A stretch of 64,000 nucleotides of DNA from Laccaria trichodermophora (taxonomy: Eukaryota > Basidiomycota > Agaricomycetes > Agaricales > Hydnangiaceae): contig JACTVC010000008.1 in NCBI GenBank assembly GCA_018417955.1, positions 310,001 to 374,000 on the forward strand. The letters run 5' to 3'. Made by a program: the position numbers and the translations under genes. The notes below the pieces were generated by a model. It was not told the origin of the DNA and made no database searches. It worked only from the letters and a program-made list of their open reading frames with translations. Shown here one piece after another: positions 1 through 64,000 of the stretch (position 1 is the first letter of the stretch; each line of letters opens with the position of its first letter).

Positions 1-865
1 TCAATTTCGACATCGAGCGAGCTTCTCCAGTCCGTTCGCACTGCAAACTCACTCCAGCTCGAAGACATCTGCCCGGTAGTATCTGCTACAGGGTGGCGAG
101 TCTCCATCCTATCCACATGATTTCCAACCAACGAGTCCGAGGCTCGTTGACGTTCCAATCCCGTGAAAAGACAGGTAACAAAGGGAACTGGTCGTCTATC
201 TGAGAAACGCAAACCGCGGAAATGCCAGAGCGCAGTGGGTGCCTGCCTGAGGATCCCGGGGTGGGTGACAGGCGAGATATATAGGACCGAGGTTGGGTTA
301 GGGAAGGGGGAGTTTTTGAGCCATCGTTGGGGGGATGGTGATGGAGGAAGAGCTGGAGGTTGAACGTTGAGGAGCGGATGAGGGGATGGAGGGAAGCTTG
401 GACAGTGCTTCGCCTTTTGCTCGTACGTTTCGCAGAAGAAAGATAGGTAATTTGAGGGAATGGAGGAGGCGGTTGTGAGATGGATGGAGCTGGACGGCTG
501 CTAATGGGATGAGGGACGGATGTCGGTTGAAGGAGACAGATAAGGAGATAGATATTGATCAGGCTTCTTGCCCATCGTTTCCGTTCGTTTCATTTTATGC
601 CTCTGGTTGCTGAAGGCTCGACATCGAGGTACTTCGGAGAAATACACCGCTATTCAGACTGTTAAATGCGAGTCAGAGACTCATAGTGGTGACGAATTAG
701 AAAGTCTTACACAGGAATTATGACATTGTCCGGGCGAACTGGTCGTTCCCTGAAAATGTGAACCCATGCTTCAATCGTCAAGGCCCTGCTAATGTTGGAT
801 TTCGCCCCAGAACGCTCGCACGCCCCAGCGGAGAGGTGGATTTCTAAGACTGAGTATTTGAGGTG
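1..865 (+). repeat. Dispersed repeat X, copy 1 (left-truncated by window)
   Basis: Bases 1-542 match 26517-27058 at a constant offset of 26516 with no difference noticed by eye. Bases 541 to about 865 continue with homology to the reverse complement of 13797-14150, which carries a 91-residue open frame containing CFNRQGQLMLDFAPERS. The same frame is broken here. The repeat therefore has three copies in the window and is probably a duplicated piece of a former gene; I do not recognise the protein. The element starts before the window. Confidence 0.8.
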
Positions 866-2625
866 TGCTGGCGAGAAAGTGCAATCTCGCGGGTTGGGAA
901 AGTGCGTGGACAACGACAAACATTTGTGATAAGATCAATCACGACTTGGTTTATCACAAGCATCTCTCTCCTAGCCAGGATGCTCACCATCCAATCACCA
1001 TCTCTGCTCTACGTGCGCGTGAAGGCCCATCGTAGGCGTCGTCGAGCCACCTCGATGACATGGGTACGTACTCAGTACTCATTCCTCATCTGCTAACATT
1101 CTCATCGTCATTTCGTCAGTCCACAGAGTTGACCTGACATGACTATTTCAACGTCCCCATCTTTTTCTGGACAATATCTTCGCATAGACTTTCGACTGCC
1201 TCTAACACGCTGCGATCCTGGGGTTTCCGATGTCGGTCATTTGCCACACGCCTCCCAACACTCTTCCTCCTCTTTTGCCGCATCCTCATCGTTGTTCAAT
1301 GAAGGCAATGGCCACGATTTCCAGCAGCAACCTACAGGACGTTATTGAGTGCACTGATATCAGATGTGTGGATGATCTTGATGGACCGATGAACAACGGT
1401 GAGGTATATTCTCTATTTCAGATCCGTCTTCCATTCATACACACATTATCTAGTACCAAGGATCGTGTGTATCGCAAGCCGCTCGCGGGCGTCCATTTCT
1501 CCTCAATGGTTCTTTACCGTAACTCAAACGCAGGTAACGATCCTCTCTGTTTTTCGTCGCTTTCATCTAACCCTCCTCACAGTTAAAGCTTTTCGGGTGG
1601 CGAGATTAAAGAAAAGGAGACACCATTCAAAGGTCGTCACCCAGCAAGCCTCACAACCCGGTGTACTGATGTGGCAGATAACCGTGGACAGGAGGGATCG
1701 CCGGATACTTGGAGGATGTAGGTTCGTTCGATGTTAAAGTTTCAGCTGTTGCTGATGTGCCCTCAGGTCGGCAGAATTCAAGTTGGCTCGACAATACCGT
1801 TCGCCGGGGACATGATCTCAAACATACCACGGGTTGTTCAAAGACTTGGCATCTCTTCCATTCCGCTCGTTTGCACGCTACGTATATTGGCCTGGCCGTG
1901 GTCGTCCAATTGATTTGGTTTGGTAAGTGAGATTTCATCTGTACCGCTCCTTTTCTACCTCTCACTAGTCCGATCTAGAGCTACCAGTTCCTCGAACCTG
2001 CCGTGCGCTTCTGATAAGATGGCCTGCGGGGTGACGTGCATCGTCTCGGACTGACGATGCTTGGGTCGGCGGTGGAACGGTGGACTGTTAGACACTTGGC
2101 ATCCGAGAGAGGGGACGGAGGACGATCGTACGGGTGACATACCATCAAGGAGGCCAACTTTCGGCGGGTGTCGGACGTCGTCATGGGGCAGGGATTGCTA
2201 GGCGGGTGCAACTGGGTTTCGTCTGCGTTGTTGAGCACTGTGGCTTCTCAGTGACGACGTGCTGCAGCGTGGTTTGGCTTCACCATAGGCCATACGTCTA
2301 GTGCTGTGGAAGGCCGTGGTCGGCTACCGAGATCGGTAGTCTCGAGTTCCTGTGGGTGGGGACAATGGTACAACAAAAAGGGAGTGTTAGTTCGAGCAGC
2401 AATTCTGTGGTCGCGTTTGGGTCGCGTCAGCCGGGGGGTTGCACTGTACAGATCCGTGCTTTGGGAGAGAAACTGGCCTTCAATAGTAGGAGCGGTTAAG
2501 AAACCGTAGGAAGGGAACCTAGCTAGACCCATAATCCTGTCGCACTCTTGGTACATACTAAGTACTTGCAAGAAGATGTTTCAATATTTTGTTATGTCGT
2601 GATCACATGACTACAACACAACGTT
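866..2625. other. No identifiable gene
   Basis: Only short overlapping open frames on both strands, none with a motif I recognise. Some GT/AG pairs with fungal intron spacing are present (for example a donor near 1062), so this may be a decayed multi-exon gene, but no coherent protein could be assembled. Confidence 0.5.
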
Positions 2626-2910
2626 GGCCCGGTTATCATGGTTGTGGGACAGTGGGAGTATAAAAGGAAAGAGAGAAAAATTCCCAAAAAGGAAAGAGAA
2701 AAAGGAGGGATCTCTAGACTTCTTGGTATGCTTGGGATTGATAAATTTTTCAAAAAATAACCACAGCCTATAATGATTGTCATATTACTTTTCCACAATA
2801 CTTCTGAGAGTGAAAAATAAAACCATGAAGACTTTTTAGCATTCTGACCCCCCAAAACAAATCCAAAACATCAAGAGATCCTTACTTTTACAATCCTTTC
2901 AACTGCATGA

Positions 2911-3406
2911 CACAGGGGAGAAATGGTGATTTGTCTGATGAGTAAATCCTGGGCAAATGTTGATCAGAGGCATTATTGCTCAATAATTTACTTCACGTTT
3001 GTCAGGTCAGTAAATTCAAAATATACCTAACATTAAACATCAACTGCAATTAGGATGTGCACAAAGGACCACATGAGAATTATCAGTAAAATGTGCATCA
3101 AATTTTCCCCAGCAGCTCATTCAATATTTGATTTTGATGTGCCCAGATATTATATGTATCCAGAATATGCCCAATAGTTCAAGACACATTTTAAGTAAAT
3201 TCATCAGCTTCATTTAGATTTTCACTAATGGGCATATTTTACATGGGACTACCATCCATAGTGTCTTTTTATCTCAGCTTTATTTCTGTATACATTTTAA
3301 GTTTATCTTTTGAACAAATGTGAAGAAAATCATTGAGCAATAATGCCTCCAATCAACATATGCCCAGTAATTTACTCATTGGACAAATCACTGTTCCTCC
3401 CCTGTG
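2911..3406. mobile_element. PIF/Harbinger-like MITE inside left palindrome arm
   Basis: A 496 bp segment starts CACAGGGGAG and ends CTCCCCTGTG. Its ends stay complementary, imperfectly, for roughly 95 bp, including a shared GGCATTATTGCTCAAT stretch. It is flanked by TGA on both sides (2908-2910 and 3407-3409). A 3-bp target duplication with long TIRs and no coding capacity suits a PIF/Harbinger-type MITE; superfamily assignment is inference. Confidence 0.65.
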
Positions 3407-4655
3407 TGAACCACAGGCATTTATGTATGCATTGATCCTTCCTAATTATCCCTCCACATCTTTCTTTTTCACACTTCCAACAATTCATTCTGCACATCTT
3501 AGACCAATGTCCTGTGTTGATTTTCTAGTTTTCTGTTGGGTATCTAGTTTCTGTGTCTGCCCCAATGTATTATTTCCATTAGGAGATACACTTGGTCCTG
3601 CAACAGGTAGTAGATGTATATTATAGAGCCTTAGGGCCTCATTTCTTGGTTTCAATCAGAAGAATGACTGCTAGTTCCTTTCCTTGTATTGGGGGGCTGG
3701 GCCACTGATATAGTTGTGGTCATGAAGCTGTATTTTTTTTTTTTTTTTTTTCAGATTTATCAATTTGAGCTTCAACTCCTTTGTATTGAGATCTGGCTGG
3801 AATTGTGTTGCAACATTTAACTTCCAGGTTGCATAACATTCAGTCAGAGTCATTCCTCAAGCTAAAATTACCGTCAATAAATGATACTTTTTATAACAAG
3901 GGATGATGCAGTACACAATGTTGTGGAGGGAAAGATGTCAAAAACGTCGAAAATTCAAAGGACAGGACAAGACAGGGGCATGAGAACTATTTGCCAAATT
4001 AAGGCAATTCTCAATATAGAAATCATAGCAGCTCTATGATTTCTATATTGAGAATTGCCTTAATCTGGCAAATAGTTCTCATGCCCCTGTCTTGTCCTGT
4101 CCTTTGAATTTTCGACGTTTTTGACATCTTTCCCTCCACAACATTGTGTACTGCATCATCCCTTGTTATAAAAAGTATCATTTATTGACGGTAATTTTAG
4201 CTTGAGGAATGACTCTGACTGAATGTTATGCAACCTGGAAGTTAAATGTTGCAACACAATTCCAGCCAGATCTCAATACAAAGGAGTTGAAGCTCAAATT
4301 GATAAATCTGAAAAAAAAAAAAAAAAAAATACAGCTTCATGACCACAACTATATCAGTGGCCCAGCCCCCCAATACAAGGAAAGGAACTAGCAGTCATTC
4401 TTCTGATTGAAACCAAGAAATGAGGCCCTAAGGCTCTATAATATACATCTACTACCTGTTGCAGGACCAAGTGTATCTCCTAATGGAAATAATACATTGG
4501 GGCAGACACAGAAACTAGATACCCAACAGAAAACTAGAAAATCAACACAGGACATTGGTCTAAGATGTGCAGAATGAATTGTTGGAAGTGTGAAAAAGAA
4601 AGATGTGGAGGGATAATTAGGAAGGATCAATGCATACATAAATGCCTGTGGTTCA

Positions 4656-5151
4656 CACAGGGGAGGAACAGTGATTTGTCCAATGAGTAAATTACTGGGC
4701 ATATGTTGATTGGAGGCATTATTGCTCAATGATTTTCTTCACATTTGTTCAAAAGATAAACTTAAAATGTATACAGAAATAAAGCTGAGATAAAAAGACA
4801 CTATGGATGGTAGTCCCATGTAAAATATGCCCATTAGTGAAAATCTAAATGAAGCTGATGAATTTACTTAAAATGTGTCTTGAACTATTGGGCATATTCT
4901 GGATACATATAATATCTGGGCACATCAAAATCAAATATTGAATGAGCTGCTGGGGAAAATTTGATGCACATTTTACTGATAATTCTCATGTGGTCCTTTG
5001 TGCACATCCTAATTGCAGTTGATGTTTAATGTTAGGTATATTTTGAATTTACTGACCTGACAAACGTGAAGTAAATTATTGAGCAATAATGCCTCTGATC
5101 AACATTTGCCCAGGATTTACTCATCAGACAAATCACCATTTCTCCCCTGTG
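4656..5151. mobile_element. Mirror copy of the MITE in right palindrome arm
   Basis: Reverse complement of 2911-3406 (coordinates sum to 8062), again with TGA/TCA flanks. It was duplicated with the palindrome rather than inserted independently, since its position is exactly symmetric. Confidence 0.65.
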
Positions 5152-5505
5152 TCATGCAGTTGAAAGGATTGTAAAAGTAAGGATCTCTTGATGTTTTGGA
5201 TTTGTTTTGGGGGGTCAGAATGCTAAAAAGTCTTCATGGTTTTATTTTTCACTCTCAGAAGTATTGTGGAAAAGTAATATGACAATCATTATAGGCTGTG
5301 GTTATTTTTTGAAAAATTTATCAATCCCAAGCATACCAAGAAGTCTAGAAATCCCTCCTTTTTCTCTTTCCTTTTTGGGAATTTTTCTCTCTTTCCTTTT
5401 ATACTCCCACAACCATGATAACTGGGCCTTCAATTAGACTCGCAAGCTCTATGTCACAGCAGTCACAGGACATTACGAGGCACATGATAAGAGAAGGGCA
5501 AGCTT

Positions 5506-6323
5506 CAAGGGGGTGTCGGGATCATAATCCTGGACCAGGGGCCGGTTGGTTGGTTGGGCCATCAGGTCGTTAAAAAAAAATTGGAAGCTCAAAAATTTTG
5601 GCCCAAAAACACTATAGATGGCCTTCCTGGTGGATAAAGTATACATAATAGATACTAGAAAGCCTCAAGATGCGCTAAATGCCTCAGAATGTGCCAAAAA
5701 CACCAATGAGACTGCTTACATAAGGCAATAATAACATGGGACCATTGATAACTTTCGTTAGTGTGGCAACTGTAAACAACCTTTGATTATAATTTGTTAG
5801 CATATTCCAGGGCATGCAAACTCACTGTGAGATTCCACAGAACAGGACACTCACACTGTAGGCCATCTAAGTATTTCAAGCTCAGAAATTGTCAACAAGG
5901 AAACATGAGGTCAGTGTGAAAGATGAAAACGTAACGTTGTCGACATTGGAGGATTAGAGGATTGCTTTTGTGGATCCTGAGCAGAGCTAACCGCCAACAA
6001 TGTGATCCAGTGGGATGTGAAACTGTGTGGGTCAGTAAACCTACTTTCTGTTAGGTTTTCAACATAAAATGTACTTACATCTTCACATCAAACCATTCTA
6101 ATATCATCTCATTTGTGTTTACCATGTGCAGATGCCTATGCATTGGGTCTGTGATGCATGTTCAACATCAAGAGGAGGACCAGGAGGAAAGGCTGCATGA
6201 CAGTGACGTCATATTTCCTAAAGTAGACATGTGCCTGATTATGTTGGGTGGTTGGTTCAGCCCAGCACTCACTACCAAAAAAATCGACCCTAGGTCTTTT
6301 TTTAAAATCCCAACACCCCCTTG
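5506..6323. mobile_element. Short TIR element, CAAGGGGG family
   Basis: 818 bp with ends CAAGGGGGTGTCGGGAT and ATCCCAACACCCCCTTG (complementary apart from one base). The subterminal layout (TIR, GGACC, GGTTGGTTGG, poly-A, 'ggccc..ac') matches the elements at 6488 and 28272, and the right end (GACCCTAGGTC then poly-T) matches that of 28272-28974. It has no open frame of note, so it is a non-autonomous member. No convincing target duplication remains. Confidence 0.7.
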
Positions 6324-6487
6324 GTGAGCTTGCAAGCAGACTGGAAACTCTTGTTGCCCTTTTGGCAGAGAGTTGATTTCCCTGCCAAACCAGAGGGGGT
6401 CACTTCAACAAATAAGCCTTCAATTTAAAAAAAAAACACCTCAAAGTTAGTATACAAAAGTTGACTTTTACAATGAGTAGAACAAAA

Positions 6488-8264
6488 CAAGGGGGCACCA
6501 GCAATAGAATGCTGGACCGGTACCCAGTTAGTTAGTCCAAAATCCAGTCCAAAAAAAAAAAAAAAGGAATTTTCAACAACTTAGTTCCCAAATCATTGTA
6601 GAATGTCATATCAGTTTACTGTGACCCAGCCAGACTCCCACCTATGCTAACTAGTGTTGTAGAGTCCAAATAATAGTGGTTTCTGTTGTACATAATCGTG
6701 CTTATGCTATAATTATCTTATCACAAATCACAAAAATCTTTTTCAGATTTCCAACATGAAAATGGAACCAGTAGAACCTGCAATGCAATCTCAGGTAAGT
6801 AGTCAAACATCTGTCAATCAGGTTACTTACTGGTCATCTTGACAGGGAAGTAATATGGTGCCAATGTCAGAGTTGGTTTTTGATGCCGACAGATGCACCA
6901 TATGTCCAGAGTGCAAAGTATGCATCCACTGCAGCAGTGTTGGGATCTTGAACCTCACAATATGTCATATGGGTTCGAAAATCTGCTGTGAAACAAAAGC
7001 AAAACATGATAAGGACAACAAGAAGAAGAATTCTTCCATACTCACCTTTTTCAAATGACTAAAAGTGGCCCCTGTGCCTTCAAAAGCCATGCCTACAACC
7101 ATAATCAGTAACTGTCAACTGACAAGTGGGGCAAGTTTAACCTCTTCCCCCCCCCCCCCCCCCAACATTCATAAAATGCTGCTCTCTGGACAGCCAGTCA
7201 GCAAACTCATTGCAAAATTCCAGTCTCTGATCAATAACCTACCAGAGAGTGTTCCTGAAGTGTTGGCTGATGATCCTCTTGCAATTTTTGAAGAAGACCC
7301 CAAGAGTTTTGATGACCTGAGCCTGGATGCTGAGGAACTCTGGGAGGTGAAGTTGAATGGGCTGCTGAAGGCAGTGTTGGGTTGGGGGGTGGATCAGAGC
7401 ATGGATGGGATGATACAGCAAGGTCAGAAGGGTGTAGATGGCCTTGCAAAATTTGTGGAATACTTTATCATGAAGCATGGGGTGAGTGAAGCTTTATTCG
7501 AGGGAAAGCTGTTGCACCTGTTAGGAGAACTTGAGAAACTGTGAGTCCGATATGCTTCGACTTTTTTTTGGGGTTTGGTACTCATCTCTATCTGTGGTGG
7601 TAGGCCATTGACTCATACCAATACCACCACAGTGCCTATGATATCTTCCAAACCTTCATCTATTGATATCACCCAATCTGACAGAATGGACATATCGACA
7701 TTATGAGGGTCTTCATAAAAACTCACCATTTGCATATTACGGTTTCAGTGGACTTCAGGAACTCCTTTAAAAGAAGAACCAACTATGGCATTATCAGACC
7801 AGAAGAGGTTGCTGATGGCCATAGCAAGTGGGAGTGTCAATCGTGTTGATCATGTCATAAGTCTTGGTCTTCACCAAAAAAAGGGCACACATGGACTTCT
7901 GGCTTCATGCCTGGCAGTTGCAGATGGAGTGTACAAGCCAAAAAGCTTTCCAGAGGAAGAGGACATGAAGGCACTCCTCCTCTGGAAACTTGCTGGAAAT
8001 TGTGTGGCTGAAATCAACCATCAAGCTAATGGGGCACAAAGTGTCTCATACCTTAGAACTCGGTCAACTGTTCCCCCAATTGTCCCCTCCCATGCATGGC
8101 CAATGGTGGATGAAGTTCACAGCAATGTAAATGTGATCCTCCATGGTATACTCAAAGTGATGCACCAAAGGATAGGTTTGAGCATCATTCATGCTGCTGT
8201 TTTTGCTGTCTATAGACCAGTTTCCATCTGCATCGGCTTAAACTGGTTTATGACTGGTCTTTAG
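6488..8264 (+). mobile_element. Truncated CAAGGGGG-family element with gene remnant
   Basis: The left end CAAGGGGGCACCAGC and the following few hundred bases match the element at 28272 closely. Unlike that copy, this one keeps more of the gene (to about 8190). No right TIR is visible before unrelated AT-rich sequence begins, so the 3' part is lost. 28272-28974 looks like an internal-deletion derivative of this longer form. Confidence 0.65.
6756..8264 (+). pseudogene. Zinc-finger TE gene, interrupted and truncated
   Basis: Exon 1 (6756-6794, 13 codons), a 51-nt GT/AG intron (6795-6845), then exon 2 from 6846. Exon 2 encodes a BED-like finger (CPEC, then HMGSKIC) and FFK, then meets TGA at 7056-7058. 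The same frame continues (LKVAPVPSK...) to about 7542 with a predicted helical region. Later, 7785-8180 encodes LLMAIASGSV, EEEDMKALLLWKLAGN and SVSYLRTRSTVPPI. From memory this architecture is common in TE-linked Agaricomycetes proteins; I cannot name the family with certainty. The finger, the single stop and the abrupt loss of similarity after MHQR near 8180 indicate a dead copy. The exon 1/intron/exon 2 structure is conserved at 28556-28858. Confidence 0.7.
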
Positions 8265-9345
8265 GCCAATATTTTAAAATTGAAAATTATGAATCAGTAA
8301 ATTTATTAACATCTTTATTAGCTTCAAGACAAGCCCAAGAATGTTAAATTGCATTAGGAATTGGTGCTTCTATAAAATAAGACTGGTACATCTATTATTC
8401 CCAAAAGTGATTTACATTTTAATTCATATCTCTCTTGTTTTTTGACCAAATCATACATTCTTGGGTGCATTTTAAAGGGTATTTAAGGGGCTACAAAAGA
8501 CTGGTTCACATTAACAGGTTTTTTTGCAGTCTTTACATCTCAAAAATAAAAAGATCAAAACACAGGTCTGGTCTGGTTACAGTGTTTTTCCAGTAATGAG
8601 ACAAGACTTCCAAATACTAACACTTTCTGCCTTTTCCCTCCCTTCCTTTTCCCCCCCACTTTCTTTTCCCTCCCCTTCCTTTTTCTTTGTCTATCTCCCC
8701 TCCCTTTTCTCTCCCCCTTCCTTGTGCATCCTTCCTCCTTTTCTCTCCCCTTTCCCTGTGCCTCCTCCCTTCCTTGTGCTTCTCTTTCTCAGAAATTTCA
8801 TCCTTTCCCACCCCTTTTATCAGCATGTATCAATTTTGCATCACATCTGAAAACAAAGGATCCATTTGCTTTGGCTTTCCTCTTAATCTTACCCATCAGT
8901 CTAACCTTTACTACAATTTCACTAACATGAAAATGCTTTGAATATTTCAGCTTTTGTTCACCCTTTACAGGTGTGGTAAAGGCAAAGCAAAGTTCTTGGC
9001 CTGGATTTTTAAAAATCCCATGCCTTTCCCAACATGAAATACTTTAAATATAATCAGAATGTTCCTGAAAAGAAAAAGTGTCACACTTTCTCAGGATATT
9101 CTAACTAGTAATATTGGGCAATGTTTCTTGTGTGGTGATTGTTGAGAGAGAAAGGTGATGTGACATGTCACATATGAAAACCATGATCAACAAACATATG
9201 CACATGATGCATCCAAGCACATGTCCATGGGTCATGTGACTCATCACATGCATCAAGCCTCAGACTAGTCCTGTCTGAAAATCCCAATGGACCCCCACAG
9301 ACTGAAAAAATTGGCTGGTACATCAGCCAATACTCAGTCCTAGGA
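8265..9345. other. AT-rich spacer with C/T-rich tract
   Basis: No gene seen. 8617-8815 is an almost pure C/T tract on the + strand, giving spurious Pro/Ser/Phe- and Lys/Glu/Gly-rich frames on the two strands. 9170-9250 is rich in ACATG/CATG words. Confidence 0.6.
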
Positions 9346-9600
9346 TTGTGCAGGAATCCTCAGGAATCTGTGGGGCACAATAAAGACCTCTGGAAAGGCT
9401 TTGTTTTCAGTCAGTTACTGAAATTTTCAGATAGTCATCACAATCTTAACATGTATAAGATATCACAGAGGTCAATTGTTACAAAAGTTTTCATAAAGCT
9501 ATTTGAACAAGTTATTGAGTTCTGTGAAGTAAGAGTTTATAATTGGTATATCTTCACTAATTTTTCAAGATCTTCCAACAGACAGTAAGTAATGATCAGG
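9346..9600 (+). pseudogene. Inverted duplicate of NLR 3' exons
   Basis: On the + strand this segment repeats, with clear divergence, the minus-strand 3' part of the NLR gene (11740-11960). Shared items include TTTTCAG before a GTCAGT-like donor, CTTAACATGTATAAGA, a 30-nt exon (9499-9528, LFEQVIEFCE) with AAG acceptor and GTAAGAG donor, and a 3-nt exon ACA (9582-9584) between CCAACAG and GTAAGT. No further codon-sized exon follows on this strand. It lies at the far end of the codon-exon array, so the array is bounded by inverted copies of the same exons. Confidence 0.7.
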
Positions 9601-11811
9601 CCACAATGCTGTAGGGTGGTAGTCTCAGCAATGAATATGTCATATACAAACACCACAAGAGACTGAAACTGAAACTGAGTACATAGAATTTTGCTTCTCC
9701 TCAGTATCTACATAACTCAATGATAGACATGTAAAAGAAACTATTAGTTGAGGAGATGTAGCAACCACTAAGAGGAATAGAGATGGTGAACAAGAAGAAA
9801 TAAAACAGATAAATACACATACAAAACTGGGCAGTTTGCAAAGAAATAGGCTCATTGTAATCTGGATAGCTGTGTCTCTCTCTATATATTTTGAACATGA
9901 ATATCGAGTAAGTGGTAACAGATAGAAAAAAAGCATACTCTCTAAAAATGGGAGAGTTGTATGACACCAAAGATTCTAATATGGTAGAAAATGGAGTTGA
10001 CTTGCCCACTATATATTGGAAATAAGTGACCTGGTTAAATAATGTGAAGAAGTACATACTTTCTAACAAAAAGAATGGTTGAAAGAGGAGCTGGAGTTGG
10101 AAATGGATCAAAGACATACAAGCTACAAAACATGAGCATTCTTCTATAATAAGAAATAAAAACATACAATCTGATTTAGAATAATCATATATTAGAGTGA
10201 TGGAAATGAGAGTGAATGGACAACCGACAATCTAAAAAAATGAAGTGAAGAGATGTTATAAAATTGGTCTATGGAATGCTTAAACTTGACTAACCTCCTT
10301 AAAAGATATTGATTGAAGATTGATTACCTGATAAAGAATAATGACTGAATAGATACAGATTGAAAAACAAAATGTACAAAATAAAACTTACAAGATATGC
10401 AGGAGAGACCACATACTTTCTTAAGAAAAGTAAGGAGAGATAGTGTGATAAGAGTAATTCATGGCCAAAAGCAAAGAAACTCACCTGCTAAAAAGAAGCA
10501 CCAAAATATGTGTTACCAGAAGGGTGTACATTAAAAACCAGGCCAACTCACCCTCTGAAACAAGACAGGCCACAGTCAGTGTCACCAGAAGAGTGCACAT
10601 TACAAACCAGGCCAACTCACCCACTGAAACAAGACAGGCCACAGTCAGTGTCACCAGAAGAGTGCACATTACAAACCAGGCCAACTCACATCCTGAAACA
10701 AGACAGGCCACAGTCAGTCTCACCAGAAGAGTGCACATTAAAAACCAGGCCAACTCACAAACTGAAACAAGACAGGCCACAGTCAGTGTCACCAGAAGAG
10801 TGCACATTAAAAACCAGGCCAACTCACCCCCTGAAACAAGACAGGCCACAGTCAGTGTCACCAGAAGAGTGCACATTAAAAACCAGGCCAACTCACCCTC
10901 TGAAACAAGACAGGCCACAGTCAGTGTCAACAGAAGAGTGCACATTAAAAACCAGGCCAACTCACATCCTGAAACAAGACAGGCCACAGTCAGTCTCACC
11001 AGAAGAGTGCATATCAACAACCAGACCAACTCACTTTCTATAAAAGAATGGCCAGAGCATGTGTTTTAGAAGTGTGCAAAATCAAATGGAGGAAAGCATA
11101 CTTTCTGAAATAGGGAACAGCACATCATAATCACCAGAACAGTGCACAAGAAAGGGAAAGGCCAGAGAATGAGTCAGCATATGAGTTAATAGTTAATAGA
11201 GGAACAACTCACAATCTAGCAAATGGTAGGTGTAGAAGAGAATTGAGTCAGAACATAGTTATTTCAGAAACTTAATAATAACTTACCCACTAAAGAAATC
11301 CCTTATATTCATACAGAGACAATGTAAATAGACCATATATCACCTTATAAATTCATAAACAAGAACATTAGCTGTACAAGTAGCAAGGTCAATGGTTAAT
11401 ACTTACTTCCTGAAAGAAACAGACAGCTGCTGATAAGATATGACATGTTAGGCAAAATATTGGCCCACATACTAATGACAACCATGAGAATAGATAAAAA
11501 CTTGAACAATTTATAGACATACATTCTGCAAGAGAAAACAACAATCAGAATAAATCTATTCTTCTCTTCATGATTGTTTTGTTCTTACTTCCTGTGCTTT
11601 ATCAATAGCAATAAAAATTTGTTATATTTTGGCTTACATTCTGTAAAACAAATCAATGTCTTATTATGATACCTTTTAGTTGCTGTTTGTCATCACATAC
11701 CTCCTATTGACCTTACAGATTAACTTGTGAGCAGCAATATGCCCCTGTTACTTACTGTCTGTTGGAATATCTCAATAAATTACTGAAGATATCTTTTTTA
11801 TAAACTCTTAC
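9600..11811 (-). other. Array of single-codon (3-nt) exons
   Basis: Read on the minus strand, the region repeats one pattern: pyrimidine-rich stretch, AG, three bases, GTRNGT-like donor, 45-71 nt, and again. Strict cases (codon, lower + coordinate): ACA 11756, GAG 11701, AAT 11638, GAA 11589, AAT 11523, TAT 11469, GAA 11407, TGG 11287, ATT 11213, AAA 11102, AAA 11035, GAT 10966, AGG 10897, GGG 10828, TTT 10759, GAT 10690, TGG 10621, AGG 10552, CAG 10485, AAA 10417, GAG 10295, ATT 10229, ATT 10168, CTT 10120, AAA 10060, TGG 10006 (GC donor), AGA 9939. Positions 11344, 11148 and 10357 have a donor and the right spacing but a mutated acceptor. Below 9930 similar sites have 2-, 4- or 6-nt gaps or a lost donor. 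No stop codon occurs among the 27. Exon 11812-11841 (IFQQVIDFCE) precedes the array. Splicing is inferred, not observed. Confidence 0.75.
10552..11037 (-). repeat. 69-bp tandem repeat: 66-nt intron plus one codon
   Basis: Seven full 69-bp units plus a final codon. Each 66-nt intron-like spacer (minus strand) runs from GTGAGTTGG to TTGTTTCAG, with a branch-point-like CTGAC about 21 nt before the AG. Two adjacent spacers are identical and five of the six others differ from consensus by one or two bases; the one nearest 11030 differs by several. The three bases between spacers are, in + order, CCT, CCA, ATC, AAA, CCC, CCT, ATC, TTT. The long frames readable through the tract (202 aa +, 182 aa -) follow from 69 being divisible by three. 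Confidence 0.9.
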
Positions 11812-13732
11812 CTCACAGAAATCAATGACTTGTTGAAATATCTTGATGAAATTGTTTATAATAATTGACCCTTGCAATGTCTTATACATGTTAAGAGATG
11901 ATAACCATATGAGAAAATTGCAATAACTGACCTGAAACAAAATCTTTCCATTCTTCACACAGTCTAACATCCCATATTTTTTTCTAGACCCCAAAATCTG
12001 CAGAGTATTATACCATGCTTTCCCCTGAAATGTCAGTAAGTTTTTAATGAGAGTTACCAAAGAGGTCATAATTGTTTCATCCACATTTGATCCTTGCTTC
12101 TGGAATCCCAAAAGAATATGGTGGGCCCAATTAATGGAAGCATACTCAACCACATCACCCTCAAAAAAGTCTTTTGAAGGATATTTTACAAGATGCTGCA
12201 AAGATAGTATGGCTAGATGAATGTGTTGCAGAGGAGGATTGATAAAATATTGCTTTGATCATGATTGGATGGTCAAAAAATCCCGGAGAGATGTGTGATA
12301 AAGCATAATTGGCTTATCATCATCTCCAGGAATTTTGATAATGGACTGTACTTGCAATAGCCCACAAATGACCTCCTCACACTGAAGAGAGAGGAGAGAG
12401 CTGAGAAAGGAAATGGATTTGTTCTCTGTCAGAACCATGATTGTTCCAAGAATCTGACAGAAGTCTTCTGTCCAAGAAGCAGAAGAGAGGACTTGTTCAT
12501 AGAGTGAATCTAGACCATTAGCTCCTGATGCCAGAAGTTTTTGCAAGGCCCTATGTGGTATGAGATCTCCACCAACACATTGGATCAATATAGTAGCAAA
12601 TGTGAATGAACTGCAAGCCTTGTTAAGAAGTGTAATGAGATCTTGAGCTGATGGCCAGGGCCTTGGGATCCTCCGCATGATTTGCCAATTTTCGTTATAG
12701 ATGCAATCAAATGCACTCCGAAAATGTACTTCAATGTCCCGACGAGCATCAAAATTCTCTAGCTCCAGACGATGCAAAAACCAAGAGTGAGAATTATCAA
12801 ACTTTTTTCGAATATGTTCCTCCACCCTGCTCGTGAGGAGAATTCGGAAAGGAAGACAAGTCCTCCCAGAAGAAGCCCTGAGCAGGACATCAATGAAGTC
12901 TGCCATCTCAGCTTTATCATCACATTCATCAAGAGCATCAATAACAACAACAGAGCTATAGGAGGTTCGTGAAGTGTTGAGATGGAGTGGGTCTATGATG
13001 AGCCTTTGAAGTCGATAGGCCATAGAGACAGTCAACCCGAGCAGGGCTGGCTCATCCTTAAGAGCATGTTCAATAAATGGCTTTGCACCAGGAACAGTGA
13101 GAGAGATCTGATGGGCAAGAGTAGGAATCAGGCGAGATATATGGCTGCGTTCACCAGCCCCTCGCAAAAAGAAGAAGCTCCCTAAGAGGCGGCCCTCCTC
13201 AGTATAGCGCTCCGCAATGGTCTGTGCCAATGCCGATTTGCCATAGCCAGCTGGTCCGTTAAGCCAACAGACAACAGCTCGCTCATCATTACCATGGCCA
13301 TCGAGCCACCACCGGATCTGAGCAATGACCTCCAAACGAGTCCCAGGGTCACATCGAGCGACGTGACCTGCGCGAGTGTGTGTAGCATTGCTGACAGGAC
13401 TAAGCAAGCTGGCTAGACCTACATGCCATCAATTATATGAGCAGTATTAATGGATTGTAAAACTTTGACGTACTTGGAACTGGCGGAGGGCCATGAAAAA
13501 CAACATCGCGGCCGGCGTTTATGAGCTGTGCTCTTCCGGATATGGTGGTTCCGATAGCGTTTTGCAGCTGTGCGGCTCTTGACGAATCCATGAGTGAAAT
13601 GACGTGTTGTAATATGGAGACTAGGAAAGTCGGAAGGCTAAAGACGTCGATAGGTCTCGTGGTCGTCGTAGTCGATGAAGAAGAGGTGATCTGTCGGAGA
13701 TCAGTTGTGAGAATTCGCTGTCGGGAATCCAA
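11812..13732 (-). CDS. NACHT-type NTPase (fungal NLR), with in-frame TGA
   Basis: Exon 1 13732-13474, intron 13473-13419 (GTACGT...TAG), exon 2 13418-11932, intron with GTCAGT donor, exon 3 11841-11812, then the single-codon array. Exon 2 shows Walker A GPAGYGKS (about 13257-13234) and Walker B VVVIDALDECDD (about 12950), followed by the usual NACHT helical region and LYHTSLRDFLT. Such STAND NTPases are signalling receptors that oligomerise on ligand sensing. TGA at 12261-12259 lies between TIQS and SKQYFINPPL; the frame stays open to GKILFQ at 11932, so one CGA-to-TGA change is the simplest explanation. No WD40, ankyrin or TPR repeats follow: the codon array sits where a ligand-sensing repeat domain would be expected. 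Whether the gene is active is unknown. Confidence 0.75.
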
Positions 13733-13796
13733 TCGGGCGACGAAACCCCTTCACACAGAGTTCTGATTCCAAAAATGCCACCAACGTCAACTCGCG

Positions 13797-15425
13797 CTAC
13801 TGAGCGAACTCTTGTGGGTCACTGGGTCTTAGAAATGCACCTCTCGACTGAGGCGAGCGTTCTGGGGCGAAATCCAACATCAGCTGGCCTTGGCGATTGA
13901 AGCATGGGCTCACAATTTTCAGGGAACGACATTCAAACAGGTTACAATCCCCAAAAACTTTCCCCGTAAGACCTTCTTCACCACTATGACGCTCTGATTC
14001 GCATCTAACAGTTTGAATAGCAACCCACTTCTCTGACAGAAAATACCCCGATGTCGACTGTTCAGCAAACAAGAGCGAATTCTGCCGAAGGCATTTTACG
14101 AAACAAGCCGATGGGCAAGAACCTCATCAAATCCCTGTCTTCTTGTATCAATATCCGTTCCTCATCCCATTAGCAGCCGTCCAACTCCATCCGCCTCACA
14201 TCTGCCTCCTCCACTCCCCCAAACTATGTATTTCTCTTGCGCGAAACAGGCGAGCAGAAGGCACCATCCACAACTGCCCTCCACCCCCATTTCCGCGCTC
14301 ATTCGCCCCTCAACGTTCAACCGCCAGCTCTTCTTCCACCACTATCCCCTCCGGCGATGGCTTATAACTCTCCCTTTCCTAACCCAACCTCGGTCCTATC
14401 TCGCCTGTCGCCACCCTAGAATCCTCACGCAGGCGCTCACCGCGCTCTGGCATTGCCGCGGTTTGCGTTTCTCAGATAGACGGCCAGATCTCTTTGTTAG
14501 CCGTCTTTTCGTGGGATTGGAACGTCGATGAGCCTCGGACTCGTTGGTTGGAAATGACGTGGATGGGACAGAGAGTCGTCGCCGTGTAGCGGATACTACC
14601 GCAGAGCCTCGAGCTGGGGTGGATTCGCAGTGCGAACGGACTGGAGAAGCCCTGATCCAACCACTGCGAGACGACCTTCAACTTCTCATCCCCCTCAAGT
14701 CCCAGCTCCGTGTCGAAATTAAATTGGAGCTCCTCAACAATCACCACAAATTGTGAGGAACCTGAACGAAGACGGCGGCGGCGAGGGTTGAGTTTTTTTT
14801 TGTTAGGTGGTTCCGCGGACACCTTCATCCCCCAGATGGATGTCGACCCCCCAAATTCAGCAGACCTCACTTGTCTATCACAATCCACGCCAACCCATCT
14901 GTTCTTCTCCTCCCACTCATGCCGTCTCATCCGCGATGCCCTATGACCGCAAACTGACCATATTCCTTGGATCTTGATCACTGTATCATCGACTCATTTC
15001 CATCGTCTTCTGCCCTAGTCATACCCACATCCTGTTAGTTGTCTCTCTTAAAGACGCTGGGACGCACGCTTTCCGCTACCCCACCTCTGAGCTGTCTTCC
15101 ACGACGCAATCTACGGTTCTACGGTGTAGCAGCTCAGTTCGTTTACAACCGGTCGTCATTGAAGGTTCTGATTGGGCTCAGACCTTACCAGTGAACTGTG
15201 CTGGGAGTTTGAGTTTCGTCGAAGCCTTTGATGTTCACTCGTGAAAATAAGTGACGACGATGCTTGAAAGAGCGCTCGCAGGCGAAGGGAGGCTCGTGGT
15301 CTTCAAATTCCATCAACTTGAGCTCAAACGGCTTTCGATTCACTGGTAGACATTTTATTGTGGAGACTTCCCGAGTATGGCTCATCATGGCGGTGGCTCA
15401 CGAATTTATAGACGGCTGGGTCTTC
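13797..15425 (-). repeat. Dispersed repeat X, copy 2 (inverted)
   Basis: Reverse complement of 25650-27058, extended at 13797-14150 by the part also seen at 541-865. It contains minus-strand frames at 14072-13797 (SPCFNRQGQLMLDFAPERS) and 15388-15185 (FEDHEPPFACERSFKHRRH), which recur diverged in the other copies. It looks like an old duplicated gene segment; product not recognised. Confidence 0.75.
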
Positions 15426-18100
15426 GAATGAGAGACGTGTATCGACTATCAGAGTCCTACCTGCTTCCTCTGTCACAAAATAAAGCGCGAGGTCTACCGC
15501 TTCTACTTGCTTCCCTCAAGTCAATGACGGACGACAGCAATCTAACCTCTGCAAGTCTTTCACGCATTACCGTGCTACAGTCTCACCTCTCATTCCTGGT
15601 CTGTTTTACCGCCACAACACAAGGGCACAAATCAGACCCGAACGCCTTATGCTGGACTCGTTGGGACTTTTCATGAACTACCGATGCGCAGCTTCGAGGT
15701 TTCGTAGCCGAGTTGGATGTTATTGGGTTGCCGCTCGAGCTATTGAAGGACTTGACAAGGAGATTGCTAGTCAACAAGTAGTCATGTTGTGGACTCTTGT
15801 CATTCGTATACGATGTACATCCCCAAGTTGGTCTTGGAATTTTCAATCAATTTTTGCCAATTGTAGCTCATCGTGGCCACTGGCCATGTACTTACTTGAG
15901 GAACGGAGTCAATCTATGCAACTGGCTGTATGGTATCCATTAGGTATCCATCGTGATCTAACACCCGTCATGGCAAGCAAACATCAAGACCAGCCATTCT
16001 TCGAAAACTCACAACACCCGTTACCAGTCGAAAACTACTTACGAAGCCCCTCAAAGAACTATCAGTCAACAAACTCACAGTAAAACCTGTCAATACTACG
16101 GGGAGAACAATTCTAACACCCTCGGATCAGAGGACACCTAGCGGTATAGTGCGAGGCGCCTGTCAAGAAACTCGCCAAAAACTCGCAGATTCGTTGGTAG
16201 CTGAAGAGAGGACGGAGCATCTTGGTTCCGTTAGGGAGCTAGTGAGTACTTACTTGGGTTTGGTGCATATCAATGACATGTTTGTCCTGATTCTGTCTAG
16301 TTGTTCATCCCTTTGGCTATACGTACCGTACGTCATAAGGCCAAATTCTACACCAACGCACAATGAAAACGACACGTACGAACTGAGTCCCTCCTCCGCC
16401 TCTGACCCCAGCACCCTAGAAGTCAACCCACCCCCGCCGTACAAGTTCAAACGAGCAACAAACAGTGTTCGGACTGCAACTCAAACACGCCGTTAGGCTA
16501 GGGAGCCCACTCGTGATACGTACTCATGAGGCGAAGGGGCGATACGTGGCGGATTTCGAGGGGAGGTCCGAAAGAGTACAAGCTAGTCAAGGTATGTTCC
16601 ATTCCCTTTGCTATCCTTATCCCAGTTCTTACAAATCCAGACCAACACAGCAGATTCATGTACTATTATCCTCCGATATGCTTGAGTTCGCAGCGTTACG
16701 ATGGAGGCGAGGGATAATGCGCGGCGGGTATGGAGGCCTTGGCTTGGGTGCAGTGAAGAAAGATCAAGCTGCGTGTCATCGCCGAACACACCCTGCCTTT
16801 GCGTCCTATTTTCGCATTCTTTTCCGTCTGGAGAGCTTCCTCCTGCTCCCACTCCCATGACCCATACTCGCATAAGCCCCCCTCCAAGGTCTTGCATTAC
16901 AGCAGAATGTCTTCGAGACGACTAGTCTTCGGTGTCCCCTCTCTTTGGACGAGGAAGATTTCACAGTCTACCAACGTGTACTTGCAGGGCGCGGATCTGA
17001 AGACAGACATCGCGAATGGAGTCAAAGAATTCCGATCCTGTCCTTCTGGTATGCTCTTCATTGACGACCTCTCCCACAATGCTCAATCCAAATGCAGCTC
17101 TTCCACAGTTGACTTGATATGGGAGGAGGGTCGCTTCCGCCATGTCACAGCTGTACTTCAAGTTGGGGGAAGCAGGAGAGCAATGTGGTCGTTATGCGCC
17201 TGGGAATGGATATGAAGATGGAATTGATTATGTTCAAGTTGTTCATCTTTTGGCTGAACATACCACTGCATCTCCTCGCGAACCGTCTTCTTTCGGTAAG
17301 TCCTCAATTCTTTTTAATTTTTTATGGGAGAACTAAGTGACCGCTTTGTTAGATATGGGACATCATACTAGGATTTCAATTCCTCCATCAGAATAAGTGT
17401 TACAAGGGGATCTCAAAGGCGTAAGACGTTTTTCATCAGTAGTCGTTCGAGATTTACTGATAATCCTTAGATTTTCACCTTCCTCACATCGACCCCGACG
17501 GTATTACGATTCTGAGGAAGGTCGGTTTCCTTGTAGCCATACCTCTAAGGCGTCGGTCCCTCCTTTTTCCTAGATGACTTGGCTTCCTCTTCAACCTTAT
17601 ACCACGGCACGCGCACGGGCGGGGAGATGGAAGGTGTTGAAGTGTTGGTGCCACGGAGGGTCTGGGGTGGCAGACGTACGCTCTCAGCTCTAGTTGCGTG
17701 AGCTTGATGATGTCCTTTGGGCACTAAGGGTGACATTTTGGGAGTGGGCAGACCGTCGCCATGTGACAGACACTTGTCATGCTCGATCCGCTCTCGAACG
17801 ACCAGCTCCAATCTTTCATAGATGTCTCCAGGGATGCGGCCTTTTCTCTCCTTTTCCCTTCCAGACGGCGAAGGAGAATGCAAAGCACTCGTATTTTCCC
17901 ACTGCTGCTGTTGTATGGACAACCACACAGCTGACACCCGGTCATGGCGTCCAGAAATCCTTTCTCCTGCACTCATCCTTAAAGGGCACCCTTCACTTCC
18001 CCGCCAAAGTTGAACGTTAACTACATACAGTGGTTGAGGTTCTCCCATAGAGACATTTTGATCAGGTCGTGAAGCTTGTGTTGGCGAAGGATGGTATCCT
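15426..18100. other. Unassigned segment between repeat X and ORC5 relic
   Basis: Present in this copy of the inverted block and absent from the 24733-27058 copy. Short frames on both strands include DLKTDIANGVKEF and GMLFIDDLSHNAQ near 17000-17080 (+), which look like coding sequence with several breaks, but I cannot name the protein. No intact gene seen. Confidence 0.4.
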
Positions 18101-19190
18101 TCATTCCTCCTTCATTCCTTCTCCATTCTTTGTCTATTCTTTATCTCTTCCTTCTCCCTTCCCTCCACCATTCACGTACATAAACGACGCTGACGCCATG
18201 CAAACCACCATAGCAGTCATCGATAATGTTCTCGAACATCTTTCATTCGCACCAGGACCCTCAAAGATCAGCTACGTACGGCAGATGCCATCGCCTATTT
18301 CGTAACGCGGCTCTTCTACGAATCCATAATCAACTCTTTAGCAAGCTGGAGGCACCATTGGGAGAATGGAGCCGTCAATGGGTGCATATAAGGGGGTGAC
18401 ACCTTTGACGGGTTTCTGCACGCCTTACATGCCGTTCACCATGCATATTTGGCTAAACGGAAGCAGAAGGAGGGAGATGTGAGGTTCGTAATCGTTGTGA
18501 AATGCGCTGAGAGGCTAGTATCGGAGTTGACGGTGCCATACTTGCCGAACTGGTGAGCCCTTCGTTGTCATCGTCATTCATGGCCCAACTCACCTTCTTT
18601 GATAGGTATGAGTTCACTTTTGCATCGTCTTTGTAAGGCCCCATCGGAGACGATTCGACCACCGTTGAGCGCGTCGCCTGATCCATACTTTTTTGAAACA
18701 CCTCCTACCAAGGAAGGTATGTCTTGGGGAAAAATATCTCTTCAACGCACTCATTGAATCTCCACAGACGTAATCAAACACCTAGTCTCGAAGTAGTCAT
18801 TCCACACGTCCCCTCAAACTGGTCTAAACGCATTTTATAACCACCCTCTGCGACGTTTGCTATCCATTTACTCATGACCCTCATGAGCTAGCATACATCG
18901 CAGCTGAGCCATGGCCTGGATTCGTTAAACCCATATTTAATTTATATTGGATGCCAATAAACGCGACAGATCTGAACGCAGACTCTGACTCTGAGAGAAC
19001 CCTTTCAACCCCGACCCAAAGAAACCTGCATGCGTCTCAGCCATGTATTCAGTCTCTCCCTTCCTCTCGCTCTCGACGTTCTCTATCCCCAGCTCTGGTG
19101 GTGAGGTTAACTCAGGGTGTAGCTGCGTCGTTCCTCCAATGTGACATCAAAATGCATAAGGTTCGGAAGCTCATGTTCCAACGGAAGGAA
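18100..19190 (+). pseudogene. ORC5-like pseudogene, copy 1
   Basis: Pieces in order resemble origin recognition complex subunit 5: FPPPFTYINDAD, VLEHLSFAPGPSKISYV, DAIAYFVTRLFYESIINSLA, TFDGFLHALHAVHHAYLAKR, VRFVIVVKCAERL, IRPPLSASPDPYFFETPPTK, DVIKHLVSK, and SHDPHELAYIAAEPWPGFVK. They are separated by intron-like gaps but also by a frame change near 18633 (stop TAA after FTFASSL) and other breaks, so the copy is dead. ORC5 is an AAA+ subunit of the origin recognition complex. Similarity is judged from memory of the family. A second degraded copy lies inverted at 24733-25640. Confidence 0.6.
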
Positions 19191-19917
19191 TGATAGGACA
19201 AAGGCATATGCGAGAAAGATCTTTAGTTTGAGAAGACTTGTGCCCGAAGAGACGAGGATGGCTCTGACGATAGGGAAAAGCGTGTCTGACACCGAATCGA
19301 TGGTCAACTCTGTAACTCGCACTACGCTGAGCATCTTTTCAATGAGGACGCCAGAGCTTATCCCTTGCTTGAAGTATCCTCGGGCGTTCCTCATTCGCAG
19401 CAAGGGATTCTCGAGCTTAGCCCACCGTCCCCGCGGCTCAAACAGTTCTTCAGCCAAGAAAGGCCCCAGGACAGGTGAACGAACACGTTTAACAACGAAA
19501 GGGTCTCTATTTAAAGAGTCTGACTATGAGTTGAACCAGTGTCAGGATCAAGTTGAGTAGTAAGTACCTGAGACGAACAAGATTCTGAACGAGTCGTTTG
19601 TCCTTGATAGAGGAGAGAGAGATTGTTCGGTACCGAGCGTTCGCTAAGAACAACGGCCTGTCGACACCGTATAAAGCACGTAGGTCTCCTCTGTGGAATG
19701 CGAGAGGCAATGTCCTGCCAAATGTCGTATGGAAAATCTTGCATGATGATGTTTGAAAGCCAACAAGTTGGAACAAATGGTTTTCCCAATTTGACGCTCC
19801 AATGGCGGTGATATGCACCCTCCAAAAGGCTCGAATAGTACTGCAACGAGAGTAAGATGGCTTCAGGATGTCCTCAACTTGAACGAGTTGAAAATTCAAC
19901 CATGGAGGATGTTGCAC
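19107..19917 (-). pseudogene. F-box-like protein relic
   Basis: Minus-strand frames contain an F-box-like start (FPYDIWQDIASRIP) and its continuation RGDLRALYGVDRPLFLANA in a different frame, the switch falling near 19690. They are followed by a plausible intron (GTACTTAC to CATAG around 19568-19525) and a C-terminal frame to 19107 with FEPRGRWAKLENPLLRMRN. The layout is that of the large Agaricomycetes F-box families, whose products select substrates for SCF ubiquitin ligases. The frame shift suggests a pseudogene unless a tiny intron corrects it. Its 5' end is about 20 bp from the divergently transcribed gene at 19937. Confidence 0.5.
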
Positions 19918-19936
19918 GTGACGTCACTCCTGCAGG

Positions 19937-21977
19937 ATGTCGCTGAACGAAGACCTTGCGACAGCGCTTCACCTTCCTGAAGGCTCTGACGACGAGGTAC
20001 TGTCTGTGTTATAGATCATCTAAACATCTTGACAGAACCGCAGGCAGCGAGCACAGCGATTATAGCCCTACTCACATCTGCAACACACGATGCCAATCCA
20101 AAGTATTCTCTTTCGGAAATACACCATCTTATATCCAAGTCGGGATGTTCAGATCTCCTCGTACGTTGTCTGATTTAACACGTTATATTGAATGTTGAAA
20201 ATGAATCTCAGGATCCGCTGAATTCGATTCCACTGCTTCTATCGTGCAATGACCCAGCCGCGGGGGAGTTATTATCTCTGATCGGAGAGTGCTGCTCTGC
20301 GAAGGAGGTTGTCATCGCTGTTCAAGAAGCAGTTGAGAGGCTGGAGGTATCATTCAACTCTGATGATGATGGATCTGAAGAAGTGGAGCAAAAATCACCT
20401 CAACAGGCGGCCTCCTCGCCTGTAATTTGCCTTTCCATTCTCACTAGGCTATACGCTTCTTGTGAGCTCTTTACCTTTCTGTTCATGGAAAAGCAACTGA
20501 TGACACACAGCGATTCCAAGGCTGAAGTTGCGAAAGAAAACAGCCCCCGATACTCTTCGACCTTTACTTACTGAGCTAGAAACCGTGAATGTTATGGCTG
20601 GGTCTACAGCGTCCACTGAAGAAGGCCGAGCGCTTATTTCTGCGACGGCGTCATTGGTGAAAAGGGCTGCTCAGTGGGTCAAGGAAATCCCGGACGCCAA
20701 AGAGGAAGACGCCTTAAGGTGCACTGTACGTACAATCAAGATAGACTTCCTCTTCAAAGATCTCAGCTACGTTTTCTAGCAACTCATGAAAAATCTCTTA
20801 GACCAAACTTTGACTGCTTATGCTCACTTTATCCGCTCATCCGCGGCACAGAGAACATTTGAACAATGTTTCCCTCGACTGACAATCAAAACTTCCGTTG
20901 GTGCGGGGTGGGAAGAGGGAGAGAAAGTCGTTCTAGAAGCTCTCGTATGCGTTGTGTCCATTATCTCGGCTTCATTCAACTAAACAAAATGGCAGGACGC
21001 GTATACCTTTCTTGGATGCACTTTCAAAGAACTCACATCAGCACCAACGACGGCCACCCTAGTTGTCGTAGCATATCATCAAACCGGTTTGCCAGACTCA
21101 AGTGACGACCTGGCGCTCATCTTCCCCATCTTAATCTCCTCTATTCAAACCAACTCCGCCCTCGACGAATGCTTATCGATTCTGCTCAAATTCCTTCACC
21201 GCATACGAGCGTCATCTGTATCTCCACCGCCTACACTCTCTCCAGAAATTGTAACGCCTCTATGTACTATCCTACCTACCATCACCAGCGCCCACCCTGA
21301 CCCACTCGTCAGACATCAAGCATTCCGAATCATCTCCTCCGTCCTCACACTCACCCAACCCGATTTAAGGATTCAGCTCCTCGCAGACCTTACTGGGGAT
21401 TCGCAGCTCCCGCAGATGCGCGTTGCGGCCGTGGGTCTCGTCAAAGAAGCAATCATAGAGTCGCTCTCCTCCACGAAAACAAACCTTTTCGCATCCCCAC
21501 TCTTTTTGCGTGTCTTTGGCCCTATACTGTTCAGGCCCAGTCCTCCGGATTTGTTTACTGGGAGCAAGGAACTTTCACTGAGTAGCTTCAAAGAATCAAG
21601 CGAACCTCAACGATTGGTAGAATGCTTAGCACTCTATTACGTTCTTCTCCAGCGCGATCACCAGAATCTGGTTCGTTGCCTCTGCTTACTTTCCTTGATG
21701 CGTGCTGAAAGTATGATTGTTGTTCAGACGGGCATACGTGATGCAGATGTCTTATCAAGTGTAGAGAGCAGTCTTTTAGAACCATTGCGTTCGATCTTGG
21801 CAAAGTGGATGAACCATCCGTCTGTTTCTGGAAGTAAGTCGACCAGAACGGATTCTTGGGCCCGTCTGAACGCTCATCTCAGGTCAATTGCATGCTATAA
21901 TGCCCGTCGTGGCTCTTCAGATGGGTCTTGAGAGGGTAGACGCTGCCATAGCCCAACTCCGATTTCCCAGAACTTAG
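19937..21977 (+). CDS. YAP-binding/ALF4/glomulin-like protein (Ybp2 type)
   Basis: Eight exons with consistent phases: 19937-19996, 20044-20160, 20212-20461, 20511-20725, 20780-20944, 20996-21670, 21728-21833, 21883-21977; 561 codons with stop, 560 aa. All introns are 47-57 nt with GT/AG ends. It starts MSLNEDLATALHLPEG and ends LRFPRT. The product is helical and HEAT-like, without transmembrane segments; landmarks are LLSLIGECCSAKEVVIAVQE, FLGCTFKELTSAPTTAT and TGIRDADVL. The overall pattern fits the fungal Ybp1/Ybp2-glomulin family (oxidative-stress or kinetochore-linked roles in yeasts), assigned from memory. The intron 21671-21727 is 57 nt without a stop, so its retention would add 19 residues. 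Intact, unlike its repeat neighbours. Confidence 0.7.
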
Positions 21978-22146
21978 AGCATGCAAAAATACTAACGAGG
22001 AATGGTGGAACTCCATATGTACCGTATCTAATCTGTTGACATGAAGATCTAAATAAAGGGTGAAAAAATCTATTTTCTCTTTCTGATGCTGTCTTTACCG
22101 TATCGGATGCTCCGCTCCTCCTCCATTCTCACCATCCCCCACCATA

Positions 22147-24128
22147 ATGTCCCTCGACGACAAGGAAGACGTAGAAAAAGAAGGCGGTACATGGCAGCCT
22201 GTGACGGCGGTAGCGTCGTTGCCGAGCAATACTTCCCCTCTGTACACGGACCGCTGGACTAGAAAACTCTTATCATATGGGGTGGAATCGCGGGGTACGT
22301 CTTTCTTACACGTTCTTCCTTTGGGATACGAACTTTGGTAGGGATTCAACCAGTGCCGGTTGAGGAACGTACCGATACCCAGTTCAGCAAAATCTTTTTC
22401 CTCTGGTTTTCGTGGAACGTCAATATCCTTACGTGAGTCATTGACTCTAATTGCCTACAGTAATGGAGCTTTGACGGTTTGATGGCCAGGTTTTCCGCTG
22501 GAACGTTGGGCCCTGCTATCTTTGGGCTTGGACTACGCGACTCGTGTCTGACCATCCTGTTTTTCAACATCATATGTTGCGCGCCGCCCGCCTACTTGTA
22601 CGTCATCCGTCTACTCCTGGCATTTGAAGGTTCACGCGACGATTAAGAGCGACATGGGGTCCTAAACTTGGGATGCGGCAGATGGTCATATCGCGATATT
22701 CGTTTGGGTATGTGGGCTTGGGGTGCAGGATTAATTCACCATTTCCTGACCATCAATGACAGATACTACGGAATCATCATACCCTGCATCCTCAATCTTG
22801 TCAACATGTTTGGGTTCTCTATCCTCAACTGCATTCTTGGGGGGCAGGCTCTCGCAAGTGCAGGGAACGGAAACCTCAGCTGGACGTGAGCACCTTTGTC
22901 TCCTCTATCAGGTTAGGAGTCACAGCATCTGATGCCTTATTAAACTTAGAGTGGGCATCGTTGTCATTGCTATCATCTCACTGCTGGTGTCGTTCTGTGG
23001 GTACGAAGTTTTGAACTGGTGAGCCCAAGCTCTTTCTTTACCTATGAATTCTAATTAATGTCAATCAGGTACGAGAAAGTATCATGGGTCCCAGTACTGA
23101 TCACGTTCATCATTGCCCTTGGAGTGGGAGGCAAACATCTGGCTAATCCTCCGCTTGCTGAACCTGCAACGGCAGCTGGTGTCCTTGGTTTCGCGGGCAC
23201 CCTTGCCGGCTTTGCCATCACATTCTCGAGCCTAAGCTCCGATTTTACGATTTACTATCGGCCGGATGTCTCTGGGTAAGCTATTGCCGTGCTCGCATGT
23301 TATTTGAGCTACACTGACATATCGTCAGGTGGAGGATATTTGGCTACTCTTTCGGGGGGCCCTTATTACCCATTGTGCGTTACCATCGCGCGTCTTCGCC
23401 CTCTCACGTTCAACCCTTCCCTTGCAGGTCACTCTCCAGTGCCTTGGTGCTGCAGTAGTTATTGCAGCTCCTTCCATACCCGCTTGGGAACAAGGATACG
23501 CAGGTGGAAACATTGGCGGCCTCTTGGAGGCCATGGTCCGTCCCACCGGAGGATTCGGAAAGTTCCTCGCAGTGCTACTGAGTCTTTCAGTGGCAGGCAA
23601 CATCGCAGGAACATTTTACTCGATATCACTGAACATCCAAATCTTCATTCCTCCCCTGGTTGTAGTTCCCCGATATGTATTCTCGGTAGTTGCTACGGCG
23701 ATGTAAGTGCTCCCATTCGCCTTCTTCACAGAAACTTACATTCTCTTCTCAGAGTGATACCAATATCGATCGTAGGAGCGCACAGGTTCTATGACACGAT
23801 CACCAACTTCCTTGGGCTGATCGGGTACTGGGCCAGCGCGTTCATCGCTATTATCATTCTGGAGCATCTTGTGATTCGACACAACAACCCAGCGGAGTAT
23901 GACCTTGATGACTGGGACGCACCAAGAAGGCTGCCTTCCGGCATCGCTGCTCTTGCTGCTGGGATAGCTTCGTTCGGACTTGTTATCCCTTGTATGAGTC
24001 AGGTGTGGTTCACGGGCCCTATCGCCAAAATGACAGGGGATATTGGCTTTGAGGTTGCGTTTGGGGTCAGTGCAGTACTATACCTTCCTTTTAGTCTGCT
24101 TGAGATTAGAATACAGGGGCATGTGTGA
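22147..24128 (+). CDS. NCS1 purine-cytosine permease
   Basis: Ten exons: 22147-22294, 22342-22432, 22490-22597, 22648-22707, 22763-22885, 22950-23018, 23069-23275, 23329-23374, 23428-23702, 23753-24128. Phases agree throughout and give 500 aa, the usual size of fungal Fcy2-type transporters. About twelve hydrophobic segments are visible, for example VGIVVIAIISLLVSFCGYEV and FLAVLLSLSVAGNIAGTFYS. Family landmarks are FFLWFSWNVNILT near the N-terminus and GTLGPAIFGLGLRDS. It should import cytosine/purines with protons across the plasma membrane. The cytosolic N-terminus is short and acidic (MSLDDKEDVEKEGG). No disabling change seen. It starts 169 bp after the stop of the upstream gene on the same strand. 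Confidence 0.9.
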
Positions 24129-24732
24129 TATTATGTGCAAGACATGCCCACGCACATTCACCGTCAATTCTTAGCGAGCTTTTGCAATTGCACATGGACG
24201 TCACCTTGTCAAAATGCTCCAAGTTGTCTTGGACGAAAACGTTTGTCCTTTTAGTTTACATGTTACAGTGCAACATCACCCAAAAAAGGTCTCCACTGAG
24301 CCTAACGTCGTTGACCCCCAGGCTCTGGAATGCCTCAGCTTCATTCAATCTCATATACGAAAGATGAATACACGGTTGAACAACTGAAAAAGCTGAGTTC
24401 TCGTGCTCGGCACGGGCCAGCTCATAAACAAAGTAAAGGGCGGGAGTCACGGCGAATCATAATGCCAGGCGGTGAAAAAAACTCTTTTGCGCTTAGAAAA
24501 CTCTTTCAATCGGAACGCGACCCCTGTACTTGTCATCCACTACTTTTGCCCACACGTCCCTACGCATCGTCCTCCCGCCACCAATGGGTTCCCAGCCTAA
24601 CGGCGTGTTTGAGTTGCTGTCCGAACACCGTTTGTTCCTCGTCAAAAAGTTGTCCTAGTAGTAATCGGGCCCTGTCATATTTTGACGATTACGGCGCAGG
24701 GCGGGTGGGCCATGGCTCCTAGGGGGATGGGG
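24129..24732. other. Intergenic, no gene seen
   Basis: 3' flank of the permease gene, then unassigned sequence up to the inverted repeat block. Short frames only. Confidence 0.5.
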
Positions 24733-25640
24733 TCAGAGACGGGGGATCGACTTGAATAGGGAGGGGACGTTCATGTCGTTTGCAATGGCGAATTTGACTC
24801 CTTTCAGGTTCAAGTGGTTTTGCACACAACCATGCAAGTCGACTGAGTCGAAGATTTGATGGACTCTGCTGCGGATGCTAGTAAGGAAGGACACTATGAT
24901 CGTTTCTTGTCGGAGGATACTATGTTTCTTGTAGTGGTTGGTGGGTTGTCGAGGAGGTTTGGTGATGGTTCGTTGGCTTTTGCCCAGTTTGTGGCGTTTT
25001 AGAGGTAGGGGTGGAGAGCGGCGAGGGCTAGAGGGAGGGAGAAGTTGTATACATGGCTGAGGCGCATGCAGGTTTCTTTTGGTGGGGGTTGAAAGGGTTC
25101 TTTCAGAGTCAGAGTCTTCGTCCAGGTCTGTCGCGTTTATTGGCATCCAATATGGTCAAATATAGGTTCAAGGAATCCGGGCTATGGCGCAGCTGCGATG
25201 TTTGCTAGCTCATGAGGGTTATAAGAAATGAATAGCGAACGTCGCAGCGTTTAGACTGGTTTGAGGGGACGTGTGGAATGAGTACTTCGAGACTAGGTGT
25301 TTGATTACGTCTGTGCAGATTGAATGAGTGCTTTGAACAGATATTTTTTCCCCAAGACATACCTTCCTTGGTAGGAGGTGTTTCGAAAAGTATGGATCAG
25401 GAGACGCGCTCAGCGGTCGAATCCTCTCCCATAGGGCCCCACAAACAACGACGATGCAAAAGTCGACTCGTGCCTGTCAAAGAAAGTGGGTTGGGCCGTG
25501 AATGACGACGACAAAGATGGGGTCACCAGTTCGGTAAGTTTGGCACCATCAACTCCGATATTAGCCTCTCAGCGTATTTCACAACGATGACGAGCCTCCA
25601 AATATGCATTGTGAACGGCACATATGCCGTGCAGAAATCC
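24733..25640 (-). pseudogene. ORC5-like pseudogene, copy 2
   Basis: Minus-strand counterpart of 18380-19090. MPINATDL...DSERTLSTPT is nearly the same in both, but further landmarks are damaged: the VHHAYLAKR region has a deletion so HNAYLE runs straight into ARHR, and the SASPDPYF/TPPTK segment is shifted. It lies directly against repeat X (25650 onward), so block order is the reverse of copy 1. Confidence 0.55.
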
Positions 25641-25649
25641 GTCAAAGGT

Positions 25650-27058
25650 GCATATCGACGACCAGGTCTATAGATTCGTTAGCTACCGCCATGATGGGAA
25701 CAAAGAGAGCCATACTCGGGAAGCTTCCACAATAAGATGTCAACCGATGAATCAAAAGCCGTCTGACCTCACGTTGATAAGATTTGAAGACCACGACCCT
25801 CCCTTTGCCTGTGAGCGCTCTTTCGAGCATCGTTGTCACTTATGAGCATCGAAGGCCTCGCCAAAACTCAACCTCCCAGCACAGTTCACTGGTAAGGTCT
25901 GAGCCCAATCGGAACCTTCAATGACGACTGTAAACGAGCTGAGCCGCTACACGATAGATTGCGGCGTGAAAGACAGTTCAGAGGCGGGGTATGCACACCT
26001 TTCCGCAGCCATGCCTGCAGGTGGAAGACGCTTCCTTGGGCTTTGAAAGGGCATACTTGGGGCATACGGACGTCAATTCCTGGATCACAGGGTATGTAGA
26101 GAGAGTCGAGGTTCTTGTGAGCGTGCCTCCCAGCGTCTTTAAGAAAAACAGCTGACAGGATGTGGGTATTACCAGGGCAGAGGTACCCGGAGACGATGGA
26201 AACGAGTCGACGATACGGTGATCAAGATTCAAGGAATGTGGTCAAATTGCGCTGATAGGGCATTGCGGGTGAGACAGCTGAGTGGGAGGAGAAGGACAGA
26301 TGGATTGGCGTGGATTGTGATGCTCCGGAGAGACTTGACCAGTAAAATCTGCTGAGTTTGAGGGTCGACATCCGATCGGTGGGGACGTAGATGTCCGCGG
26401 GACCGTCGAGATCGTCTTCTTGCGTCTCCTGTGCCACTAACAAACTCAATCCGCTCGCCAACGCCGCATTCGTTCACGTTCCCCACGAATTGTGGTGATA
26501 GTCGAGGAGCGCCAGTTCAATTTCGACATCGAGCGAGCTTCTCCAGTCCGTTCGCACTGCAAACTCACTCCAGCTCGAAGACATCTGCCCGGTAGTATCT
26601 GCTACAGGGTGGCGAGTCTCCATCCTATCCACATGATTTCCAACCAACGAGTCCGAGGCTCGTTGACGTTCCAATCCCGTGAAAAGACAGGTAACAAAGG
26701 GAACTGGTCGTCTATCTGAGAAACGCAAACCGCGGAAATGCCAGAGCGCAGTGGGTGCCTGCCTGAGGATCCCGGGGTGGGTGACAGGCGAGATATATAG
26801 GACCGAGGTTGGGTTAGGGAAGGGGGAGTTTTTGAGCCATCGTTGGGGGGATGGTGATGGAGGAAGAGCTGGAGGTTGAACGTTGAGGAGCGGATGAGGG
26901 GATGGAGGGAAGCTTGGACAGTGCTTCGCCTTTTGCTCGTACGTTTCGCAGAAGAAAGATAGGTAATTTGAGGGAATGGAGGAGGCGGTTGTGAGATGGA
27001 TGGAGCTGGACGGCTGCTAATGGGATGAGGGACGGATGTCGGTTGAAGGAGACAGATA
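25650..27058 (+). repeat. Dispersed repeat X, copy 3
   Basis: Matches 1-542 at constant offset over 26517-27058 and is the diverged reverse complement of 13797-15425. It stops sharply at 27058, after which sequence is unrelated to both other copies. Contains diverged frames of the same unidentified product (FEDHDPPFACERSFEHRCH near 25800). Confidence 0.8.
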
Positions 27059-27598
27059 CTGTAGCTGTGTGTATGGTACCAACCGTAACGCGTAACGCGT
27101 AACGCAGGCCCTCTGGAAGTCTTCCGCCAGCTTCGTTTTTGTAAGCTGATAGTCAATTTGTAAGCAGTGACCCCAGAAACCTAAGCTTTCAAATCAATAC
27201 ATCCAAATTTGGACCCATGCGCTCAAATGTCGTGAGTGGGTTCAATGATGTCTTGTGCGAGTCCTCGCGAGCGGCAAGATACAGAGCGCATGGTTAGCTC
27301 TTTCACCTATGTACCATCCACCTTGCTAATCGTCCTTGCAAAGAACTCGAACAACGCAGACTCCGGTCGACGCTTCATTGTTGCCGTTCAACGCCGTTGG
27401 ATCAAATGTCCCAGGTCCGCGGATTATTATCCTGCTTCCTACATTTTTATGCATCGCTTTGTGATGGTCGTCTTATTCATTTCGATTTATGTCTCTAAAT
27501 GTCTGTGGAATAACAAGAATGAAGGTATAAAAACAATACCGCCCATATGCATGTGTGTAGGAAGCGGGTTTGCCGCCAGATTGTCCCATGCATATAGG
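27059..27598. other. Unassigned; heptamer repeat at junction
   Basis: No gene. About 25 bp from the end of repeat X, 27084-27106 holds three tandem copies of a CGTAACG-type heptamer. The rest has only short frames. Confidence 0.5.
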
Positions 27599-28271
27599 AT
27601 ATGGCGTTTATTCTGCACAAAAAATACGCGCCCCCCAAATAGTAGTAAATGCCCGTATTAAAGTTGTTTGTAGATGCGCCGCCAAATAACAGCATGTGCC
27701 CCGCCGAATCAAAAAATTTTAAAATGACCTATTATACTATTTTGAATGCCCGAATTACATTTAAACAGGTGCCCCACTCAATTTGGTGTTGTGGAGTGAG
27801 GTGCCCCGCCGAATGTCGAGGTGCCGCGCACCAAATCAAGTTTGGACTTTGTCAAAATTTGGCTGGGTCAACTATATTTTCGAGCTCAGGGGGTGGGGGA
27901 AGAAGATTGAATGTACAAATTTGGTGTTGTTAGAATCGCATTAATGTCTTCTATCGATCTATGTATATTAGAGAAGCACCGGTGGCAGTGTAAATATTTT
28001 ATTGCAGCAAGAGACTTCTGAACGATGTTGGAAGGGCCAGGCAAACAAAGGCAAACAGTCCAATAGTTCTACAAGTTCATGCTACGAAACATGGGGGAAG
28101 AGGCTTGAACAATCAAACAAGCTGGAATAGTAATCTAGAAGCAATTTCGTTTCTACTGATACTATTTTTAAGAGCACCGGTGGTCTGTGGCCAAGTGAAT
28201 CCAATGCTCTGCTGGTTTCTCTGGGTTGTCACACTGTCACAAGTGTGATCTTTTGTGGTGCAGATCGTTGG

Positions 28272-28974
28272 CAAGGGGGCTCCGGCAATAGAATGCCGGA
28301 CCGGAACCCGGTTAGTTAGTCCAAGCGTCGGTCCCAAAAAAAAAAAATGGAAGCCTTGACAACTAAGGTCCCAAATCATCATAGAATGTCGTATCAACTT
28401 ACCAGGACCCAGCTGGACCTCCAGGCATGTTATTCAGTGTCATAGAGTTCAAATACCAGTAGTTTTGGCTGTATCTAAGTACATAATCATGCTTATGCAA
28501 CCAAAAGTCATCTTATCACAATCACACAAACAATTTTCAAATCTACAACACGAAAATGGAACCTGCAACACAATCTCAGGCAAGTAGTAAAGCTTCTGTC
28601 AATAGAATCACTTACCAATCATGTTGACAGGGAAGTATGGAACCAACATCACAATTAGTGGAACTGGATCCAGTTCTCGATGATGAAGGACGCACTGTAT
28701 GTCCACAATGCCAAATGCTCATCCACTGCAGCCGTGTTGGCCTCTTGAATCTCACAATTCGTCATATGGGGTCAAAAATCTGTCTTGAAACCAAAGCAAA
28801 ATGTGATAAGGAGAAGAATAAGAAGTCTGCACAATGTGTGAAGGGAGGCCGCAGATGACGTAGAATTACCATATTTGGATGTGTGCCTGATTACATAGTT
28901 AGTTAGTCCACCTAAAGTTGAGGGAGAAAAGAAATTGACCCTGGGTCTTTTTTTTCAATGCTGGAGCCCCCTTG
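28272..28974 (+). mobile_element. 703 bp CAAGGGGG-family element carrying a mini-gene
   Basis: Ends CAAGGGGGCTCCGGC and TGGAGCCCCCTTG. Flanking octamers ATCGTTGG (left) and ATCATTGG (right) agree at 7 of 8 bases, an 8-bp target duplication as known for hAT and Zisupton/KDZ-type elements. It keeps promoter-side sequence, exon 1, intron and exon 2 of the longer element at 6488 and joins these directly to the right TIR. Confidence 0.8.
28556..28858 (+). CDS. Small BED-like zinc-finger protein
   Basis: Exon 1 28556-28579 (MEPATQSQ), intron 28580-28630 (51 nt, starting GCAAGT, a GC-AG intron), exon 2 28631-28858; 84 codons in all with stop. The protein has CPQC, then HMGSKIC after about 20 residues: the spacing of a single BED-type C2HC finger. 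It ends in a basic tail (KEKNKKS). It equals the N-terminal DNA-binding part of the longer gene at 6756 and so may bind the element ends; this is inference. The reading frame is intact although the element is short. Confidence 0.65.
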
Positions 28975-29255
28975 ATCATTGGTTCAATCCAGAGTGCTTT
29001 GAAGTGCAATTCTGTTCTTAAGATTGAGCCAAAAGTTACAGAGAAAGTGAACTATATATTGAATAAAAGTAGCTATAGGTTACTGACTGAGAGTAGAGAT
29101 ATTAGGAGAGAGAGGGTGTTGTGGAAAGCAACAAGACAATGTGACTTTGTACAAATGAAGAACATCCTAATAGAATGATGAGGATAAGGAGAAAAGGAGC
29201 GCTGAGAGAAATTAACCTTGTACTCATCAAGTAATACCTCCATTCACACTGGTAT

Positions 29256-30400
29256 TCAGGTCTTGTTCTTTCCATAGACATGGAGCCACCCCTTATACCT
29301 GAGATGCTGGGTCTCATCTGGAGCAAGAACACCATTGACAATGGCAGGTTGCAGAAGCTGTTTTCTGTAACAAAAAATCAAGATCAGGTCATTGATACAG
29401 GTCTCAATATGCTTACAGGACTTCCTTGTGTGTCACTTCAGCATAATTCCAAAATGCCTCACATAGACATGCGGTGCATGAAGGGCAATCAAACACCTCA
29501 AACTCACACAGAAAAGGTGACAGACTTAGCAATTCATGATTGTTTTAGCATAGGAAACAAATGAATTGAAAACGAACATACCAGCCACAAAGAAGAGCTC
29601 ACTGGATGTATAAATGCCAATGCCACAGAATACCTCCTTACCCTCTTCATGAACTGCATTGATAGCAAGTCTTGTATATCTTGCTGAAACATTGCATCTC
29701 CCTTGAATCCAGTTAGCAACGCCCTGTAGAAAGCAGTGATAGTCCTTATAGACATCAGGGGGAGGCTGTCCAAGCTCAGACAGGGAAGAAGCCCAGACAG
29801 GCTGCAAAGCTTTCTTAGATCAGGAACATTAAAGGGAAGACTGAGGCCAATGCATACCTGAATGACAAGATCATTTGATAAGAAGGCAAGAACATAGTCT
29901 GGAAACTCAATCCCAAGTGCAACATGAAACTTCCTTTCCTGTGGAGAGATGTAAGCATGATGAGAAGTAAGAAGAGAAGCAAAAACTCACTTTCTTAGGC
30001 ACCACTCTGACCGATGTCTCCCATTGTTCCTTCTTGTAAAACTGTACTGAACAATGAGTTAGATAAGCCATCTAGAGATAGAAAAGTAAGTTAGTCTACC
30101 AAAGCAATCAAGAGAAAACACACCTGTAATGCTGCAGCACCAAAGTTTAGAGTAATAGCTCTTCCAGTAGTTGAGAAGTTCTTGAGCTCCAACATCTTAA
30201 TTGAGGTTGGGTTTTGGTTCTTCTTAGAAGACGAAAACATAGGAGGATAGAGGGGAGTTTGGCCACCCCTGTTGCCCTGCTTCCAGTTGCAAGTGTTCTT
30301 CAGCTGGACAACATGGCCATCCTGTGCTCCACACTGGAAGACTTCTCTTCGCTTTTTGAAGCATCTGCCCAAAGCGCTTGGACCTTAAGACTCGGATAGC
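29256..30400 (-). CDS. Unrecognised multi-exon gene inside 4.2 kb TIR element
   Basis: Exon pieces in order on the minus strand: about 30372-30124 (KRREVFQCGAQDGHVVQL ... FSTTGRAITLNFGAAALQ), 30073-29991 (MAYLTHCSVQFYKKEQWE ... VVPKK), about 29942-29860 (ERKFHVALGIEFPDYVLAFL), about 29807-29585 (PVWASSLSELGQPPPDVYKD ... GIYTSSELFFVAGM), and 29362-29256 (KQLLQPAIVNGVLAPDETQ ... HVYGKNKT then TGA). GT/AG sites join most of them in phase. Its position makes it the likely autonomous gene of the element, but no DDE or other catalytic motif was identified. 5' end unresolved. Confidence 0.5.
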
Positions 30401-30514
30401 CATAGCAAGAGAGAAGGTGTTGAAGCAGAAGATAGTGGGCCAGACATTCCTGGTATTCTGGCATGGAGAGGATGCCACAGAATCAATAATCAACGCGACC
30501 GTGATGCAGTGATT

Positions 30515-31120
30515 GTAGCGTTGCCAAAGTTCAGTCCAGAACTTCGGTTCGAACCCGAACCCTCTGAACCGAACACAAAGTTCGGTTTGAGTTCAGGTTC
30601 AGGTTCGGGCTCCAGAAAATTTCTGGAGAACAGGTTCGGACTGAACTGAACCTCTGAACCTTTAGCCACTGGGGGGCCTACTTTCCCTCTGTTTTGGACA
30701 TTTTTTTTGCAATTTTTTTGTTCAAAACTACTGTGATCTGTAACAACTACAGTATTTAAATGTAGAGTATCAATCCTCCATCTGGGTGATGGTTGACAGC
30801 CACATTTTAGTTGCTTTCCCACATGTGCACTTGTTGGGGTCTGTTGTATAATATCTATTTGGCTTATCAAACATGGTTTGTGCCACGGCATTGCATAAAT
30901 AACTGATTTTTAGAGATTACACATGTGTTTCGAAGTGTTTGGACACGAAAAAAGGCGAAAAATTTGATTTAAAAAAATTACAAGGTTCAGAAGGTTCAAA
31001 CCTGGACCGAACGCACAGTTCGGGTTCGGTTCAGGCTCGGAAAATTTGTAGGAGGTTCAGGTTCAGGTTTGGACCAAAGGGGGTCTGAACCGGACTGAAC
31101 CGAACTTCGGCAACGCTAAA
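30515..31120. mobile_element. hAT-like MITE
   Basis: Ends GTAGCGTTGCC and GGCAACGCTAAA, flanked by octamers CAGTGATT (30507-30514) and CTGTGATT (31121-31128), 7 of 8 identical. The first and last 150 bp are crowded with GGTTCAG/GTTCGG words, the subterminal repeats expected of hAT MITEs. No coding capacity. Confidence 0.7.
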
Positions 31121-31802
31121 CTGTGATTGACGCGAAAAATCATACTTGTGACAGTGTGACAGCCTGGACAAAACAGCTGAGTATTGAAGTCGCTTCGCCA
31201 CAGACCACTGGTGCTCTTAAAATTAGTATCAGTAGAAGCGAAATTGCTTCTAGATTACGATTCCAGCTTGTTTGAGCATTCAAGCTTCTTCCCCCATGTT
31301 TTGTAGCATGAAATCGTAGAATTATTGGACTATTTGCCTTTGTTTGCCTGGCCCTTCCAACATCTTCCAGAGGCCTTTTGCTGCGATAAAATATCTACAC
31401 TATGACCGGTGCTTCTCTAATATGAATAGATTGACAGAGGACGCTAATGCAATTCTAACGATACTAAATTTGTACATTCAATCTTCTTCCCCCACCCCCT
31501 GAGCTCGAAAATATAGTTGACCCAGCCAAATTTTGACAAAGTCCAAACTTGATTTGGTGCGCGGCACCTCGACATTCGGCGGGGCACCTCACTCCACAAC
31601 ACCAAATTGAGTGGGGCACCTGTTTAAATGTAATTCGGGCATTCAAAATAGTATAATAGGTCATTTTAAAATTTTCTGATTCAGCGGGGCACATGCTGTT
31701 ATTTGGCGGCGCATCTACAAACAACTTTAATACGGGCATTTACTACTATTTGGGGGGCGCGTATTTTTTGTGCAGAATAAATGCCATATATAGGAAGGGG
31801 AT

Positions 31803-32300
31803 TTGATCATCCGTGTGTGTTTGGCTAGCATCCTCACGGTATGTAGCACGATCATGTCTAATGAAATTCCAACTCAAGCATTATTAGGATGTATATGCCT
31901 CACTTGGCTATCCGTGCATCTATTCACGGCTTTCTTACTTGTCTCAAATATCATTATCTCAGGTACTTACCTTCGAGAGGGCTACTCTGGTAGTACTTGT
32001 CTGCTTTTTCTTTTCTCTCTTCCATTCTTCTGTTGGAAAACTTACTGAGCCTTTTGTTTTTGTGTTATGCAGAGCTAATTTTGGAGCCTTTTATTCGCAC
32101 CTCAAGGTCAGTTCTGTGCATGCCTACACACTAAATTGTACCTTATACTAACCCAATGACATTGTAGCCACCAGGTTCCTAGCTGCTTTTCCGGGAACCC
32201 TTGCCGCAAACCTTCGCATGCCATTCTACAGGGATATACTCATGTCATTGGGAGCGTCAGCAAGCAATCACACTGGAACACGAACAAGCCTTCGTCATCG
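31803..32300 (+). pseudogene. Diacylglycerol acyltransferase (DGAT2)-like fragment
   Basis: After intron-like gaps, 32180-32275 reads FPGTLAANLRMPFYRDILM followed, in a shifted frame, by SVSKQSHWNT. This resembles the DGAT2 segment that contains PFYRD and a SVSK motif. Upstream frames at 31803-32048 are hydrophobic (CLTWLSVHLFTAFLLVSNII), as the DGAT2 N-terminus is. The catalytic HPHG region and the C-terminal half are missing; broken remnant. Confidence 0.4.
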
Positions 32301-32960
32301 CCTGTCGCTTCCAACTTGAAGGTCATTGCAGGACCATCATCCTTTTCAACTTCCATTCCATCTACCCCTGCAACCATTGTCCTTAAATCTAGCAGCTCGA
32401 TCGTATGCGTCGGCGTTGTCACCCAAGTATAAACCAAAGACACATCCCCATGACTCAGCCAATACAAATGCAAGTGCGTAAGTCCATTAAGCAGCTTGTT
32501 GTGGTATTCAATCTTTGGCGCTAGCGTTAACGATGGTGAGCAATAATAATTTCATATAGTGTCCGACCGTCAACAAACTCCAGCACCTTACCACATTCTT
32601 CAATGACCCGAGAGACGTACAAATGTTGCAGTTAGCTCGGCGAGGAACTGTACAGTCACGCCGGACGCATTGGACTGCATCTCGCCATTGATCTCCATCA
32701 CACCGCAGTTCTTTATGACAGACTCAAACAGCTCGGACGAAGACCCATGATCAAATGACGCCAGACTTGCAGTCGCATTCAGCAGGACACAATATGCCAT
32801 AGGCGTGGGGAAGGAAAAGATGGACGTGGTGGTTTGTACAGTAGATAGGTGAACTTGAAGGAGGCGGCGTTCCCGTCCCGTTTAAATCTCCAGCATGGTG
32901 GTGGAGGTGATGATGCTGTTTGTCAGCACCATGGTTGTAAGCATTGAACACAAGAGGCCA
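32240..32960 (-). pseudogene. Unrecognised coding fragment
   Basis: Minus-strand frames with coding-like composition: APKIEYHNKLLNGLTHLHLY and WLSHGDVSLVYTWVTTP at 32520-32380, and SSSELFESVIKNCGVMEING near 32740-32680. They are interrupted by frame changes. No family recognised. Confidence 0.35.
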
Positions 32961-34038
32961 CACGATAGCTTCTTTTGAGGTGAGAACAGGTTTATAGAGG
33001 AATGGAAAATGTCACAGATTGAAGAATCATATTGCTAGTAACCAGTGCTTCAACAGTTCAGCTGCGCGTTTTTGGCGTTTTGCAGCTGTTATCACGCACA
33101 TTCGTGACGGAAGGTTTCGTGTTGTTACCCTACGACACGGCGGGCAGGAAGGAGCCATTGACTAATTGTAATAAGCGGTCCTCAGAGTCCAAAGCGAGGC
33201 GTATACGTCGTTGAAGGATATGAGTGTTACGGTGTTGTCGAGAATTTGTGGACTTTGGACCGAATGGAAGGGATCTCCAGCTTCAACGTTCTTCAACCTT
33301 GACATCAACTCTGAGTACTTACATGTTCCCCAATCTGGTAGAGCAACATGGGGCCGTCACAACTTGAACCTTGCACCAGCACGGCGCAAAGTCACTTCGG
33401 GTTATTGATACCTTGAAGTTGAATGAATATGGCTGATAATAATCTATGTAATTTAATGCGATCTACATACAACATATGAAAGCACCTTGGGCCTCGGATT
33501 CGCACTGCAACAAGGAATTTGTGTCATGGGGAACTATACGAGGGTCCAAAATTTTGACTTATTGATGTTGGTGCACAGAGTTTCTGGGGTCACTGCTTAC
33601 AAATTGGATCATAGCTTACGAAAATGAAGCTGGTGGAAGACTGTTTCCATAAGGCCCCGTTGCGTTGCCTATTGCCTCGATGTAACGCATAACAGAGGCT
33701 TGGTTGGTAACACCATAGTCGTTCAGCCTGAGCGCTCTGCAAGCGCTCAGCCCCGGTCAAAATCAACTCTGATGAGGCCGAATCACGGTGAATAGGGTCG
33801 ATTTGCGTGACATCAATTGAGAGCAATTGAGTCTGTTATATTTCAGGCGATTTGCAAGGCTGGTAAACCCTGACAGATCCTGACCCACACACTGTTTAAC
33901 ATGTGCTTACAGGGTCGCAATGGTAAATCATGTTGCGCAGATTGCTGGAATTCAAGACGCCTCGATTTTACTTGCTTTACATGTGAATTTTGTGTGTAGG
34001 CATGGGTAGCAAGTTCAATACACACCTTTCTCATTTCG
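32961..34038. other. No identifiable gene
   Basis: Short frames only on both strands. Sequence from about 33420 to 33600 is AT-rich. Nothing recognisable. Confidence 0.5.
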
Positions 34039-34977
34039 ATGCCCAAAGAACCCTTGAAATCCACAAAGAAGTATGCCTGCTCTTGCATCAAGTTTTGCAA
34101 GGGTATTTCGTGCGAAGTTTCGAAGTCGACATATCCACGACATGCCAAATCTGGAGCGCAGCCTGCAATTGAGGTCAATACATCAGCAGCTCTTGTTGCA
34201 AGTGTGAGTTCCAGTTTATCAATTCTATAGCATTGCTACTAATCATATCGCTTTGAAGAGTTCTGAACTTGGAGTGAATGGTCTGGCTCAAGGGGACTTT
34301 GAGTCCTCCAAACCTCTCTCTGATCCTCCTAGTCCTGTCATAAGGGCAGAGACTCCCCTTGCAATCAATCCCCTTGAACAGCTTGATCTCGCAGATCTGG
34401 GTTGTCTTGATGACACTCAGGCTGAGGTCCATGATGGACATCATTCCAAACCCAGAGAACACACAGGGAGTGATGACGCCGACCCCAACCTTGAGGAACT
34501 ATTTGAAAATACTTGTCTGTCAGAGCTCTGCTTAGCTAACGAGTTTATTCGAGAGCTACAAGAAGCCTCTCTCGACAGGAGACATAGTGGTCTTGATACA
34601 GAGGCCCTTAACCGGTTGAGAAACCCACCAACAGCTCCGTTCACACTCGAAAATCAGCTGGATCTGCAATTGGCCTTTGACCTTTTTCTGGCCAGTCTCA
34701 AAGCATTGGTGGATGTCTACAACACTGCGTGAGCATCTATTCTAAGGTGCCACCCAGAAGACAAACTGCCTTCATATGATCAGATGAAGAAGATTCTTGT
34801 GGAAATCACAGGCATCGGCTCGATTGTTCATCCAATGTGCAAGAACAGTTGTGTCGCTTTCACAGGGCCGCTCACGGACTTAGACCATTGCCCCAAATGC
34901 GGGGAGCCTAAACACTGTCCCATATCTGGGAAGTACCAGAAGGAATTCAATACAATGCCCATCAGCCCAATACTCCG
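34039..34977 (+). pseudogene. tnp2/Plavaka-like CACTA transposase gene, 5' fragment
   Basis: Exon 1 34039-34203 has a Cys-rich start (CSCIKFCKGISCEVSKSTYP); intron 34204-34258 (55 nt, GTGAGT...AAG); exon 2 from 34259. In frame: ELQEASLDRR, AFDLFLASLKALVDVYNTA, TGA (34730-34732), ASILRCHPEDKLPSYDQMKK, then NSCVAFTGPLTDLDHCPKCG and the EFNTMPISPIL motif typical of basidiomycete tnp2 proteins. The catalytic part is absent: the frame enters the foldback element at about 34978 and stops. CGA-to-TGA explains the internal stop. Confidence 0.75.
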
Positions 34978-35179
34978 ACTGGTGGCTACCACTTTTATCA
35001 TATAAAACAGGCAACTGCCTATAGGTCCCTGTGTATCCATCCACACTCTTTATGATAGGGAATCATTACTGTTACCATGTTTTTTCATTATCATAAAGGC
35101 TGCGCTTTTTCATTAAGTGTAGGCAGGGTTTTGGGCCTCCCTCATAAGACAGCCTGTGGTTATCATTACCAATTTCATA

Positions 35180-35430
35180 TCTTTCCAAAGCCATATCATT
35201 GTGATTTTCATTAGTTATCTAGCCAGTATCATTGGATATTTCATTAGGTACATGAGTGACATCATTTTGCAATTTTCAATGGTTACTTTGGCAATTTCAT
35301 TGGAAATTTCATAAGCTACTTGGGCAATATCATTGTGAGTTTCATAAATTATGTGGCCAGTATCATTGAAAATTTCATTAGCTGGTTGTGCAATATCATT
35401 GGCAATTTCATTAGCTACTTGGGCAATATC
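35180..35430 (+). repeat. 33-bp minisatellite, left arm part 1
   Basis: Units of the type 'gctacttgggcaatatcatt' plus 'ggcaatttcatta' alternate with a variant containing 'aattatgtggccagtatc'. It is cut at 35430 by the LTR element and resumes at 52348-52745; the inverted array is 55297-55820. Translation gives 11-residue repeats (IIGNFISYLGN), a hydrophobic pseudo-protein. Confidence 0.8.
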
Positions 35431-35749
35431 TGTGAAGCGTTCACTCTGAACTTCTCGCATAGCTGAAGCCAAGAGGGAAGGAGGAGGCAAGAATGGATGG
35501 ATCTGGGATCAACACCCATGAGTGAGCAATGAGCAGTTACAAGATACTCAGCTGGCCCAACATGATTATGCATACTGTAGGAAGTACAGTTATACAAAGC
35601 ACTACATGTAGTGCAAGAGGATGGCAAGACTGCTGACAAGGTGGTGGTTCAAGACAAAAGATCAATATATTATGTAAGATATCCAAATCTAGCTATATAC
35701 CACTGTTTGACTATGGCCTCTGGGCATTCCCTTCCAATCCTATATCACA
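35431..35749 (-). repeat. LTR of LARD-like element (left, intact)
   Basis: 319 bp. It preserves the uninterrupted target of the chromovirus at 35600-35615 (GCACTACATGTAGTGC). Confidence 0.9.
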
Positions 35750-36054
35750 AAGCCCCCCAATGTCCAGAGGGCATGTAAGGAAAACAATGGTGGGGAAGAA
35801 TAATAGAATAGAAATCCTCTTGCCCCCCAGAGTGAATATCAGGATAAAATGAGACCAAAAGGTAGCAAAGCAAAGAAGATGAATAAAAGAAAGAAAAAAT
35901 TTGGCCCCAAATAATTTGCTATCTGGAAAGCTGGTCACTGTAAGCTCCCAGCTTAACCCAGAAATACCCATATGATCCTCCCATTCTCTCTTCAGTGATG
36001 TATAACCATGAGTACTGGGAAACCATGCAAGTGGATGGCTTCCAGGTCATCCAT

Positions 36055-36290
36055 CCCAACTCCATTGCCTTTCCCCATCAAGATGGTGTAGCATGCTTCC
36101 ATCATACTTGTGGTCTGGGTATAAGACATGTATAGTGTGATAGAGGCTTGCGCCTCTCCACTCAGATCGTTGATCCCAACTCAACTCCCTCTACCCATCA
36201 AGATGATGTAGCTTGCTTCCATTGTGGTGTGTCGTCTGGACGTGGGGAGCGTGTAATGGGATAGAGGCTTGCGCCTCTCCTCACATCTTC
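36055..36290. repeat. Two-copy direct repeat in LARD interior
   Basis: Two diverged copies of about 120 bp, each with 'catcaagatg.tgtagc.tgcttcca' and 'gatagaggcttgcgcctctcc'. Confidence 0.7.
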
Positions 36291-36560
36291 CACCTATACT
36301 CCCCTACAGCCCCCCACTTTTCCAGTGTGCGAATCTCAAGAATCAAGCCAGGGAGGATAGAGGCGAAGAGATCGTGCAGTGGAAAATTACAAGCCGTGAT
36401 CCTAAGTTGGTGTTAGAGTAGGTAGAGGTGGTGCCAGTTGGGTAGGAATGATGAGAGGTTGAAGGAAAGGGGGAGAGAAAAAAAAAAATGTTGTCATAAA
36501 TCTTGCCCCCCAGAGTGGACACAGGCCATGCAACACACAAGCAGCAATCTATAAGGTTAC

Positions 36561-36930
36561 TATGATTGAAGAAGAGTCCGCCGCATAATGTGCGAGCAGC
36601 AACTCCTCAACACTGATCCGCCGCAAAACATGTGAGCTGCAATCAGGAGCCAGAAGGTTACCATGATTGAAGAAGAGTCCGCCGCGTAATGCGCGAGCAG
36701 CAACTCCTCAACACTGATCCGCCACGTAACTCGCGAGCAGCAATCAGTACTTCTGAGGGACTCAGAAGGTTACCATGATTGAAGAAGAGTCTGCCGCATA
36801 ATGCGCGAGCTGCAACTCCTCCACACCGATCCGCCGCGAAATGCGCGAGCAGCAATCAGCCTTCTGAGAGAGCCAGAAGGTTACCATGACTGAAGAAGAG
36901 TCCGCCGTGTAATGCGCGAGCAGCAACTCT
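36561..36930. repeat. ~105-118 bp tandem repeat in LARD interior
   Basis: About 3.5 copies of a unit running from 'atgattgaagaagagtc' to 'cagaaggttacc', with CpG-rich cores (CCGCGTAATGCGCGAGC and variants) occurring twice per unit. Confidence 0.85.
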
Positions 36931-37337
36931 CAACCAGTTGAGGTGTCTCCCCTGCCCATAAGAGTCCTCCAATCAAGTCTTAACGCCCCAAATAGAGGGG
37001 AGATCCTGAGGTAGCCAAAAATGTGTTTGAGCATAGCGTAGTGATTTCTGGCCCGTTCCTGGAGATCAAATACCCGTTCGAAAGCTACGAACGACACCTT
37101 TCCAACGGTATAATTCGCGTATCGTGACGAGCCGTGGTCGTTGAGATAGAGAGGAAGTACCCAGAAACTGCAGTTCTGGAGTAAATGCATACTGCAGACC
37201 AGGCTGTTGTCCGTTATCAACGTAAATAGGTGCGTCGGAAAGGTACGAATCCAACGTCCAAAACGGGCTATAGAACGTCCGATGCGAGCGGGTTATGACA
37301 ATAGGAATGGGGAAATGGTTGTTGAAGAGATGGCACT

Positions 37338-38270
37338 GTAACACAAGGACCGCTCGTCCATTTGATGCGTATGAGGGCTTCCCAGAAGCGCATTGATTGT
37401 GGCTTCAAAACGAACCAAAGAACGAAAGAGGCGACCGAGATCTCGCCGAGAACGGACGAAATATGTTCATCTTGGTCATACCAGACTGAACTAGGCGAAG
37501 CGCCGCCAACAGGTGACCGTTTGGCGAGTTCAGGGAGTCCAAAGGAAGGTGTGGATCAGGGCTTTCCAACGCAAAAAAGATGAGAGCGATACGACCGTCA
37601 GTTGGCGAGATATGACATGAACAAGTCACATGCAAATGGTTGTTGGAGGGATGGTGCTGTGACACGAGAACCGCTTGTCCGTTTGACGCGTATGAGGGCT
37701 TCCCAGAAGCGCATTGACCGTGGCTTCAAAACAAGCCAAAGAACAAAAGGAACGACGAGGTTCTCGCCGAGAACGGACGAAATATGTTCATCTTGGTCAT
37801 ACCAGGCTGAAGTAGGTGAAGCGCAGCCAATACGCGACCGTTTGGCGAGTTCAGGGGGTCCAAAGAAAGGTGTAAATGAGGGCTTTCCAGCGCAAAAGAG
37901 ACGAGAGCAATCGGGGCGTCGGTCGGCGAGATATGACATGAACAAGTCACATGTAAGTGGTTGTTGGAGGGATGGTGCTGTAACACAGGAACCGCTCGTC
38001 CGTTTGACGCGTATGAGGGCTCCCCAGAAGCGCATTGACCGTGGCTTCAAAACGAGCCAAAGAACAAAAGGAACGACGAGGATCTCGCCGAGAACGGACG
38101 AGATATGTTCATTTTGGTCATACCAGGCTGAAGTAGGTGAAGCGCAGCCAATACGCGACCGTTTGGCGAGTTCATGGGGTCCAAAGAAAGGCATGAACGA
38201 GGGCTTCCCAGCGCAAAAGAGACGAGAGCAATCGGGGTGTCGGTTGGCGAGATATGATGTGAATAAGTCC
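37338..38270. repeat. ~320 bp tandem repeat in LARD interior
   Basis: Nearly three copies, starting at about 37338, 37658 and 37980, with landmarks 'accgct.gtccgtttgacgcg', 'ctcgccgagaacggacga' and 'gaccgtttggcgagttcag'. The 243- and 254-codon frames here follow from the repeats. Confidence 0.85.
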
Positions 38271-38968
38271 CATGTTGATGTCCCATCAACCCCATCCAAC
38301 CCAAAACCACTCCAAACCCTTCTAACCATTCAGAAACCAAGAGGAGCCATTCCAGGGAGTTCATAGAGAAGTAAGGAGGATGAGAATACTCATTCCTCAA
38401 GCAAGAAAACAGGAAGGATTGGGAGAGAAGCATAGTAGGGCATAGCACATAATTTCCAGAGCAGCAGACTGAACTGGAGGGATGTCAATGAACATCTGGC
38501 TGTTCTTGAGAGGCCTAGATGCTAAAAGACAAGGGAGATGGTTGAGGAACAGGTGGAGTCTGAGAGACAGTGAAGCAGCGCAAAGCAGCAGGCGACACTG
38601 GTTGCAGGCGACCTCCTCACCAAGTCAATGGCTGCGTAGTCGCGAAATCCAGACATAGGTGAGAGGAACTCTCCTCACAGTAGACTTCAGGCCGCGTAGT
38701 CGCGAAATCCCAAAGCCCAGCTGCTCAGAGTCAGCGCAGCACCCCAATCGAACAAACCTCAACCTGCTGTGCAAGCACAAGCTAAAGTCAATGGTTCATC
38801 CAACTGAAGGATGGATGAGCCCTTTCACATGAAGCAGTAAGCCCGCCGCGAAGAGCGCGAGCAGCAGCTACCATCCATGCTAAGGTTCCTCCTGTGATGA
38901 GCTGGCGCATTCCCACAACTCTCCAGCTCTCCCTCTACCAAGAAATGCAGACTTCAACCATGCTTTGG

Positions 38969-38992
38969 TGAAGTCCGCGGTGCCCCCACCAT
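38969..38992 (-). promoter_or_regulatory. Primer-binding region of LARD-like element
   Basis: Twenty-four bases next to the 5' (right) LTR are identical to 51809-51832 beside the chromovirus 5' LTR; the core on the minus strand is GGTGGGGGCACCGCGG. The primer tRNA was not identified. Confidence 0.65.
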
Positions 38993-39168
38993 TGTGAAGC
39001 GTTCACTCTGAACTTCTCGCATAGCTGAAGCCAAGAGGGAAGGAGGAGGCAAGAATGGATGGATCTGGGATCAACACCCATGAGTGAGCAATGAGCAGTT
39101 ACAAGATACTCAGCTGGCCCAACATGATTATGCATACTGTAGGAAGTACAGTTATACAAAGCACTACA

Positions 39169-39535
39169 TGTGAAACCGAGTGTTCGTCCGTGGCTTCTCG
39201 ACGAAGTCGCGCGCTCTTGATGGCAGCGGAGAATATACGAGGCACGTGTGATAGAGATCGAGTCGAGCTAGCGTGATGCGACTTCACGCTAGCGCGTTCC
39301 AGTAACCCAGGAAGGGGGACGTTGTCACCCGACGCCGGGCTCTGGTATCCCGGAGGGGAGGCGTTAGGCTGCCTGGCCTTAAGAGAAGAGGGTGACTCAA
39401 TCCACATTATGTATATAGTGGTTATCAAGTAAGGTCCAAGACTACGGTACACAACTATATACAACGAAAAGCTAACAAGAATAAACAATGCTCCGATGTC
39501 ATGTAAAGGTACTAGGATGCTAAACCGCCGTTACA
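39169..39535 (-). repeat. Chromovirus 3' LTR
   Basis: Begins TGTGAAACC and ends CGTTACA on the + strand. It contains an inverted repeat around 'gctagcgtga...ttcacgctagc' that could form a hairpin. A polypurine tract (GGGGGGGCTT on the minus strand) adjoins at 39536. Confidence 0.95.
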
Positions 39536-39580
39536 AAGCCCCCCCATGAGATTGGAGCATCTTCCTAAGTGCCAAAGAGT

Positions 39581-42500
39581 CTACCGACGCCCTCGTCCGC
39601 GTCCGCGACGTTCGTCATCCCTTTTCCGAATATTCTGAATCCGTCGACCCGCGCGTTTCCCTCGCTTAGTCCTCTTGTATTCGACAATATCCTCCATTTG
39701 ATCCTCGATTTCCCCTTCTTCTTGGTCGCTGAGTGCTGCATTCGGATAATCGTACTGTACTGGATCCAAAACGAGAGGGCCAGCTGTGGCCATCATGTCG
39801 CTAATCGCCGCGAGATGCGCTGCCTCGAACTCCCTGGGGTCCATAAGTGCGGGAGGATCCACCTCCATTGAGTCATTATCTCTCAGTCTGCTCGCCAATG
39901 GAAGATAGGGCGGATTCGACAGTCGAGAAGACAAGGGGTTAGGCGCGTCGGGGTCGCTCAACCTGTCTGCCAAGTCACTCGTTATCCTGGACATCAGGGA
40001 AGGGCGGGGGTTCTCAGGACGGGGAGAGGCCGGCGAGGGGACCGAACTGTTGGATAGGCGTGCAGCTAAGGACCTCTCTGTATCCGTCGAATTCACGAAT
40101 GCGCTACCTGCCATGGCTGAAGATGAAGTCACAGTCAAGGGTGGCAGCGCAGCAGCCACTGGCCAGGGCAGCAAGGCGCTCGGCGTGGGTCCCGACGGAG
40201 GGAAGGGGTAAGGAATGACGGTGGCGTTGCCTTGCAACAGGACGGGGCTGAGGGTGTTTCCTGATGGTGACCACATAAAAGCTATATTCGCGCCTAAAGG
40301 CAGCGGGACGTCCGGGGACGAGTTAATAGCAGCTGGGACATTTGGGAGGACCGGAAGCGCGCTCATGGACAGCGGCGCGGCGGGGGAGCGTACGTTGACA
40401 GCAGACGACGGAGGTTGGTCAATTGATAGTGAACTTCCAGCGGAGAGAGTGCGTTGACTAGGAGACGGTGATTGTGAGTGACGACGACGCCGTCGAGGGG
40501 ATAAGGATCGTTGATAGTGGGCTCGGTTCCTGGGACGCGGTGGAGGAGAACGTTGGTGACGTCGCTGGGAGTATGAGGGTCGTTCGGGCGAACGGTGGCG
40601 AGATTTGGACGGTGGTCGTCTTTCGAGACGACAGCGCTCTGGAGAGCGAGAACTACGTTGATACCGTCGAAATCGCTGCTCTCGGCTGCTCGATCTTCGG
40701 ACTGAAGAACCGGCTACGGGCAGGGAAGTTGGGGCCGAGCTGGACGAAGATGGCAGGTTCGGTTGAGAATTGGTATTTGCAACAGGGTAAAGCACGGAGG
40801 AATTGGGCCAAGTATGCGTTGATTGTCTTAACGCTCTGAGGTAGTTTTCGTAGTTCGCGAACGAAACTAGCAATTCGACGCCGTTTTCCTGTCGATGGTG
40901 CATATAGTTTCGTAACTGCCTTGCTTGGCCAACCGATCCCGTTTCAAACCAAAAGCTCTGGCCTTGCCCCACGGTGGTTCTGAATATCCGGCGGATGGGC
41001 AATTGAAGCCTCGTGGCTATGTCAATGACCAGGGTCTGTACTGACACAAAATCTTCTGAAAGCGGCATTCCGTAAAGAGTCAAGTATGACGACGCGAATT
41101 CCAGAGGGTCCTCCGGGGTTGCGTCTCTCACGTTTGAAAAGTTCTCGTTTCGCGTTGGAGCAGTTCCCCTCGCTACATCTACTAGATCGTCCACCAAAAA
41201 GTTGATAGGGATTTGGGGTCCCATTGCTTCCCCGACAGAATCTTCATCCCCTAATGACACCTCCTCATCCTCTTTCTCCTTTTCAGCGGAAGTACGGAGA
41301 GGAGTGGATCCTGGCTGATGCGGCTCGTTAGTACTGGGTTCTGAATTTCCGGTCGCGCCATGGGCAGCGGGTCTGGTTTCAGCGATTAGAGCAGCGGGCA
41401 TAACTTTCGCGCTTTTAGTACTTCCAGATCCTTCAGCTATCATAATCTTCGATGATGAATCCTGGTCATCGAAGTCAGGGTAATGGTCGTCATCACTTTC
41501 GCTATGGTAGCTAGGAGGGGGAGGCGGTGGATCTCGCAAGGAAGGAAGTTCTTCGGGTCTGGGTCTCGGAGCTTCTCTCCCTACGTCCGTTGGATGAGGG
41601 TCCTGACTATCGTAGATCCACATCGGTTGTCGTAATTGAACTTTGTTGAGGTCGCGATAGATCCCTTCTGGACATGGTTGGCCAAAGATTCTTACATTCG
41701 AGACGCAACCAGGGGGAGGCTTGGGAGCTTGCAGGAAGAAAATGTGCCATCTTCTCTCCCTGTCATACCAGCTATGCGTCCTGTGTTCAGGATAGTTCTT
41801 AGCACCGACTTCTCTAAATGTTCCTTCAGGATGATGCTTTTCCACGAATTTGCGCCATTTCTTCTTCTCAATTGCAGGAGCCCCAGGGCGCGATGGTTCG
41901 GCTCGTTTCACAGGCGGGGGTTTAATCCATGGAACCTTGTCCTTGTCCACTATGACTGAGACCAGTGGGGGAGCCTTATAATCGTTGGGATTCTTGCCCT
42001 TCGTCTCCTGGGGTTTGCTTAATCCTTTATCAACCTGAAGGGTTGGCCAAATCCAACCGGGGTCGAAGGTCCTTGTGGTTCCGGCTATTGTTAGGTCTCC
42101 CCGGGCCAAGGCACGAATATCATACTCGTTGACATTCCAATGTATCGATGAGGAGGTAGTCCCAGCTGCGAAGTCGATCATGGACTCTTGAGCAGCGAAT
42201 TGCACGCGCTCAGAGGGTGGGATCTCTCTTGCGACAAAGCACGGGATTCCCTCTTTTAAGTACCAACGGGCCGTCCGTTCTTTGGTCCCATTCAGCCAAA
42301 CTCCTAAGTAACGATCGTCTGCTATGTCCACCTCCACCCCGGGGTCCGGCATCCAGAATCGCGAAGCGTGTAAACGCGCTACGTAGTCAATGAAGGCGCG
42401 TTTATCCTTTATGCCCCGTTGAACTTCAGTGACGCGGTCTACGGCTGTAGAGTATCGATCAAGATGTCGAAGAGCGTCTATCTGTTCAGAAACAGGGAAG

Positions 42501-43105
42501 GTGGGACGTATACTCGAGCTCCACAGAGCCCTTTGTTCGTCATCGAAGAAGTAGAGGTTCAGATAGTCTCGGTGAAGGGCCTCGATGCGACGGTCGGCCT
42601 CCTGGTTGACTTTAATCAGCTTGTCGACGTAGCTGCTATGTACCCTCCCCGTGTCTATCGCGGGAGGCCCATCGCTTTTCCAACAGTTACTGACGGACTC
42701 GAACTCGGGACTATCGCGCGGATCTCCCGCAGCGGGCGTCATGATCAGAGCTCTCCACTCCTTGCCTGGGAGGCAGAGCTGAGTGTTCCTGGTGGGATCG
42801 AAGGGTCCCATGTGTCCATCGTATCTGCGGTTCGACTCTTCGAAGAAGTTAACAGAGAGATTCAGGTTCTCGGGTCTTAATCCGGGACAGAAGGCGTGAC
42901 GATAAGAGTTCGGGGACGACAATTCCCATAGTCTGACGCCCATTCGTACTATTCTGCGGTGGATCGTTGGAGGTAGGGAGTAAGTCGGAGGGGAAGGTAG
43001 TAAAGGAATGCGGTCGTAACCCGCGAAACTGGGCAACCTGGATGGTATGTAACGCCTTGTGTCGTGGTTTCCGGCACCAGGGGCGTGATGAGGTCGTCCG
43101 GTCAT
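39581..43105 (-). CDS. Chromovirus accessory ORF in env position (RS-rich)
   Basis: 1174 codons between pol and the 3' LTR, same strand. The N-terminal half is globular without a recognised domain. Then come an acidic Ser-rich linker, a segment that resembles an RRM fold (SSYLTLYGMPLSEDFVSVQ ... about 41100-40830), an arginine/serine-rich stretch (SSRSPERCRLERRP, SPRRRRRHSQSPS, about 40690-40450) as in SR splicing factors, a Pro/Ala-rich region, and an Arg/Gly tail (GRGRGRR). No signal peptide or transmembrane anchor, so not an envelope protein. It is likely a nucleic-acid-binding accessory protein. The RRM reading is tentative. Confidence 0.8.
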   Translation of the reverse strand: MTGRPHHAPGAGNHDTRRYIPSRLPSFAGYDRIPLLPSPPTYSLPPTIHRRIVRMGVRLWELSSPNSYRHAFCPGLRPENLNLSVNFFEESNRRYDGHMGPFDPTRNTQLCLPGKEWRALIMTPAAGDPRDSPEFESVSNCWKSDGPPAIDTGRVHSSYVDKLIKVNQEADRRIEALHRDYLNLYFFDDEQRALWSSSIRPTFPVSEQIDALRHLDRYSTAVDRVTEVQRGIKDKRAFIDYVARLHASRFWMPDPGVEVDIADDRYLGVWLNGTKERTARWYLKEGIPCFVAREIPPSERVQFAAQESMIDFAAGTTSSSIHWNVNEYDIRALARGDLTIAGTTRTFDPGWIWPTLQVDKGLSKPQETKGKNPNDYKAPPLVSVIVDKDKVPWIKPPPVKRAEPSRPGAPAIEKKKWRKFVEKHHPEGTFREVGAKNYPEHRTHSWYDRERRWHIFFLQAPKPPPGCVSNVRIFGQPCPEGIYRDLNKVQLRQPMWIYDSQDPHPTDVGREAPRPRPEELPSLRDPPPPPPSYHSESDDDHYPDFDDQDSSSKIMIAEGSGSTKSAKVMPAALIAETRPAAHGATGNSEPSTNEPHQPGSTPLRTSAEKEKEDEEVSLGDEDSVGEAMGPQIPINFLVDDLVDVARGTAPTRNENFSNVRDATPEDPLEFASSYLTLYGMPLSEDFVSVQTLVIDIATRLQLPIRRIFRTTVGQGQSFWFETGSVGQARQLRNYMHHRQENGVELLVSFANYENYLRALRQSTHTWPNSSVLYPVANTNSQPNLPSSSSSAPTSLPVAGSSVRRSSSREQRFRRYQRSSRSPERCRLERRPPSKSRHRSPERPSYSQRRHQRSPPPRPRNRAHYQRSLSPRRRRRHSQSPSPSQRTLSAGSSLSIDQPPSSAVNVRSPAAPLSMSALPVLPNVPAAINSSPDVPLPLGANIAFMWSPSGNTLSPVLLQGNATVIPYPFPPSGPTPSALLPWPVAAALPPLTVTSSSAMAGSAFVNSTDTERSLAARLSNSSVPSPASPRPENPRPSLMSRITSDLADRLSDPDAPNPLSSRLSNPPYLPLASRLRDNDSMEVDPPALMDPREFEAAHLAAISDMMATAGPLVLDPVQYDYPNAALSDQEEGEIEDQMEDIVEYKRTKRGKRAGRRIQNIRKRDDERRGRGRGRR

Positions 43106-43317
43106 CTATGATTTGCGCCTTCCACGCTCGCGCTCTGACAGCAGCGGGACGTTTGAGGCTAGCAGGCTGGATGGTGGTGGGAGTCGATCGTAAATAAGGT
43201 TGGAACTGCGGTCATTAAAATGAGTTCGGAGATACAACCGAGCTGTATAGTAGTAGTATTTATCTAATGGGAAAGTAGGGTTAAGGTTCTATCCTTTTTT
43301 GATGGTCAGGGGCTCGA

Positions 43318-46300
43318 TTAGGCGGGTAGTCCATTAGCCTCGAGGTATTCTCGTCTAAGTTGGGGGGAGTTCCTGAGGTCGTATTCCGAGATCCAGGAGT
43401 CGTCGGCAGGCCCGTATCCCTTCCATCTAATTAGGTACATTCTTCGATTACCCTTCTTCTTGCCAGTCAATCGATGACCTATTATTGCTTCTACTTCGTA
43501 TTCCTCAGAAGCCTTGAGATCACGAGTCGAAGGTAATTCGGTTCGTTCGCCAAATTCGCCCGGCGAAGGATTGTACTTCTTTAGATGGTCTATGTTGAAT
43601 ACGGGGTGCATCGAGTATGTATCAGGCAATCTTAGACGATAGACTTGAGGGTTAATCCTCTCGATGACTTCGAAGGGCCCAATCATTCTCTGTACTAACT
43701 TCTTGCCGGTTCCTTCCACATCGACTAATTCCAAGGAATGCGGGTTGACGAGGGCGTAATCGCCCACCCTCAAGGGTTGAATAGGCCTACGTTTCTTGTC
43801 ATGCGCTTTCGCTTGTCGGTCTTGAGCCAAGGCGATAGCATCCTTGGCGTAGTTACGATGAATCTCCAAAGATTCGACGAAATCTTCGGCGGATAGGCTG
43901 GGCAGGAAGGGTCTCCGAGATGGGTCCACTTCAGGTACTATAGCGCTGGTAGAGATTCTAGGGTTGTATCCCATTAGAAGGAAGTTGGGGGAGTATTTAG
44001 TGGAGGAATGCACGCTGCTATTGTAAGAATAGGCTAAGATGCTTAACCAATTCGACCATTTCTCCTTATCGGAGGAAACATAAGCGCGTAGCATCTGTTC
44101 TATCATGGCGTTGAGTACTTCAGTTTGCCCATCCGTTTGCGGGTGATGAGCTGAAGATAGAGCCATGACGCTGCCGTAGTTGGCGACCACTGACTTCCAG
44201 AATACTGTGGCCCAACGTCTGTCTCGATCCGATATGATGACCTCTGGTAAACCGTATATGTTGACTACTTTCTCCACGAATAGTTTAGCAAAGCCTTCCT
44301 GAGTCAGAGTGGTGTGCGTAGGAATCATGATGGCAAACTTAGTAAGTTTGTCCACTATGACAAGTATGGCGGTGAAGCCCTCCTCTCCGGAGGTTGGTAG
44401 GCCCGTTATCATATCCAAAGAAACCGTGGCGAAGGGTCTGAGTGGTATATGCGCGGGTCTTAACGCGCCCATCTTAGCCCGATGGTCTATTTTGATTTTT
44501 TGGCAAACATCGCAGGTGATAGCGTACGCTTCTGCGTCCTTGTTCATAGAGGGCCAAAAGAAAAGCTCTTGTAATCGCGCTATGAAGCGGCGAGGGCCAG
44601 CGTGGGCGCTTTCGTACGGCGACTCGTGTATCCACCGCAATACGTAGTTGATTTTAGATTTAGGGACGCATAGTCGAGTTTTCCATCCTGCATCTATGAA
44701 ATACAACAATCCGTCCTGGCCTTTCTGGAAATGACTAGCTGAGACTATTGTCTTTTCGTTGGGCTGAATTTCCAGATATCGCGGGGCGAAGAAACTATCC
44801 GTTTCGTATCCTTCCGCAAATTCCTTACAGACGTTAGGATCGACGGATATCAGAAGTTGCGTCCGACTAGCCCATTCGTCTTCCGGGGTAGAGTCCGAAG
44901 GTTTAATTCCAGCGGGGTATGTCCAGGGGTCCGCCTTAGGAAACGGTAGAATGACCCCTTGTTCACTTGAGACGGTTTCAGGTTCCTTTGCCTTGACTTC
45001 GGTCTCTATAGGCTCTGAGGCTTCGCGCTTCTGTTCAGCAGCGAGCTGTCGTCTGGTGCGTACCGTGGCCGACATTTTATCTACAACGTCTTCCCACCAC
45101 ATAACACAGAAAGCGGCTCTAGGAGCGGCAGCTCTGAAGATTCTATCTTCCACTTTCTGAGCAATGTTACGTTTTGCGTCATCTTGTTCGATGGGAACAT
45201 TATCGTCATCCAACGGGGAATCATGTGGAGGAATTCGTATGAGCCGAGATAGAGGGTCAACATTAGAATGTATTCGTCCTGCTCTATGAACTATCCTGAG
45301 GCCGGGATATGCAGCGAATACCGCCCCCCAGGCCGCTAAGCGTCTATTGGCGTTTTCGTAGACTCGCGCCCATACAAGGGCGGCGTGGTCCGTGATCAGA
45401 GTGATGCTCTCCCCTTCGATGAAGGGTTGAAACTTGACAAGGGCCTCCTTCGCGGCCAGTGCTTCTCTCTCGGTCGCGCTGTAATTGCGCTCGGCTGATT
45501 TGAACGTTCTGCTCCAGTAGGCAATTACGCGTTCCACATGAACGACCGTCTCGTCGAGCGTCGCCCCCCACTCATCTCGTTGTTCCACTTCATGCTGGTC
45601 CTTATGAAGTTTAGCAACTAGATTAGGCACGTCCTTGTTGTCATTCCACGCGGATTCTAGTCTGGTGTAGCAAGGGGTACCTTTGAGGTCCTTGACTAGT
45701 ATGGTTTGTACTTGCTGCAAGCTGGCGCCTAACGCAAAGTCCGAAGCGTCAGTGTACAACCTGTAAGCTTGACCTGCGATCGGGTGCCCAAGCACGGGCG
45801 CATTAGCCAAGGCTTCTTTAGCTTGCTGGTAGGCCACTTCTTGTTCCGCGCGCCATTGCCACTTGACTCCTTTCTTCAAAAGGTCAAACAGCGGTGCTGC
45901 GATCATGGAATAGAAGGGTATGTATGTAGAAAAGTATACGACCATTCCTAGGAACTTCTGGAGGTCGCTGGTGGAGGTAGGCCGGGCTAGGTCCATTATG
46001 GCTTGCACTTTTTCCTTGTGCGTAGACAGACCCAACCTAGACACTTTCTGTCCAAGTAGTAAAATGGATGAGTATCCGACATAGCATTTGGCGGGAGACA
46101 AGGTTATCCCAGCTGCCGCAATGGCGCTTAGGACTTTGTCCAGGTGAACGAGATGCTCAGTCCAGTTCTTCGAATATACCACTATATCGTCGATGTAGAC
46201 CAGAGCAAACAACCATAGGAACGGAGCTAGTATGCCTTGCATGACCCTTTGGAAAATCGAGGGCCCGTTCCTGAGCCCAAATGGCATTCTCTTAAACTGC

Positions 46301-49300
46301 CATAGACCTAGATGACAACGGAACGCCGTCTTCTCCTTGGCGTCTTCAGCCATTTCAAGTTGGGTAAAACCTGCTAGCGCATCGAATGACGAAAGAACTT
46401 GGGATCCGGACAACGCCTGAATGATCTCGGATTGCCGCGGAATAGGGAATTCATCGGGAATAGTCCTAGCGTTCAGTTTACGGTAGTCGATAACTAGTCG
46501 AGGTTTGCCATTCCTATAGACCACTAAGGCGGGAAAACCCCACGGGCTCACGGATGGTTCTATAACTTCGGCTTCAAACCAAGTCTTCATCTGCTGATCG
46601 ATTACTTCTCTTTTCGCCGGAGAAGTCCCATACATGGGTTCTGAAATTGGTTGTGTATTAGGTAGCAGCGGGATTTGTACTCGCGCTTCTATGTGTCCCA
46701 GACGTCCGTTCACGCCGAAAGCGGAGGCGTTTTTGCGCAATACCTCGGCTAAGCGACCTCTGTACTCCTCGGGGATGTCTGGTCCTAGGTTAACTAATTG
46801 ATCTACATCCCCGCTCACGGGGTCTTCGGGTACCGCGGTGGTCTTTGGCCCCCAAGACTCATTTTCCTCAAATCGATCATCATGTCCCGGAGAATCAGCG
46901 GTCGAGTTCGTGGCAGAAGCTAAGTCTTGTGCTTTCAAAGTACCGATTATCGTCTTCCGAAGAGCTTCTGCCGAGGCTACCATCCTATTTAGATGGTCTT
47001 CACTTTTGGGCTTATCTATCATGATCTCGGGGTCGTGAAGATAACCTACGACTTCCCCCGCTCGCACATATCGAGGATGGGCACTGGGGTTAGCAATAGG
47101 AATGAAGGGACAGGAGGCGCTAACCCAAGTGGTAGGAGCAGCCATGATGTTCTGATCGTCTGTCCCAATTATAACCTTTTCTACTATCCAATCTTCGCGA
47201 CCTTCAAACATTGCGTGGACAGCTACATTGCAGACACTATTCGGGTGTATCAAGGTGTCATCCAGGGCTACGACTTCCATAAGTTTAGTCGCACTGATCT
47301 TAGGTTTGGAGCGAACTACGGCCTTTCTCCGGACAAACGATTGGGTAGTGTAGGCAGCTCGAATTTCGAACCCTAAGTCGACGTTCTCCGAGGAGGCAGC
47401 GAGTATCACGCGCCCCGAACGTCCTACTGCCACTTCACAATGTCCCGAGGCGTATCTGGTCAGGCCGAGCTCATAGGTAGTCTGGAAATCTTCCCCCAGT
47501 AGGAGAGGCACGTTCATGTTGCGCACGACATAAGCTTCTAACTCGAAGCTAACGATCGATTCGTCTCGAGCAAGGACGAATAGCTCAGTCTTAATATACC
47601 CTAAGACCTTGGCACCTCCCGTGAGTTGATATAATTTCATTCTTAAACCTTCGCGCAGACGGGGAGGATTAGGCATGGACTTCCAGAATTCCTCCGAGAT
47701 GAGAGTGATATCAGCTCCTGAGTCCAATCGAGCGCGGATGGATTCTGATTCCAGGCTTCCAATTTTCGCTGGCGTGTGTAAGGCTCTGGTTCCTAGAGAA
47801 CCCATCCCTTCGGGTAAGGAACGACCCTTGACCGCCGGGAATACTCGACCAGGTTCATATATACGTACAGGCTTTTTTGACTTAACGGGAGCTGGTTTAA
47901 CTGTTCCTTGGACGATTTCGTTGTCTTTATTCTTCCCTTTATTGTAGTCCTTAGTTTTGTGTGAATTACGATGGGCAGGGTACACCTTGTGGAACTTCGC
48001 GTCCGTCCTTCGCTCATCGTTAATTTCCCTATCGCGCGGTTCAGCAGCGATTTCAACGCGCTTTTCCGCAGCGAAAGAATTTCTGTAACACCCTTTAGAC
48101 GAGTGAATTTCAGTTGCGTAAACTTTAAGCATTCGTTCACTCTCATAAGCGGAAAGGGTGGTGTTGGATTCAGCCAACATGACTAGGTACTCTCTGTCTG
48201 CTTCTTCCTCTTCGTCCCATACTATATGAATCTTATGGACATTTCGTAAAGCGTTCCATTTACCATAGTGAGGGCAATCCCTGTGGAAATGCTTAGGGCT
48301 AGTACAGATATAACAATCCCCATTGGGTTCTCGTGGGCTCGCTTTGGAGTCGTCTCTTTCGAAAGTTATACCGTTAATCGTTTTGCCGTGAGGAAACTCC
48401 TGTCTGGCCGGCGCAGGTTTATGCCCCCCAGAGCGCGGCGGTGGTCGACGATTGTTATTGGATGCGAAGTTGATGTCGCGTTCCAATTCTCCTTCCTCAT
48501 CGGATAGGTAGGACTCTAATTGAATCCCCTGATTGAGGGGCTCAGTCTCCGCTGCGTGTGCTGCGCGCGGACGGCTGTTCCTATAGAACGGCGCAGGTCG
48601 TTTATTGCGTTCGGCCTGCTGCCAAGATGTTATGAGTCCGTTCTTCATTCGTTTAGCTACGGACTGAACCGACAATATCGTAGGACAAATGATCTCACTA
48701 AGATAGTGAGACCATTCTACAGGTTGACGACGAAGTATGCGCGCAACTGCCGTAGGTCCATCGACTTCGTCGGGATGTAGGAAATGGTGATAGCGGATGC
48801 GGCGTTGGACATATTCTAACGGACTTTCTTGCTCGTGACCCTTATTACGGAAGGTCATTTCATCGAATTCGAAGGTTCTGTCTCGAACCCATTCTTCGTC
48901 CAGGAAATGAGCTTGAATTCCAACCATCATGTTGTCCCAGTTCGCTGAGAAGTAGTTACGATCTGGCTCTGGTAAGGTCTCCCACCAACTTAGAGCATAG
49001 GAGGTCCATTTAAAAGGGGCTAATTGGGCGATTCCTTCCTTCATCTTGGGACTCAATCCGGCGAGAAATCCCATATTGCTTAGATAACTGATAGCAGTCT
49101 CGCCTGCTCCGTTCCATTCAGGCAACACCGCGCTATTGAGCTTGCGGTTTAACTGCCATTCCTCGGGAATACGCCACCATGGAGGAATATTGGGGTCTTG
49201 AGAACCGGGGTTTCCACCGTTCCCGCCACCGCCTCCTCCTCCTCCACTTCCGCCTCCATTACCGTCGTTTCCCCCATTGTCCGGTGGGGGAACGTACCAG

Positions 49301-51216
49301 GAGGCTGGTGGAGTCGGTCCATTAGGACCATTGGGGTTACCACCTCCTCCAGCGTTACCATTGCTGCTTGAGGAAGAGGATCCTCCAGAGGGGGAATCAG
49401 GACTGTTTCCATTATTGTTGGACGGTTGACCCGGTCTGGTCTGATGCCGATTGCTTCTACTCCGAAAGGTATAGCTGGTCCAGGACGTAGGGCTGGGTAT
49501 GCGCGAACTGAACGCAGCAGGAGCCCGAACCTGGTTGTGGTTACTACCAGAGGCTGCCGTCGTGGGACCATTATTCGAGGTTCCTGTCTTGACCGAAGAA
49601 GTGCCAACGGCGGAAACCCCGATCGAGCCTACGCCTGGCAGCCTGGATACTGGGTGCCTTTTAGTTAACAAAACGGATATGGATCCAGGCACAGGGGGGT
49701 CCGATGCGAACCTGACGTTCTGACCTTCATATGCAGCGGAATTTCGCGCAAGGTCGTTTCTGGCGGTAGGCGAGGTGGAGGAGAATCTCGTCGCGAGCCT
49801 TTCAGTCCTATCGAGCTGTCGGCTTTCGTGAACACGATGTCTGGTGAATTCCACGGGAATGGGACCATCCTTGTAGGCTCGTTTGCGCAAATATGCAGCA
49901 ATCTCTTTCAAGTCGTCCGGGAGCTTATCGTAGTAATCTGATCGAGCCAGCAATTGACCGACTTTGGTCCTAGCGGACCCGTTGCCGAAGATTGACCTTA
50001 ACGATGCTCTAGTGGATTCGTAGGAACTGACGGACATTTGGTCCCCAGTTCTATACATCCGCATAAGAGCGTTGATTTCTTGCGCTAGGTGTTTGGCGGC
50101 TACGGTCGTTCGGTGCTGCAGGACACGATAAGTAGCCAGTATTTCCGTTCGGCTCGAATGGGATGCTAGCATTCGTAAGAAAAGGAAATCGTAATCGAGA
50201 ACGAAACGATCTCGATCCCTCTTATTGAAGAAGCCGGCGAGGACTTGTAGCACCTGATCCACGGTTGATACCACTTGCGAGACTTCTAGTAGCAAGGAGC
50301 GTTCCACTCCATAGACGATTTCAAAGCCCGTATATCTAAGGAGATCTTTCTTGCTGATTTCGTACGAAGCGAATTTCTCAACCGCTGAGCCTAGGTCGTC
50401 CCATCGGCAGTCCCCAGGGGTCTTGTATACTAGCTCAATGGCGCTCCTTAGTTGGTCACATTCGTATTTTGATCGACCAGGTAGAACTCCGTCTATAGCG
50501 CCTAACGGGACTAGCAGGTCCTCGTCGGCAGCTGGATCGAATGCACCGAACATGCGGGCGGATGTACGTGTAATGGGCTCAGCCCACACAGGCAGCTCCT
50601 TGTAGGGCTCAATGTCCCAGAAGATCGTATTGAATTCAGACGTGTTTCCATGATCCTCTGGCGTAGTTTCGTTTTCATCGCCCTCCGTTTGGCTAGACGC
50701 GGAAGTCTGGGATCCATTTTGGGCCTTTGAATGCTGTATGGCAGCTTGCAGGTTTTGTAGATCCTTAGCTAGGGCTGGATCGTTTCGAGAAGATCCTTCC
50801 CGAACCCAGGCAGCGTTCCTACTCGCGCCAAAGTTCGAGGGCTTACGCGTTCCCTTATTCTGGGTGTCTTGTCGAGGGTTGCTCGCGCTCCTAGGAGCAG
50901 CGGGCGGATTGGAGGCAGGCTTGCTCACCTTCGGTAGTCGGCTCGCGCTTGAAGAAGCTGCGGGAATCGAAGAGGGTCCTTCCTTGACCGAGTTGTCCGG
51001 GGTGTGTGGACCCGTGAGGACGGGCCCGGAGGAAGGCATCGGATTGTGGAGTGTAGGGGATAACGCTTCAGGGTCTGGTTCTTCCGTCATGGACACACCC
51101 TTTCCCTTCTTCCTAGTAGTCAGCGGGGCGACAAGGTCTCGACTGGCCGAGTTGTTGGTGTTGCGAGGTTTGTTTTTAGCGAGGTCCTCTCCAGCAGAGG
51201 GGATCGGTGTACTCAT
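43318..51216 (-). CDS. Chromovirus Gag-Pol polyprotein
   Basis: Start chosen at MSTPIPSAGEDLAKN (51216), the first Met after the LTR; 2632 aa. In order: Ser/Pro-rich gag N-terminus, gag core with WWETLPEPDRNYFS (about 48990), zinc knuckle CYICTSPKHFHRDC (CX2CX4HX4C, about 48310-48270), aspartic protease RLDSGADITLIS (about 47730), reverse transcriptase with YIDD at 46186-46197, RNase H with LYTDAS (about 45750) and TDHAA, integrase with a HX..H..CDVC finger (about 44620-44500) and DDE residues in SLDMITG, SDRDRRW and QTEVLNAMIEQ, and a C-terminal chromodomain (YLIRWKGYGPADDSWISEYD, about 43440-43380). All domains are in one frame. Function: copy-and-paste retrotransposition, with the chromodomain directing integration to marked chromatin. 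Confidence 0.95.
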   Translation of the reverse strand: MSTPIPSAGEDLAKNKPRNTNNSASRDLVAPLTTRKKGKGVSMTEEPDPEALSPTLHNPMPSSGPVLTGPHTPDNSVKEGPSSIPAASSSASRLPKVSKPASNPPAAPRSASNPRQDTQNKGTRKPSNFGASRNAAWVREGSSRNDPALAKDLQNLQAAIQHSKAQNGSQTSASSQTEGDENETTPEDHGNTSEFNTIFWDIEPYKELPVWAEPITRTSARMFGAFDPAADEDLLVPLGAIDGVLPGRSKYECDQLRSAIELVYKTPGDCRWDDLGSAVEKFASYEISKKDLLRYTGFEIVYGVERSLLLEVSQVVSTVDQVLQVLAGFFNKRDRDRFVLDYDFLFLRMLASHSSRTEILATYRVLQHRTTVAAKHLAQEINALMRMYRTGDQMSVSSYESTRASLRSIFGNGSARTKVGQLLARSDYYDKLPDDLKEIAAYLRKRAYKDGPIPVEFTRHRVHESRQLDRTERLATRFSSTSPTARNDLARNSAAYEGQNVRFASDPPVPGSISVLLTKRHPVSRLPGVGSIGVSAVGTSSVKTGTSNNGPTTAASGSNHNQVRAPAAFSSRIPSPTSWTSYTFRSRSNRHQTRPGQPSNNNGNSPDSPSGGSSSSSSNGNAGGGGNPNGPNGPTPPASWYVPPPDNGGNDGNGGGSGGGGGGGGNGGNPGSQDPNIPPWWRIPEEWQLNRKLNSAVLPEWNGAGETAISYLSNMGFLAGLSPKMKEGIAQLAPFKWTSYALSWWETLPEPDRNYFSANWDNMMVGIQAHFLDEEWVRDRTFEFDEMTFRNKGHEQESPLEYVQRRIRYHHFLHPDEVDGPTAVARILRRQPVEWSHYLSEIICPTILSVQSVAKRMKNGLITSWQQAERNKRPAPFYRNSRPRAAHAAETEPLNQGIQLESYLSDEEGELERDINFASNNNRRPPPRSGGHKPAPARQEFPHGKTINGITFERDDSKASPREPNGDCYICTSPKHFHRDCPHYGKWNALRNVHKIHIVWDEEEEADREYLVMLAESNTTLSAYESERMLKVYATEIHSSKGCYRNSFAAEKRVEIAAEPRDREINDERRTDAKFHKVYPAHRNSHKTKDYNKGKNKDNEIVQGTVKPAPVKSKKPVRIYEPGRVFPAVKGRSLPEGMGSLGTRALHTPAKIGSLESESIRARLDSGADITLISEEFWKSMPNPPRLREGLRMKLYQLTGGAKVLGYIKTELFVLARDESIVSFELEAYVVRNMNVPLLLGEDFQTTYELGLTRYASGHCEVAVGRSGRVILAASSENVDLGFEIRAAYTTQSFVRRKAVVRSKPKISATKLMEVVALDDTLIHPNSVCNVAVHAMFEGREDWIVEKVIIGTDDQNIMAAPTTWVSASCPFIPIANPSAHPRYVRAGEVVGYLHDPEIMIDKPKSEDHLNRMVASAEALRKTIIGTLKAQDLASATNSTADSPGHDDRFEENESWGPKTTAVPEDPVSGDVDQLVNLGPDIPEEYRGRLAEVLRKNASAFGVNGRLGHIEARVQIPLLPNTQPISEPMYGTSPAKREVIDQQMKTWFEAEVIEPSVSPWGFPALVVYRNGKPRLVIDYRKLNARTIPDEFPIPRQSEIIQALSGSQVLSSFDALAGFTQLEMAEDAKEKTAFRCHLGLWQFKRMPFGLRNGPSIFQRVMQGILAPFLWLFALVYIDDIVVYSKNWTEHLVHLDKVLSAIAAAGITLSPAKCYVGYSSILLLGQKVSRLGLSTHKEKVQAIMDLARPTSTSDLQKFLGMVVYFSTYIPFYSMIAAPLFDLLKKGVKWQWRAEQEVAYQQAKEALANAPVLGHPIAGQAYRLYTDASDFALGASLQQVQTILVKDLKGTPCYTRLESAWNDNKDVPNLVAKLHKDQHEVEQRDEWGATLDETVVHVERVIAYWSRTFKSAERNYSATEREALAAKEALVKFQPFIEGESITLITDHAALVWARVYENANRRLAAWGAVFAAYPGLRIVHRAGRIHSNVDPLSRLIRIPPHDSPLDDDNVPIEQDDAKRNIAQKVEDRIFRAAAPRAAFCVMWWEDVVDKMSATVRTRRQLAAEQKREASEPIETEVKAKEPETVSSEQGVILPFPKADPWTYPAGIKPSDSTPEDEWASRTQLLISVDPNVCKEFAEGYETDSFFAPRYLEIQPNEKTIVSASHFQKGQDGLLYFIDAGWKTRLCVPKSKINYVLRWIHESPYESAHAGPRRFIARLQELFFWPSMNKDAEAYAITCDVCQKIKIDHRAKMGALRPAHIPLRPFATVSLDMITGLPTSGEEGFTAILVIVDKLTKFAIMIPTHTTLTQEGFAKLFVEKVVNIYGLPEVIISDRDRRWATVFWKSVVANYGSVMALSSAHHPQTDGQTEVLNAMIEQMLRAYVSSDKEKWSNWLSILAYSYNSSVHSSTKYSPNFLLMGYNPRISTSAIVPEVDPSRRPFLPSLSAEDFVESLEIHRNYAKDAIALAQDRQAKAHDKKRRPIQPLRVGDYALVNPHSLELVDVEGTGKKLVQRMIGPFEVIERINPQVYRLRLPDTYSMHPVFNIDHLKKYNPSPGEFGERTELPSTRDLKASEEYEVEAIIGHRLTGKKKGNRRMYLIRWKGYGPADDSWISEYDLRNSPQLRREYLEANGLPA

Positions 51217-51808
51217 GGAAGAGAATGATAGGTCGATTCGCTGGCAGCCTCCTGGTTTAAAAGGAGGAGGTAGATGGTCTGGGCGTAGACAGGGTACAGG
51301 TTGCCCTGGAGTGGCGATCAACAGGGTTGGAGAGACCAAGGAACTGACACTGTCAGGGTCCAGAATAGGGAGGGCACTCGCACAGCAGCAGCGGGCATAG
51401 CTCAAGTCGTTGGGGAGAGTAGTAGGATTCTTGATTGTCTCATAACGTTTGACAGCAGCGGGTAACCGCGCTAGCGTGGAGCTAGATGAGGAGGTTACAA
51501 GAGTATTGGATGACGAAGTTCGATCGTCTGAAGTTCCGGATGAGAATTCCTCGAAAGCAGCGGAGATTCGCGCTAACGTGGAATGAGGAGGTTCAGGCGG
51601 GGCTCCTTCGTCTTCCAAAGTCGTAGGAGTGGAGGACGACAAAGTTGGGGGAATCGAGTTTTCGAGCTGAAGGTTCTCGGTAGCAGCGAGAGATCGCGCT
51701 GCCGAGGGCCTGGAGCTTTTAGTCGTGACCTCTTCGTCATTCGAGGGGTCTGAGAAGGTAGTTTTGTGAGAATTCTCCGTGCCGATGCACTTACGGACTT
51801 CATCTTGA

Positions 51809-51832
51809 TGAAGTCCGCGGTGCCCCCACCAT
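51809..51832 (-). promoter_or_regulatory. Chromovirus primer-binding region
   Basis: Immediately inside the 5' LTR; identical to 38969-38992. Core GGTGGGGGCACCGCGG on the minus strand. Confidence 0.65.
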
Positions 51833-52199
51833 TGTGAAACCGAGTGTTCGTCCGTGGCTTCTCGACGAAGTCGCGCGCTCTTGATGGCAGCGGAGAATAT
51901 ACGAGGCACGTGTGATAGAGATCGAGTCGAGCTAGCGTGATGCGACTTCACGCTAGCGCGTTCCAGTAACCCAGGAAGGGGGACGTTGTCACCCGACGCC
52001 GGGCTCTGGTATCCCGGAGGGGAGGCGTTAGGCTGCCTGGCCTTAAGAGAAGAGGGTGACTCAATCCACATTATGTATATAGTGGTTATCAAGTAAGGTC
52101 CAAGACTACGGTACACAACTATATACAACGAAAAGCTAACAAGAATAAACAATGCTCCGATGTCATGTAAAGGTACTAGGATGCTAAACCGCCGTTACA
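51833..52199 (-). repeat. Chromovirus 5' LTR
   Basis: Same 367 bp as the 3' LTR. The gag-pol frame stays open back into this LTR (to 52152), but the first plausible gag Met is at 51216. Confidence 0.95.
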
Positions 52200-52347
52200 C
52201 TACATGTAGTGCAAGAGGATGGCAAGACTGCTGACAAGGTGGTGGTTCAAGACAAAAGATCAATATATTATGTAAGATATCCAAATCTAGCTATATACCA
52301 CTGTTTGACTATGGCCTCTGGGCATTCCCTTCCAATCCTATATCACA

Positions 52348-52745
52348 ATATCATTGCGCTTTTCATAACTTATCTGGCCAGCATCATTGGCAATTTCATT
52401 GACTACTTGGGCAATATCATTGTGATTTTCATAAATTATGTGGCCAGTATCATTGGAAATTTCATTAGCTGGTTGTACAATATCATTGGCAATTTCATTA
52501 ACTACTTGGGCAATATCATTGCGCTTTTCATAAATTATCTGGCCAATATCATTGGCAATTTCATTGACTACTTGGGCAATATCATTGCGATTTTCATAAA
52601 TTATGTGGCCAGTATCATTGGAAATTTCATTAGCTGGTTGTGCAATTTCATTAGCTACTTGGGCAATATTATTGGCAATTTCATTAGCTCCTTTAGCAAT
52701 ATCATTGGAAATTTCATTAGCTACTTGGCCAATATTATTGGCAAT
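52348..52745 (+). repeat. 33-bp minisatellite, left arm part 2
   Basis: Continuation of the array at 35180-35430 after the nested LTR elements. The 182-codon frame at 52209-52754 starts in LTR sequence and runs through this array, so it is not evidence for a gene. Confidence 0.8.
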
Positions 52746-53039
52746 TTTGAGTAATCAGGAGAGTGGTCACATGACCAAACTCCAAAAGGGGTCAAATAAC
52801 CAAAGTTGTAGCCCTGCACTATAGCTTCCCAAATCTGTTTGAATTATGTTCTGAAGTGCTCCTGTTGTGGAGATATGAGGTAAAGGAATTTCAAAAGTGT
52901 CGTGTTTTTTTTTTTGTTTTTTGTGTTTTTCTCCATGAAAACAAAACCAAATAACATGATTTCAGTATATTCAGAAAGCTAAAAGAAAGGGCTACAATTA
53001 ATGTATCATGGGAAAAATGACCAAAAAAGGAAGGTGCAT

Positions 53040-53745
53040 GCCCTACTATAAGAGTCAGATATAGATTTACTGATAGACTACAAAAAAGTCAGACTTAGAC
53101 CACACAGTTTACTGATACCCTATAAAAAACTACAAAAGTCAGACTTAGACTCTAAAGTTTGCTGATAGACTACAAAAGACTACAAAAGTTGAACTTAGAC
53201 TACAAAGTTTACTAATAGACTACAAAAGACTATCAAATTTACTGATAGACTACAAAAAAGTCAGACTTAGACTACAAAGTTTACTCATAGACTATAAAAG
53301 ACTACAAAAGTCAGACTTAGACTACAAAAGGTTGGATTTAGACTACAAAGTTAGAGTTAAGGTCAAAAGGTTATCTTGACTACAGAGTTTGTAGTGTCCA
53401 CTTTTTGTCATTAGAAAAGTTGTGTAGTGACTGCTTTTTGAGACTACAAAAGTTTGTAATGTGTGCTTTTTGATTAGAAAAGTTTGTAGTGACCGCTTTT
53501 TGAGACTACAAAAGTTTGTAGTGTGCGCTTTTTGATTAGAAAAGTTTGTAGTGTCCACTTTTTGAAACTACAAAAGTTTGTAGTGTGCGCTTTTTCATTA
53601 AAAAAGTTTGTAGTGTCTGCTTTTTTTGTCATTAGAAAGGTTTGTAGCATCTGCTTTTTCATTAGAAAAGTTGGTAGTGTCTGCTTTTTGAGACTACAGA
53701 TCTTGTGGTGTGTGTCTTTTAATTGGAAGAGTTTGTCTTTCACAC
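53040..53745 (+). repeat. 'gtagtct/gactac' minisatellites, left arm
   Basis: 53040-53350 repeats a unit built on 'agacttagactacaaagttt'. 53390-53745 repeats a unit built on 'aaaagtttgtagtg' plus 'gctttttgagactacaaaa'. The matching right-arm region is 54115-55010, which has more copies of the second unit, so the arms have changed in copy number since duplication. Confidence 0.8.
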
Positions 53746-54114
53746 TGTCCCAAACATAGTCAGGTTTGATACAGCTCTTTAAGGGCTATAGGATGATGGG
53801 TTGATTCATCCTTGGAGGTGTCTTTAAGTCAGGTCATATTGTAAATTGACTATGTATTGAGTAGGTATCAACATGAATAGCCTCCTCTAGCTTGAGAGCC
53901 AACTTGGGCATGATGTGAGAGACTGATGATGTGGCAATAGCAATATGTAAAGTCATGTCAATCATTCAGCCATATCCTTACATTAGGTATCAATATGAAA
54001 GGCTTTTCCCAATGTGAAAGACAACTTGTGAATGATGCCAAAACTAATGCTGCAGCACTGGCATATGATGACAGTCCTTCAACCTCATCCCCATAACACA
54101 GATCGAGACACCAT

Positions 54115-55010
54115 AAACTACAGGTCAACTACAAACTTTTTTAAGTGAAAAAGTAGACACTACAAACTCTTCCAATTAAAAGGCACACACCACAAGATCT
54201 ATAGTCTCAAAGAGCAGACACTACCAACTTCTCAATGAAAAAGCAGATGCTACAAACCTTTCTAATGACAAAAAAAGTGGACACTACAAACTTTTTTAAT
54301 GAAAAAGCGCACACTACAAACTTTTGTAGTCTCAAAAAGCGGTCACTACAAACTTTTCTAATGAAAAAGCACACACTACAAACTTTTGTAGTCTCAAAAA
54401 GCGGTCACTACAAACTTTTCTAATGAAAAAGCACACATTACAAACTTTTGTAGTCTCAAAAAGCGGTCACTACAAACTTTTCTAATGAAAAAGCACACAT
54501 TACAAACTTTTGTAGTCTCAAAAAGCGGTCACTACAAACTTTTCTAATGAAAAAGCACACACTACAAACTTTTGTAGTCTCAAAAAGCAGTCACTACAAA
54601 CTTTTCTAATGAAAAAGTGGACACTACACAACTTTTCTAATGACAAAAAGTGGACACTACAAACTCTGTAGTCAAGATAACCTTTTGACCTTAACTCTAA
54701 CTTTGTAGTCTAAATCCAACCTTTTGTAGTCTAAGTCTGACTTTTGTAGTCTTTTATAGTCTATGAGTAAACTTTGTAGTCTAAGTCTGACTTTTTTGTA
54801 GTCTATCAGTAAATTTGATAGTCTTTTGTAGTCTATTAGTAAACTTTGTAGTCTAAGTTCAACTTTTGTAGTCTTTTGTAGTCTATCAGCAAACTTTAGA
54901 GTCTAAGTCTGACTTTTGTAGTCTTTTATAGGGTATCAGTAAACTGTGTGGTCTAAGTCTGACTTTTTTGTAGTCTATCAGTAAATCTATATCTGACTCT
55001 TATAGTAGGG
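54115..55010 (-). repeat. 'gtagtct/gactac' minisatellites, right arm
   Basis: Inverted and expanded counterpart of 53040-53745. The second unit ('cactacaaacttttctaatg' plus 'aaaaagcacacactacaaac') occurs about nine times against about five in the left arm. Confidence 0.8.
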
Positions 55011-55296
55011 CATGCACCTTCCTTTTTTGGTTATTTTCCCACAATACATTAATTGTAGCCCTTTCTTTTAGCTTTCTGAATATACTGAAATCATGTTATT
55101 TGGTTTTGTTTTCATGGAGAAAAACACAAAAAACAAAAACAAAAAACACAACACTTTTGAAATTCCTTTACCTCATATCTCCACAACAGGAGCACTTCAG
55201 AACATAATTCAAACAGATTTGGGAAGCTATAGTGCAGGGCTACAACTTTGGTTATTTGACCCCTTTTGGAGTTTGGTCATGTGACCACTCTCCTAA

Positions 55297-55820
55297 TTAC
55301 TCAAAATTGCCAATAATATTGGCCAAGTAGCTGATGAAATTTCCAATGATATTGCTAAAGGAGCTAATGAAATTGCCAATAATATTGCCCAAGTAGCTAA
55401 TGAAAATTGCAATGATATTGCCCAAGTAGCTAATGAAAATCGCAATGATGTCACCCAAGTAGCTAATGAAATTGTACAACCAGCTAATGAAATTTCCAAT
55501 GATACTGGCCACATAATTTATGAAAATCACAATGATATTGCCCAAGTAGTCAATGAAATTGCCAATGATGCTGGCCAGATAAGTTATGAAAAGCGCAATG
55601 ATATTGCCCAAGTAGCTAATGAAATTGCCAATGATATTGCACAACCAGCTAATGAAATTTTCAATGATACTGGCCACATAATTTATGAAACTCACAATGA
55701 TATTGCCCAAGTAGCTTATGAAATTTCCAATGAAATTGCCAAAGTAACCATTGAAAATTGCAAAATGATGTCACTCATGTACCTAATGAAATATCCAATG
55801 ATACTGGCTAGATAACTAAT
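55297..55820 (-). repeat. 33-bp minisatellite, right arm
   Basis: Inverted counterpart of the left-arm array, uninterrupted, giving the mirrored 137-codon frame. Includes the empty site GATAT at 55600-55604. Confidence 0.8.
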
Positions 55821-55974
55821 GAAAATCACAATGATATGGCTTTGGAAAGATATGAAATTGGTAATGATAACCACAGGCTGTCTTATGAGGGAGGCCCAAA
55901 ACCCTGCCTACACTTAATGAAAAAGCGCAGCCTTTATGATAATGAAAAAACATGGTAACAGTAATGATTCCCTA

Positions 55975-57976
55975 TCATAAAGAGTGTGGATGGATACACA
56001 GGGACCTATAGGCAGTTGCCTGTTTTATATGATAACTAGTGGTAGCCACTAGTGGAGGTGGACGACGTGGAGGAATCTCAACGGGCATTTCAAAGTCTTC
56101 TTCATCATCGCTTTGTGGCCATGCTGACTTCTGGTGAGACTTTTTATGGCCAGTGACTTCAACCGCCTTTGCCCACACCTTCGAGTTGAAGACAGTGGAT
56201 AAAACCTTTCCTGCAACATCTACCACAAGGGGGATGTCTTGCTGCTTGACCACATGAAGCTTTCGTTGCTCTGATAATGTATAATCAACAAGACAGATTG
56301 CAAGGACAGTTGGCTGAGCCTCACCTGATGTCCATGGGACAATGCAAACATATGGTGAGATAACTGAATCATCAGGTTCTTCATCATTCACCATGATGCT
56401 ACCGTGCTTCTGTTTGTACTCATTGATGCGTGTCTGGACAATTCTTTGAAAGAAAGCCTCCCCCTTTCCCTTCCCCTTCAATGAAAATCCCTCGCGAGGG
56501 TAGTCATCCACCAGCCCCCAACCAAGGATGGTGACTTCATTCCTGTATGCGAAGTCCATCCAAGACCAGTTCATCATGACCTTCTTCATGTTACTGCCTT
56601 CCTCGTTCCGGGCACTGAAGATTTCAACTAGAAAATGTTACTAAAGAGTGCAAGAAGAGACAATAGGCAAACTTACTGAGATCACTTTGAAGAAATTCTC
56701 CGAGGACTCGCATAAGGCAATTGCGCTTATTTTCATTCGACCTTGGTTCGCAGTGAATTAATGCACCGCTTGCAGCTGTCAATTGCTGGTCCATCTCCGC
56801 CATCTTAAACATCCCCTCGTAATCTCTCAGCTGAGTCTCCACAGAGGACTTGTAGCATTCACAGAGTTTCTCATACTCACGGCTGCTGCCCCAAGCCAAG
56901 CTTGAGGTTGAGTTGGCATTGACATTGACAGCAAATCCAAAGACCTGAATCCCTGTCTCCTCGTATGCTCGAGTGGCCTTTAACATGTGTTAGCATTGAG
57001 AAATAGGGTTCTGACTACATAACAAAGTACCAATTTGACAAATGACTCAACCACTTTCTTCACGACTTGTGGGAACTTCCCATCATCTTGTTTTGATTCC
57101 AAGAATGCCCCTATGACACCGCGATAATAATCCATTTGTTCTTTGAAATGTTCATGTATATCTTCTTGAGAAGGGCTCGCTCCCAAAGTCTTGAGTTCCC
57201 AATGATAAAGTTTGGCAACAAACTTTGCCCATGCTTGGGCAGAAACTAGATTTTTTTTTTTTTTGATAATTAGTGGTTGGTAGAACATGGCATTGGAGGT
57301 ACACACCATCTTTTGTTTTCTTGACATCGCCATGTCGAGAATACCAGTGCTGAAAGGCCGACCAAGGATTCAAACAGTGACTTGACTTGACATCTTGAGC
57401 AACAAGTCGCAAGAAAAGTTTCAGAGGTTTGTCGTACTCAGAAGCCAAGGCTTTGAGCTTGTCAAGATACTCTTGATGAGCGCTGAAGGCAGCCTCTTTC
57501 GCGGCTTTCAGGAGAGGACCAGATTTATGGTGGGTGGCTTCCAGTTCATCGTTAGCTTCATCTTCATCCTCCAACTCCAACATGCCATTGGCATCTGAAC
57601 GTGATCTGTTCAACTTCTCCTTTGGGGCCTTGGGGATGTAGTCACCACCGGAATGTTGGCTTTCATGATCTAAATCGTCATCATCTGGCATACACTCAGG
57701 TTGAGGTACCATCTGAAGGAGGCATGCCACATCAGTGGCATCCTTGGCTTTCTTGTCAATGAATTTCTCCAATGGCACAACAGCCAAAGGTTCCCCATTG
57801 AATTCCTCATCCTCATCCTCCCTGTTGTGGTCGCCCTCATCCTCCAGACCAGAAGAGTCATTGTCAACATTGACATGAGTATGACCTTTATTCTTTTGGG
57901 AGGCTGTGAAGCGTTGAGGAGACAGCTTCCCCTCAGCAACAGATTCTTTGTCATCCCCTTTGTCCTGTTCCTCCAT
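55975..57976 (-). CDS. Four-exon gene of unknown function, 3' end in foldback
   Basis: Exons 57976-57307, 57245-57031, 56977-56677, 56627-55975 with GT/AG introns of 61, 53 and 49 nt and matching phases; 612 aa. The acidic N-terminus is followed by LNPWSAFQHWYSRHGDVKK and AWAKFVAKLYHWELK, a signature I know from very many Agaricomycetes TE-linked hypothetical proteins; no function is established. The first intron contains a poly-A run. The frame is open about 39 codons upstream of the chosen Met, so an upstream exon may exist. The last 25 or so residues (from LVATTSYHIK) lie in the foldback terminus, so the native C-terminus has been replaced. Confidence 0.65.
56035..56053. repeat. Short hairpin palindrome at foldback right end
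   Basis: ACTAGTGGTAGCCACTAGT: 8-bp stem, 3-base loop, spanning the outer boundary of the right arm. The left end has only part of it. Confidence 0.6.
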
Positions 57977-58099
57977 TGCGGAAGTAGAATCACGATGTGG
58001 TGGACATTCTTGACGTCTCGTGGTTTCCTCATAATCAGAACCAGAGGCATCACTTTCTTCGATGAAGGGATCGTTGATATGGATGAAACCATTTCACCC

Positions 58100-59752
58100 G
58101 TATAAAATTCAATTTTAACGAATTTACCGATAAAAGGTCATCTCTAATAAATACACTACATACAATTGCAATGGTACAAAGAGTCAATGCGCATACCTGG
58201 TGCAGTTGACTAAAAATGCAAATGCGTGGAATCTGAAAATAGGACAAAGGCTTTGGAACTGGCAGCAGTATGCGTCGTGACATTATACTTGGATCCTATC
58301 TAAGATTCACCTACCATGAAATAGAGCATGAAGAGGTTCTAGAGTAAACACCCAACGCAGGGAGAAGAATTGCATTACTACCAAAGGGTTTAGAAACACA
58401 TAATGGATTTATTGTGAAAACTCGTGCTTATACAAGAAATACAGAAAAGACGACATAGACGCCTAAATGGCATGTCTGAAACATTGAAAGACTAAATTAC
58501 GCCTAGGCAGTAAACATATGAAGACTTAGCATGGCTCATGGCCATTCAGAAAGTCATGTACGGCAGTTCCCGCGTATGCATCAAAGACTGATGTGTTTGA
58601 ACGTCACAAGTACAAACATAAGAAAAAGACACATTCTTTTATATGAAATATAATAAGAACCCCCTGACAATTAAGAAAGACATTTGAAAACACCTTTGGA
58701 GTGTCTCCCGACCTCCGTAATGAAATGACAAGCCAAGACAAGGCATTTTAATTAAAAACTCGGAAACAATGGAAGACCGAAGACTATTGGTAAATGCGTA
58801 TGCATGCGCATCAACGCATCAGGAAACGTTAATCATTTTGTGATGTCATCTGTCAAACCGGTAAACCGGGCCATAGAAAGAAACACACGAGATCATGCCA
58901 AGCTAAGAATAGCTACGTTGGCTAACTCTGCGTACGCATCAAACACTGATGCGTTTGAAAATGAAAGACACAACACTACAAAATCTGTAGTGTCCACCAA
59001 GATAGACTACAAAATATACTGCATGTTCATTAAATTTCATATTTGTAATTTGGACCGAAGTATCCCGCATTGAAACACATGTAAAATGTAGATAGGAGTT
59101 CCTGGAGTATATAAGGAGCACGCTGGCAGGTCAAAAGGAAGCAATCGTCCCCCGTTGACCAGCTAGTTGCACTCCAAGTAGAGACTTAGGAGGTGGACAG
59201 TTGTAATCAATTAAAGGAGATTTCTTCGTGGTCAGAAAAGTACAGTGTGAACGAAGCCAGTGTGCTTGGGAGTCAACTTACTTGGAGACTTTTGAATAAG
59301 AGGTTTTAAGGACACAGTATCATTTTAGACAAGACAGCGTACTCGTACCCTTGGTTTTGGAGCATAGTGACATAATAAAAACTCACGGGAGTCATAAAAG
59401 TCAATTAAAGTTGTGTTTTGTGTTAATAAAAGAAACTGTGATCAAAGAACTTTGCATTTAAGAGACCAAGTTCCCAGAAAGATATACTTTGTTCTATTGA
59501 ACTATTCTAAACCACATCTTATAATAAAAACCCAATTTTGAACGAAAACTCTTGAGACTTAAACCTAAAAAGACAAAAGTGGTATTTTTTAATACCAAAG
59601 GCCCTCGAACTCTTGCACCAAGATTGTGATAGTGTGTGTGTGTGTGTGTGTGTGTGTGAGTGTTAGGTGTTTAGGGTTTTCCCCTGACGCGCTTGATCCT
59701 TGTTTGCGTGTTTTCGCACTTTCATGTTCATCCCCGTGCAACGCGTATCATC
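58100..59752 (+). other. Probable 5' LTR/leader of third Gypsy element
   Basis: No gene. A TATA-like TATATAAGG at about 59107-59115 suits an LTR promoter. Several AATAAAA words follow, and TGGAGCCCACCGCGAGG at 59753-59769 is a candidate primer-binding site. LTR limits cannot be fixed because the 3' copy lies beyond the window. Confidence 0.4.
59632..59658. repeat. GT microsatellite
   Basis: About 13 GT units, just upstream of the candidate LTR end. Confidence 0.95.
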
Positions 59753-60133
59753 TGGAGCCCACCGCGAGGGTCTCCTTCTGTTTTTGATAAAGCAAAGACT
59801 TGAAAGTTTAGTGATCTATGGGATCATATATTTAAATGAAAGTTTAAATTAAAAACCACTAGCATTTGAAGCAATTTAAATACTAGTGCAGAGTCATTCA
59901 CCACAGCACCAAAAATCAGACAAACAGCGAATTCTATTAAAGCAGGGGAATCGTCAGGTTTACCACCTCCATCTAAACGAAAAACTAAGCAACCTGCAAC
60001 AGCAGTAGCGCAAAGGTTTCCGTTAAGAACAGAGACAGTATCCCAACTGCCTCCTTGTGTGACTCATAGAAAAACTGTTAGGGCATCTGATAATATAAAC
60101 CTGAACTCGTTAGCCCAAAGAAATATTACAAAC

Positions 60134-61645
60134 ATGCCAGATAATACCCAAGATGAAGCTCCTGCCACTGGAGGCAGAAGATCATCTAGACTGATGCCAT
60201 TGCCAGGCTCTCGAGGAGCCCCTAACTTTGACAAGGAAAAACCCATTGAGCTGTTAAGATTCATTGACCAAATGGAGGACTTGTTCACAGAGCATGGTAT
60301 CAATAATGACCAAGAAAAGAAGAAACAATTAGGAAGGTACACAGACCAAAAGACAGAATTCGAATGGCGAGCATTTGATATGTTTGCTCCTGAAGTTGAA
60401 TACAAGGAGTTTAAACAGGCATTGATTGATGACTATCCAGAAGCAAAGATGGTGGGAAAAGGAACACTGGCAAATTTAAGAAAAATTTGTAAAGACCATC
60501 AGCGCATTGATATTGATGACTTTATTGCACTTAAAAACCTTACCAGAAGCTTCCAGGCAGAACAAAAATTACTCTTGACGCCACCCGCCTTGGTGAGCAA
60601 CAGAGAATTAGTTGATATGTTTTTAGGATGCCTAAGGGATAGTTTCAGAGGTCAAGTGGAAGGAAGTCTCAATATTAAATTTTCCAAAGATGATTAAGGA
60701 AAAACTGCTGAAGGAAAAGAATGCTGTCCAGAGGATCCATATCCTATCCTAGATGTAATTGAAATGGCTGAGATTATTGCAGGATGTGCACAAGGGATTA
60801 GCTCTTCAAGTGATACCTGGGTTGGTGTCAATGTGACAGAAACACGGACAACAAGAGAGCATCACGCACATACTACGCCAGCACATAGTGTTAAGCTAGA
60901 AGATGATATCCGAGAATTAAACCAGAAAGTTGTGTTACTCATGGATAAAATTACATTGAGTGAAAAGGCACAGATGAGTGCTTTCCAAGCATCTAGACAA
61001 GAAATGAACAAATTAACTGAGACGTTAATGACCCAGCATGTTACCTCAGCACCCACCATGAGGCAGACACAGCCTACTTGGAGAATGGGTTCAGATGGAT
61101 GCTGGTACTGTGAAGAAACAGGGTATTTTGCGATGAATTGTCCTCATAGGGAAGAACATATTAGAACGGGAAAAATTAAAATGTCCGGGCATAAGATGTT
61201 TTTCGCACTCACAGGACAACCAGTACCTAGAGGGACAAATGGGAAGTCTGCTAAGATGATTGTTGGGGAAGCTAGTAATAAAGATATGATGGTGCAAAGC
61301 AATATGTTTGCATCGCCTGGAGAAATTTACACACAGAACAGCGGAGAGCCAGGTATCGTCCAGTTGGGAATAGATGCTCGAGTCAAATCAGTATACACCA
61401 ACCAGATTAGAGACTCGAGAGATGATCTTTTAGATAAAATGGCTACTCGAATTGATACACTGTTGGGTAATAATGTGCCGGCACAGGTGGCACGTCCATT
61501 GGCACAAGAAGTTGACATAGTCAACAATATGAAAAACATTCTGTCATATTTTGAGGGACAGCAAGGTCAAGGTCAAGAAGCTGCAAGTTATGTAGCTACT
61601 AGACCCAGTCAAGCTGATACTCAGGGACAGCAGGGTTTCTCGTAG
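60134..61645 (+). pseudogene. Gypsy gag, one internal stop
   Basis: Start at MPDNTQDEAPATGG (60134; the frame is open further upstream). A retrotransposon gag core (FDKEKPIELLRFIDQMEDLF) is followed by TAA at 60695-60697, after which the same frame continues (GKTAEGKECCPEDPYP ... MAEIIAG) to 61645. A zinc-knuckle-like CWYCEETGYFAMNC near 61100 has Tyr at the position of the metal-binding His (CX2CX4YX4C). Non-functional as it stands. Confidence 0.75.
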
Positions 61646-61659
61646 GTTCAAGGATTGAG

Positions 61660-62721
61660 TGATCTGGTAGGAATGCGGCCAATACCAGAAGTAAGAAAGC
61701 TCTTGAGAACCAAACTAAAACCAAAAACCACAGACAATTAGCAGAATTCGAAGATTCTGATGATGAGCAAGAAGAAGAAATTGAAGAAGTGGAGGAAGAA
61801 ATTCCGCCCGTAGTAATTAAGAAAACCCAGAAAACTATACCAAAACTGAAAGAGAAGCCTAAACCACTTCTCCCAAGGGATGATGAAGAAGAGGATCCAG
61901 TGCCTAGGCATAAACAGTTACCATACTTAAATATTCCTGACCTAAATGATCCTAGACAAAAAGAAGAAATAAAGATTGATAATTTTGAGCCAATTATTGA
62001 TACTGAGAAAAGACCTGTTTCTTATAAACACCAAGCACCAATTGAGAATGTGACACATGAGAGAGAGGCTTTAGCAAATCTCTATAATGCCCCAGTTACA
62101 CTGACGGCAGAGACTTTGATAAGCATTTCCCCAGGTATTAGACACGACTTGATTAAAGCTTTATCTAAGAAAAGGATGCCAGTACAACAAGCTCAAAACA
62201 GAAAAGTTACTATGATGGAAGAGCCTGACGTTGATGCAGTACCGTTAAAACCTACAAAATTTGAATTGGAGGTGGACGCAATATCCATCAATGATTTAAA
62301 TATAAAAGCGGCTTTTATAGTGACAACAAGAGATGAAGGAAACGTGCCAAAAGGGTCTATCATAATCAGTGATCCAGTAGCACAATACCTGCAGAGTTTA
62401 GGTCCGTCTGAGAAACCGAAACAAATCTATGTTGCAAAGGAGTCTCATGTGTTACGAACTGTCTTCCCAGTGATTAATAGAATGGGACAGATTGAATGTT
62501 TGTTAGATGCTGGTTCTCAAATTATTGCCATGGATGTGGAAGTGGCTAAGAAATTGGCCATCTCATGGGATCCAGACATAAAAATTCAAATGCAGAGTGC
62601 AAACAGGACAGTTGAACAGACCCTGGGTCTTGCTAAGAATGTACCCTTTATCTTTGGAACTATAACGGCATCACTGACCCAGCATATAAAGTGCTATTGG
62701 GCAGACCATTTGATGTATTGA
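61660..62721 (+). pseudogene. Gypsy protease region, frameshifted
   Basis: Frame shifts by one relative to gag near 61660. An acidic linker is followed by a retropepsin-like CLLDAGSQIIAMD (about 62500). Near 62670 the frame shifts again: YKVLLGRPFDVLTE, which normally follows in frame, is read from 62691 in another phase. Confidence 0.75.
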
Positions 62722-62869
62722 CAGAGAGTACTGTACAGAATTATAAAGACGGGGGACAAACTCTTATCATAGCAGATCCTAATTCAACACAACAATGTGT
62801 ATTACCTACACATGAAAGAGGAAGACCACCTGTTGTAATGAAAGCAGAAATTCCTAAGCCATCTGAGGA

Positions 62870-64000
62870 TTTTCGGTCTTCGATGAATTGATCAAAGATC
62901 AAGGAGAGATCACTGTAACCTTGATAGATGATGGTAATGGTGGTTTTGAATGCAAGTCATATACATTACCAGGGAATGGAAAATTTGAGCAAGAAGAATT
63001 AAGAAATCTTTACTTGCTCCAAACCTTGAGAAATGAAAAACACATAGAAGAAAAAGACGGTCCTGCGCTTGTGAGTTACTTAGGGAAATATTTCTCTGAT
63101 GTAAACTTAGAGTCGGGGGGGATCCAAAATGTTGAAACCATGATGAATGTCATTTATGACCATGAGGATAAAGCAGCACCTAAGGAAAAGAAAGAGGATC
63201 CTGTGGAAACTAGAGAGACTTTTGTTACGAAGAAATACAAGCCGGTTGCACAGAAAATCAGGCCAGTATACCAAGACCTCCCAGATAAATTCAGAATAAT
63301 TTGTGATATTAAAGGGAATTCTCTTGACACTCTCCCAAAGTTGAACAGGACGCCTCCTGACTTTGTACCCACAGGACGCTACACTGAAGAGAGAAAGGAA
63401 CAATTTGACAAAGTCCACAGCAGTGACTTTTTGTGGCCAGAAGAACGAAAATTATTACACCATTTTATGATGGAGAATAATGAGGCTTTTGCATGGGATG
63501 ACTCTGAGAGAGGAAGATTCAAACCAGAATACTTCCCACCTGTAGACATTCCTGTTATACCACATACACCCTGGGTATTGAAAAATATTCCTATCCCACC
63601 AGGATTATTCTCAGAAGTATGTAAAATCATTAAGACAAAGATAGATGCTGGAGTTTATGAACCTTCAAATTCGTCTTATAGATCATGGTGGTTTTGCATA
63701 TTAAAGAAAGATGGAAAAAGCTTGCGAATTGTACAAAGTCTAGAACCGTTGAATGCAGTCACAATAGCGCGCTCGGGTTTACCACCTGCAACAGATGCAC
63801 TTGCAACACATTTCTCAGGTTGGGCATGTGGAGGCATGTTTGATTTATATGTAGGATATGATGAGAGACTTTTAGCAGAGTCTTCTCGGGATTTGACTAC
63901 TTTTCAGACACCTTTCGGTGCTTTGCGACTTGTAATGTTACCAATGGGTTGGACTAATTCAGTGCCAATATTCCACGATGATGTCACATACATTCTACAA
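62870..64000 (+). CDS. Gypsy reverse transcriptase, partial (runs off window)
   Basis: After a further frame change near 62870 a frame of about 370 codons runs to the window end: DELIKDQGEITVTLIDDG, KIRPVYQDLPDKFRI, YRSWWFCILKKDGKSLRIVQ, SLEPLNAV, PFGALRLVMLPMGWTNS. This is the fingers/palm start of a Ty3/Gypsy RT; the YxDD box lies beyond 64000. The family differs from the chromovirus at 39169-52199. Element broken by several shifts upstream. Confidence 0.8.

Follow-up and report, generated by a model that had tools for sequence, protein, structure and literature searches.

In the genome of Laccaria trichodermophora, 18 NACHT loci were read in which one-codon exons, numbering 4 to at least 85, alternate with short introns, in a common layout where the array lies downstream of the NACHT match on the same strand. 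Such an array is very probably a spliced, coding and hypervariable tail of an NLR, one that would grow by duplication of its units under diversifying selection. Each repeat unit would consist of one short intron and one codon, and with one amino acid per exon the array would encode a C-terminal region, probably for ligand sensing, in an NLR-like NACHT protein. Units would be gained and lost as DNA repeats, such that the length of the tail shifts by whole residues with the frame kept; this turnover would keep the introns alike, while diversifying selection would keep the codon of each unit different. Conserved caps would form the joins on both sides of the tail, with T E N E N F K. W. K towards the NACHT part and K.. 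I L K W R towards the C terminus. The introns would be removed one by one, in gene order, and the product of an array gene presumably acts as a sensor.

The case is carried by relatives of the copy found in the window, the whole 64,000-nt stretch of DNA that was analysed. The window copy itself is probably decayed, because its NACHT exon holds an in-frame TGA and its array has lost an acceptor. All features of this locus are on the minus strand. The inferred exon 1 (13474-13591), whose ATG at 13591 (MDSSRAAQLQNAIGTT...) and donor were located in the sequence, ends in phase 1, and the intron that would follow it (13473-13419) is suggested by its GT...AG ends and by the similar start of L. amethystina proteins, e.g. 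P0001. The NACHT/NPHP3_N exon (11932-13418) ends ...KILFQ in phase 0, with its 3' end aligned with 10 paralogs. Positions 12262-13380 score 88 bits for Pfam NPHP3_N and 38.0 bits for NACHT, which passes the curated NACHT cut-off of 26.7; the paralog L007 scores 86.7 and 41.9 bits, respectively. Pfam revealed no WD40, TPR or ANK repeats upstream of the array, in the NACHT ORF of L007 and two window pieces. The in-frame TGA occupies 12259-12261, where L007/L012 has arginine (FLAIQSRSKQYF) and stays open. A further exon (TLQGSIIINNFIKIFQQVIDFCE, phase 0 to 0) probably spans 69 nt (11812-11880), as indicated by the paralog alignment and by the sequence LFQ-TSQGSIVTRNFIMLLEQIIDFCE-T in L. amethystina gene model P0050. 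A preliminary description of this DNA had given the exon 30 nt; the phase-0 end that it proposed stands, and the 30 nt are probably the 3' part of the longer exon.

Inspection of the window array confirmed all 27 AG-NNN-G[T/C] sites previously listed on the minus strand from 11758 to 9939, the lack of stops among their triplets, and the single GC donor, at TGG 10008-10006. The N-cap begins with ACA (T; 11756-11758), which is ACA in 12 of 13 aligned paralogs and has splice dinucleotides in 13 of 13. N-cap exons 2-11 (11035-11703) are, by first base, GAG 11703, AAT 11640, GAA 11591, AAT 11525, TAT 11471, GAA 11409, TGG 11289, ATT 11215, AAA 11104 and AAA 11037, each with splice dinucleotides in 12 or 13 of the 13 paralogs. 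The spacing of 45-71 nt that had been assigned to the sites holds for 23 of the 26 window introns, the other three being longer (117, 108 and 119 nt). The 117-nt intron covers the place of a further one-codon exon that is present in 12 of 13 aligned paralogs and has lost its acceptor in the window (11344-11348); here AAG (11346-11344) is preceded by AT (11348-11347), where 12 of the 13 paralogs have an AG acceptor.

The variable part of the window array (10552-10968) comprises seven units within a 69-nt tandem repeat, whose introns are almost identical and whose triplet differs from copy to copy (GAT AGG GGG TTT GAT TGG AGG, or D R G F D W R). The tandem repeat went unmentioned in the preliminary description. 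Three one-codon exons follow (10295-10487; CAG 10487, AAA 10419, GAG 10297), of which the AAA place is aligned in 13 paralogs with splice dinucleotides in 12, and the GAG place is visible in the paralog alignment. The C-cap (9939-10231) then reads ATT 10231, ATT 10170, CTT 10122, AAA 10062, TGG 10008 and AGA 9941. GAG and TGG of the N-cap and the second ATT, CTT and TGG of the C-cap are identical in 13 of 13 aligned paralogs. A terminal exon (9852-9881) probably encodes RETQLSRLQ followed by the stop TGA (9854-9852), provided that splicing uses the acceptor immediately ahead of 9881. An acceptor 4 nt further would keep another frame open, and the end of the protein is uncertain.

Chance runs of such sites in AT-rich DNA, against which a shuffled-sequence scan had been proposed, were ruled out by shuffling. 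With a chain defined as YAG-NNN-G[TC]RNG sites 44-80 nt apart, the longest chain in 9901-11900 has 10 sites, while none of 1000 dinucleotide-shuffled versions of it exceeds 2. Elsewhere in the window no chain is longer than 1 on either strand, and 40 shuffles of the whole window gave at most 2.

Relatives of the window copy have about 25 to 100 3-nt exons per gene, caps included, as counted from sequence alone. When exon lengths of 0-20 nt were tested, 3 nt was the outcome at all 237 family-A sites and at 82 of the 83 family-B sites; the remaining site reads 1 nt, which we take as a CGT codon at L067:6351 clipped by the shortest-match pattern. The array unit has an intron of about 60-69 nt with a mostly GTGAGT donor (257 of 303 array introns) and a TTTCAG-like acceptor. 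Since the branch-site consensus CTRAY occurs in only 136 of the 303, no claim is made from branch sites. A second intron type of 72 nt, unlike family A, builds the same kind of array. The two intron families have no detectable likeness, as 322 of 2000 shuffles score as high (0 of 2000 for family A versus L014).

Introns entered the array counts only where the neighbouring units lay no more than 85 nt from each other, and a loose site was accepted only if at least 45 nt from an accepted site. The 45-nt rule dropped AG|ACT|GTGGCC look-alikes inside L038 introns and nested AG|TAA|GT matches inside donors. Loose calling gave 248 triplets with two stops, both in L038, where they were nested matches 4 nt inside GCA units; without them 246 were left. 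The array limits of L014 and L046 were set by hand, as was the choice of GAA over the overlapping TGG for one L046 unit. Seven L067 units with weaker donors (TTG, TTG, AAT, TTG, AAT, TTG, TTG) were left out of the counts, L058 was left out of the triplet totals, and the cap alignment of 13 paralogs was made without L014, L046, L053, L058 and L067.

Analysis of the triplets argues that they are translated. Stops are absent from all 407 triplets in 17 arrays, where column shuffles give a mean of 31.8 and a minimum of 16 in 20000. This absence is confined to phase 0 (0/322 in 16 arrays), with 18/306 stops in phase 1 and 39/306 in phase 2. Avoidance of a second acceptor fails to explain the missing stops, since TAG is absent (18.3 expected) while AAG, CAG and GAG together occur 49 times. 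The last base of the triplet behaves like the last base of an exon, being C in 1 of 322 triplets and G in 54%, where the third positions of five NACHT ORFs have 19% C and 20% G. With the synonymous base tied to splicing, dN/dS does not apply here in its usual form. The sequence supports earlier proposals that these are phase-0 one-codon exons downstream of a NACHT gene, that they sit where fungal NLRs usually carry sensor repeats, and that the tail can evolve by whole-codon steps; it also excludes chance as their origin.

The codon is also the variable part of the unit. Across nine arrays, diversity per site is 0.44-0.74 for the triplet (array means 0.62-0.70) and 0.018-0.18 for intron means; intron sites matching the least variable triplet site number one in L012, one in L052 and three in L053. 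Among 175 pairs of units with identical introns, which are non-independent, the codon differs in 133, every time nonsynonymously, and in 109 of these the change involves two or three bases. In L012, few pairs with identical introns differ in codon (10 of 30). We infer that codon diversity is due to selection and not to local mutation. Hydrophobicity periodicity gave no clear fold signal in eight array peptides, where 4 of 48 tests reached 0.05 or below (L038 at 3.6, L011 at 3.5 and 3.6, and L053 at 4.0); these are not taken as evidence.

Some exon skipping may yield isoforms. That combinatorial skipping is the main use of the array, giving a somatic or stochastic repertoire of many tails per gene, is compatible with a coding, hypervariable tail and is a serious prospect, albeit one we rate below even. 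Splice sites within arrays are much alike, any subset of exons stays in frame, and for Tuber the citing passages given below report that codon-sized microexons are alternatively spliced. Alike, strong sites could equally give faithful stepwise splicing, however, and germline variation between paralogs is already very large. More tentatively still, the array may be a one-codon minisatellite tail whose introns serve as the recombination substrate for gain, loss and swap of single residues. Stochastic skipping might then let each gene supply a single individual with a great many in-frame tails, which would be the mushroom equivalent of an adaptive receptor repertoire, and such arrays might have expanded at least twice in the genome, starting from introns that share no detectable likeness.

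Near-identical introns between unlike codons, and the existence of two intron families, would also fit an introner-like gain, in which copies of one mobile intron land at one codon boundary after another in an ordinary coding sequence whose codons already differed. We consider this improbable. Paralogs whose ends are similar differ in codon number, from 4 up to at least 85, and in L012 the four-codon word RIED is present three times, duplicated together with its introns (3, 4 and 6 differences in 277 nt). No mechanism is known that would insert introns at each codon boundary and nowhere else. A protein search with the joined cap sequence found neither a spliced product nor a relative whose exon carries these residues without interruption, as it returned 9 candidates with none at E <= 10; this empty outcome is expected of gene callers, yet it lends no support to a spliced tail.

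It is very unlikely that the array is a non-coding minisatellite in a large intron or 3' untranslated part, with the AG-NNN-GT appearance a by-product of the repeat unit. The missing stops, the concentration of variability in the triplet, the exon length fixed at 3 nt, the caps conserved in 13 paralogs and the layout common to unalike introns all stand against it, whereas the 69-nt tandem repeat speaks in its favor, as does the unspliced NACHT frame of L007/L012, which continues and stops at the first one-codon exon (SSNRQ*). Straight translation of the 69-nt unit as a hydrophobic 23-residue repeat is rejected. Many units have a length divisible by three, which leaves one sense frame free of stops in the window, L009 and L011 among 16 arrays, and one frame with just 1 to 3 stops in L053, L010, L013 and L041. 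Stops occur in all three frames in 13 of the 16 arrays and also in L067. Of 303 introns, 51 have a length not divisible by three, the cap introns are unlike one another (0 of 55 pairs alike in L039), and the read-through frame would tolerate stop triplets, yet none is present.

Comparison with known systems places a coding, hypervariable tail of one-codon exons among several partial likenesses. In schistosome micro-exon genes and Dscam-type alternative exons, exons can be exchanged or skipped in frame, a property that the arrays would share. Their exons are longer than one codon, and near-identical intron arrays with single codons are not known to be part of either system. Repeat units of the WD40, TPR and ANK type have some 30-42 residues. 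The array units resemble such repeats as near-identical units with few hypervariable positions, and are not protein repeat units of the WD, TPR or ANK kind. The literature describes fungal NLRs whose WD40, TPR and ANK repeats have high internal conservation, among them het-d/het-e of Podospora (PMC12222747), and gives a fraction of such repeats that reaches 58% in Laccaria bicolor (PMC4986451). As in the het-d/het-e type so described, the arrays would provide a C-terminal repeat of a NACHT protein that is homogenised except at hypervariable sites. In contrast, the repeat unit there is protein, and here it is an intron with one codon per unit translated.

The closest likeness is to the nank (NACHT-ANK) genes of Tuber melanosporum, for which tens of codon-sized (3-bp) microexons and alternative splicing are reported (Iotti et al. 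2012, doi 10.1016/j.funbio.2011.11.009, as cited in PMC4986451, PMC3689799 and PMC10197012). In both cases an ectomycorrhizal fungus has tens of 3-nt exons in its NACHT genes, as judged here by sequence. By those citing passages, the truffle genes differ in belonging to an ascomycete and not a basidiomycete, in having ankyrin repeats, of which the NACHT ORF preceding the array here showed none, and in alternative splicing, which is reported there and a possibility here. The passages are silent on homogenised tandem intron arrays with hypervariable codons, which are described here. Codon-sized microexons in NACHT genes are already reported from truffle. The preliminary statement that no described system of this kind was known needs amending accordingly, and the preliminary interpretation overall is partly supported. 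Such arrays were not found for Laccaria or another basidiomycete among the papers listed from the literature searched, which lay outside most subscription journals.

If splicing is confirmed, the spliceosome would handle some 25 to 100 successive three-base exons per transcript, a test of intron definition and of the order of removal. NLR diversity would then come from a repeat that translates only its variable letters, an unusually clean split between homogenised and diversified sites. Rather than a peculiarity of truffles, codon-sized microexons would be a device that recurs among ectomycorrhizal NLRs, in both the truffle and the Laccaria lineage, and the absence of such gene ends from annotations would be accounted for.

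The state of the NACHT frame varies among the loci, being short or broken in 6 of 14 family-A loci, the window included. Arrays have 17, 6, 24, 35, 23, 27, 80 and 27 one-codon exons in family-A genes with a NACHT frame above 500 aa, and 7, 6, 24, 8, 4 and 5 in those with shorter frames. That is to say, longer arrays go with the longer frame (p = 0.023, from a single test made after the data were seen).

All 27 AG-NNN-G[T/C] sites that a preliminary description had placed on the minus strand at 9939-11841, downstream of the NACHT gene, were recovered, where no triplet is a stop and one site has a GC donor. The spacing of 45-71 nt given there describes 23 of the 26 introns, the other three being 108-119 nt long. 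Shuffling places the array beyond chance: the longest chain of YAG-NNN-G[TC]RNG sites in the region counts 10, none of 1000 dinucleotide-shuffled versions of that region exceeds 2, and the remaining window has a longest chain of 1. Seven mid-array units, each comprising one short intron and one triplet, are members of a 69-nt tandem repeat in which introns are near-identical while the triplet flanked by CAG and GTGAGT varies from copy to copy. The first one-codon exon has a donor overlapped by a nested AG-TAA-GT (11752-11754), a motif shared by all 13 aligned paralogs. A shifted acceptor here would bring a stop codon into the mRNA, and the motif may be nothing beyond a GTAAGTA donor.

One-codon arrays are a trait of a gene family and not of the window alone. 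The 59 Mb genome (77 contigs) holds at least 79 NACHT matches at E <= 0.001; the best protein match is from Laccaria amethystina, as are all organism-named ones among the 120 matches listed, which makes the source a Laccaria-like mushroom. TTTCAG-NNN-GTGAGTTGG occurs 220 times and GTGAGTTGGCCTGG 200 times, versus 0 for either reversed pattern. The 100 listed of the 200 GTGAGTTGGCCTGG places form seven clusters, all seven downstream of a NACHT match on the same strand. A second intron type (family B, 72 nt) begins with GTGTGTGCTTTCATCCTCC, found 49 times versus 0; 48 of these places lie downstream of NACHT matches on contigs C30, C48 and C49, including three at C30:44983-46412, and one lone start lies away from NACHT matches at C24:409860. 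Family B shares no likeness above chance with the window's own intron type, family A (an equal or higher score in 322 of 2000 shuffles), and the 66-nt intron of locus L014 is related to family A (0 of 2000).

Each NACHT flank in the census was taken by NACHT place (9 + 10 + 12). Ten of the 31 carry a homogeneous array, one (L015) carries a one-codon run with unlike introns and 20 carry neither, a rate biased by the choice of the first nine for likeness or nearness to the window gene. Loci found through their intron patterns bring the total of array loci examined to 18: the window, L009-L014, the joined C12 locus, L038-L041, L046, L052-L054, L058 and L067. In L046, L052-L054, L058 and L067 the stretch read does not reach the NACHT exon, and these arrays are linked to NACHT by place. 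Arrays range from 4 units (L041) to 80 (L038) and at least 85 in the family-B array of L067 (12-6423), which is still running where the stretch begins and encodes L, D or N in 69 of 85 units. The NACHT gene of L015 (1900-3620, reverse strand of the locus) has a tail of ~25 apparent one-codon exons with introns that are unlike by eye. Exons encoding W and followed by a GC donor recur in this tail, and TAA would be one triplet of this tentative chain. The L015 run may represent the state preceding array expansion.

The NACHT open reading frame ends in phase 0 (...LFQ) and is followed by a short exon, which in the window would be 69 nt judging by the L. amethystina gene model P0050, and then by ~12 one-codon exons. 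The order is N-cap, variable array, C-cap, where the caps are conserved one-codon exons flanking the array. In an alignment of 13 family-A paralogs the N-cap retains E and W in every one and T in 12, its remaining places showing F/Y/L/W, K/E and others; in the C-cap, all 13 share the residues I, L and W. At each cap place 11 to 13 of these paralogs have intact splice dinucleotides, and cap introns are unlike each other (in L039, none of 55 pairs shows likeness). The protein probably terminates with a short exon that in the window reads RETQLSRLQ-stop; use of an acceptor 4 nt further on would give a different frame.

Diversity within the arrays is concentrated in the triplets. In nine arrays that have at least 8 units of their most frequent length, triplet sites show a diversity of 0.44-0.74 and introns a per-site mean of 0.018-0.18 (0.53-0.71 and 0.168 in L067). 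Individual intron sites go as high as 0.71, and the least variable triplet site is equalled by 1, 1 and 3 intron sites in three of the arrays. Among unit pairs with letter-identical introns, which are not independent and come mostly from L009, L011, L012 and L046, the triplet differs in 133 of 175, by one base in 24 and by two or three in 109, with no synonymous difference. The weakest case is L012, where duplication of whole blocks leaves 10 of 30 pairs with a difference; the word RIED is found there three times, with 3, 4 and 6 differences per 277 nt. Since intron sequence is wholly different between families, no fixed sequence is required, and likeness within an array thus reflects recent turnover. 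A local mutator is a possible source of the triplet diversity. That the codons are unlike despite turnover favors diversifying selection, and these patterns speak for selection of this kind keeping the codons diverse, as it likewise does in the high-internal-conservation repeats of fungal NLRs.

The triplets look to be translated in phase 0. No stop occurs among 407 triplets from 17 arrays, whereas independent shuffling of the three columns (20000 trials) gives a mean of 31.8 and a minimum of 16, and the joined triplets of a 16-array set contain stops at 18/306 in phase 1 and 39/306 in phase 2. TAG is absent versus 18 expected, and avoidance of a second acceptor is ruled out as the cause because AAG, CAG and GAG have a combined count of 49. 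Exon length is 3 nt at 237 of 237 family-A and 82 of 83 family-B sites, the sole exception being taken as a CGT codon shortened by the search pattern. Intron length is unconstrained by frame (51 of 303 are not a multiple of three). The triplets behave as exon ends: G closes 54% of them, T 34%, A 12% and C one of 322, versus 20%, 39%, 21% and 19% for the respective bases at third positions of five NACHT open reading frames. This bias leaves many amino acids with a single codon (D = GAT 41/41, N = AAT 25/25, A = GCA 17/17, G = GGG 15/15). The codon set of L046, a family-B array, is mostly that of family A, and a set common to both families points to splicing as the cause of the restriction; L067 has a few exceptions (GGT, GCT, CGT and ATT once, CCT twice).

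The NACHT exon of the window carries an in-frame TGA at 12261-12259, where the paralog L007/L012 encodes arginine. By paralog alignment, the AG acceptor of the eighth N-cap exon is gone, and the array is short (7 units). Across 14 family-A loci an open frame >500 aa goes with longer arrays (p = 0.023 in a single test devised after the data were seen), with L010 (6 units) and L039 (24 units) against the trend. Taken together, these features suggest that the window NLR gene is probably a decayed family member.

We infer that each short intron would be recognized singly and removed in turn, where each new donor would lie behind the exon already joined. Gain or loss of units, or exon skipping, would then alter the protein by whole residues. 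The predicted product is a NACHT protein whose tail would comprise ~24 to 100 or more residues and occupy the position that WD40, TPR or ANK repeats have in other fungal NLRs. The place and variability of the tail, and what NACHT proteins do, suggest a role in sensing; the array peptides have no clear periodicity indicating a fold. The preliminary description knew of no such system, yet passages in PMC4986451, PMC3689799 and PMC10197012, citing Iotti et al. 2012, report that codon-sized microexons of 3 bp, given as multiple or as tens, are alternatively spliced and so diversify the nank (NACHT-ANK) family of Tuber melanosporum. NACHT genes with one-codon exons thus have a precedent. Among the papers listed by the literature searches, none on a basidiomycete case, on tandem homogenized introns around hypervariable codons, on two intron families or on arrays of 80 and more one-codon exons was found.

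Elsewhere in the window, a 2944-aa open frame on the minus strand (43318-52152) resembles by eye the polyprotein of a Ty3/gypsy-type retrotransposon, its end being chromodomain-like. A large imperfect palindrome spans 52346-55763, with arms at 53011-53439/54612-55040 (99%) and 52354-52747/55370-55763 (90%), and contains 33-nt and 62-nt tandem repeats. Further tandem repeats lie at 35189-35430 (33-nt units), 36553-36934 (112-nt units) and 37313-38274 (three 321-nt copies), where the 33-nt units resemble those of the palindrome.
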